Shown here: positions 1-43,497 of the stretch, piece by piece
How the letters are laid out: each line of letters opens with the position of its first letter
How positions within the stretch are numbered: the first letter of the stretch is position 1
Made by a program: the position numbers and the translations under genes
Assembly: GCA_015520425.1 (NCBI GenBank)
Contig: WAQC01000032.1
Coordinates: forward strand, 1-43,497
Length of the DNA: 43,497 nucleotides
DNA from: Candidatus Pelearchaeum sp.
GTDB taxonomy: Archaea; Thermoproteota; Nitrososphaeria_A; Caldarchaeales; Caldarchaeaceae
Reading direction: 5' to 3'
The notes under the pieces: model-generated
Told to the model about the DNA's origin: nothing
The model's input: the letters and a program-made list of their open reading frames with translations, nothing else
Database searches by the model: none

Positions 1-2
1 AA

Positions 3-395
3 GCTTACTGGCCCGAGTACGAGCTCTTTTTCCCCAACGTTAAGATAGACCCGCTGAGGGCTTACATCAGCTTAACGCCTAAAGAACCTGCAGGCGAGCC
101 TCTCCCAGATATGGAGATGCCACCCATAGCGCGGGCTTACTTTAGTGATATGCTTAAGGTGTTCGGCGAGTTGTTTAGGGTTCTTAAGTATGGCGGGAAG
201 GTCGCCATGGTGGTGGGCGGCGGGGTTTTTCCCGATAGGGTGATAGACGTGGATATACCCCTAGCACGTCTTGCCGCTGATGTTGGATTTACCGTGAAGA
301 GGATAATCGCCGTAAATAAAAGAGCGGCAACAACGCGTCGTGTCATAAAAATAGGAGAGAGCAGAGAGAGCATACTAATTATGCGGAAAGAATGA
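3..395 (+). CDS. C-terminal fragment of a SAM-dependent (DNA/RNA) methyltransferase, truncated at the window edge
   Basis: Frame is open from nt 3 (AYWPEYELFFPNVKIDPLRAYIS...) through the 111..395 ORF. 'ELFRVLKYGGKVAMVVG' looks like a methyltransferase motif and C-terminus. Confidence 0.6.
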   Translation, partial: AYWPEYELFFPNVKIDPLRAYISLTPKEPAGEPLPDMEMPPIARAYFSDMLKVFGELFRVLKYGGKVAMVVGGGVFPDRVIDVDIPLARLAADVGFTVKRIIAVNKRAATTRRVIKIGESRESILIMRKE

Positions 396-1572
396 CAGCC
401 CTCTCTCTACCATCATGAGCCTCAATGCGGTATAGCCTATTCCGCCATCTAAACAAGGGCTTGAAAGCCGCTTTAAACCCAGAAACGATAACGGCACAGA
501 GTATTAGAAAAACCCCAGGAGGCCATAAGACGGCGTATATGAAAGGCACGCGATGCTTTCTGAGTTCTTCTCCAATAACGTGGCTTATCAGAATTATGGA
601 GAGGGATGATAGGAGGGTGTATGTCGGAATGTTGTAAGCAAGTGAATATGCTAAAGAAGCTAGCGGGAATATGAATAGCATGATTAACATGAATGCGTTT
701 ATGATGGATTTCTTGCTTGAACCCAGGTAGAGCGTCGTGAAGAGCCGTATCATCCCATTCCAGAGACTCTTTAGACTATTATTCCACTCGGCGGTCATGC
801 TGTTTGTCCCATCCAAGAAAAGCGTCCTTACCCCAGCGTCGCGCGCCAAAAGCGCTATTGCGCGGTCCTCCAAGACAGCGTCCCTAACCCTCGCATGGCC
901 GCCGAGCTTCTCGTAAATATCACGTCTAATGAGTATGAAGCTTCCGAAAGCAAATGCTGCTTTACCACTAGATACTTTATGCGGCCTCCCAAATGCATAG
1001 AGAGCGAGTAGAAGTATGGGAAGTACAGCCTTTATCCATGTACTACGCATCTTCATCCTTGGGTATTGCGTGACTAGCTCGGCGCCCTGCTTGAGCGCTG
1101 TAATGAGCGCGTTTCTTATACATCCTTTCCCAAACTCCGCATCAGCGTCGGTGAATAATAGCCACTCACCGCGGCTGTATGTATATCCCAGATGACATGC
1201 CCAAGTCTTCCCCAACCACCCTCCAGGAAGCTCACCTGCCTCAATAAGTTTAACGCCATGCTTGGAGTAGCGGCGCACAACCTCCCGCGTGGAGTCTGTT
1301 GATGAATCGTCAACAACTATAATCTCGCCCTTTTCATCTAGTTGGTGTATAATGCTCTCTATACATCTTCCTATGTTCCTCTCCTCGTTTCTTGTAGGTA
1401 CTATAACTGACAAAGTAGCGGGTAGCGCTTGCGACTCCTCTTTGACCTCTAGCTGGGGAAGCATCCGTAGTATGCGTTGTCTGGCTAACGCTATGCCCAG
1501 CCATGCGAGAGCAACCAAAACTTGGAAAAAGACCACGATGCCTCCCCAAAATTGCCCATCAACCACCAACAC
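379..1572 (-). CDS. Family 2 glycosyltransferase, membrane-associated (CrtQ-like)
   Basis: N-terminal TM, 'SVIVPTRNEERNIGRCIESI', 'EIIVVDDSSTDST', 'WLLFTDADAEF', 'EDRAIA', and C-terminal TM helices. Confidence 0.85.
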   Translation of the reverse strand: MLVVDGQFWGGIVVFFQVLVALAWLGIALARQRILRMLPQLEVKEESQALPATLSVIVPTRNEERNIGRCIESIIHQLDEKGEIIVVDDSSTDSTREVVRRYSKHGVKLIEAGELPGGWLGKTWACHLGYTYSRGEWLLFTDADAEFGKGCIRNALITALKQGAELVTQYPRMKMRSTWIKAVLPILLLALYAFGRPHKVSSGKAAFAFGSFILIRRDIYEKLGGHARVRDAVLEDRAIALLARDAGVRTLFLDGTNSMTAEWNNSLKSLWNGMIRLFTTLYLGSSKKSIINAFMLIMLFIFPLASLAYSLAYNIPTYTLLSSLSIILISHVIGEELRKHRVPFIYAVLWPPGVFLILCAVIVSGFKAAFKPLFRWRNRLYRIEAHDGRERAVILSA

Positions 1573-1636
1573 ATGGCCAGAGAAAGAAAACTCTTAATAA
1601 GCCTACGTATGGTGATAGAATGTAGGTGTATAGTAT

Positions 1637-2236
1637 ATGTCGGATAATTGGTGGGAAGAATGGAGAAAGAGAAGGCGGAGATGGCCTCTCTTCAGAAGTC
1701 TGTTTGAAGACATTGACGAATTTATGCGCGAGTTTGAAAAGCAGATGGAGGAGGAGTTCAAGTGGATTATGGAGAGAGCACCTAGGGAGCTAATAAGGGA
1801 AAGGACCACCAAGGATGGTGTAGTCCGCGAAGTAGGGCCATTCGTCTATGGCTACTCCATAACCATAGGCCCAGACGGCAAGCCAATCATCCGCGAGTTT
1901 GGAAACGTTAGGCCAGGAGCGCTTCCCGCAAAATCAGCTCTTGAAGTGAGACCAGAACGCGAGCCTCTCGTTGATGTTATAGAAGAAGACAATAGGATAA
2001 AGGTTGTTGCTGAGCTTCCAGGCGTTAGGAAAGAAGACATAGAGCTTAGCGTTGATGAGCGTATGATGACGGTTAAAGTGGATACTGAGAGCCGCAAGTA
2101 TTTCAAGGAGATAGAGCTACCAGCAGTCGTTGACCCCAACACCGCTAAGGCCAGTTATAACAACGGTGTCTTGGAAGTGGTGGTGGAGAAGAAGGCGGAA
2201 GCTCCGAAGAAGGGCCATAGAGTAAAGATTGAATAA
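1637..2236 (+). CDS. Hsp20/alpha-crystallin small heat-shock protein
   Basis: Alpha-crystallin domain 'PLVDVIEEDNRIKVVAELPGVRKEDIELSVDERMMTVKVD...YNNGVLEVVVEKK' and C-terminal 'HRVKIE' IxI-like tail. Confidence 0.92.
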   Translation: MSDNWWEEWRKRRRRWPLFRSLFEDIDEFMREFEKQMEEEFKWIMERAPRELIRERTTKDGVVREVGPFVYGYSITIGPDGKPIIREFGNVRPGALPAKSALEVRPEREPLVDVIEEDNRIKVVAELPGVRKEDIELSVDERMMTVKVDTESRKYFKEIELPAVVDPNTAKASYNNGVLEVVVEKKAEAPKKGHRVKIE

Positions 2237-2324
2237 TAACCTCAGCTCCGCTCAAAATATCTTTAGTAGCCGAGCCTTCCAGATTTAGGCAAATGGGCTA
2301 GGGTTAAATATGGCTGGCAGAAGG

Positions 2325-2340
2325 TCTTTAAACCAAGTGG
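2325..2340 (+). promoter_or_regulatory. Putative TATA-like box for the OFOR operon
   Basis: TTTAAA at 2327-2332, about 18-23 nt before the ATG at 2350. Consistent with a leaderless or short-leader archaeal transcript. Confidence 0.4.
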
Positions 2341-2349
2341 GCAAGCAGT

Positions 2350-4326
2350 ATGGCCCAAAGTAAAGTTTCTTGGATGATTGGAGGAGCCCAGGGCACTGGT
2401 GTTGATTCCGCAGCAAACATCTTCTCGCGAGCAGCCGCGTCTTCCGGCCTTAATGTCTTCGGAAAAAGAGAATACTACTCAAACATCAAAGGCGAGCACA
2501 GCTACTTCTCTGTAACGTTGTCAAACAGTGTAATACGCTCACACATGGATGAGGTCCATCTCCTCGCTACGTTTGATTCAGAGACGATTATTAGACATGC
2601 GTGGGAGGTGGAGTCTGGTGGCGGTATAATATTTGACCCGAAGCAAACTAGTGAGAAGATTACCAGCATACCTACGTTAGAGAAGAATGTAGTGAGTGGT
2701 ATATTGGAGAGGCTTAAGGGGGAAGGTCTGGGAAACAGTGTTATGGATGTTCTTGAAGTTGCGAAGAAGAACGGCGTAAAGCTCTATCCTCTCCCATACG
2801 TTGATTTGCTTAAGCAAGTTGGTGAGAAGATAGGGGAGACGCAGCTCAGTATCTTATCCAGAATGACCAACGTCATGGCTGTCGCAGCATCATTTGCGCT
2901 CTTCAAGCTTCCAGAAGAGCATCTCTTCAAAGCGATTGAACAGGTCTTTAAAGCCAAGGCTAAGGTAGCTAAAATGAATATAGAGGCAGCCAAGATAGCA
3001 GCCGAATATGCCGTTAGGAATTTCAGTAATAATGGAATAAGTTTCCACATAGAGCCTAGACCAGCAAAAGAGCAGCGGCTTCTCATCAATGGAACATCAG
3101 CAGTAGCTCTTGGAAAGATAGTTGCTGGCTGTAGATTCCAGACATACTACCCAATAACCCCCGCGAGCGATGAGAGCGTGTATCTGGAGGACCATGAAGT
3201 CTTTGAGAGTAGGGAGGTTGAGGTTCTCGCGGAGAATCCTCACCAAGCGGAGAGTATGGAGCTTAACGGTAAGGGGTCTATTGTTGTGGTGCAGACCGAG
3301 GATGAGATAGCTGCGATAACTATGGCTACTGGAGCCGCGCTGGCAGGAGCTAGAGCTGCTACAGCAACATCAGGACCAGGCTTCTCGCTGATGACCGAGG
3401 GGCTGGGATGGGCTGGGATGAACGAGGTCCCAGTAGTAATAACACTTTATCAACGCGGCGGCCCCAGCACCGGCCTCCCAACAAGACATGAGCAGGGTGA
3501 TATGCTCTTCGTCCTCCACGCTGGACATGGAGAGTTTCCACGCATAGTGATAGCCTCAGGAGATATTGAGGAAGCTTTCTACGACGCTATAGCGGCATTC
3601 AACTACGCAGAAAGATACCAGACACCAGTAATACACCTGCTTGATAAAGCACTAGCTAATAGTACAATGACGGTGAGGAAGTTCGTATATAATGACTTGG
3701 TGATTGATAGGGGTAAGCTGTATTTTGAGTGGCCCTCTGCTAATGGGCCGTACAAGAGGTTTGAATTCACTGATGACGGCATATCGCCGCGGACTGTTCT
3801 GGGGGCTGCTGGCGGTATATTCTGGAACACGGGAGACGAGCATGACGAGTTTGGACACATATCTGAGGAGCCTGTCAATAGGTGTAGGATGATGGAGAAG
3901 CGTATGAGAAAGCTTGAGACCGCTGATGCGGAGATTCCAGACAGGGAGAAGGTGATAATTCACGGTGATGTTGACGCGCCTTACATAATTGTGAGCTGGG
4001 GCTCCACTAAGGGGGCTATACTTGACGCCATAGAGTACCACGCCCAGCATGGTCTCCGCTTTGCCTTCGCCCAAGTAAAGCTCCTCAGCCCATTCCCAAC
4101 AAAACTATTGCAGGAACTACTGCCGCGCTATGAAAGAATAATCTGCGTAGAGCAGAACTACAGCGGCCAGTTCGCCCAGCTACTCGCCATGCGCACATGC
4201 ATAAAGCCCCATAACCTCATCCTCAAGTACAACGGGCGGCCTTTCTCATTTTCGGAAGCTAGAGATACACTTAAGAGGGCGATAGAGAAGAATGAGGCTA
4301 GGATAGTAACCAACGCGGGTGCGTGA
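2350..4326 (+). CDS. 2-oxoacid:ferredoxin oxidoreductase, fused gamma-alpha subunit
   Basis: N-terminal gamma domain 'GGAQGTGVDSAANIFSRA', then alpha 'YYPITPASDESVYLE' (YPITP motif) and 'TSGPGFSLMTEGLGWAGMNEVPVV'. Confidence 0.95.
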   Translation: MAQSKVSWMIGGAQGTGVDSAANIFSRAAASSGLNVFGKREYYSNIKGEHSYFSVTLSNSVIRSHMDEVHLLATFDSETIIRHAWEVESGGGIIFDPKQTSEKITSIPTLEKNVVSGILERLKGEGLGNSVMDVLEVAKKNGVKLYPLPYVDLLKQVGEKIGETQLSILSRMTNVMAVAASFALFKLPEEHLFKAIEQVFKAKAKVAKMNIEAAKIAAEYAVRNFSNNGISFHIEPRPAKEQRLLINGTSAVALGKIVAGCRFQTYYPITPASDESVYLEDHEVFESREVEVLAENPHQAESMELNGKGSIVVVQTEDEIAAITMATGAALAGARAATATSGPGFSLMTEGLGWAGMNEVPVVITLYQRGGPSTGLPTRHEQGDMLFVLHAGHGEFPRIVIASGDIEEAFYDAIAAFNYAERYQTPVIHLLDKALANSTMTVRKFVYNDLVIDRGKLYFEWPSANGPYKRFEFTDDGISPRTVLGAAGGIFWNTGDEHDEFGHISEEPVNRCRMMEKRMRKLETADAEIPDREKVIIHGDVDAPYIIVSWGSTKGAILDAIEYHAQHGLRFAFAQVKLLSPFPTKLLQELLPRYERIICVEQNYSGQFAQLLAMRTCIKPHNLILKYNGRPFSFSEARDTLKRAIEKNEARIVTNAGA

Positions 4327-4335
4327 GGTGGTTAG

Positions 4336-5322
<987 letters not shown>

Positions 5323-5393
5323 TCGGCCAATATTATCCCCATATTATAGCAATCATATTACACTAATATATTGGCAAAAGCAGAATATCAAGT

Positions 5394-5783
5394 ATGGCGC
5401 AGAACCAACAGCAGGAAATCCACATAATCCTAACAACTAAAGAGCCTACGCGTGTATATCCAGCGGTAACCCTAGCTTTAGGTAGCGCGGTAATGGGCGC
5501 TAAGGCCTTCGTTTACTGCACGATGGATGGGCTCTCTATCGTCAGGAAAGGCGAGGTTGAGAAGATTCAGCTTGCAGGGGCTCCTCCCCTTTCAAAGCTT
5601 GTTGAAGACGCAAAGAATGCTGGCGTCAAATTCGTGGCCTGCGCGCCCTCAAAAGAGATGCTACAACAGATGGGGATTACTGCCGAGACAGTCCTGCAAG
5701 GCGTGGAGCTTGAAGACGTTTTCGGCTTCCTAAATAATGCCCTCCCAGCGGCACGGCAAGGCGGAATAGTACTGTTCGTATAA
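5394..5783 (+). CDS. DsrE/DsrF-like sulfur-relay family protein
   Basis: DsrE-like fold signature 'IHIILTTKEPTRVYPAVTLALGSAVMGAKAFVYCTMDGLSIVRKG...VKFVACAPSKEMLQQMGI'. Adjacent tusA supports it. Confidence 0.82.
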   Translation: MAQNQQQEIHIILTTKEPTRVYPAVTLALGSAVMGAKAFVYCTMDGLSIVRKGEVEKIQLAGAPPLSKLVEDAKNAGVKFVACAPSKEMLQQMGITAETVLQGVELEDVFGFLNNALPAARQGGIVLFV

Positions 5784-5801
5784 AAAGGGGAGGGGGACAG
5801 C

Positions 5802-6092
5802 ATGCAGACACAAAAGCAGAGAACAATCTTCGTTGAGGGTGATGAGGGTTTAGTGGATGCGGAGCCGACGGATGAGCTTGATGTAAGCGGGCTTGTATGC
5901 CCTTATCCAGGGTTTGAGGCTGTGAGAAAGATTGAAGCCGCACAGCGGGGCGCTGTTATAGATATTACAACAGATATGGAGAATGTGGCGCGCGAGTCTA
6001 TTCCAGTGCTAATGAGGAATCGGGGTTTCAAGTTTGCTGTTTTTCGCTGTCCTGACTCTGACCGCTGGGTTGTACGTGTCCAGAAGAGCTAG
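5802..6092 (+). CDS. TusA/SirA-like sulfur carrier protein
   Basis: 'ELDVSGLVCPYPGFEAVRKIEAAQRGAVIDITTD' with the CPxP motif. Confidence 0.85.
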   Translation: MQTQKQRTIFVEGDEGLVDAEPTDELDVSGLVCPYPGFEAVRKIEAAQRGAVIDITTDMENVARESIPVLMRNRGFKFAVFRCPDSDRWVVRVQKS

Positions 6093-6741
6093 CAATAGCG
6101 CGCTCACGCTTGGAAAGAACATCAGAAAACGTGGCGCTGGCGTATATTATCGCAAAAGCCAGCACCGCAAATCCTAAAACACCCCAAGGAATAGTCTCAA
6201 CAGTCCTAGTAGTCGTTGAAGTTACCGTAACCATCTCCCTAACTGTCTGGGTAACCGATACAACTTCCACCTGCGTAACCGTCCTAAATTCACGTTGAGT
6301 ATAAGTATCTGTTACTGTTACTGTTTTTACTGGAGGCTTTAGTATGCTTATTGATAGCGTGTAAGTCCCCGAAGAGCCTGCGAAGCCGAAGACAGCAAAA
6401 TAATAATACCCGCTTACAGGTGCCAGAACCCCTAAGCGCTCAGAGAGACCTGTTGGTTTAATTCCCCTATCAACCAAGTCCAGAAGAGGGTCAAACACCA
6501 CTATATCAAAATCCTGTCCCCGCGGCATTCTAAGTGTTATGATTAGAGTGTCTCCCTGCTCCACGTATATCTTAAAGTAATGAACAGTCTCCTGTTCTAG
6601 ATTGAATGAGTACTCTCCTGGCTCGACTTCAAGAGCTGTGCTGAAGCTTGTCCCAGGCTCTTCTAATGCATAAGCGCCAGTAAGAGCTGTTATGAGTAGC
6701 GCGAGCACTGTGGAAAGCCAAACCTTACTATAGCTGGGCAA
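6028..6741 (-). CDS. Secreted membrane-anchored protein with a PPC-like beta domain, TVT-rich stalk and C-terminal TM
   Basis: Signal peptide, 'VHYFKIYVEQGDTLIITLRMPRGQDFDIVVFDP...YYFAVFGFAGSSGTYTLSI', stalk 'VKTVTVTDTYTQREFRTVTQVEVVSVTQTVREMVTVTSTTTRTVE', TM 'GVLGFAVLAFAIIYASATF'. Confidence 0.75.
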   Translation of the reverse strand: MPSYSKVWLSTVLALLITALTGAYALEEPGTSFSTALEVEPGEYSFNLEQETVHYFKIYVEQGDTLIITLRMPRGQDFDIVVFDPLLDLVDRGIKPTGLSERLGVLAPVSGYYYFAVFGFAGSSGTYTLSISILKPPVKTVTVTDTYTQREFRTVTQVEVVSVTQTVREMVTVTSTTTRTVETIPWGVLGFAVLAFAIIYASATFSDVLSKRERAIASSSGHVQPSGQSQDSEKQQT

Positions 6742-6878
6742 GCCTTTTCACACAATCCCCTAAATGCAATAGCCTTTAAACGTTTTTACAATCTCAGATG
6801 AGTGTCCTAAAGGAATCAAAGACTGCTTGGCTTGGGTAAAACCTTATCTTATTCCCAAGACATTGCTGGTTGGAGGCT

Positions 6879-9101
6879 ATGTACAAAATGCATAGCATTC
6901 GGGTGAGAGTCCTAGCATCGGTTATAGCCGCGTTGGTGGTTATGGTTGGTTTCCTTCCCTTTCAGCCTGCCTGGGCTGAGGATGAGCAGCTCCAAACACC
7001 CCTAGCCCAGCCTCTCCTCAAGCCTATTGAGGAGCTATTATCTGGGGGCGCTTTAAATAGGATACAGTTCTTCAGGGGAGACGATAGCTGGATTAGGGTG
7101 GGAGAGCAGTCGGCCGAGCCTGCGGGGGGAGCTAGGCCCTCGCAGCCCCTCGTATCAATACCCTACCGCTCACCGACAGCAAAGTTCAGCAGAAATGTCA
7201 TTCTAACATACGACCTAGGCGCAATACCATACCAAAACGAGCCGACAGTAGCGGTTAACCCACTAGACCCAGACCACGTGGTAGTGGGCGCTCACGACTA
7301 CGACACCCCGTGTGTGGTTTCCTATGTATCGTTTGACGGTGGGGAGACATGGCGCGGCCCGTTCCACGCAGACCTAGCCGTTGAAGACAGCTTCTGCTCA
7401 GACCCCGTTCTAGCGTTTGACCGCGATGGTAATGTGTATTATGCCTACCTATCAATAGGGACACGCCCACTGAGGGTTGGTCAGCTTCTGCTAGTAGCTG
7501 AGGTAAGCAGCGCTGTAGTATCAATCTCCCGCGACGGCGGGATAACGTGGGAAGGCCCATACATAGCATCAACAGGAATAGTAGAGCAAGGCCAGAACTC
7601 AGCCAGCATAACGTTCATAGACAAAATCTGGATGAACGTGGGCCCAGACCCATTCAACCCTGAGAGAGATAACATATACGTAACCTATACAGAGTTCAGG
7701 CTCATATACCCATTCCTAGACCAATACCCGTTCGTAGCGGCGCCAATCATTGAGGTCTCAATAAAGCTGGTCGTCTCCTATGATGGTGGGAAGACTTGGA
7801 CCAGGCCAGTCGCGGTCAGCCCAGTCTATAGATACCCTGCTGGTGAGCTTGATAGGCCAATAGTACAAGGTTCTAACATTGCGGTGGCCAAGGATGGGAC
7901 GTTATACATAGCGTATTATGACTCTATGTCCGACGGCCCATTTAAGGGCCTCTTCTCACCCTATGTGACGGTTTCCTACGATGGTGGCAGGAGCTTTGAG
8001 GGGCCTTATGCGGTGGTTCCAGGAGGGACGTGGGAGCAGGACTTCTTCCTAAAACCAACGTACTTCCGTTCATGGTCTTCCATGTTCCCCTTCATCGCAG
8101 TATCACCCAACAACAGCAAGGAGGTCTACATAGTTTTTGGAGCTTTAGGCGAGGCTGGTGGAGATAGGTCCGACGTATATTTCTCCAAATCAACTGACGG
8201 TGGGAAGACTTGGAGAGAGCCTAAACGCGTAAATGATGACTTGACGCTACGTAACCAGTTCTTCCCAACTTTAACCGTCTCGCCCAACGGGACCATACAT
8301 ATAATATGGGGCGATATGCGCGACGACCCAAACAACTATCGCTACCACATCTACTATACCAAGTCTGGTGATGGTGGGGAGACGTTTATGGAGAACTCCC
8401 GCGTCTCGGATTATCCCTCAAACCCTGGACGCGGGATTCCCATATTCATAGGCGACTACTTTGGAATAGCGGCCACGAATGAGGATGTGTATATTGTTTG
8501 GACTGACAGTAGGTCTGGGGAGGTTGGTGGGAGAAATCAGGACATCGCGTTTGCTCGTTTAAGAGCGATACCAAAGCCTTCAATAACATTAAGCCCGCCT
8601 GAGGGGCCTGCGGGCCAGACGATAACTATAATGGGGTTCAACTTCGCCCCAAGGCAGAGGGAGGTGTTTATTGAGGTTGATGGTGTGGTCATCTCCTCAG
8701 TACCAACAGATGACAGCGGCCGTTTTGTGGCGCAGATATTCATGCCCGTCTCTGGGGAGGGGGCGCATACCATACGCGCAATAGATGTGCTTGGAAACGT
8801 GGCTACAGCAAACTACTACTCTACCTTCGGCTTCAACACAATAGAAGACAGGATAGATTCCGTCATCAAGGAAATGGCTGGAAAACTAGAATCCATAAAA
8901 CCAGATAACCCACAAGCAGCTAACATTACTGTGTCAAAGATTGTTGATGAGGTTGTGAAGCGTATAGAGCCGTTGCTTGCCTCTCGTCAGGAGCCGCGAG
9001 ACTCTGGTATAACGCCAGCGTTTATAATATCCATCGCTGCCATGGTTATAGCTTTGGCCGCGCTTTTCATCGCTACGACGCGAGGTAGGAGCAGGTCATG
9101 A
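6879..9101 (+). CDS. Secreted, C-terminally anchored Asp-box (BNR/sialidase-fold) beta-propeller protein with an Ig/TIG-like domain
   Basis: Signal peptide. Six Asp-box motifs: FDGGETW, SRDGGITW, SYDGGKTW, SYDGGRSF, STDGGKTW, SGDGGETF. 'PSITLSPPEGPAGQTITIMGFNFAP' TIG-like. C-terminal TM. The track starts at TTG 6870; ATG 6879 looks likelier. Confidence 0.82.
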   Translation: MYKMHSIRVRVLASVIAALVVMVGFLPFQPAWAEDEQLQTPLAQPLLKPIEELLSGGALNRIQFFRGDDSWIRVGEQSAEPAGGARPSQPLVSIPYRSPTAKFSRNVILTYDLGAIPYQNEPTVAVNPLDPDHVVVGAHDYDTPCVVSYVSFDGGETWRGPFHADLAVEDSFCSDPVLAFDRDGNVYYAYLSIGTRPLRVGQLLLVAEVSSAVVSISRDGGITWEGPYIASTGIVEQGQNSASITFIDKIWMNVGPDPFNPERDNIYVTYTEFRLIYPFLDQYPFVAAPIIEVSIKLVVSYDGGKTWTRPVAVSPVYRYPAGELDRPIVQGSNIAVAKDGTLYIAYYDSMSDGPFKGLFSPYVTVSYDGGRSFEGPYAVVPGGTWEQDFFLKPTYFRSWSSMFPFIAVSPNNSKEVYIVFGALGEAGGDRSDVYFSKSTDGGKTWREPKRVNDDLTLRNQFFPTLTVSPNGTIHIIWGDMRDDPNNYRYHIYYTKSGDGGETFMENSRVSDYPSNPGRGIPIFIGDYFGIAATNEDVYIVWTDSRSGEVGGRNQDIAFARLRAIPKPSITLSPPEGPAGQTITIMGFNFAPRQREVFIEVDGVVISSVPTDDSGRFVAQIFMPVSGEGAHTIRAIDVLGNVATANYYSTFGFNTIEDRIDSVIKEMAGKLESIKPDNPQAANITVSKIVDEVVKRIEPLLASRQEPRDSGITPAFIISIAAMVIALAALFIATTRGRSRS

Positions 9102-11653
9102 AGAGGATTTTGCAGGTAACTACGGCTATACTTCTGCTACTCCTACTATATCCCGTCTATGCGCAGGAATACAAGCCTCCCCACGACAATCCTGGCCCTG
9201 CGGTTGATGTTGTTAAGTTTAACGCCTTCGCGGAGGAGATAGCTCCCGCCGCGATAGAGCGCGGGGATGTGGATATTTATCTCTACAGTATGCGGGTCTC
9301 TCGCGTAATCCCACTTGAGCAGAGCCCCGACCTTAGGATAATCCGAGCTCCGTCGCTCTCGCTCTCAATACTCCTAAACCCAGCCCCATCAACAGAGAAG
9401 GAGTTTAACCCATTCTCAATACCAGAAGTAAGGCAGGCAGTCCAATACCTAATCAACCGCGATTACGTGGCTAGGGAGATATACAAAGGCAAGGCAGTCC
9501 CAATGGTTGCGCACATAAGCCCATTTGAGTATGATTATGTAACCATCTTTAACGTGGTGAAAGATTCGGGGATAAGATACGACCCTGAGCTTGCCAAGAG
9601 GATGATAAGCGACGCCTTAACCGCTGTTGGCGCCGTTATGCGGGATGGAAAGTGGTACTATAACGACAATCCTATTAGGGTTAAGTTTGTGATAAGAACC
9701 GAGGATGAGCGCCGCGAGATAGGTGACAGCCTCGCGGCCGAGCTTGAGAAGATAGGGTTTGAGGTTGAGCGCATCTACCACAGGTTCGCCGAGGCAATAC
9801 TGCGGGTTTACACGACAGACCCAGCCGAGTTCCAGTGGCATCTATACACCGAGGGCTGGGGGAAGGGCGCTCTAGAGAAATATGACTTCGGGACGATAAA
9901 CCAGATGTGCGCACCCTGGCTGGGCAACATGCCTGGATGGCGGGAGGTGGGGTACTGGCAATACGAGAACCCAGCGCTTGATGATATGGGCCAGAGGCTC
10001 TTTAAAGGAGAGTTCAGCAGCAAAGAAGAACGTGATAGACTCTATAGAGACATGACAAAGCTCTGCATTGAGGAGTCTGTAAGAATATGGGTTGCAACCG
10101 TCTTGACGAGCACGCCTATAGATAAGGACATGCAGGGGGTAACAGAGGACCTGGGTGCTGGCGCGCGTTCCTTATGGCTGCTCCGCGCGGCGTATCTACC
10201 TGGAAAGAACGAGCTTAAGGTAGGGCATCTCTGGGTATGGACACCCCGCACCGTCTGGAACCCTATCGGAGGATTTAACGACGTATACAGCGTAGATATC
10301 TGGCGGAACATCTACGACCCGCCTATAACGCGCCACCCATTCACAGGAATACCAATCCCCTTCAGAGCCGACTTCAAGGTGGAGACAGCAGGCCCAGACG
10401 GGAAGCTAGACGTACCAGGCGACGCCGTAATGTGGGACGCAGAGTCAAAGACATGGAAACCCGTAGAGGCTGGAACCAAGGCGGTGAGCAAAGTAACCTT
10501 TGACTATAGCAAGTACGTAAACGCGAAGTGGCATCATGGAATCAAGATAAGCATGGCGGATATACTGTATAGGATATACCAGATATTTGATATTGTTAAT
10601 GACCCGCTTAAGTCTAAGATAGAGTTTGCCCTAGCAGCTACTACGAAGCCTATACTTGAAACGTTTAAGGGATTTAGGGTGGTTGACGATTCTACGCTGG
10701 AGGTTTATGTTGATTTCTGGCATTTTGAGGAGAGCTACATAGCAGAGTACGCTGAGTTCTTCGGCGGGGCCATGCCTTGGGAGGTCTTAGCAGCGATGGA
10801 TGATGTGGTCTTCAACAAGAAGCTACTCATGTACAGCGACACTTCCGCTGCTAGATTTGGAGTGGAGCAGCTAAGCCTAGTTCTACGCGAGCATGCAACG
10901 CTGGTCAAGCGTTCTCTCACGGAGTTTCTAAGAGAAAAGACCTTCCCAGAAAACGTATTCACAGTAATGGGCAAGAAGTACGAGACGTTAGATGACGCTC
11001 TGAAGAGATACAACGCTGCGATAGAATGGTTTAACGAGCGCAGGCACATGGTAATAAGTAATGGCCCCTTCATGCTGAGCGTTTTTGACCCAGCAGCCCA
11101 GTATGCCGAGCTCCGCGCCTATAGAGACCCATCCTACCCATTCAAGCCAGGAAGCTGGTATTTCGGGAGCCCAGAAAGGGTTGAGGTGAGCCTGCTTGAG
11201 GACCAGATAAAGCTTGGAGACACGCCGACCATAGCTATTGAGGCACGAGGACCAGGCACCCTACGTGCTAAATACGTATTGCGGGACCCAGCGAGCGGCG
11301 AAGTGATGGCGGAGGGAGTTGTTGAGCTTAGGGCTGGTAGGCAAGACCTTAGGCTCGCAGCTCAAAACCTTAGGCCAGGCTTCTACCAGCTTAGCCTACT
11401 CCTCTTCAGCGAGGATATCTCGCTGGTTCAGGAGATAGAGGAGACGGTGGAAGCTGTGATACCGATGATGGAGGAGACTACAACGACGACAACCGAAGTG
11501 GCTTCGCCGACATTAACTCAAACAACTACAGCCGCTACTACGGCTGCGGTTGAAGGAGAGGGCGGAGTGCAGCTTACGTGGATAATCGCGGTGGTAGTGG
11601 TCGCGATAGCCGCTGTGGCTGCTGTCGTTATGCTGCGGAGACGTAGGGCTTAG
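9098..11653 (+). CDS. Family 5 extracellular solute-binding protein (peptide/nickel-type ABC SBP) with Thr-rich stalk and C-terminal TM anchor
   Basis: 'FNPFSIPEVRQAVQYLINRDYVAREIYKGKAVPM', 'AKWHHGIKISMADILYRIYQIFDI', tail 'EETTTTTTEVASPTLTQTTTAATTAA', TM 'WIIAVVVVAIAAVAAVVMLRRRRA'. ATGA overlap with the upstream gene. Confidence 0.88.
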   Translation: MKRILQVTTAILLLLLLYPVYAQEYKPPHDNPGPAVDVVKFNAFAEEIAPAAIERGDVDIYLYSMRVSRVIPLEQSPDLRIIRAPSLSLSILLNPAPSTEKEFNPFSIPEVRQAVQYLINRDYVAREIYKGKAVPMVAHISPFEYDYVTIFNVVKDSGIRYDPELAKRMISDALTAVGAVMRDGKWYYNDNPIRVKFVIRTEDERREIGDSLAAELEKIGFEVERIYHRFAEAILRVYTTDPAEFQWHLYTEGWGKGALEKYDFGTINQMCAPWLGNMPGWREVGYWQYENPALDDMGQRLFKGEFSSKEERDRLYRDMTKLCIEESVRIWVATVLTSTPIDKDMQGVTEDLGAGARSLWLLRAAYLPGKNELKVGHLWVWTPRTVWNPIGGFNDVYSVDIWRNIYDPPITRHPFTGIPIPFRADFKVETAGPDGKLDVPGDAVMWDAESKTWKPVEAGTKAVSKVTFDYSKYVNAKWHHGIKISMADILYRIYQIFDIVNDPLKSKIEFALAATTKPILETFKGFRVVDDSTLEVYVDFWHFEESYIAEYAEFFGGAMPWEVLAAMDDVVFNKKLLMYSDTSAARFGVEQLSLVLREHATLVKRSLTEFLREKTFPENVFTVMGKKYETLDDALKRYNAAIEWFNERRHMVISNGPFMLSVFDPAAQYAELRAYRDPSYPFKPGSWYFGSPERVEVSLLEDQIKLGDTPTIAIEARGPGTLRAKYVLRDPASGEVMAEGVVELRAGRQDLRLAAQNLRPGFYQLSLLLFSEDISLVQEIEETVEAVIPMMEETTTTTTEVASPTLTQTTTAATTAAVEGEGGVQLTWIIAVVVVAIAAVAAVVMLRRRRA

Positions 11654-12456
11654 TCTTTGATGGCTTTAGACAGCTCATCTATGTGGCTGATAACCACCAG
11701 ATAGACCTCCTCAATAAATTGATTTGCCTTCTGACTGTATTCATCCACCCCTGGCGGCTGTGAGAAGAGCCACTCGCAGAAAACGCGCAGGTTGTATGGA
11801 GCGTCTGGTCTTGAGAGGGTCCAGCTACAAAGGTCGCCCAACGGCCCCTGCTCATACGTCACATCTTGTGGGAATGACTCTATCCAGTCAAAGAACACGC
11901 CCAGAGAGGCGATTATCTTATCTACCGCTATGGCTAGTGAGGGGTCGCTTCTCGCAGCTATGTCGCGGGTTTCATTCCAGTGTCTTAGGGCTCCCTCGCG
12001 GTCGCTGGGGACATCGTTTCTCAGCCAGCTCAGTAGGACGCGGTCGTTGGATAGCTTCTCCAACGCGTTACTTATCCTGGCTATCTTAGCCTCTAGCTCT
12101 TTTACGCGGGAGTCCGACTCACCTAACTGCGTTTTAAGCTGAGCTAGCTCAGCCTCCTTCTCCTCCAGTACCTGCCTAGCCTCCTTCTCCGCCTGCTCAA
12201 CCTTGCTGAGAAGAGCCTTCAAGCTCTCCAGCTCTGAAGACAGGCTACTAACCTTATTCCTCTCCTCAACCAGCTGCTCGTTGAGGTTCGCTATCTCACC
12301 ATCCCTATCCCGTATCTGCTCTTCCAGCGATTTTATCACCTGCTGCTGCATCAAGTATGCTGATATGAATCCTCCAACGAAGAAGGTTATTGCTATGACT
12401 GCGGCTAGCGAGATTAGGATGAGCCTCTTCATGCGGCTAACACTGCCCTTTACCAC
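11650..12456 (-). CDS. N-terminally membrane-anchored coiled-coil protein of unknown function
   Basis: N-terminal TM 'RLILISLAAVIAITFFVGGFISAYLM', long heptad region 'VIKSLEEQIRDRDGEIANLNEQLVEERNKVSSLSSELESL...', then a helical C-terminal domain. Confidence 0.7.
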   Translation of the reverse strand: MVKGSVSRMKRLILISLAAVIAITFFVGGFISAYLMQQQVIKSLEEQIRDRDGEIANLNEQLVEERNKVSSLSSELESLKALLSKVEQAEKEARQVLEEKEAELAQLKTQLGESDSRVKELEAKIARISNALEKLSNDRVLLSWLRNDVPSDREGALRHWNETRDIAARSDPSLAIAVDKIIASLGVFFDWIESFPQDVTYEQGPLGDLCSWTLSRPDAPYNLRVFCEWLFSQPPGVDEYSQKANQFIEEVYLVVISHIDELSKAIKD

Positions 12457-12491
12457 CTATTCACTTGATAATAACCATATTCCAAATAGGC

Positions 12492-13964
12492 TTAGGAGAA
12501 GCGGTTGAAAGCCTCCTCAAGCTCAGCCATAAACCTCTTATGCCATTCGGGGAACTTGGCGCTGCTCTCTGGATACTCTTTATAAAGGCTTATCAGCCTA
12601 CGGCTCTTATTAGCCGTGAACTGGAGACCACGCGCGAGCTGCGGCTCCTCCCTTATACGGCGTCTTAGCTCCCCATCAAACAAGACCCGTAGAAAGTTAT
12701 TGACACGCGGGAACTTCGGGTGTTCGCGCCTCTTTATGTGCTCAATATCATCCTGCGAGAGGAAGTATTTCATCCCGTAGCTTATCTTATCGTTGGTTAA
12801 TGTCTGGAGATAGCGGCGTAGGACTTCAAAACTAGCCATCTGGTAGCCGTATATATCTACATACTCCTTGTTGTAGCGCCAGAGCATCTCCTCCGATACG
12901 TCGTTTGCCTCCACAGCCTCTGCAACCACTCTGCCCAGGATTACGCTAGCATAGAGCGAAGGCCCTATGCCCCCCGCGTCTATTGGTCTGGGCATCCAAG
13001 CCGCGTCGCCAACTATTGCATAACCATTAGCGACCATACAATCGTTCTGCCGCCTCACTGGAACCTGCCAAGTGGCGTAGGTATTCCCAGAATCAAGCGG
13101 GCTCTGGGAAAGACGCGCATTCCTAATAACACGGTTAGCTCGGACATACTCATCTATCAATGTACGTAGAGTATCGTCTTTACCGAACATCCTATTACGT
13201 CTATCCAGACTCTTCTTCTGAACACCTAGGCCGATATTCACCTTATTCTCTCCCTTTGGAAACGTCCATGAGTAGCCGCCTGGAGCTAGGTACTGGTCTA
13301 AGTGGATTAGACAGTAGCGCGGGTCAAACCATGTTGGGTCGTCCTCCCCTATCTCAAACTCAAGAATATATCTACCCGTTGACTCCATGTCGTTGTCCTT
13401 ATCTATGTTGCGTTCAATCCAGCTCTTTATTGGTAGGTGAATCCTCAGGACTGAGGCCGAGCCCGATGCGTCTATGACCATCTTGGCAGTTTTTCTAAAT
13501 ACCGAGCCATCCCTAAGATTTATGCCCTCAACGCCTCTGATAAATCCATCCTCAACCAGTAAGCGCTTAGCATCAACCTGAAAAGCAAACTCAACACCAA
13601 ACTTCTCAGCATATTCCAACTGTTTCTGGGGCCATATCTTCCTATTCAGGAGATAGCCCTCTCCATCAAACAGAACCTTAACTTCGTGGTCTGGGGAATA
13701 GACCACAACGCCATCTACGTGGTGTTCTAGCTCTGGGCTGCTGTATGAGATGCCCAGATTTTCGCAGACATAGTCTAGGCTCTTCTTGCTTACAGCATCT
13801 CCACACGCCCAGCCAGACCTCGTCTTCTTCCCATATTCTGCGCGTGGGTTCCTGTCTATCAGTAGTATCCGTAGGTTTTGCTGCGAATACTTTGCTATAG
13901 CCATAGCCGTATGCGTCCCAGCAGGCCCGCCGCCCACCACTATCACATCATAATCGGTCTGCAT
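12492..13964 (-). CDS. Geranylgeranyl reductase family FAD-dependent oxidoreductase (archaeal lipid saturation)
   Basis: 'DYDVIVVGGGPAGTHTAMAIAKYS', 'GWACGDAVSKKSLDYV', 'GYAIVGDAAWMPRPIDAGGIGPSLYAS'. Confidence 0.85.
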   Translation of the reverse strand: MQTDYDVIVVGGGPAGTHTAMAIAKYSQQNLRILLIDRNPRAEYGKKTRSGWACGDAVSKKSLDYVCENLGISYSSPELEHHVDGVVVYSPDHEVKVLFDGEGYLLNRKIWPQKQLEYAEKFGVEFAFQVDAKRLLVEDGFIRGVEGINLRDGSVFRKTAKMVIDASGSASVLRIHLPIKSWIERNIDKDNDMESTGRYILEFEIGEDDPTWFDPRYCLIHLDQYLAPGGYSWTFPKGENKVNIGLGVQKKSLDRRNRMFGKDDTLRTLIDEYVRANRVIRNARLSQSPLDSGNTYATWQVPVRRQNDCMVANGYAIVGDAAWMPRPIDAGGIGPSLYASVILGRVVAEAVEANDVSEEMLWRYNKEYVDIYGYQMASFEVLRRYLQTLTNDKISYGMKYFLSQDDIEHIKRREHPKFPRVNNFLRVLFDGELRRRIREEPQLARGLQFTANKSRRLISLYKEYPESSAKFPEWHKRFMAELEEAFNRFS

Positions 13965-14014
13965 CTTCTGCTACGCCTGGAATCACTGCAGGAATATAAA
14001 TCTCTAACACATAC

Positions 14015-15373
14015 CTAACGACCTATCTTTTCGGCGAAACGCTTCATCAGCATCGCTAGATGTATTACTGAGCGTTCTAGGTCTTTGGCGGCTATGTTTT
14101 CGTTGGGTGCGTGGAAGTTTGAGCCTGGGTGTGATATGCAGTTGAGCATGGCTGAGGGTATGCCGAGCTGTATTAGATGCGACATAGGCCCAGTTCCTGG
14201 CACTGAGGGCCATGTGTTGGGGCTCACGCCATAAACCTCCCGCGCTGTTTCTTCCGCCGCCTTGACTATAGCCGCGTCTGGGTTTGAGCGCGCTGGGCTC
14301 TCCATAGCATAAACCCTAACTTCAAAATCTCCAAATCGTCTAAGATGACGCTTGAGGAGCGTGAGTATCTTTTCTGGCCTCTGGTCTGGGACTAGCCTGA
14401 AGTCTATCTTAACACTCGCGGTGCTGGGAACTATCGTCTTGGCTCCAGGCCCAGTGTATCCAGATACTAGGCCAGCTATATTGCATGTGGGGCTCATAAT
14501 GAGTTTCTCAACCAGTTTTACTCTGTTCTTCTCGGTCAGCCTATTAACGCTCAAGGATTGTCTGAGCTTATTCGCGTCAAGCCTGATTGAGCGTATGAGC
14601 TTAGCCTCCTTTTTGCTAGGTCTCCTAACATCGCGGTAGAATTCTTTTATCTTCACGCGGCCGTCTGAGCCGCGCAGCGTGTTAAGCGCCTGGACAAGCT
14701 GCCAGGCAGGGTTGGGTATGACAGGCGCATACATGGAATGTCTATCGCCTGAGCTTGTTCTAGCGCTAATCTCAACATAGAGAAGGCCTTTAACGCCCAG
14801 GTATAGGTTTGGGACGCCCTCATCAGATATGTCGCCAGCCTCCCATAGGCAGGCGTCTGCATTAAGCTCATCTTTATGCTCCTTGATGAAAGCGCCTAGG
14901 TTGGGGCTTCCAACCTCCTCCTCACCCTCAATAATCCACTTCAACGAAACGGGAAGCTCTCCATATGTGTGGCGCAGTAGCCTTACCGCAGTTAGGCGCG
15001 CAGCTATATCGCCTTTATTGTCCGCTACCCCCCTGCCGAAGAGGAAGCCGTCGCGCTCCACCAGCTTGAACGGGTCTGAGTTCCACTCCTCAAGAGGTTC
15101 AGGAGGCTGGACATCATAATGGTTGTACATGAGTATAGTCGGTCTATCATCAGAGCTGGTTATGGAGGCAACTATAACAGGCCTATCAGCGTCATAAACC
15201 TTAACATCAAACCCTTCGCGCTCAAGCATGTTTTTCACAAGCTCCGCGCATTCTCTGATACCCTCATTACGCGCGGAAACACTGGGCTGTTCTATGAGTT
15301 GCCTCAAATCGGAGTAAAGTAGGTCTCTTATGTTGTCAAGATGTGTAGATAGTTTTTCCAGTTCTTCGCCCAT
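14015..15373 (-). CDS. M20 family metallopeptidase (dipeptidase/deacylase)
   Basis: 'PTILMYNHYDVQPPEPLEEWNSDPFKLVERDGFLFGRGVADNKGD', 'WIIEGEEEVGSPNL', 'VPGTGPMSHLIQLGIPS'. Confidence 0.9.
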   Translation of the reverse strand: MGEELEKLSTHLDNIRDLLYSDLRQLIEQPSVSARNEGIRECAELVKNMLEREGFDVKVYDADRPVIVASITSSDDRPTILMYNHYDVQPPEPLEEWNSDPFKLVERDGFLFGRGVADNKGDIAARLTAVRLLRHTYGELPVSLKWIIEGEEEVGSPNLGAFIKEHKDELNADACLWEAGDISDEGVPNLYLGVKGLLYVEISARTSSGDRHSMYAPVIPNPAWQLVQALNTLRGSDGRVKIKEFYRDVRRPSKKEAKLIRSIRLDANKLRQSLSVNRLTEKNRVKLVEKLIMSPTCNIAGLVSGYTGPGAKTIVPSTASVKIDFRLVPDQRPEKILTLLKRHLRRFGDFEVRVYAMESPARSNPDAAIVKAAEETAREVYGVSPNTWPSVPGTGPMSHLIQLGIPSAMLNCISHPGSNFHAPNENIAAKDLERSVIHLAMLMKRFAEKIGR

Positions 15374-15476
15374 TTAACCCCCTCCACCAAGCGGCTACAC
15401 ACCCTATTAAAAGACTCTCCCCCACGCTATTCCACCAAGCTAATATGAAGGGGAGTCGTAGCTGTTCTGGTCTGGT

Positions 15477-16064
15477 ATGGAGCAGGTTGAGCTACCAGAG
15501 CCTCGGGCCGTTGAGGTTGATAGTAGGAAAACCGCTCTGATAATAGTTGATATGCAGAACGATTTCGCTCACCCAAACGGGAGGCTGTTCGTCCCCACAG
15601 CACCAGCGACGATACCTGCGATAAAAGCGCTTCTGGACAAGGCTAGGAAGGCTGGCGTGATGATAGTCTATACACAGGATTGGCATGGCTATAATGACCC
15701 TGAGTTCAAGATATGGGGGGAGCATGCTGTGGCTAATACTTGGGGTGCTGAGGTAGTTGATGAGCTTAAGCCAGAGCCCAGCGATACTGTTGTTAAGAAG
15801 CTGAGGTATGACGCCTTCTATGGAACCCCGCTGGAGCATATACTGAGACTTGCTGGCGTGGAGAACTTGGTGATAGTGGGGACGGTTGCCAATATCTGCG
15901 TCTTACACACTGCGGGAAGCGCCGCTCTACGCTGGTTCAACATATACCTGCCAATAGACGGCATATCCGCACTGACGGACTTTGACATGAAGGCAGCAAT
16001 TAGGCAGGTCTCCTTCCTCTACCGAGGAACAATAACCAGAAGCGACCTGATAAGATTCGTATGA
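15477..16064 (+). CDS. pncA: Nicotinamidase (isochorismatase-like hydrolase)
   Basis: 'TALIIVDMQNDFAHPNGRL', 'YTQDWHGYNDPEF', 'IVGTVANICVLHTAGSAALRWF'. Adjacent to nicotinate PRTase. Confidence 0.85.
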   Translation: MEQVELPEPRAVEVDSRKTALIIVDMQNDFAHPNGRLFVPTAPATIPAIKALLDKARKAGVMIVYTQDWHGYNDPEFKIWGEHAVANTWGAEVVDELKPEPSDTVVKKLRYDAFYGTPLEHILRLAGVENLVIVGTVANICVLHTAGSAALRWFNIYLPIDGISALTDFDMKAAIRQVSFLYRGTITRSDLIRFV

Positions 16065-16074
16065 GGTTAATGGG

Positions 16075-17280
16075 ATGATGCGGAAACCCAGAATTTACAT
16101 CGCCTCGCCAGAGAGCATACGCGGGGGAAAGGTTACCGACATATACTTCGTTAGGGCTAAGCAGATTCTGGAAAAGACCAACTCATCCACCAAGAGGGTT
16201 GTGGCCGAGGCTCACGCATATAGCTTGCCGAATAGCTGGGAGTGGGGCGTATTAGCTGGTGTTGAGGAGCTTGCCTGGCTTCTTGAGGGCAAGCCCGTAG
16301 ATGTCTATTGCCTTGATGAGGGGACTGTATTCAGGCCTATGGAGCCCGTCGCCGCCATTAGCGGCGTTTATTCGGAGTTTGGAATCTACGAATCAGCCAT
16401 TCTGGGGTTTCTCCGCCACTCAACCAGCATAGCCACGCGCGCAGCGCGAGTGAAGGTCGCTGCTGGGGGGAAGCCTGTTATCTTCTTCGGCATCAGAACC
16501 ATACACCCAGCAATAACGCCAATGGCTGATAGGGCGGCGTTCATAGGTGGATGCGACGCTGTTTCAGGGGTTGTTGGAGCTGACATGATAGAGCAGAAAC
16601 CAGTAGGAACAATGCCTCACGCCCTAATACTCGTCGTTGGAGACCAGGTAAGCGCGTGGAAGGCTTTTGACGAGGTTATGCCCAGCGACGTGCCGCGTAT
16701 AGCGCTTTGTGATACTTTTATGGATGAGCGCACAGAGGCCGCGTTGGCGGTAGATACACTCGGAGAGCGTTTATCTGGCGTTAGGCTGGATACCCCAAGC
16801 TCGCGGCGCGGCGATATGAGGAAGATAGTCCAGGAGGTTAAGTGGATGCTCAGGCTAAAGGGGCGTGAGGACGTTAAAGTGCTGGTCAGTGGTGGAGTAG
16901 GCGAGGAGGAGGTAAGAAAGCTCAGCGATGTGGCCGACGGTTTTGGGGTAGGCACATCAATAGCGTTCCCACCCTCAATAGACTTTGCCCTAGACATAGT
17001 TGAGGTAGAAGGTAAGCCGATTGCCAAACGGGGGAAACTGCCAGGCCATAAGCAGGTTTACCGCTGCCCAAACTTCCACGACACAATAACGCAATTTAAC
17101 AAACAATTGGAAAAATGCCCCAGATGCGGTGAAGAGGTTAATCCATTGTTAAAGCCGCTCATTAAAAATGGTGAGGTGGTCAGAAAACTGCCATCGGCGG
17201 CTGATATTAGGAAATACACTATGGAACAGTTGGAAAAAATATTGAAGCTGGGTAGATTGGAGGAGCCGCTACTTGGCTAA
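16075..17280 (+). CDS. pncB: Nicotinate phosphoribosyltransferase (archaeal type, C-terminal zinc knuckle)
   Basis: 'DIYFVRAKQIL', 'FFGIRTIHPAITPMADRAAFIGGCDAVSGVVGA', C-terminal 'YRCPNFHDTITQFNKQLEKCPRCGEEVNPLLKPLIKNGE'. Confidence 0.9.
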   Translation: MMRKPRIYIASPESIRGGKVTDIYFVRAKQILEKTNSSTKRVVAEAHAYSLPNSWEWGVLAGVEELAWLLEGKPVDVYCLDEGTVFRPMEPVAAISGVYSEFGIYESAILGFLRHSTSIATRAARVKVAAGGKPVIFFGIRTIHPAITPMADRAAFIGGCDAVSGVVGADMIEQKPVGTMPHALILVVGDQVSAWKAFDEVMPSDVPRIALCDTFMDERTEAALAVDTLGERLSGVRLDTPSSRRGDMRKIVQEVKWMLRLKGREDVKVLVSGGVGEEEVRKLSDVADGFGVGTSIAFPPSIDFALDIVEVEGKPIAKRGKLPGHKQVYRCPNFHDTITQFNKQLEKCPRCGEEVNPLLKPLIKNGEVVRKLPSAADIRKYTMEQLEKILKLGRLEEPLLG

Positions 17281-18681
17281 TATTCCTCCTCTTGTCATCT
17301 TCTTCAGGTCCAGCACTTCGTCTATCGTCTTCTGGTCTATTACCCCTTCCTCCAGCAGTACCTCGCGAATCGTCTTACCTGTTTCAAGCATCTTCTTCGC
17401 AACCCTAGCTGCTTTGTCGTAGCCTATTATGGGGGCGACGACTGTAACTAGAGCTGGGCTACTCTCACCATAGCGCCTACACCTCTCTGGATTCGCCCTT
17501 ATCCCAGCTATACAGTTCTCCGCAAGATTCTTTGCAGTGTTTGCCAGTATCTCTATTGACTGGAGAAGGTCATACGCTATTAGCGGCATACCCATATTAA
17601 GCTCCAGCTCGCCCAGCCTGCATGCTACGCTAATCGCCTCATCATTACCTATAACCTGAGCGGCAGCCATTAGAGCTGACTCAGGTATAACTGGGTTAAC
17701 CTTCCCAGGCATTATTGAGGAGCCTGGCTGTACGGCGGGTAGCTCTATCTCGGCAAGCCCAGTATTGGGGCCTGAGCTCAGTATGCGGAGGTCATTCGCT
17801 ATCTTGAGTATGGATACCGCCACAGACCTGAGCGCTGCGCTCATCTCTAGACAGCAGTCGCGCGCTCCCATGGCTTCAAACCTGTTTGCAGCTATCCTGA
17901 AGTCTATTCCAGTCTGCTCGCGTAGCTGGTTTACCACGAGCTCGGCAAAACGTGGGTGCGCGTTAAGCCCAGTCCCCACAGCCGTACCTCCTATAGGTAG
18001 CTCCAGCAAGCTATCTAGAGCGTTGAGAACTCTTCTCCTACCCTTCCTAATCATCTCCGCATATCCAGAAAACTCCTGCCCCAGCGTTACTGGCACAGCG
18101 TCCTGGAAGTGAGTTCTACCAGACTTAACTATGTCGGCGAATTCTCGCGCCTTCTCGTCAAGCCTCTTCTCCAATAGCTCTAGGCTGGGGATGAGCTTCT
18201 TAACCACCAACTCAGCGGCGGAGACGTTTATCGCCGTGGGAAAGACATCGTTGGTTGACTGCCCCATATTCACGTGGTCGTTCGGATGTATGAGCGACTT
18301 ATCCCCACGCTTGCCCCCCAAAATCTCTATCGCGCGATTAGCGATAACCTCGTTGGCGTTCATATTTGTTGAGGTTCCAGAGCCTGTCTGGAACACATCA
18401 ACCACGAATTGGTCGTCAAGCTTTCCCTCCGCCACTTCAAGAGCTGCCTTTTCTATTGCAGAAGCCTTGTTGGGGTCTAGCAGGCCCAGCTCCTTGTTGG
18501 CTTTTGCGGCAGCATGCTTTATCAAGCCTAGAGCCCTTATGAATGGGCGTTGAAACCTGAGGCCTGAGATTGGGAAGTTCAGTATGGCGCGGGCTGTCTG
18601 GGCGGCGTAGTAAGCGTTCGCGGGAACTTGCATCTCACCCAAAGTATCGCGCTCAATCCTATACTCTCCAGCATCGCTCAT
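17269..18681 (-). CDS. fumC: Class II fumarate hydratase
   Basis: 'GSGTSTNMNANEVIANRAIEILGG', 'HVNMGQSTNDVFPTAINV', 'GSSIMPGKVNPVIPE'. Confidence 0.94.
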   Translation of the reverse strand: MSDAGEYRIERDTLGEMQVPANAYYAAQTARAILNFPISGLRFQRPFIRALGLIKHAAAKANKELGLLDPNKASAIEKAALEVAEGKLDDQFVVDVFQTGSGTSTNMNANEVIANRAIEILGGKRGDKSLIHPNDHVNMGQSTNDVFPTAINVSAAELVVKKLIPSLELLEKRLDEKAREFADIVKSGRTHFQDAVPVTLGQEFSGYAEMIRKGRRRVLNALDSLLELPIGGTAVGTGLNAHPRFAELVVNQLREQTGIDFRIAANRFEAMGARDCCLEMSAALRSVAVSILKIANDLRILSSGPNTGLAEIELPAVQPGSSIMPGKVNPVIPESALMAAAQVIGNDEAISVACRLGELELNMGMPLIAYDLLQSIEILANTAKNLAENCIAGIRANPERCRRYGESSPALVTVVAPIIGYDKAARVAKKMLETGKTIREVLLEEGVIDQKTIDEVLDLKKMTRGGILAK

Positions 18682-18727
18682 ACTAGTCCTAATTTATGCT
18701 GCTAAATTTAAACCACTCACCCGTCTC

Positions 18728-19783
18728 CTAGCTTATTCCAATATCGTTAAGAATGTTCCTGATTTCTTCATCCTTTAGGTTAAGCTTATGCAGTATCGTG
18801 TACCTTTCTTTTCTTAGGTTTGGAGCGAGCTTAACCGCTTCTGTGAAGACATCCTCGTCTATACCTAACTCTTTCAGGGTTGATGGCGCGTGCATTGTTT
18901 TTAGGGCTTGCTTTACGCGCCGCCAGTTGGCGTTGTGGAGGTATGAGGTGAATATTGTCGCTATTCCGCATCGCTCTCCGTGTAGTGGGGGAGAGTCTAG
19001 GAGATATTCTAGAGCGTGTGCTATTAGGTGTTCGCTCCCGCTGCATGGCCTGCTGCTCCCAGCTATCCCCATAGCCACGCCAGCGCTGATGAGCGCCTCT
19101 ACTACTGTTCTTATCCCATCAGCCTCTCCCTTGCCTATGATTTCCGCAGAGCGCATAACCACTACCGAGCTTAGATACGCCAGATGCGCGGCGTATCTCC
19201 CATAGTATTCGCCAGTCTCCCTATGGCCCAGCCACCAGTCGCGGACAGCGCTATACTTGGCTACTAGGTCTCCGCATCCGCTTATAGTGTAGCGCATGGG
19301 GGCCAGCTTGATAACCTCCATATCCGCGATTATCTCAGTGGGCATCACGGATTTTCTAGAATATGCATGGCCCTCTTTACGTATGGAGGTCATCGGGCTA
19401 GCTATACCATCATGCGAGGCCACTGTTGGAATGCTAAAAAGCGGCAGGTTGAATGTCTCTGCCACAACCTTAGCCACATCCAACACTCTTCCCCCGCCTA
19501 TCCCTATTATAGCCCCATAGCCCGCGCGGATATTATTCGCCAGAGAGTCAAGCCACTCATTAACAGATGAAGACGAGTCAAGGATAACCACGTCAAACGA
19601 GATTTTCTCTGCTGCTTCCTCCACCTTCTTGCCGAGTAGCTTATATGGTGTGGGGCTGGTCAGCATCAAAGCCCTAGAGCCAGCCGTAGCTCTCACACGC
19701 TCAGCTATGACTGGGCCTAGTCTCTCGCCCACGATAACAGCGCGGGGAAGCTCCATAGCGTGTATGTCGGCAGCTCTATCCAT
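18728..19783 (-). CDS. egsA: sn-Glycerol-1-phosphate dehydrogenase
   Basis: 'GAIIGIGGGRVLDVAKVVAETFNLPLFSIPTVASHDGIASPMTSI', 'SGCGDLVAKYSAVRDWWLGHRETGEYYGRYAAHLAY', 'SEHLIAHALE'. Confidence 0.93.
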   Translation of the reverse strand: MDRAADIHAMELPRAVIVGERLGPVIAERVRATAGSRALMLTSPTPYKLLGKKVEEAAEKISFDVVILDSSSSVNEWLDSLANNIRAGYGAIIGIGGGRVLDVAKVVAETFNLPLFSIPTVASHDGIASPMTSIRKEGHAYSRKSVMPTEIIADMEVIKLAPMRYTISGCGDLVAKYSAVRDWWLGHRETGEYYGRYAAHLAYLSSVVVMRSAEIIGKGEADGIRTVVEALISAGVAMGIAGSSRPCSGSEHLIAHALEYLLDSPPLHGERCGIATIFTSYLHNANWRRVKQALKTMHAPSTLKELGIDEDVFTEAVKLAPNLRKERYTILHKLNLKDEEIRNILNDIGIS

Positions 19784-19854
19784 GTCTCAGCGTCTCTGCG
19801 AGAGGATGCTATAGAAAATAATAAGTCTCACGCCGCTGTGGTTAGCCGTGGAGA

Positions 19855-20823
19855 ATGTTTCCTCCATGCGAGATGATGGTAAGGGATTTCCTTCCTAATG
19901 TTAGGGGTGTTATGATTCACCGTCTTCGGAAGAATGGCCACTCCCAACTTGCCATAGCCAAGTTGCTGGGAATAACCCAGGCCGCTGTGAGCCAATCACT
20001 TAGAAGGAGCGAGTCATTCTACCAGAGGAAGCTCCAGCAGATGGGGATATCTGCTGAGGAGATAGAGCTCCTCTCTAAGCTCCTTCACGAAGACTTGCTA
20101 GAGAGCCCAGAGCGCTCAAACGGCACGCTATACGCCTTCTGGAGAAAGCTACTAGGTGATGGTAGGCTCTGTGAGTATCACCGCACACTATACCCCCAAC
20201 TCGCCTCATGCGAGATATGCATGACACCCATTAGCGCTGAAACACTTGACGCTAAGAGGCTTGATGTAATAAGACAGCTTGAAGAGGCTGTGAAGAGCAT
20301 AGAGCGCTCACCATTTTTCTCTAACATCATGCCAGAGGTTTCAGTCAATATTGTTTATAGCGTGGATAATCCGCAGACCACCGCTGATATAGCTGCTGTT
20401 CCTGGGAGGATTGTCAAGGTTGGGGGGCGCGTCCAGGCTGTCGGTAGGCCGGTTTTCGGAGCTTCGCAGCATATGGCAAACGTCCTGCTGGCGGTAAGCG
20501 CCGTAGATAAGCGCGTGAGAGCTGCTATAAACCTAAGAAACGACCAAGGAATGAAAGAGGCAGTTAAATCGCTCAACATACACTCGCAAGTTATTGAGCC
20601 CAGTAGAGCCGAGCTTACGGAGGATGACGTTATAAGGTCTGTGGCTAGTGCTTACGCGTATTTGAAAACCCTGCCAGCCGCCGTCTTTCATGAGGGAGGC
20701 GTGGGATACGAGCCAGCAACATACATATTTGGAGAAAACCCGATACAGCTAGCCAACATAGCTAGGAAAATCGCCAGACTCTACGTAGGGCTCGCCAGAG
20801 CGTCTAAGCCTAGTAAGGGCTGA
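19855..20823 (+). CDS. ThiR-like regulator: N-terminal HTH, Cys/His Zn motif, C-terminal ThiN domain
   Basis: HTH 'HSQLAIAKLLGITQAAVSQSLRR'; 'LCEYHRTLYPQLASCEICM'; ThiN 'MPEVSVNIVYSVDNPQTTADIAAVPGRIVKVGGRVQAVGRPVFGASQHMANVLL...INLRND...FHEGGVGYEPATYIFGENP'. Confidence 0.85.
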   Translation: MFPPCEMMVRDFLPNVRGVMIHRLRKNGHSQLAIAKLLGITQAAVSQSLRRSESFYQRKLQQMGISAEEIELLSKLLHEDLLESPERSNGTLYAFWRKLLGDGRLCEYHRTLYPQLASCEICMTPISAETLDAKRLDVIRQLEEAVKSIERSPFFSNIMPEVSVNIVYSVDNPQTTADIAAVPGRIVKVGGRVQAVGRPVFGASQHMANVLLAVSAVDKRVRAAINLRNDQGMKEAVKSLNIHSQVIEPSRAELTEDDVIRSVASAYAYLKTLPAAVFHEGGVGYEPATYIFGENPIQLANIARKIARLYVGLARASKPSKG

Positions 20824-22200
20824 TACCGATATAATCAAAAGCACCGCGAGTGAAAAGACGAGAAAGAGGAGAAACTGGGAATCCCGAAGGTCTCCCGCCA
20901 AGGTGGAGTCATCAGCGAATAGGCCTAGTCGTCTGAAGGTATTGTCGGTCGCCCCATCGCTAAGCATGGAGAAGATAGAAACAACATCCTGCGTCTCCCT
21001 TATGCTAACATTATTCTTGTTTAGATAGGCGAAGAAGTCCTCAAACAAATTTAGGCCATGCTTCTTGTATAATGTGTGGAAGACTAAGTATGATGAGGCA
21101 TAGTAGAGTGTTGGATTATGTGTTGGTGATGAGCGGCTCCACCCCACTATAAAACCCGCGGGATATGGAACGTTCTGAGAAACAGCCAAAAGACTATCCT
21201 CAACAGCTTTAACACCTCTAAGCCCTATGTTGTTTAGAAGGTATATTGAGAAGAAGTTGGCTGCTCCCTCGTGGAACCATAACAAGTCTTCATCTATGCC
21301 AGCGCTCCATAGGTAGTGGTGGATAAGCTCATGAACTGCGACATGCTCCATTATCCCAGGAAGCATCCTTATCGTGAATATGTTGATGTTAATATCGCCC
21401 AGCCCAGAGGGAAGTATGGGCACATAGCCGTCTACTCCCTCATAAAATGTACGCGGAAGGAAGAAGCGCACCGTGATATTCTCTGGCCTCACTTTGAATA
21501 GTTCCGTCATATTAGGAGAAAGGTCAGAGTATAGCATTAGGATATGACGCATATACGCTGAGTATTTCTCAGGAACAACACCCCTAAAACCATCAATAAC
21601 TATCTCATCAAAGCTTAGAGGTCTCTCCAAATTGTAGCTAATCCAAACCCTACCAGAGGGTAGTGGAAGAGTGAAAATAACGTTAATGTTATCCTTAGCC
21701 TTGCTGAACTGTTGCGGCTGGACACTATACTCATTAACCTCAGCCACGTTTTTGATACGAATAGCTAGCTTTCCAGAGAGCTTGTCGTCAATCATTATTA
21801 AGGGTGATAGAAAGAGCGCCCTATCATCAACAATTAAGGAAGCCATCTTAAAACTGTAGCGTAGGCTTATTGTATCGTATTCCAATGTGGAGATTGTTAT
21901 GTTATTGTAGAATATGTTTGTCTCGCCAGGCGCTATGTAGAGCGGCGATACAATATAGCTCGGCCTTCCATCTGTGAAAGACCAGACAATACGCTCACCG
22001 CGCGGCACGGCTAACCAAGTCTCACCAATACCCATAGCTCGGAGAAACTTCGCGTTAATCGTTACTCTCACCTCAGCATCTCCGTCTTCATCCACAGTTA
22101 TAACATAGGAGAGAGCATCCACTGGCTGTGTTAGGCTTGGTATGTTGGAAACTAGTAGTAGGGTGAAGACCAATATAGTGAGGAGAGTTTTCCTCTTCAG
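20749..22200 (-). CDS. Membrane-anchored HExxH (gluzincin, M1/M61-like) peptidase-like protein
   Basis: 'AVHELIHHYLWSAGIDEDLLWFHEGAANFFSIYLL' (HExxH plus downstream E), C-terminal TM 'FLLFLVFSLAVLLIISVSALTRLRR'. The signal-peptide n-region 'LKRKTLLTILVFTLLL' starts at CTG 22198-22200, right after the upstream TAA. The track starts at TTG 22173. Confidence 0.7.
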   Translation of the reverse strand: MKRKTLLTILVFTLLLVSNIPSLTQPVDALSYVITVDEDGDAEVRVTINAKFLRAMGIGETWLAVPRGERIVWSFTDGRPSYIVSPLYIAPGETNIFYNNITISTLEYDTISLRYSFKMASLIVDDRALFLSPLIMIDDKLSGKLAIRIKNVAEVNEYSVQPQQFSKAKDNINVIFTLPLPSGRVWISYNLERPLSFDEIVIDGFRGVVPEKYSAYMRHILMLYSDLSPNMTELFKVRPENITVRFFLPRTFYEGVDGYVPILPSGLGDININIFTIRMLPGIMEHVAVHELIHHYLWSAGIDEDLLWFHEGAANFFSIYLLNNIGLRGVKAVEDSLLAVSQNVPYPAGFIVGWSRSSPTHNPTLYYASSYLVFHTLYKKHGLNLFEDFFAYLNKNNVSIRETQDVVSIFSMLSDGATDNTFRRLGLFADDSTLAGDLRDSQFLLFLVFSLAVLLIISVSALTRLRRSGEPYVESGDFPSYVG

Positions 22201-22575
22201 TTACTCATCACATACGTGGCAGGAGTCTATATCAACGTCAGGCTCTATTTTCTTATGTATATCGCATAGCATCCGCTTCTTACGTATCTCCGCAACCACT
22301 TCGTTAAATTTTCTCGCTATCTCTGTCTGCGGCGTCTTATTCAATATCAACACCACTATCTCGTTTATCTTTTCATTCACCTCTTTCACATTCTCCCAAT
22401 TTACAACAACACCCCTAACCCCGCGCATATAGTTGCTTATCGCCGCCTGCGTAACCCCCAGCGCACGCGCCGCCTCCTCTTGAGTATAACTATGCTCTAG
22501 GATTAGTTTCTTAGCTACCATAGCTCTTATTACTGGTATTGTGAGCTTGGACTCAATTTCTGCTGGAAGTAGCAT
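22201..22575 (-). CDS. HTH transcriptional regulator with C-terminal Cys/His Zn motif (COG2522-like)
   Basis: 'YTQEEAARALGVTQAAISNYMRGVRG' HTH; C-terminal 'LCDIHKKIEPDVDIDSCHVCDE'. Confidence 0.8.
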   Translation of the reverse strand: MLLPAEIESKLTIPVIRAMVAKKLILEHSYTQEEAARALGVTQAAISNYMRGVRGVVVNWENVKEVNEKINEIVVLILNKTPQTEIARKFNEVVAEIRKKRMLCDIHKKIEPDVDIDSCHVCDE

Positions 22576-22678
22576 AACGCGCGTTTTATTAATCGTGTTA
22601 GTGAAATAAAAGCATTACTTGAAGCGTATTCTCGTAGAAACGGTTAAGTAAAAGAATATTGCCCAAGGCCAATTCTGG

Positions 22679-22696
22679 TTATAAACTATAATAAAT
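22679..22696 (+). promoter_or_regulatory. AT-rich promoter-like element TTATAAACTATAATAAAT upstream of the DUF350-like/M6 operon
   Basis: Matches the element at 28110-28127 at 17/18 positions by direct reading. Intergenic, upstream of the CDS start. Confidence 0.5.
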
Positions 22697-22744
22697 TCAA
22701 CCATACTGCAGTAGGAACCAGCATAGGTGCAGAGGGTGGTCGGA

Positions 22745-23284
22745 ATGATTGTTCCTCAGCAAATCACGCCGCCACCTCCTCCAACATGGCTTGACCCCGC
22801 TGTATTCCTCACCGACCTAGCATGGACGCTAATCAGAACTATAGTGACCTTCATTATCTCTTTCGGCATAGGCTTAGCGTCGCTGGGAGTCCTTGACAGG
22901 CTCACCCCTGGGGTTAGGGAAGTGAATAATATCCGCAACCACCCAATAGCTGTAGCGCTATTCGCGCTGGGCATATTCATCTTCCTCACATTCAGCCTGC
23001 TCGGCGCGGTTATATCTCCCCTACCAATAGGAATTACCTCTGGTCTAGGCCCCACAGTAAGTCCAGTGCTTATCTTCGCATATAGGATAACAGCGCTCTT
23101 AGCTGGCTTCCTGCTCTCGCTCTTCTTCGCATTCATCTACTACAGAATTCTAGCGCACCTGAGACCCTTCGGAATAGATTTGGACGAGATTGATAAAGAC
23201 GCCGTAGCTACGGGGATATACGTCCTGGGCTACTTGATATTCCTGGGAGCGATAATCTACATGGCTCTAGTGATTCCTGCATAG
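22745..23284 (+). CDS. Polytopic membrane protein, DUF350-like, with a Pro-rich N-terminus
   Basis: About four TM helices. 'LDRLTPGVREVNNIRNHPIAVALFALGIFIFLTFSLLGAVI' resembles DUF350 repeats. N-terminal 'QQITPPPPPTWLDP'. The track starts at GTG 22727; ATG 22745 is an alternative. Confidence 0.6.
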   Translation: MIVPQQITPPPPPTWLDPAVFLTDLAWTLIRTIVTFIISFGIGLASLGVLDRLTPGVREVNNIRNHPIAVALFALGIFIFLTFSLLGAVISPLPIGITSGLGPTVSPVLIFAYRITALLAGFLLSLFFAFIYYRILAHLRPFGIDLDEIDKDAVATGIYVLGYLIFLGAIIYMALVIPA

Positions 23285-23314
23285 TGGAGAAATCCCAAGA
23301 TAGGGGATAGGCAT

Positions 23315-24883
23315 ATGAGGAAAATCGCCGCAACCAGCGTCTTCGCAATTCTAATCATAGCAAGCATCGCACACGCGTATGCGGCTAAGCCACTCGTTGA
23401 TGAGGATTTCCAAGACCCGCGGATACCTTGGGAGCCTAGGCCTGTGACAGGAGGGCAGAAAACATTGATAATTCTTGTTGAGTTTTCGGATGTACGGTTC
23501 CTATCTCCCTTAAGCTATATACAGCAATTGGTTAGTAGTGTTGATGATTTCTTCAGACGGTCATCTTACGGCAAGATGTGGATAGAATACGACATATTGG
23601 AGACTGTAATAACATTGCCCAGACCGATGGCCTTTTACGGTAGTCCAGAGCCTGGAAACATGTTGGGAGACTCTGAGGCGGGTTTGTTACAATATTACAG
23701 AGATATATTCACTCTTCTTCGCGGAATGTCGCCGTTTAGGCTGGAAGACTATAAACACTTCGTAGTTATCCACGCTGGGGGAGATGAGGCGATAAGCGGA
23801 AACCCATACGAAAACTGGAGCCACTGTTATTGTCTTGGTCCTGCGGCTGAAGAGCTGGGTGATGCCAACCCTATTGCGGCGCTTATAGGTGTGGAGGGGG
23901 TTTGGGGTGTATCCACGTTTAGCGAGCAGGAAGATTGGGCGGTGTTCGCTCATGAATTCACGCATAGCTTGGGTATAAGCGACCTCTACGTATATGGGGA
24001 GCAGGGCTATAGTGCGAGGAGCGAGGTAGGGTATTGGTCTAATATGGACGCTGGAGCATTTCTAAACCCGCCAGCAGACATAGATGGATGGAACAAGTAT
24101 ATCCTCGGATGGATAGATGCAATTACACACAATAAGGGAGAGGCGGAATACGTGATTAACACGCTTGACACAAATCAAGAGCCGAAAGCAATAATAATAC
24201 CGATTAACGATGAAGAATACTACTTCCTCCATGCTAGGAGAAAAGTCGGGCAGGATGAAGCGCTACCTGCTGAGGGTGTCTTAATATTCAAGATAAACAA
24301 GATGCGCTCATTCAGCATGGAGGGAAGGCTACTAGCAGAGTTAAAAGACGCGAACCCAAAAACACCAGAAGAGTGCAGATTTTTGGCAGAGAGAAATAGG
24401 CTGTGCGAGGTTCTTGACGCGCCATACAACACGCCTGGAAAACAATATACTGCTGTAACACCTATAGGCGAGGTATATTTACTCGTCTTAAAGGAAGATA
24501 AGTTCATTGATAACGTTAGTGGTATTAGTGTTACTGTAGCTGATGTTGGAGATGGCTCATTTAAGCTAAGAATCTCCTCTATTGGCGGCGCAACTGAAGA
24601 AGAGGAGGAGGCTAAAACCGAGGAGACGATAACGATAACCTCCACAGTGTATCAGACCGTTACGGAGACGCTAGTTACAACAGTAACCACCGTTGGGACA
24701 GTTACAAAGACCGTCGTGGTTACTTATACCGTTAAGGAGAAAGAAGTTGAGATAAGGACCGTAGTAGATTACGCTCCCCTGCTTTTGGTTCTAACTGGAC
24801 TAGTAATGGGTATGGCGTTCATGGGAGCCTTAACGAGGAGAAGTAGAAGAATACCACCACCTCCACCGCCGTATAGGACATGA
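23315..24883 (+). CDS. M6 family (immune inhibitor A-like) metalloprotease with TVT-rich stalk and C-terminal TM
   Basis: Signal peptide, 'FAHEFTHSLGISDLY' (HExxHxxGxxD), 'EVGYWSNMDAG', stalk 'EETITITSTVYQTVTETLVTTVTTVGTVTKTVVVTYTV', TM, tail 'RRIPPPPPPYRT'. Confidence 0.88.
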   Translation: MRKIAATSVFAILIIASIAHAYAAKPLVDEDFQDPRIPWEPRPVTGGQKTLIILVEFSDVRFLSPLSYIQQLVSSVDDFFRRSSYGKMWIEYDILETVITLPRPMAFYGSPEPGNMLGDSEAGLLQYYRDIFTLLRGMSPFRLEDYKHFVVIHAGGDEAISGNPYENWSHCYCLGPAAEELGDANPIAALIGVEGVWGVSTFSEQEDWAVFAHEFTHSLGISDLYVYGEQGYSARSEVGYWSNMDAGAFLNPPADIDGWNKYILGWIDAITHNKGEAEYVINTLDTNQEPKAIIIPINDEEYYFLHARRKVGQDEALPAEGVLIFKINKMRSFSMEGRLLAELKDANPKTPEECRFLAERNRLCEVLDAPYNTPGKQYTAVTPIGEVYLLVLKEDKFIDNVSGISVTVADVGDGSFKLRISSIGGATEEEEEAKTEETITITSTVYQTVTETLVTTVTTVGTVTKTVVVTYTVKEKEVEIRTVVDYAPLLLVLTGLVMGMAFMGALTRRSRRIPPPPPPYRT

Positions 24884-26337
24884 TGAATAAACCCAGAAAA
24901 ATAAACAGACCGCCTATTCAAAGAACACTAAGCATAACCATCTTGACCATACTGTTTCTAACTAACACACTTACTATGGCGTATGCGCAGGAGGATATAC
25001 GGCTGAGAGCTATAGAAGTATTGCAGACGAACTTTGAATATGTTAAGAAGAATCTCACCCCGTCATACGAGGCTGTTGAAGAGCTTAGCGGATATAGCAA
25101 GTTAAGAGCTACCGCCCTTCTTGGTCTTATGACCGCATACATATACCTCGGAACACAACTAGCAGAGCCTTTACAGTATCTCAACAGGATAGCGGAAAGA
25201 GTTAATCAGATGGTTGAAGAGCAGAGTGGCATAATATTTGGAAGATGGAGTAAAGAAGACTTCTTAAAACAATTAGCCATACATAGAGTAACTATAGAGT
25301 TTCTAGAGGCTCATTATGGAATAACCCGCGATGAGCGGAGTAGAGCCAATTTGATGAAGCTGGTTGATAATAGGATAAGCAATCTGGGTTGGAGTATAGG
25401 AGTATCGCGTGCTTACTCTCTACTTTCAGCGTCGTCATACGCGGTAATGCTATATGGTAAGGCGGAAGAGCCTGACCTTAGGGAGGTAGAGGCCGAGATA
25501 CTCAACACAGAGTTTGAAAAGCTCGTGAAAGAAACCGACCTGTTCAATTTATTAGTCTTATCCTACGTCTTGTCAAATTTAATAAGATATTCAGCTGAAT
25601 CGCAGACGTTCATCCGAAATGAGATAATAGTGCTATGGAATGTTACTTCGTTTTATGTTTTGCCCGCTGATGTTGGGCGCATAAAGGTCAATGCAGATGT
25701 CTATGAGACCGCCGTTATAACGCTTGGCGTTTATCTCACAATCCACGAAGCGGGTAAAATTCTTGGCGAAGAATATAGAGGTATTAGTGAGCGCTCTTTA
25801 AAATCCTCGGAACAGCTTGCTAAGGAGCTCATAAGGTTGTGGCGCTCCGACAATAGCCTAACACGCCATTTAACACAATTATTTACTATCTACAGCTATC
25901 TCCCGACATTGGAGCCCTCAACAGACATCATAAACAAACGAATACCCGTGTATGATGTGCTCCTACCTTTACTTCTAGAAAGATTGACCAGGCTAACGAC
26001 TAACGAGGATTTATCTAGGCTATTCGCGGATAACTCAGTGTTTGCCGTAAAGCTTCTGACAAGCGGGGATGGATATTACCCTATTGTGGAGGAGTTTATA
26101 GAGGGTGCTGAATTCTTCAATAGATTTGCTATATCTCAATTCTTATCATTATGGCTTGTTGAACAGAGCCGCCGCATCACCTCACAGATAATACCCGAAC
26201 CCCCAATAGCATACTATATCTCATTAATTTCTTCTTTAATAGTGCTGGGAGTCCTGACGCTCTTGTATAGGATGGGTAAGCTTCTTCCACCTGAGGTGAG
26301 AGAAGAATGGCCCAGCCGTCGCCTAGACTGGGGCTAA
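24880..26337 (+). CDS. Single-pass membrane protein with a large helical extracytoplasmic domain, unknown function
   Basis: Signal peptide 'LSITILTILFLTNTLTMAYAQ', alpha-helical ectodomain, C-terminal TM 'YISLISSLIVLGVLTLLYRMG'. Overlaps the upstream stop (ATGATGA). Confidence 0.65.
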   Translation: MMNKPRKINRPPIQRTLSITILTILFLTNTLTMAYAQEDIRLRAIEVLQTNFEYVKKNLTPSYEAVEELSGYSKLRATALLGLMTAYIYLGTQLAEPLQYLNRIAERVNQMVEEQSGIIFGRWSKEDFLKQLAIHRVTIEFLEAHYGITRDERSRANLMKLVDNRISNLGWSIGVSRAYSLLSASSYAVMLYGKAEEPDLREVEAEILNTEFEKLVKETDLFNLLVLSYVLSNLIRYSAESQTFIRNEIIVLWNVTSFYVLPADVGRIKVNADVYETAVITLGVYLTIHEAGKILGEEYRGISERSLKSSEQLAKELIRLWRSDNSLTRHLTQLFTIYSYLPTLEPSTDIINKRIPVYDVLLPLLLERLTRLTTNEDLSRLFADNSVFAVKLLTSGDGYYPIVEEFIEGAEFFNRFAISQFLSLWLVEQSRRITSQIIPEPPIAYYISLISSLIVLGVLTLLYRMGKLLPPEVREEWPSRRLDWG

Positions 26338-27521
26338 TCCTAACGCTGGTTGGTTTTATAGTAATAGCGGTTGGTTTGGCCGCTAATGCAGTGATTACAG
26401 ATGCCATAGACGCTAAAACCCTACAAGCCCAAAGCATCATTACGCTTCTTCCACTTGTTCTATACTCGGATATAGGTGTGGGAATCTTAGGATGGGGAAT
26501 TGGGCTGTATCTATCAAGTTTAAATCCTCTATCAAGAACATATCTATACCCAATAGTATCCGGAGTAGGTATCTTCATCCTAGTACAATCATTATTATTA
26601 CTTGACACCTCAGGAATACTCTATGCCTACGTGGATTTTTTCTGGGGACTCCAATTCGCGCTAGCGCCATCGCTGATAACCTCTGGCATAGTTTCTGGGG
26701 TGCTTGTTGAGAGGCGTAGGAGACTTGCAGGCATTCCCGAACCCAGTCTCCGTCATGAGAAAATACTAGTTATGATACTAGCGTTGATACTGCTGCTCTA
26801 CTATATACCAGCACCCACTATTGTTCTCCGCATGATTGCGCTCATACTCGCTACTTGGTTGATATGGCATTTTCTAAGCCCCTACGTAGCTTCAGTAATA
26901 TTACTGGGAATGTCTAGCAAATCTCTGAAAAACAAACAATCGCGCTATGATTTCATGATAGTGGAAAAGCCTCGCCCAGAGCCTATAACCCTCTCAAATA
27001 TAATCTCTAGAGCATACTATCCAGCAGCCTTCGGCGTTGGTCTAGCATTTACCCTCCTAAACCTCTCCCAATATATCCCTGAGCTAGCGGGACTCTTCCG
27101 CGAAGGGATGTTAGAGAGAACGGCAGATATTGTCTGGATTTCTTTAATTATAATGGCCGTAGGCTCAATCTACGTCGGTCCCGTAGCGTGGATTTTTGAC
27201 GATGCTGGTGTGAGGTTATATGATAGGTTAAGGCGAGTTATGCTAAAACCGCAGTTGGCTAGATTTGCTGACGAGCTTGTGGAGCTATACTCATTTATCC
27301 AAGTTCCGCTGAGCTTTTTTGTGGGCATATCAATAGGAAGACTGGCTGAATCCATCTTTCTGGCAGCGGTGCTGATATACACGATATTCATGGCCGCCTT
27401 CATAGTAACGCTACTATATGCTCTTCTCTCTTCGGAAAAACACCTATACCGTTTTATTCAAATTCTCCACTCGCGAGGAGCTTTAAAACCGCCTGAAAAA
27501 GGCTTATACGTAGGCACATAA
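26307..27521 (+). CDS. Polytopic membrane protein, unknown function
   Basis: Multiple hydrophobic segments ('LGLILTLVGFIVIAVGLAANAVI', 'ILVMILALILLLYYI', and others). 31-bp overlap with the upstream gene in another frame. Confidence 0.65.
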   Translation: MAQPSPRLGLILTLVGFIVIAVGLAANAVITDAIDAKTLQAQSIITLLPLVLYSDIGVGILGWGIGLYLSSLNPLSRTYLYPIVSGVGIFILVQSLLLLDTSGILYAYVDFFWGLQFALAPSLITSGIVSGVLVERRRRLAGIPEPSLRHEKILVMILALILLLYYIPAPTIVLRMIALILATWLIWHFLSPYVASVILLGMSSKSLKNKQSRYDFMIVEKPRPEPITLSNIISRAYYPAAFGVGLAFTLLNLSQYIPELAGLFREGMLERTADIVWISLIIMAVGSIYVGPVAWIFDDAGVRLYDRLRRVMLKPQLARFADELVELYSFIQVPLSFFVGISIGRLAESIFLAAVLIYTIFMAAFIVTLLYALLSSEKHLYRFIQILHSRGALKPPEKGLYVGT

Positions 27522-27532
27522 ATGTTGTTTTT

Positions 27533-28009
27533 ATGTCTGGGGTTACCCGAAGTAAGGTAGTGGGGCTTCAGGTCTATAACCCTGATGGAACGTTAGTTGG
27601 GACAGTACAAGATGTCATCTTGCCAATAGGAGAGGAAGGCGGGGAAATATCGCTGCAAATCATTACAAAGTATAATCAGACTGAGAGCGTTAAGTGGTCT
27701 GAGGTTGAGGCTGTTGGTGATATAGTGATTTTGAAGAATAAGATTGAACTTAAGGCGCCTGAGGGGCAGCAGCCTACCGCAGCTCCGCAGCCTTCGCAGC
27801 CAACCCCACAACCAGTATCTCCACAGCCGTATGTGGCTACTCCACCAACTCCACAGCCCCCGCAACAACAGAAGGGAATAGGCGGGATTGCTTCAAAACT
27901 TGGATTCGGCAAGAAGGAAGAAAACCGCTGCCCAACCTGCGGCTCTCCACTAACGTATATAGAACAGTATCAGCGCTGGTACTGCTACAACGAAGGAAAA
28001 TACGTCTAA
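27533..28009 (+). CDS. PRC-barrel-like protein with Pro/Gln linker and C-terminal zinc-ribbon-like tail
   Basis: 'SKVVGLQVYNPDGTLVGTVQDVILPIGEEGGEISLQI...VKWSEVEAVGDIVILK', linker 'QPTAAPQPSQPTPQPVSPQPYVATPPTPQPPQQQ', tail 'CPTCGSPLTYIEQYQRWYCYNEGKYV'. Confidence 0.7.
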   Translation: MSGVTRSKVVGLQVYNPDGTLVGTVQDVILPIGEEGGEISLQIITKYNQTESVKWSEVEAVGDIVILKNKIELKAPEGQQPTAAPQPSQPTPQPVSPQPYVATPPTPQPPQQQKGIGGIASKLGFGKKEENRCPTCGSPLTYIEQYQRWYCYNEGKYV

Positions 28010-28022
28010 CACACTCTGTCTA

Positions 28023-28044
28023 GTTTTTACTATATTTTCTTTCT
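28023..28044 (+). terminator. Putative T-rich archaeal terminator after the PRC/zinc-tail gene
   Basis: GTTTTTACTATATTTTCTTTCT-type T-tract shortly downstream of the stop at 28009. Confidence 0.45.
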
Positions 28045-28109
28045 TGTAGCAAATTAATAATGCGACTAAAAATCAATTATTTTTGACTAAGTCCATCAAA
28101 AGACAATAT

Positions 28110-28127
28110 TTATAACCTATAATAAAT
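28110..28127 (+). promoter_or_regulatory. AT-rich promoter-like element TTATAACCTATAATAAAT upstream of the 28140 CDS
   Basis: Intergenic, 13 nt before the ATG (28140). Near-identical to the element at 22679-22696. Confidence 0.5.
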
Positions 28128-28139
28128 ATAGAATAAGTT

Positions 28140-28730
28140 ATGACATATCCTCCTGTTCCCTCCGCGCGAAAACGTCCAATAGGCTTGACAATCCTCGCTG
28201 TACTCTTCATAATAGTTTCAGTGTTTGCATTCTTTGGTGCTGCTGGAGCGGCTGCTCAGGGGGCTATTTTAGAGGCAGTGGGCATGTCGCCAACGGCCGT
28301 GATAATAACAGGAGTGTTATCGGGTATTCTCGGCCTTGCGGCTGGAGTAGCCATGCTGATGGGAAGGGCTTACATGCTAGTAATAGGTGCGGTCGTGATA
28401 TACATCATAATATCCCTAATCAACCCATTCCTACAGCCCGCAGCTATTACAGACCCAATAACTGGACAGCAGATAGATTTACGTGGCCAGTCGCTGGCTG
28501 GTTCTGCGATAAGTATTCTCATAGCTTTGGTTGTCTTGTTCTACTTGACCCGCGGGCATGTTAAGGCGTTTTTCCAGCCTGCTCCGTCGGCTATGTATCC
28601 TCCGCCGACAGCGCCAACTCCGCCTCCTCCGCCAACCGCAGCATCAGCGTGCCCAACATGCGGCACACCGCTTCAGTTCGTACCCCAATACCAGCGATAC
28701 TGGTGCCCCACATGCAGGCAGTATAGGTGA
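28140..28730 (+). CDS. Four-TM membrane protein with Pro-rich linker and C-terminal zinc ribbon
   Basis: Hydrophobic segments followed by 'APSAMYPPPTAPTPPPPPTAASACPTCGTPLQFVPQYQRYWCPTCRQYR'. Confidence 0.7.
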   Translation: MTYPPVPSARKRPIGLTILAVLFIIVSVFAFFGAAGAAAQGAILEAVGMSPTAVIITGVLSGILGLAAGVAMLMGRAYMLVIGAVVIYIIISLINPFLQPAAITDPITGQQIDLRGQSLAGSAISILIALVVLFYLTRGHVKAFFQPAPSAMYPPPTAPTPPPPPTAASACPTCGTPLQFVPQYQRYWCPTCRQYR

Positions 28731-28799
28731 ATTCTCCTCATATCACTTTTTATTTTGTGGGGAAAATTTATTAACAATTAATGGCGGAAAGCCGCAATT

Positions 28800-29345
28800 A
28801 TGTTATGGCGCACAGGTTTTGTTAAGAGATTAGACAGGATACTCTTGGCGTTATTTGTTGTATTTATAGCGGCTAGCGTAATACCGTCTGCTTCCAGTCA
28901 GCAACGCGAGCAGCAGATTATTGCATTAGCTTTTGATATTTGTCTCTCTCCTCTAACACAAGACCAGCAGATAGCAAATCTATGCTTAAGGCTAGGGCAG
29001 CAGGCAACTTTTGAGCTTGCCAATCAAGTCGTCAATAGGGCTTGTCAAATAAGTCCTAACGAGGTCAGCCAATACTCTAGGCAGTTCTATGGGTTTGACG
29101 CTTGTGCTGGCGGTGTTTTGGGTGGTGTATGGCTTTGGGTAGCTGGGGGTGTTGGTGCGGCGCTTATAGTGGGAGCTGTTGTGGCTGCGATTATAAAGAG
29201 GAGAAGAGCCAGCTATATGCCCCCAGCAACGTATCCGCCAGCCCCACAGCAGGCGCCGCCGACCTGCCCGACCTGTGGAACACCACTACAGTTCATACCT
29301 CAATACCAGCGAAACTGGTGTCCAGCCTGCCAGCAGTATAAATAG
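28800..29345 (+). CDS. Receptor-like single-pass protein: signal peptide, 4-Cys ectodomain, TM, Pro linker, zinc ribbon
   Basis: 'ILLALFVVFIAASVIPSASSQ' signal; ectodomain Cys at FDIC/NLC/RAC/DAC; TM 'VWLWVAGGVGAALIVGAVVAAIIKRRR'; tail 'CPTCGTPLQFIPQYQRNWCPACQQYK'. Confidence 0.7.
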   Translation: MLWRTGFVKRLDRILLALFVVFIAASVIPSASSQQREQQIIALAFDICLSPLTQDQQIANLCLRLGQQATFELANQVVNRACQISPNEVSQYSRQFYGFDACAGGVLGGVWLWVAGGVGAALIVGAVVAAIIKRRRASYMPPATYPPAPQQAPPTCPTCGTPLQFIPQYQRNWCPACQQYK

Positions 29346-29350
29346 AATAA

Positions 29351-29371
29351 CCCCCTTTTCATTATTTTATT
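29351..29371 (+). terminator. Putative T-rich archaeal terminator after the receptor-like zinc-tail gene
   Basis: CCCCCTTTTCATTATTTTATT directly downstream of the stop at 29345. Confidence 0.4.
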
Positions 29372-29405
29372 CTCTAGGCTTACCTAAGCATTAATTTTAA
29401 ATATA

Positions 29406-29999
29406 ATGTCAAATAAACTAGATAGTATGCTTCTACTAGCTTATCCTCCTTCACCACCACATTATCCCCCAACAGCCCCCTACGACCCTTACAGAATGCT
29501 CAAGGATTCTAGCATTAGGGTTTTCATAATTCTCCTAATAGGTACGCTGGTTTTGGCTGTTATTGGCTCTATACTAATAAGTACTTCAGTTGGTGTGCGT
29601 GGGTTGATAGTTCAGAGGAATGTTGCGCAGGAGATTGTTGGCTGGCTCTTCGTTATCGCTGGAGGTGTTCAGGGGATAGCTGCTCTTCTCTGGCTGCTAC
29701 TTATTCATATGAAGATAAATCCAAATGAGCTATGGTACATGTCGTCCAACTTGCGTTTATTAAGATACATAGGGTTCGTGGCTTATCCGTTCATTACAAA
29801 ATTTGAGCAGCAGCTCGCGGCTCAGGTTTATGGTGGGCAGTATCAGCAGGCTCCTCCCCCGCAGTATCAGCAGTCGCAACCACAGCCTTATGCGCCGACT
29901 CCACCAATCTACACATGTCCTAGATGCGGAAACCAAATACAGCCTGGAGCACCTATATGCCCCTACTGTGGATTCCAGTTCCAGCAGCCACAAACCTAA
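29406..29999 (+). CDS. Membrane protein with Pro-rich N-terminus, Pro/Gln linker and C-terminal double-CxxC zinc ribbon
   Basis: 'AYPPSPPHYPPTAPYDPYRML', two TM helices, 'QYQQAPPPQYQQSQPQPYAPTPPIYTCPRCGNQIQPGAPICPYCGFQFQQ'. Confidence 0.7.
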   Translation: MSNKLDSMLLLAYPPSPPHYPPTAPYDPYRMLKDSSIRVFIILLIGTLVLAVIGSILISTSVGVRGLIVQRNVAQEIVGWLFVIAGGVQGIAALLWLLLIHMKINPNELWYMSSNLRLLRYIGFVAYPFITKFEQQLAAQVYGGQYQQAPPPQYQQSQPQPYAPTPPIYTCPRCGNQIQPGAPICPYCGFQFQQPQT

Positions 30000-30089
30000 T
30001 GCTCATTTTTATAAGCTACTTAACACACCCAGCTGCGGGGTATAAAATTTTTAACCTATCCAAGCATAGGCTGCAAGGGGTGTTTATTA

Positions 30090-30854
30090 TTGGTTGTCGG
30101 CAGTAATGGTCTTAAAGCGGGTGCTCTTGCTGGTGTTCCCTTGGTAGCGATAAATGTAGCGGTTTCACTCACCATGAATCTCTCTCAGATAGGCCAGGTA
30201 ATAGGCGATGCCGTCATAACACTCGTAATCACTGCGCTTCTCGGTCTGATTATAGCAGGTTTGAAGAAGGCGCTGTTCTTTATGAGAATATCCTCGGCTA
30301 ATCTGGCTATGGTTATGGGGCTTGTTGCGGCAGGTTTGATGATATACGATGGGAGGCCAGAGGTTCTCGTGGGGCATGGCGTTAGGTCTGCGGCTGAGCA
30401 GTATCTGGGGCCGTCTATGGCTGCTATAATTCCCCCTCTTGCCGCTGGCCTCTTTTGGGGTATGTTGATGGGGACGCTCTACGCTAAGATGGGTGGCGAG
30501 AGGGCTGAAGCCATTCAGCAGCCCGTGCATCGCCGCGTATTTTCCCGCCTATTTACGCGCGAGAGGGAAGCCCAACAGCAAGCTAGGGCTGGAACACTCC
30601 AGCCCCCAAGGGTTCAGCAACCACCCATGTCTCCACAACAACAGATACAGCCGCGAATCAAGGCCGAGAAAGATAAGTGCGCCTCATGCGGCGCTAAGAA
30701 AGGCGGACTATTCGGCAAAAAAATCAAGTTTATGGAATGTAAGCGGGACGGCCTGATTTACTGCGAGAACTGTTATACAAGATTTCCACGATTCGGCGGT
30801 ATAACCTATGCCTGTCCTAGATGCGGCGGCGCGCTCTCAATAGTAACAGACTAG
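30090..30854 (+). CDS. Polytopic membrane protein with Gln/Pro linker and C-terminal zinc-binding region
   Basis: TM helices, then 'QPPRVQQPPMSPQQQIQPR' and 'CASCGAKKGGLFGKKIKFMECKRDGLIYCENCYTRFPRFGGITYACPRCGGALSIV'. TTG start in the track. Confidence 0.65.
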   Translation: MVVGSNGLKAGALAGVPLVAINVAVSLTMNLSQIGQVIGDAVITLVITALLGLIIAGLKKALFFMRISSANLAMVMGLVAAGLMIYDGRPEVLVGHGVRSAAEQYLGPSMAAIIPPLAAGLFWGMLMGTLYAKMGGERAEAIQQPVHRRVFSRLFTREREAQQQARAGTLQPPRVQQPPMSPQQQIQPRIKAEKDKCASCGAKKGGLFGKKIKFMECKRDGLIYCENCYTRFPRFGGITYACPRCGGALSIVTD

Positions 30855-31306
30855 ACGGTGAATATTGTTACCATGATTAAGGTCGTAGGCTCTCCCGTCG
30901 GCTGAGGCTGTTTGAAAAATCCCACATGCACGAAGTTCTGATTACCCTCCCTGCTAGTCCATACATATACTCTATTCACACCGTTGGGTTTGCATTCCTG
31001 CTCTATGAAGACCTGCAAGACCGCCTGGACGTTCCCTATTTCATGGGGCTGGAAATACGATACATAGCCGCGCTGTATCTCCAACATGGCGCTGCATCTA
31101 TGCGCCTCCACCACTTCAAACCCGTTCTGTTGTAGCATGCCTTTAACGTCCTGGATAACCTTGTCGCGCGTGAGCGGCGGATACGGTGCTGGTCCTCTCG
31201 GCGGGTATTGGTAGGGAGGAGGCCCTGGCGGATAGCCTGGTGGTGGGGGAGATGGGGGATACGACAAGGCAGTAATCACCCGTGCTACTCTCCAATTCTC
31301 TACCAA
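30851..31306 (-). CDS. Small soluble protein with a poly-Pro N-terminal segment, unknown function
   Basis: 'YPPSPPPPGYPPGPPPYQYPPRGPAPYPPLTRDKVIQDVKGMLQQNGFEVVEAHRC...'. The first codon in the track is TTG; a GTG (MITALSYPP) is also plausible. Confidence 0.6.
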   Translation of the reverse strand: MVENWRVARVITALSYPPSPPPPGYPPGPPPYQYPPRGPAPYPPLTRDKVIQDVKGMLQQNGFEVVEAHRCSAMLEIQRGYVSYFQPHEIGNVQAVLQVFIEQECKPNGVNRVYVWTSREGNQNFVHVGFFKQPQPTGEPTTLIMVTIFTV

Positions 31307-31316
31307 TAATTAAGCA

Positions 31317-32132
31317 TTAAAGCCTCACATAATCAACTCCAATCTCGCTCAACTCCTCTAGCAGTTTCTGACGTTGTTCCGAGTTTATTCCCTTCCAATC
31401 AACGTATGCGAGTCTTGGTTTCTCCACCGTCTTCTCAAACGCTTCCCGTATCATTTTGCTTGATAGTGGGAAGTGGTATTTCGGCGCTATGTGGCCGAAG
31501 GCTACCCTCTCCTGTAATACTAGGGGCGTGAATCGCGGCGTATAGTGGCCGCCGCCAAAACCAACAGCTATCTCAGGAGCATTCACATGCTCAGCCGCGC
31601 ATGCTGCTAGACATGCCTCTGCAACAATCTCACCCATCTTCGGGTTGTTCCACTCTGCTGGGGAGCTGCCTAGCTCTACGAAGAGTAGGGGCTTCTCCGA
31701 ATAGGGTCCGTGATGCGTTGCTTCCATACCCACATCCCATCCAGCTAGCCCAGCCTCTTCCACTAGGCGTCTCAGCTTGCTTACAGCAGAAAATATCGCG
31801 CGTGCGGATGTGGTGGCGAGAGAGCTTGGCCTACCTCCAAACTCCGCCTTCTCACCCCAGTTACCTACTGGATGAGACAGCACGGCCTTCACCCCAGCCT
31901 CCGAAACATGCTTAGACGCCACAACAATAAGCCCCGCATCAATACTGGAAACCTCATCATCAGCATAGATTGAAGGCCTATTTACCGTGATTATCCTAAT
32001 ATCCCCACGCCTATAGACGGGGTTCCCAAACATGCTGGAAGAATCTTCTCTGAAGCCGAATGACTCTATCAGCCGCTCCCTTATGTTGAGCGAGGCTGGG
32101 TCCTCTTTGGAGCAGAGTATGACTTTGTCCAT
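31317..32132 (-). CDS. dtdA: D-aminoacyl-tRNA deacylase, archaeal/plant DTD2 (GEK1) type
   Basis: 'LSHPVGNWGEKAEFGGRPSSLATTSA', 'GMEATHHGPYSEKPLLFVELGSSPAEWNN', 'AVGFGGGHYTPRFTPLVLQERVAFGHIAPKYHF'. Confidence 0.93.
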   Translation of the reverse strand: MDKVILCSKEDPASLNIRERLIESFGFREDSSSMFGNPVYRRGDIRIITVNRPSIYADDEVSSIDAGLIVVASKHVSEAGVKAVLSHPVGNWGEKAEFGGRPSSLATTSARAIFSAVSKLRRLVEEAGLAGWDVGMEATHHGPYSEKPLLFVELGSSPAEWNNPKMGEIVAEACLAACAAEHVNAPEIAVGFGGGHYTPRFTPLVLQERVAFGHIAPKYHFPLSSKMIREAFEKTVEKPRLAYVDWKGINSEQRQKLLEELSEIGVDYVRL

Positions 32133-32201
32133 GACTGTTATGCTGTCGTTGCGCTGGCGACTATTAATTTATGATGGGACACCGTTTATTATCGTGGATG
32201 C

Positions 32202-33044
32202 ATGTCGGCTGGCGTTGGGCTAATCACATCTCACGTTGCCCGCGAGGTTCTCTCCAGAAGGGGGAGGGAGGGCCAGGTAAGAATCTCCCTTGACCTAGGC
32301 TTGTCCAGCGAGCTGTGCGAGATACGTAGCGAGGGGCTCTACGCTAGGGGAGTTTTACTTGAATGGGATTTTCTGGAAACGGTCTCGGAGGATGAGCGGG
32401 GAATATATACGGTTGAGACACCACCGCGCAAGCTCTACTTCTCGGCATCAGGCCATTTCTACATGCTAACCATGACCTCCTGGGGCCACGCACCTACGGT
32501 TGAGATAGACGGCGTGCACATGCACCGCGTAAAGGGTATGTTTCCTGAGGAGGATGCGCGGAGAAAGGTTGAGCTTATGGGCAGGCTAAGATGCAAGAGT
32601 GTTCTAGACATTTGTACGGGGCTGGGCTACACCGCCATCTGGGCCAAGAAGCTAGGCGCGTGTAGTGTTAAGACGATAGAGAAGGACGAGAACATCCTAG
32701 AGCTGGCCAGATACAACCCATGGTCGCGCGAGCTCTTCGCTGGAGGTATAGAGATAATCACAGGCGACGCGGTGAGCATAGTGGATGAGCTGGATGAACG
32801 GTTTGACGCAATATTAAACGACCCGCCCACGATTAAGATTGCTGGCGAGCTATATAGCAGGCAGTTCTATCAACGTCTATACGAGCTTCTGAAGCGCGGA
32901 GGTATTCTCATACACTATGTAGGAGAGCCTGGTGTGCGTTCGGGTAAGCGGATTTATGTGGGTGTCTTGGAGAGGCTTAGGAGCGCTGGCTTCAGCGCGA
33001 GCTTTGACCACTCCACACGCTGCGTTAAGGCGGTCAAGGTTTAA
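32202..33044 (+). CDS. SAM-dependent methyltransferase (COG2521-like, spermidine-synthase-like fold)
   Basis: 'KSVLDICTGLGYTAIWAKKLGACSVKTIEKDENILELARYNPWS', 'FDAILNDPPTIKIAGELYSRQFYQRLYELLKRGGILIHYVG'. Confidence 0.85.
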   Translation: MSAGVGLITSHVAREVLSRRGREGQVRISLDLGLSSELCEIRSEGLYARGVLLEWDFLETVSEDERGIYTVETPPRKLYFSASGHFYMLTMTSWGHAPTVEIDGVHMHRVKGMFPEEDARRKVELMGRLRCKSVLDICTGLGYTAIWAKKLGACSVKTIEKDENILELARYNPWSRELFAGGIEIITGDAVSIVDELDERFDAILNDPPTIKIAGELYSRQFYQRLYELLKRGGILIHYVGEPGVRSGKRIYVGVLERLRSAGFSASFDHSTRCVKAVKV

Positions 33045-33096
33045 ACCCTAATACCATGCTCTCTCAAGCTGCTAGGCTAGGGGAAGGACTTTAGCT

Positions 33097-34677
33097 ATGT
33101 CGCAGAGGCAGGTCATAGGGCTCGGCACTTGGATGGATAAGCTCGCCAGCAGGCTTGTGGAGCGCGAGAAGCGGCTAGGCCGCTCCCTAGAGCTCCTCAG
33201 AACCGAGGCTGGCATAGCAGCCTCTGGGATAGTCCACCTAGGGAGCATGGCCGACTCTGTGAGAGCCCACGCAGTAGCGCTTGCCCTCAAAAATCTTGGA
33301 TACAACTCCGAGACGATACAGTTCGCGGATGATATGGATGGTCTTAGAAGCGTTCCAGCGGAGCTTCCCCGCGAGGTTGGGAAATACCTGCTCCACCCAG
33401 TATCGCTAATCCCAGACCCATTCAACTGCCATGGCTCATACGCGGAGCACATGGAGTATCTCCTGCTTGACGCGCTTGAAAAGGCTGGGATAAGGGCGAC
33501 GTTCATGAGAGCATACGACGCATACAAGAGCGGGATACTCACAGAACAGATAAGGAAGATACTCAAAAACCATAAAGCGGTAGGCGAGAAGATTAACGAA
33601 CTCACAGGGCAGAAGAAGTTTCTTGACACGCTCCCATACTTCCCAATATGCGGAAACTGCGGGAGAGTCTATACAGCCTATGCATACAAGTTTGAGTCTG
33701 GGAGTGGTAAGGTTCTCTACCGTTGTAAGGGTGTTACGGTTAAGGGTGTCTGGCACGAGGGATGCGGCTATGAGGGGGAAGCGGACATAAAGAAGGCTGA
33801 CGGGAAGCTCTCGTGGAAGGTTGAGTGGGCCGCGCGATGGGCGGCGCTGGACATAAGGTTTGAAGCATACGGGAAAGACCTAGCCAACTCAATAATGGTA
33901 AACGACTGGGTCTCGCGCGAGATTCTTCAATTTGAGCCGCCCATGCACGTCCAATACGAGCTTTTCCTAGACGAGTCAAAGAGGAAGATATCCAAGTCGC
34001 GTGGGGTTAGTGTATTCACGCCGCAGAGCTGGTATAGATACGGAACGCCCCAGAGCCTCATCCTGCTCCTGCTCAAGCGTATAAAGGGGACACGCGTAAT
34101 CTCGCCACCGCTAATCCCAGCGTTGATGAACGAGCTGGACAGGCTACAAGACGCATACTACTCTGGAAGCGGCGACATAAAGTCTAGGGGCCTCTTCATG
34201 TATATCTATAACCTAGAGCCCCCGCGAGAGCCGCCCTCAAAAGTTCCCTACACCCTCCTCACCCAGCTTGCGGGCGCGGCTCCCGATGGGGCTGAGGAGC
34301 AGTTCGTGATAAGCCGCCTACAACGCTACGGCTACAAGGTTGACGACACAGTAAGGGAGAGGGTTAGGATGGCGATAAACTTCGTCAAAGACTTCGGCCA
34401 GGTGGAGGTCAAGCCAGTACAACTATCCGAGAACCAGAAGAAAGCGATTAACGAGCTAATCAAAGTCATAGAGAAGGCTGGAAGCGGCGACGAGATACAG
34501 AACGGAATATTCAACGCGGCGCGAAACAACGGCCTACAGCCAGCAGAGTTCTTCAGAACACTCTACGAGGTGCTGATAGGACAGCCGAGAGGGCCGCGTC
34601 TTGGGCCGTATATCTTTGAAGACCTAGGTCGTGAGAGGACGATAGAGAAGTTGCGCGAAGCCGTTGGTAGGCCGTAG
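33097..34677 (+). CDS. lysS: Class I lysyl-tRNA synthetase
   Basis: 'IAASGIVHLGSMADSVRAHAVALAL' (HIGH region), 'KRKISKSRG' (KMSKS-like), 'CGNCGRVYTAYAYKFESG' Zn region. Confidence 0.92.
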   Translation: MSQRQVIGLGTWMDKLASRLVEREKRLGRSLELLRTEAGIAASGIVHLGSMADSVRAHAVALALKNLGYNSETIQFADDMDGLRSVPAELPREVGKYLLHPVSLIPDPFNCHGSYAEHMEYLLLDALEKAGIRATFMRAYDAYKSGILTEQIRKILKNHKAVGEKINELTGQKKFLDTLPYFPICGNCGRVYTAYAYKFESGSGKVLYRCKGVTVKGVWHEGCGYEGEADIKKADGKLSWKVEWAARWAALDIRFEAYGKDLANSIMVNDWVSREILQFEPPMHVQYELFLDESKRKISKSRGVSVFTPQSWYRYGTPQSLILLLLKRIKGTRVISPPLIPALMNELDRLQDAYYSGSGDIKSRGLFMYIYNLEPPREPPSKVPYTLLTQLAGAAPDGAEEQFVISRLQRYGYKVDDTVRERVRMAINFVKDFGQVEVKPVQLSENQKKAINELIKVIEKAGSGDEIQNGIFNAARNNGLQPAEFFRTLYEVLIGQPRGPRLGPYIFEDLGRERTIEKLREAVGRP

Positions 34678-34753
34678 TTTTTGGGCTTAGCCATAGATTT
34701 AAATAAGAGGCTGGTACGGAATATGCGCACCTAAAAGAGCGTGTAAAGAAAGG

Positions 34754-35179
34754 TTGAGTGAAATAGTTAAGATAGGTAGTTTGACTCCGCGCTCGCGCGG
34801 AGTAAACCTAGTGGCTAAGGTTGTTGAGAAGCCGCCGACGAAGACTGTTTCTTCACAGTACGACCAGTCGGAGCATACGCTGTCTGAAGCTCTGATAGCA
34901 GACGACACAGGCGCTATAAAGCTGATTCTCTGGGACGACAACGCGGAGAAGGTTAATGAGGGCGATACGATAAAGGTGAACAACGGTTTTGTCAAGGTCT
35001 TCCGTGGTAGGATGCAGCTGAATCTGGGTAGGTATGGCTCTGTGGAGCTGTCAGATGAGGTTCTTGAGAACATAAACACGGAGAACAACCTCTCCGCGAG
35101 GGAGACTTATAGCAGCGACTACGGCTACCAGAGTAGGGGCTACGGCCAGCGCCGCCCATTTAGACGGGGAAGACTCTAA
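34754..35179 (+). CDS. Single OB-fold ssDNA-binding protein with an RG-rich basic tail
   Basis: 'VKIGSLTPRSRGVNLVAKVVEKPPTKTV...EALIADDTGAIKLILWDDNAEKVNEGDTIKVNNGFVKVFRGRMQLNLGRYG', tail 'YGYQSRGYGQRRPFRRGRL'. TTG start in the track. Confidence 0.85.
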   Translation: MSEIVKIGSLTPRSRGVNLVAKVVEKPPTKTVSSQYDQSEHTLSEALIADDTGAIKLILWDDNAEKVNEGDTIKVNNGFVKVFRGRMQLNLGRYGSVELSDEVLENINTENNLSARETYSSDYGYQSRGYGQRRPFRRGRL

Positions 35180-35223
35180 GAACCAAACCGCCTTAAACTC
35201 CCCCTTCCCTTATTCTTTATTCT

Positions 35224-36528
35224 TCATTCTTCAACAGGCTCTACCAGCAGAAGACCCTCTCTGCGCTCAACTATCCTAACCTTCTGCCCTTTCCTAATCT
35301 CCGTCTTGGAGGTAGCTCTCCAGTACTCGCCTGAGACCAAGATGTAACCCTCCTCACCTGGCTTTAAGTCGTCCACGGCCTTGCCAACACCACCGAGATA
35401 CTGCTCAAAATAGCTCCTTCTCTTCTGTATCCTGAGCGCTTTATAGATTAGGAAGACGAAGATAGCACCAGCGACTGCAGTTGATACTCCTACTGAGAAG
35501 TATAGTTGTTGCAGCCATTCTTCGGAGACGTATATGGGGTAGGGCGGGTATCCTATGAGGAGAATCAGGCCTAGGGTTAGTGCGAAGATTCCTCCTAGGC
35601 CTGCTGCTCCGAATCCTGGTGTGTGCAGCTCAAAGATTATGAGGGCAGCGCCTATGGCTGCGAGTAGTATTCCTATGATATTCACGTTGAAGCCCTGACC
35701 CAGGAGCCCTAGGAGTATCATTATGCCCCCAGCTACCTCAGCGCCCCACCCAGGGCTCGTGAAACCAAGTATCAAGACCAGTATCCCTATGGAGAGGAGA
35801 AGACTGGAAACCAGCGGGTCTGAGAAGAGCGCTATTATTGAAGACCTTATGCTAGGCCCCGCCTTAACCAGCTTAGCCCCATTAAGGTCTAGAGTTCTCT
35901 CCCCACCAAGCCTATACACCGTCGCCCCATCCGCTTTCTCTAGAAGCTCCTCAGGCGACTCTGCTATTGCTTCTATAACCCCCAGCCTAAGCGCCTCCTC
36001 TGGGCCTAGGTTGTCATTATGCGTGATGAACCTAACAGCTTGGGTTGCGTTTCGCTTATGCAGCTCGGCGAGGGAGCTCATCTTGGCTGTGAGGAAGTTT
36101 ATGAGCTTGGTCTCGTTGCTCGGCTGGCCGCCGACAACTGGCTGGGCAGAGCCTATCAGCGTGTAGGGAGCCATCGCAGCATAGTCTGTCGCCATGAGTA
36201 TGTAGGTGCCTGCTGAGAGCGCCTGCTTGCCAGCTGGGTAGACGAAGCCTATCACGGGTGTGGGAGACTCTAGTATGGCGTCAATTATCCTGAACATGGC
36301 GTCGCCGAGGCCGCCGAAGGTGTCCAACGTCATGAGAACTGCCTCATAGTCTCCAGCGTTTCTTAGGTTCTCCTCAACATAGTCAGCCATGCCTGGCGAG
36401 ACGTAGCCGTTAAGCTCCAGCCAGAGGACGCGCTTCTCATCAGTAGAGCCATAGCTATCAGAAGCGGCGAGTAAAGCTGAAAAAGATATGAGGAATATTG
36501 CTATGGTTATAGTTGCGGCTCTATTCAT
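35224..36528 (-). CDS. nfeD: NfeD family membrane protein with ClpP-class Ser protease domain
   Basis: 'VLWLELNGYVSPGMADYVEENLRNA', 'PVIGFVYPAGKQALSAGTYILMATDYAAMAPYTLIGSAQPV', multi-TM NfeD region, C-terminal OB-like 'GEEGYILVSGEYWRATS'. Confidence 0.92.
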   Translation of the reverse strand: MNRAATITIAIFLISFSALLAASDSYGSTDEKRVLWLELNGYVSPGMADYVEENLRNAGDYEAVLMTLDTFGGLGDAMFRIIDAILESPTPVIGFVYPAGKQALSAGTYILMATDYAAMAPYTLIGSAQPVVGGQPSNETKLINFLTAKMSSLAELHKRNATQAVRFITHNDNLGPEEALRLGVIEAIAESPEELLEKADGATVYRLGGERTLDLNGAKLVKAGPSIRSSIIALFSDPLVSSLLLSIGILVLILGFTSPGWGAEVAGGIMILLGLLGQGFNVNIIGILLAAIGAALIIFELHTPGFGAAGLGGIFALTLGLILLIGYPPYPIYVSEEWLQQLYFSVGVSTAVAGAIFVFLIYKALRIQKRRSYFEQYLGGVGKAVDDLKPGEEGYILVSGEYWRATSKTEIRKGQKVRIVERREGLLLVEPVEE

Positions 36529-37319
36529 CTCTTCTTTGACGACTCTATCATACCCATCATAGCAGCCATTTCCTTAAGCCCGCTACTCTCGGTAATCACT
36601 ATCATGTTCTTCTCTCTAGCTATCTCAGCCCATGTCTGGAGTTCGCGAAGCCTCATGGCGGATGGGTTCTGGGCATAGTAGTCGGCTGCCTCAGCCATCT
36701 TCTGCGCTGCCTGCAGCTCTCCCTCAGCCATGATTATCCTGCTCCTCCTCTCGCGCTCAGCCTCAGCCTGCTTGGCGATAGCCCTCTGCATCGTCTCAGG
36801 TATCACCACATCACGTATTGCTACCGTTGTCACCTTAATACCCCAAGGCTCCGTAGCCTCATCAAGTATCTGCTGTATCCGCTTGTTAATCTCTTCCCTC
36901 CTAGTGAGGAGGTCGTCAAACTCCACCTGGCCTATGACATCACGCAGCGTGGTCTGAGCCAACATGGCAGAGGCTGTTATGTAGTCCTTAACACGCACAA
37001 CAGCAGCAATAGGGTCATTAACCCTGAAATAGACGATAGCATCAACATCAACAGTTACGTTATCCTTCGTGATTATACGCTGTTTGGGTACGTCAAGTGT
37101 TATTAGCCTTAGGTCAACGATGCGCCGCTTATCTATTATTGGCAGTATTATGACCAGCCCAGGCCCCTTGGCGCCGAGTAGCCTACCCAGCCTGAAGATG
37201 ACCACACGCTCATATTCTGTAGCTATCTTAATGGCCGATGATAGCAGCCCTAGTATTATTATGAGCAGGAAGATTGTTAGAAAGATGTTTCCAGGTGTGA
37301 GCTGTGCTAATACGCTCAT
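36525..37319 (-). CDS. Stomatin/SPFH (band 7) family protein (slipin)
   Basis: 'EYERVVIFRLGRLLGAKGPGLVIILPIIDKRRIVDLRLITLDVPKQRIITKDNVTVDVDAIVYFRV', 'QAEAERERRSRIIMAEGELQAAQ'. ATGA overlap with nfeD. Confidence 0.94.
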   Translation of the reverse strand: MSVLAQLTPGNIFLTIFLLIIILGLLSSAIKIATEYERVVIFRLGRLLGAKGPGLVIILPIIDKRRIVDLRLITLDVPKQRIITKDNVTVDVDAIVYFRVNDPIAAVVRVKDYITASAMLAQTTLRDVIGQVEFDDLLTRREEINKRIQQILDEATEPWGIKVTTVAIRDVVIPETMQRAIAKQAEAERERRSRIIMAEGELQAAQKMAEAADYYAQNPSAMRLRELQTWAEIAREKNMIVITESSGLKEMAAMMGMIESSKKR

Positions 37320-37490
37320 AGTGCAGCAAGTTGATTAATTCATTACACACTATAATAGTTTTTGCCGATATAAACTGCATAATTCTCCGCATCTACGCGA
37401 GCCCTAGCCCGAAAATACGCCGATATTATGCGTAGTTTCCGCGGGATGGCACATATATATCAATACAGACCGTATAAAACTTGGCTGAGT

Positions 37491-39011
37491 ATGGCGCACA
37501 TTCCAGACCAGGAGGGAGTAAGTGAGCAGGATGTGGGTAGCGAGTCCCAGCCTAAGGAGGTTGGGGGTGAGGCAATGAAGCGCCTCACCGAGTTGGGCTT
37601 GGATGAGCAAACAATCAACGCATTACTGGAATTATTCGCCTCTCTAGAGAAACAACCCGCTAAGCTGCGTAAATATATCAAGACAGCTCTGAGGCTTAGG
37701 GAGCTTGAGCGTGAAACGGGAAAAAGCTTCACAGTCCTTCTCCGCGAATATGATAAGAAGTTTAAAGAGAGTGTGAAGCTTGAGTATGCGATAAGCGAGC
37801 TTAAGGCGAAGCGTGAGAAGATAGAGGAAGACCTGAAGATATACATGGAGCAGCAGAAACTAACGTTAGATAAGGTCAATAAGGCGTCCAACCTCTTCAA
37901 GCTCCTTGAGAGTCATGGCATCTCTACACAAGACTTGGAACTACTCGTCTCCGCTGCCAAGCAGCTTAAGGAGATTGGAGGAGACCCAGCTAAGCTTCTA
38001 GAGATGCTGGACGCGCGTAAGTCTCTCTTGAGCGAGATTGAGGAGCTGGAGAGTCGTAAGAAGAGTCTTGAAGAAGAGCTGGCGGCGATAGAATCTTCCA
38101 AGAAGGAGAAGGAGGAGCAGATAGCGGCTCTCATAGACGCTGAGCCAGAGTTCAACAGCATAATGGAGGCGAGGAGCAGGCTTAAGGCTGAGGTAGAACA
38201 GCTTGAGGATAGAGTGAATGAGCTAAACTCCAAGATAGAAGAACTGACACGCGAGTACGAGTCATTATACGGTTATCGCGGCAAGGCTGAGGAGATAGAG
38301 AATGAGATAAGACAGAAGCAGGAGCTTCTCGCATCGCTGGATGAGGAGATAAGCAAGAAAGAGGAGCAGGTTAAGATTCTTGAGGAAGAGGTTGATGCGG
38401 CGCGTTCGCTGCTCAACCTGATGCAGAACCCAGAGATAGTCCCAAATGAGGAGATTGAGACGCTTGCTCACCAGCTTCTAAACATAGTCAAGGTTAGGAA
38501 GGGAGAGCTTCCAGCGTTGAGGCCGCTTGAGCAGAGTTTGACGGAGAACGCGCGGAAGAGGATAGTTGAGCTGATTCTCCCAGCCATTAGGAGCGAGCTT
38601 GTCCCCAAGTGGGTGTTTGACAAGCTTGAGAAGGAGTTTAAGGCTCTGGCTGAGAAGCGCGTGGCTCTTGAGGCAGAGCTCGCGGAGCTCAGGAAGCTAT
38701 ACACCGAGCAGCGGCAGGAGAGGCCACCGCCACCAGCGCAGGAGGCTACCCAAGAAGCTGTAGAAAAAACGGAGACACGGCCAGCAGTGGCCTTCTTCAA
38801 GAGACTAAGCACCAAGCAGGAACTCACAAACACGATAGAGAAGAAAGCCCGCGTCAAATGCCCACACTGCGGTGAAGGGACGATAGTCATGCTACCAGTG
38901 AGAGAGGACTTGGAGGAAGCCGCCGAGGCTGGAGATAAAATCGTCCTAGAATGCAGTAGCTGCAGGCGCGATATACAGCTTAACCCCGCGACGCTTCTCC
39001 GCTATTATTAG
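37491..39011 (+). CDS. Long coiled-coil protein with C-terminal zinc ribbon
   Basis: Extended heptads ('IEELESRKKSLEEELAAIESSKKEKEEQIAALIDAE...'), 'PPPPAQEA' linker, 'VKCPHCGEGTIVMLPVREDLEEAAEAGDKIVLECSSCRRDIQL'. The track starts at 37428; ATG 37491 is the likelier start. Confidence 0.7.
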   Translation: MAHIPDQEGVSEQDVGSESQPKEVGGEAMKRLTELGLDEQTINALLELFASLEKQPAKLRKYIKTALRLRELERETGKSFTVLLREYDKKFKESVKLEYAISELKAKREKIEEDLKIYMEQQKLTLDKVNKASNLFKLLESHGISTQDLELLVSAAKQLKEIGGDPAKLLEMLDARKSLLSEIEELESRKKSLEEELAAIESSKKEKEEQIAALIDAEPEFNSIMEARSRLKAEVEQLEDRVNELNSKIEELTREYESLYGYRGKAEEIENEIRQKQELLASLDEEISKKEEQVKILEEEVDAARSLLNLMQNPEIVPNEEIETLAHQLLNIVKVRKGELPALRPLEQSLTENARKRIVELILPAIRSELVPKWVFDKLEKEFKALAEKRVALEAELAELRKLYTEQRQERPPPPAQEATQEAVEKTETRPAVAFFKRLSTKQELTNTIEKKARVKCPHCGEGTIVMLPVREDLEEAAEAGDKIVLECSSCRRDIQLNPATLLRYY

Positions 39012-39048
39012 AAAAAGGGGAGTTGTTATAGTTGGGAGGGGATAGGTG

Positions 39049-39423
39049 ATGGCTGACAGCAATCCAATAATTAAGATGCTATCATGGAAGACGCGCCTAC
39101 TCAGCGATTCGGATATAGAAGCCATATTAGCAGCGATAGCGAACATCAAGCAGCACCCCTTCACACTAACAGACATAACAGAACTCCTCCCCGAAGAGCT
39201 TGTAAAAGACCGTAGAAAGAGGAGAAGCATATCCACGCTCCTCACGAACCTAGTTCAGATAGGCTACCTCTCAAAGCCCAGCGAGCGGAAATGGGTGAAA
39301 AACTCGGCGTCGTTCAGCCATTTCCTAAGCCCGCTCATAATAGAGCTGGGCCAGATAGAGAAACGCCCACTACACCGCGAAAAAGAAAGGAAGATAGTAG
39401 ATATACGTGAGAAGGTGGTGTAA
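39049..39423 (+). CDS. Small basic helical protein, possibly winged-helix
   Basis: 'HPFTLTDITELLPEELVKDRRKRRSISTLLTNLVQIGYLSKPSERKWVKNSA' resembles a wHTH (helix-helix-wing). Confidence 0.6.
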   Translation: MADSNPIIKMLSWKTRLLSDSDIEAILAAIANIKQHPFTLTDITELLPEELVKDRRKRRSISTLLTNLVQIGYLSKPSERKWVKNSASFSHFLSPLIIELGQIEKRPLHREKERKIVDIREKVV

Positions 39424-39435
39424 AAGGAAAGGGAG

Positions 39436-39879
39436 GTGCTCTCCTTCTTGCCCAGAAAGCCGCAGGATTCCGCTTCTCCCAGGTATAAGGCGCGTGTAGG
39501 CTATGAGGGCGAGTATAGCCTGTTGAGACGCTTCATAGAAGCCAGCGAGGACGGCTGCTACGCTGTGAGAACCCCTGGAAGCGGCGCGGGCAAGATGGCC
39601 AAACCCGACATAATAGCGGTAGACCACGGCGAGCTACTAGCTATAGAGGTTAAGTCCAGCAGCAAGCGCTACGCCATGCTGGAGGTGGAGCAGGTTAAGC
39701 GGCTCAAGGACTTCTCAAAAAGATTTAGGATAAAATGCCCACACTGCGGCGGCGAATTCCACCCAAAGCCAGTTGTGGCGATTAGATTCTTGGGCAGGGG
39801 ATGGCGCTTCCTTGAACTGCCCTTAAACGGCGAGGATAGGTCTATAACGATTAGATGGTCTGAGGGAGACAGGAAGTAG
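39436..39879 (+). CDS. hjc: Archaeal Holliday junction resolvase (Hjc family) with internal CxxC...H insertion
   Basis: 'GYEGEYSLLRRFIEASEDGCYAVRTPGSGAGKMAKPDIIAVDHGELLAIEVKSSSKRYAMLEVEQVKRL' with the nuclease pattern E...D...ExK. GTG start after GGGAGG. Confidence 0.88.
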   Translation: MLSFLPRKPQDSASPRYKARVGYEGEYSLLRRFIEASEDGCYAVRTPGSGAGKMAKPDIIAVDHGELLAIEVKSSSKRYAMLEVEQVKRLKDFSKRFRIKCPHCGGEFHPKPVVAIRFLGRGWRFLELPLNGEDRSITIRWSEGDRK

Positions 39880-40341
39880 GTGGTATGGGGGTTGGAGCTA
39901 GACGACCTAGATAAGAAAATCCTTGAGATACTCCAGGAGGATGGCAGGGCGTCATACGCCGAGATTGGCAGGAAGCTGAACGTAAATGAGAACACGATAA
40001 GGTTTAGGATATCACGCCTCATCAAGGCTGGGGTTATCCGTAAGATAGTAGCGCTAGTAGACCCGCGTATGATTGGGATAAACCACTCAGCAGCGCTAAT
40101 GCTGCGGATAAGCCCAGAGAATATAGACGAGGTTCTGCGCGAGATGTCCGCCATGCGCGAGATACCACACATCTACCAGCTCTCAGGAGATTATGACGCT
40201 ATCGCAGTCATAATGGCCCACGACCTGGATGGACTCCACCAGACGATAAACAAGGTGAAGAGAATCAAGGGAGTGATAGAAGTCAACTCGCTGATAACCA
40301 TAAGGATAGTTAAGAGCGATGTCCGATACTCCTTGGTCTAG
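39880..40341 (+). CDS. Lrp/AsnC family transcriptional regulator
   Basis: 'LDDLDKKILEILQEDGRASYAEIGRKLNVNENTIRFRISRLIKAGVIRKI' plus a C-terminal RAM-like domain. GTG start. Confidence 0.92.
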   Translation: MVWGLELDDLDKKILEILQEDGRASYAEIGRKLNVNENTIRFRISRLIKAGVIRKIVALVDPRMIGINHSAALMLRISPENIDEVLREMSAMREIPHIYQLSGDYDAIAVIMAHDLDGLHQTINKVKRIKGVIEVNSLITIRIVKSDVRYSLV

Positions 40342-40379
40342 GCTGAGCTAATATACTACCTAAAGCTACAGAGCAGCCG

Positions 40380-41543
40380 TTGAACCCGACCAAGCTGGTG
40401 GCAGCGCATGAGCAGTATAGGCGGCGATGTCTTAACCTTGTTGCTAGTGAGAATGTTCTAAGCCCCGCCGCCAAGAGAGCCCTGGCAAGCGACCTGGCTG
40501 GGAGATACGCTTTTAGGCCTGAGTTCTACGGCGGCACGAAATACGCGCGGAAACTATGGGATATTGCCGAGCAGTTGGGGAAGGAGGTCTTCAGAGCGGA
40601 GTTCTGCTCGGCCACACCTCTATCGGGGCATGTGGCGCTTATGACAGCCCTATACTCAGCCACGTCCAAGGGGCAGAAGATAGCTGTGATAGCCTCTGAG
40701 CATGGCGGTTATCCAGGGCTGGACCACGACAAGATACCTGAAATCTTCTCGCTACAAACAGTCCAGCTACCGTTCAACAATAGCGAGCAGCAGCTAGAGC
40801 TGTGGGGCTGCCTAGATGTGATAAGAGATGAGAAGCCCAGCGTGGTAATCCTCGGTGCCAGCCTGATACTCTTCCCCCAGCCAGTCAAGGAGATTGCAGA
40901 GGAGGTACATAGCTACGGCGGCGCTGTAATCTTTGACGGCTCCCATGTTTTGGGCCTCATAGCGGGCCAAGCATTCCCAAACCCGCTCAACGAGGGAGCA
41001 GACATACTCCTAGGCTCAACCCACAAGTCATTCCCAGGCCCCCAGGGCGGCATAATACTAACCAATAACAAGGAGCTGGCCTCTAGGATAGAGTCTAACA
41101 CTCTCCACAAGTTTGTTGATAACATACACCTCAACAGGGTTGCTGCTCTCGCTATTGCGCTGGAGGAGATGCGGCGCTACGGCTCCAAATACGCCCCGCG
41201 CATAGTGGAGAACGCCAAGACGCTAGCGGCTGAGCTTGATAGGGCTGGGATAAACGTCTTCAAAGGCAGCAGAGGATACACGGAGACGCACCAGGTTTAC
41301 ATACCGAAGAGCCCAGACGAGGGTGTGCGGTTCAGGGACATGCTTGAGGAGGCTGGGATAGTGGCTGACATGGCTGTTAGGCTGGGAACCAACGAGGTAA
41401 CTCGCCTGGGCATGGGTGCTAGAGAAATGCGCGAGGTGGCGGCGCTCATCAAGCTCGCTTTGGATGGACGCACAAACCAAGCTAGACGAGGTGTGGCTAG
41501 GCTTCTAAAACGTTTCAAAAAGATAAGATACGCCCTCCAATAA
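40380..41543 (+). CDS. Divergent serine hydroxymethyltransferase-like PLP enzyme
   Basis: 'LNLVASENVLSPAAKRALASDLAGRYAF', PLP-Lys region 'DILLGSTHKSFPGPQGGIILTN', 'VRLGTNEVTRLGMGAREM'. Confidence 0.82.
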   Translation: MNPTKLVAAHEQYRRRCLNLVASENVLSPAAKRALASDLAGRYAFRPEFYGGTKYARKLWDIAEQLGKEVFRAEFCSATPLSGHVALMTALYSATSKGQKIAVIASEHGGYPGLDHDKIPEIFSLQTVQLPFNNSEQQLELWGCLDVIRDEKPSVVILGASLILFPQPVKEIAEEVHSYGGAVIFDGSHVLGLIAGQAFPNPLNEGADILLGSTHKSFPGPQGGIILTNNKELASRIESNTLHKFVDNIHLNRVAALAIALEEMRRYGSKYAPRIVENAKTLAAELDRAGINVFKGSRGYTETHQVYIPKSPDEGVRFRDMLEEAGIVADMAVRLGTNEVTRLGMGAREMREVAALIKLALDGRTNQARRGVARLLKRFKKIRYALQ

Positions 41544-41559
41544 GGCTGGGAGCACGGCT

Positions 41560-42525
41560 TTGAAGGCAACAGCCAAAGCACACCCAATGCAGGCGTTGAT
41601 AAAATACCACGGCCTACGCGACTGGGAGCAGAGAATACCCTACCACGACAGCATATCCGTAAACGTGGCAGCCCTATACACAACCACCAGCGTGGAGTTC
41701 GGCGACTTTGAGAACGACCAAGCCCTGGTTGATGGTTCTCTGATTACTGGCCGCCCACTGGAGAGGATTTTAACGGTCATAGACGCGGTTAGGCGTTTAG
41801 CCTCTATTGAGGAGCGTGTCCGCGTGGAGTCTTGGAACTCGCTTCCAGTAGGCTCTGCTAAGGGGCTCGGCTTCTCCGCCGCCGCTGGAGCCGCTCTTGC
41901 AGCTGCAGCATACAGGGCTGCTGGCCTTGATAGAAGCCTCGGCTGGGATACGCGGCTAATCTCACGCATAGCTAGAAAGCTAGCTGGCTCAGCGTGTAGG
42001 AGCGTTGTGGGCGAGTATGCTAGGTGGTATGCTGGAACATGCGACGAGGACTCTTACGCAGCGCGCATAGCTGGGAAGAACGAGCTTGACCTGGCTATGC
42101 TCATCATACCCTTCCGCGCAGAGCTCTCTACGGAGGAGGCTCACAGGGAGGCCGAGCTCTCAGCATTCTTCCAGGCGCGCTGCGTCTCAGCGCAGAAAAG
42201 ATGCGACGAGCTTGAAGCAGCAATAAGGGGCGGAGACCTAGAGAGGTTCGGAGAGCTGGTGGAGCTGGACACCCTAGAGCTGCACGCGGTAACCATGACA
42301 GGCCCCAAGCGGCTAATCCTAACCTCGCCCGATAGTTTGAAGGTTGTGGAGCTGGTCAAGCAGCTACGCGGCGAGGGTGTTGAGTGCTTCTACTCCATGC
42401 AGACAGGCCCCAGCGTCTTCATAAACACCACCTGGGAGGATGTGGAATACGTGAAGGCACAAGTGGAGGAGCTGGGTTATAGGGCTATCAAGTCTGGGAT
42501 AGGAGGCCCCGCAAAGGCCGAGTGA
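41560..42525 (+). CDS. Mevalonate (di)phosphate decarboxylase-like GHMP family enzyme
   Basis: 'LIKYHGLRDWEQRIPYHDSISVNV', 'SWNSLPVGSAKGLGFSAAAGAALAAAAYRA', 'AGSACRSVVGEYARW', 'FYSMQTGPSVFINT'. Confidence 0.75.
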   Translation: MKATAKAHPMQALIKYHGLRDWEQRIPYHDSISVNVAALYTTTSVEFGDFENDQALVDGSLITGRPLERILTVIDAVRRLASIEERVRVESWNSLPVGSAKGLGFSAAAGAALAAAAYRAAGLDRSLGWDTRLISRIARKLAGSACRSVVGEYARWYAGTCDEDSYAARIAGKNELDLAMLIIPFRAELSTEEAHREAELSAFFQARCVSAQKRCDELEAAIRGGDLERFGELVELDTLELHAVTMTGPKRLILTSPDSLKVVELVKQLRGEGVECFYSMQTGPSVFINTTWEDVEYVKAQVEELGYRAIKSGIGGPAKAE

Positions 42526-42571
42526 AGGCGGATGCATTTTAATAAGTAGGCATTACCAGAAACGAGCAGGG

Positions 42572-42742
42572 ATGGTAGAGATAAGCGAGGAGGATATACC
42601 GTTTTTCGCCGAGGTTACCGCTGGCGGCAGGATAACGATACCAGAGGAGATTAGGAAGATATTTGAGATTAAGGATGGCGATGCTCTCTTCTGCCGTATT
42701 AGGATTGTGAAGCGTAAGTCAGCGCATCCAGAGACCAAGTGA
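42572..42742 (+). CDS. AbrB/SpoVT (swapped-hairpin) DNA-binding protein, 56 aa
   Basis: Hand translation: MVEISEEDIPFFAEVTAGGRITIPEEIRKIFEIKDGDALFCRIRIVKRKSAHPETK*. 'GGRITIPEEIRKIFEIKDGDAL' is the AbrB signature. Below the ORF-track length cutoff. Confidence 0.85.
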   Translation: MVEISEEDIPFFAEVTAGGRITIPEEIRKIFEIKDGDALFCRIRIVKRKSAHPETK

Positions 42743-43497
42743 GCGCTGCTCCTCATAGAACCTGAGAACCCTGCTCCGCCTGAGCCACGAGTCTAGATGT
42801 CTTCCTATACTCTCGCGCATGTGGCTTAGCAACTCCTTTAGGTCATCAAATCTACGCGGCTCACCTGCTAGTGCGCGTCTTGCAAGCTCCCTGAACCTCC
42901 ACACGCCGAGTGGAATCCAACCAGGCCATATCTCTATAACGGCTACCGCCGCGGCCTGCCTCCCCAGCTTATGCAGGTGCTCCAGAATTGGGAGTCTAAC
43001 AGCGTGATAAGCTCCTCCCACATTCTCAGGATACCTATCCCGCTCAAGAGGCAGCTCCGAATCCATAAACGGGCCAGAAACACCATTACGATGCCAGAAC
43101 TCTGCAACCTCAAACATCCAGGGAAGGGGTAGAAGCGCTATAGACACACGGTTGTGCACGCCTGAAGCTGTGTAGAATAGGAAATCGCTGATGAGCGCGT
43201 TTCTCTTCACCTCCCTTCGGAGACTCTTTCCTATGATGTCATCAACAGCGGTTATGCTCCACTCTGTTGGGACGAAGCGCCGCTCAATCCGCGTGCCTAG
43301 CAGCCCAGCGCTCAGCAGCCTGACTATATCATACTCCCGCAGGCCGGCGGCGTATAGCTTATTCACCGACTCTTCCGCCTTCAGGTCGGTGTCGGCGGCG
43401 ACCTTATCAACGATGCGCGGGACTTGGGGGTTCTCAGCTATCTGAACACGTTTGGCAGGTGCTGTGGGGCCGAATGGGGCTGCCCTCACCTGAAAAC
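42719..43497 (-). CDS. NreA-family archaeal DNA repair protein, C-terminal portion (5' end beyond the window)
   Basis: 'PQVPRIVDKVAADTDLKAEESVNKLYAAGLREYDIVRLLSAGLLGTRIERRFVPTEWSITAVDDIIGKSL...', C-terminal PIP-like 'QRSLGLWMR'. The frame remains open to the window end. Confidence 0.85.
   Translation of the reverse strand, partial: FQVRAAPFGPTAPAKRVQIAENPQVPRIVDKVAADTDLKAEESVNKLYAAGLREYDIVRLLSAGLLGTRIERRFVPTEWSITAVDDIIGKSLRREVKRNALISDFLFYTASGVHNRVSIALLPLPWMFEVAEFWHRNGVSGPFMDSELPLERDRYPENVGGAYHAVRLPILEHLHKLGRQAAAVAVIEIWPGWIPLGVWRFRELARRALAGEPRRFDDLKELLSHMRESIGRHLDSWLRRSRVLRFYEEQRSLGLWMR

Follow-up and report, generated by a model that had tools for sequence, protein, structure and literature searches.

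A PRC-barrel protein with a widespread C-terminal ribbon belongs to a Caldarchaeales protease/membrane neighbourhood and adjoins a run of ribbon-tailed membrane proteins in Candidatus Pelearchaeum

Background

Small knuckles of the C-x2-C...C-x2-C type are described by the Zn_Ribbon_1, Zn_ribbon_3 and DZR models (PF13240, PF13248 and PF12773, respectively). A lineage-specific C-terminal zinc ribbon, presumably cytoplasmic, is carried by an archaeal membrane protein, AmoZ of Nitrosocosmicus (PMC10030591). PRC proteins act in archaeal division, and arCOG03733, a CdvA-related archaeal family with a zinc ribbon, is related to a PRC-barrel division protein (PMC11188069). The PRC-barrel fold is also that of the archaeal proteins CdpB1 and CdpB2.

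The DNA analyzed here (the window) is a 43,497-nucleotide stretch of a contig of Candidatus Pelearchaeum sp., a hot-spring archaeon. Between positions 27533 and 30854 it carries an array of five consecutive ORFs, among whose products such knuckles recur and the first of which is, like CdpB1 and CdpB2, a PRC-barrel protein.

Five consecutive genes with ribbon-like C-termini

A sequence-only reading of this stretch had described five adjacent genes encoding different N-terminal modules, each followed by a Pro/Gln-rich linker and a Cys-rich end; all five ORFs were confirmed, and the numbers of transmembrane (TM) segments were backed by hydropathy. The combined share of Pro and Gln in the linkers is 34-57%, versus 7.5% in other proteins sampled from the window. 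Six window ORFs have at least two CxxC-like pairs in their last 70 residues, five of which are the array genes; the sixth, at 37428, encodes a protein without TM segments. From their sequences, the linkers and tails of the array proteins would be placed on the cytosolic side.

The first gene (27533..28009, + strand) encodes a PRC-barrel, a disordered Pro/Gln linker and a C-terminal ribbon whose fourth ligand position is occupied by Glu (Pfam PRC E 2.4e-5). The second (28140..28730, +), just upstream of which lies a TATA-like stretch, encodes a 4-TM protein with a Pro-rich linker. In the product of the third (28800..29345, +), hydropathy indicates a signal segment and a short Cys-containing ectodomain, followed by one TM segment and a Pro linker. 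The fourth (29406..29999, +) encodes a 2-TM protein with a Pro/Gln linker, whose tail exceeds the Pfam cut-offs of Zn_Ribbon_1 (E 1.4e-6) and Zn_ribbon_3 (E 1.2e-6). The fifth (30090..30854, +, TTG start) encodes a protein that is polytopic by hydropathy, with a linker and a different, multi-Cys C-terminal ribbon; a distant relative of its body in G287 (E 1.3e-7) bears a Zn_Ribbon_1 tail instead. The proposal that all five share one ribbon thus holds for the PRC, 4-TM and ectodomain proteins, whereas the 2-TM and polytopic proteins end in other types.

Sequence and spread of the shared ribbon

The three shared tails are CPTCGSPLTYIEQYQRWYCYNEGKYV in the PRC protein (27929..28006, +; tail profile E 4.8e-18), CPTCGTPLQFVPQYQRYWCPTCRQYR in the 4-TM protein (28650..28727, +; E 7.3e-17) and CPTCGTPLQFIPQYQRNWCPACQQYK in the ectodomain protein (29265..29342, +; E 2.5e-16), all three being among the 13 input rows of the profile that gives these values of 2.5e-16 or better. 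Their common sequence is CPxCGxPL-x-[YF][IV]-x-QYQR-x-[WY]C-x2-[C/E]-x2-Y, with 13 of 29 columns invariant. They fit C-x2-C-G-x14-C-x2-[CED]-x2-Y, the general pattern of the ribbon being C-x2-C-G-x14-C-x2-[C/E/D]-x2-Y-x-end. The fourth ligand position is occupied by Cys, Glu or Asp, and by no other residue in 121 pattern matches; the PRC tail (CYNEGKY) has Glu in place of the fourth Cys. Zinc binding is predicted from the ligand spacing and a confident AlphaFold fold. All three tails fall under every Pfam and NCBIfam cut-off, including those of Zn_Ribbon_1, Zn_ribbon_3 and DZR, and a sequence search of the PDB gave no significant match.

That a single tail recurs as a module on unrelated bodies, as had been suggested, is borne out in the host genome and far beyond it. 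The tail is found at the C-terminus of dozens of unrelated archaeal proteins and of a few bacterial ones, on bodies ranging from soluble to 8 TM, some of which match SAP, DnaA, Ras-like or PRC models; matches to the Ribosomal_S27a profile also occur. In pattern and profile searches, two separate tail genes were present at only 1 of 115 tail loci elsewhere, nearly all loci having a single gene, and the profile detected exactly three copies in the host genome, all in the array and within one 1.4-kb run. The shared ribbon is common across archaea, but its genes seldom lie next to each other as they do here.

Zinc ribbons often bind nucleic acid, and this one might attach its membrane bodies to nucleic acid or to ribosomes engaged in translation, by binding RNA, DNA or the ribosome itself. 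The S27a, SAP and DnaA matches would agree with such a role, but those to S27a and DZR look like generic zinc-ribbon scores, few basic residues are conserved in the tail besides one Arg, and the majority of bodies show no connection with nucleic acid. We consider it very unlikely. The ribbons might also be generic structural caps with no specific partner, each sealing the loose C-terminal end of an extended disordered tail in the cytosol of a hot cell and shielding it from proteasomal or peptidase attack. In 66 of 110 tail proteins, the chain stops exactly four residues past the fourth-ligand pattern, and the bodies have nothing in common; the same slot is filled by different ribbon types, and this variety in the array, together with the other ribbon on the G287 polytopic body, is easier to reconcile with a generic cap than with a single specific dock. 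However, strong conservation of the non-ligand positions (Y-x-R-[WY] and the final Y) extends to very distant archaea, seemingly beyond the needs of a cap, and sediment and soil archaea and some bacteria also carry the tail. A capping role is judged unlikely.

The PRC-ribbon protein and its upstream neighbourhood

The PRC-barrel (PF05239) scored 24.7 bits against a cut-off of 21.2 and was matched to PRC structures by Foldseek. In the AlphaFold model, a folded barrel (pLDDT mostly 94-97) and a folded ribbon (92-94) are joined by a disordered linker (40-51). Seventeen homologues of the protein were aligned. In PRC proteins, a short hydrophobic-plus-basic motif recurs before the ribbon; a membrane-targeting helix is not claimed, because the hydrophobic moment is modest and the motif is missing in Nitrososphaerales.

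Structurally, the barrel is matched best by the PRC domains of A. fulgidus CdpB1/CdpB2 (8onw and 8qzo among them; E about 1e-4 to 1e-3), as would be expected if the protein were a CdpB-type cell-division adaptor and the array a division-site set. SepF (PF04472), the partner of CdpB, was detected neither in the host nor in the majority of 13 genomes examined, by a search whose control performed as it should. The host MAG is 93% complete and might hold a SepF too divergent to be recognised. The absence of SepF lowers the case for a division role. In addition, Pelearchaeum maunauluense (G001) has no PRC match at all, and the neighbours are proteases and membrane proteins with no known division genes. 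We regard a division function as highly improbable.

The PRC-ribbon gene is part of a previously undescribed Caldarchaeales neighbourhood, the members of which are DUF350, a PrsW-like protein, an ectoprotein with its own ribbon, an M6 metalloprotease, a helical ectoprotein, an 8-TM protein and the PRC-ribbon protein. The first gene (22727..23284, +) encodes a 4-TM DUF350 membrane protein (E 1.1e-10, over the Pfam cut-off), with homologues near the M6 gene in G003, G005, G006, G011, G027, G033 and G039. The next (23315..24883, +) encodes a secreted M6-family metalloprotease with a C-terminal TM segment (Peptidase_M6, E 1e-7, 32 bits vs a cut-off of 22), in which HExxH is present as HEFTH and the cytosolic end is Pro-rich (RIPPPPPPYRT). 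This gene overlaps the following one by 4 nt. The latter (24880..26337, +) encodes an alpha/alpha-repeat ectoprotein with a C-terminal TM segment (AlphaFold pLDDT 84), which has no Pfam match, shows weak Foldseek likeness to alpha/alpha-barrel glycosidases and epimerases (TM-score about 0.3-0.4) and has homologues in 8 relatives. A 7-8 TM protein (26307..27521, +), the constant neighbour of the PRC-ribbon gene, occurs in 9 of 300 Thermoproteota, in the same order in all. In relatives, the neighbourhood also holds a second ribbon-tailed ectoprotein (L092:12330-13424; also in G003, G005 and G006) and a gene, not present in that of the window, which scores 15.8 bits against the PrsW cut-off of 23.5 and is therefore called PrsW-like only.

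The PRC-ribbon gene stays with the 8-TM/helical ectoprotein pair in all 8 assessable genomes (those in which the contig extends far enough to judge its adjacency to either partner), though the orientation changes. The conserved clustering that the earlier reading had named as support for a system is thus seen between this gene and the upstream protease/membrane genes, and not with the other tail genes; the tail itself is widespread, with scattered copies, which is largely the outcome that the reading itself had set against the array as a system.

Downstream genes, tail homogenisation and loss in a congener

The four array genes after the PRC gene are not conserved with the operon. Their intergenic spacing, 60-130 bp, is more in keeping with accretion than with a single transcript, each gene probably has its own promoter, and the four appear to have accreted beside the PRC neighbourhood. 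Neither the ectodomain nor the 2-TM body has a relative among 300 Thermoproteota (the queries included artificially joined window proteins, with matches assigned by query coordinates). Homologues of the 4-TM protein occur in three states, i.e., tail-less, with a Pro run only, or with linker plus ribbon; the tail is lacking in G008, G009, G012, G016, G020 and G024 and present in G002, of the same family (L086, 37%). The gene beyond the array (30851..31306, -) encodes a soluble protein with a Pro/Tyr-rich N-terminus; in G002, its homologue (L086:3733-4086, 33% identity, E 1e-20) lies next to the 4-TM-ribbon gene in divergent orientation. A third tail protein of G002 (L087) was rejected as an orthologue of the ectodomain protein, its body showing no match; an in-frame stop lies upstream of it. 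A viral source of the tail or the polytopic body was likewise rejected, as no viral contig encodes a relative.

The three tails had been called near-identical. Those of the 4-TM and ectodomain proteins share 21 of 26 residues, but the PRC tail matches them at only 13-14 of 26. At the DNA level, tails paired within one genome have identities of 78% and 87%, versus 65% for the 4-TM tails of the window and G002; tails on unrelated bodies within a genome are closer than orthologous tails between genomes. The fourth ligand changes in step within each pair, both being Cys in the window and both Glu in G002. Duplication or conversion seems to have homogenised the tails of the 4-TM and ectodomain proteins.

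A block (22951..31225) is absent from P. maunauluense owing to a clean 8.3-kb deletion: in its genome, the matches to window positions 18001-22950 and 31226-36000 (about 89-90%) directly adjoin each other, overlapping by 4 bp. The whole run, from the DUF350 gene to the gene at 30851 (both truncated), was removed or truncated; this species lost operon and array together in one deletion.

The array could be an ordinary neighbourhood, in which a common type of ribbon tail, lineage-specific orphans and local tail duplication coincide, with no joint function beyond the PRC operon. A conserved five-gene array was found in no relative (300 Thermoproteota for the bodies), the 4-TM and PRC tail proteins of G002 lie on separate contigs, and the rarity of paired tail genes elsewhere points the same way. 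Against this, the chance of three random genes being consecutive in a ~2000-gene genome is ~1.5e-6, which makes the 1.4-kb run improbable unless by local duplication, and all window membrane proteins found with a C-terminal ribbon are encoded by consecutive genes. This explanation is rated as somewhat unlikely.

A possible docking role

In the reading that we favour, though tentatively, tethered cytosolic ribbon heads would dock membrane bodies and a PRC scaffold at a site of membrane proteolysis. A widespread archaeal C-terminal zinc ribbon would hang from unrelated bodies on a disordered Pro/Gln tether, its ancient carrier here being the soluble PRC-ribbon protein, the last gene product of the Caldarchaeales membrane/secreted set that includes the M6 metalloprotease. 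Downstream, the Pelearchaeum lineage would have accreted more membrane proteins ending in a cytosolic linker and ribbon, two of which may have gained almost the same tail through duplication or conversion of tail DNA. The heads would then act as tethered docking knobs, gathering the membrane bodies and the PRC scaffold on a common cytosolic partner, perhaps for surface proteolysis or envelope maintenance. This reading draws on the spread of the tail over unrelated bodies, the conserved linkage of the PRC-ribbon gene, the three states of the 4-TM homologues, the closeness of tails within a genome and the joint loss of operon and array in P. maunauluense. The predicted succession of folded barrel, disordered linker and folded ribbon also speaks for it, as does the presence in the neighbourhood of a Pro-tailed M6 protease and a ribbon-tailed ectoprotein. 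Conversely, DNA-level homogenisation of the tails requires no shared partner, and P. maunauluense lives without the whole gene set. The original observation is, as a whole, partly confirmed, and its interpretation as a shared docking adaptor partly supported.

In a broader form, which we think distinctly unlikely, the tail would serve archaea in general as a cytosolic docking tag whose fourth ligand can switch between Cys and a carboxylate. Copying among unrelated membrane proteins would let every tagged protein in a cell read one common partner; within the Caldarchaeales, the tag would recruit membrane bodies and the PRC scaffold to an undescribed membrane proteolysis complex.

With no specific model found in Pfam or NCBIfam, dozens of unrelated archaeal proteins as carriers, and a switch from Cys to Glu or Asp at one ligand, this ribbon offers an easy handle on the tethering of archaeal membrane proteins. 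The PRC-ribbon neighbourhood supplies a conserved, testable set of partners, and the natural deletion in a named congener a clean comparison.

Comparison with known systems

By its description, AmoZ (PMC10030591) is a single subunit in one genus, with no array and no PRC partner. Similarly, arCOG03733 is set apart by its description (PMC11188069), its ribbon being N-terminal on a CdvA-like coiled coil. Relative to CdpB1 and CdpB2, the window PRC protein adds a linker and a ribbon, has protease and membrane neighbours, and occurs in a host without detected SepF. Among the array proteins, the one with 2 TM segments truly belongs to Zn_Ribbon_1/3, its ribbon standing at the end of a membrane protein with a low-complexity linker. 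In contrast to Zn_Ribbon_1, Zn_ribbon_3 and DZR, the shared tail has a Y-x-R-[WY] core and a final Tyr, and allows Glu or Asp at the fourth ligand position.

Array and tails in the host genome

The array at 27533-30854 is a real pattern, but the strongest form of the sequence-only reading, one five-protein system sharing a docking adaptor, is not supported: tails of this type occur widely, and no conservation of the array was seen. A narrower picture remains, namely a common archaeal ribbon that seems to lack a specific model and has Cys or an acid at its fourth ligand position, apparent copying of tails inside one genome, and a Caldarchaeales neighbourhood, PRC-ribbon gene included, that is conserved. 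Ribbon tails may act by docking, we infer.

All five ORFs were confirmed and follow one another directly on the + strand. Hydropathy gave 0, 4, signal+1, 2 and ∼4 TM segments in array order, and the linkers before the C-terminal segments contain 34-57% Pro+Gln, versus 7.5% in other proteins sampled from the window. The proposal that all five proteins carry the same tail proved correct for the first three (PRC, 4-TM and ectodomain), which form one tail family (C-x2-C-G-x14-C-x2-[CED]-x2-Y), but not for the remaining two. The host genome (1.80-Mb MAG, 149 contigs), from a Pelearchaeum-related Caldarchaeales archaeon, contains exactly three copies of the shared tail, all within the array; the chance of such a run is ∼1.5e-6 if three genes are placed at random among an assumed 2000, a probability that local duplication would raise. 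The four genes after PRC are separated by gaps of 60-130 bp and preceded by AT-rich, putatively TATA-like stretches. Farther downstream, 35224-37319 encodes a putative NfeD-like membrane protease and SPFH/stomatin pair, probably an ordinary archaeal membrane operon.

Distribution of the shared ribbon

The tail DNA pattern, with the fourth ligand position left open, was run over species-level genomes and matched at least 115 stretches. Those listed were mostly from Thermoplasmatota, together with Heimdallarchaeota, Nitrososphaeria, Brockarchaeota, Thermofilaceae, Desulfurococcales, Parvarchaeota and a few bacteria; the congener Candidatus Pelearchaeum maunauluense also encodes a tail protein. 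Among the matches listed, the protein ended exactly four residues past the fourth ligand position in 66 of 110 cases, and this position was Cys (104), Glu (16) or Asp (1) and no other residue (for example at loci L121, L122, L144, L160, L189, L206 and L215, and at window 27998-28000). Glu recurred there across distant lineages, which suggests a carboxylate as a putative metal ligand.

Tail-bearing bodies range from soluble to 8 TM, with hits to SAP, DnaA, Ras or PRC models in some of them (Bac_DnaA in two proteins, Ras in one). Since no more than 13 of 59 members reach even the commonest Pfam match, DZR, the ribbon seems to lack a model of its own. Clustering of tail genes elsewhere was not borne out: two separate tail genes occurred at 1 of 115 loci among the matches listed, and in 250 sampled Thermoproteota 117 had 1-6 matches to the tail profile, as a rule widely spaced or on separate contigs.

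Possible tail copying

In a genome of the same family (G002), a 4-TM homologue bearing this type of tail adjoins the homologue of window gene 30851, and the PRC gene is on a different contig. The ribbon is absent from other 4-TM homologues of the order: some end after the last TM, two after a Pro run, and the 300 bases downstream contain no readable ribbon. Among 300 genomes, the ectodomain and 2-TM bodies had no relative, and the polytopic body had one distant relative, bearing a different ribbon.

The window 4-TM and ectodomain tails share 78% DNA identity, and the G002 4-TM tail shares 87% with that of an unrelated G002 ectoprotein, whereas the window and G002 4-TM tails share 65%. Identity is thus higher within than between genomes, which in these two genomes is suggestive, though not proof, of copying or conversion within a genome. 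In another genome (G184), three genes with different N-termini carry DNA-identical tails (L096 6867-7829, L096 8254-8439 and L097 7898-8218), pointing to recent tail duplication.

A conserved neighbourhood and its loss

The 8-TM gene that precedes PRC (26307-27521) was detected in 9 of 300 Thermoproteota, all of the same order, Caldarchaeales (formerly the phylum Aigarchaeota). In eight of the nine, the PRC-ribbon gene adjoins it or its alpha/alpha partner, although orientations vary; the remaining contig stops shortly after the 8-TM gene. The full set in relatives (L092 8142-14876 and homologous loci) comprises DUF350, a PrsW-like protein (7-TM, below the Pfam cut-off), a ribbon ectoprotein (stalk, TM, Pro linker and its own CxxC ribbon), an M6 metalloprotease, the alpha/alpha ectoprotein, the 8-TM protein and PRC-ribbon; in genus g3 (G003, G005) it is divided between two sites far from each other. 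In the window, DUF350 (22727-23284) is followed by M6 (23315-24883) with no PrsW-like or ribbon-ectoprotein gene between them, and from M6 through PRC the genes overlap or lie 11 bp apart. Elsewhere in the order, and in Nitrososphaerales, PRC-ribbon proteins also occur without the neighbourhood. No published description of the neighbourhood was found. Beside the operon, 20749-22173 (- strand) encodes a membrane protein with a HELIHH-type metallopeptidase motif, retained in P. maunauluense.

In P. maunauluense, whose flanking genes encode proteins ∼86-98% identical to those of the window, the DNA on either side of 22951-31225 abuts with a 4-bp overlap (L227). This clean 8.3-kb deletion removes the M6/PRC operon together with the entire array, and a profile search of that genome gave no PRC-domain match. 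Because DUF350 and gene 30851 are both cut at the junction and the DUF350-M6 neighbourhood is kept in other families, the difference is a loss in P. maunauluense and not a gain in the window. The operon and array are dispensable and were lost as one block.

Comparison with division proteins

By Foldseek, the alpha/alpha ectoprotein (24880-26337) shows weak likeness to known alpha/alpha-barrel enzymes. In the AlphaFold model of the PRC protein, the PRC barrel and the ribbon are predicted with confidence and the linker is disordered. SepF, the partner of CdpB1/CdpB2 in haloarchaea (PMC11188069), was not found in the host or most relatives, 11 of 13 Caldarchaeales genomes in all, although control searches matched. 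The PRC barrel itself is closest, in the Foldseek comparison, to CdpB1/CdpB2 of A. fulgidus.
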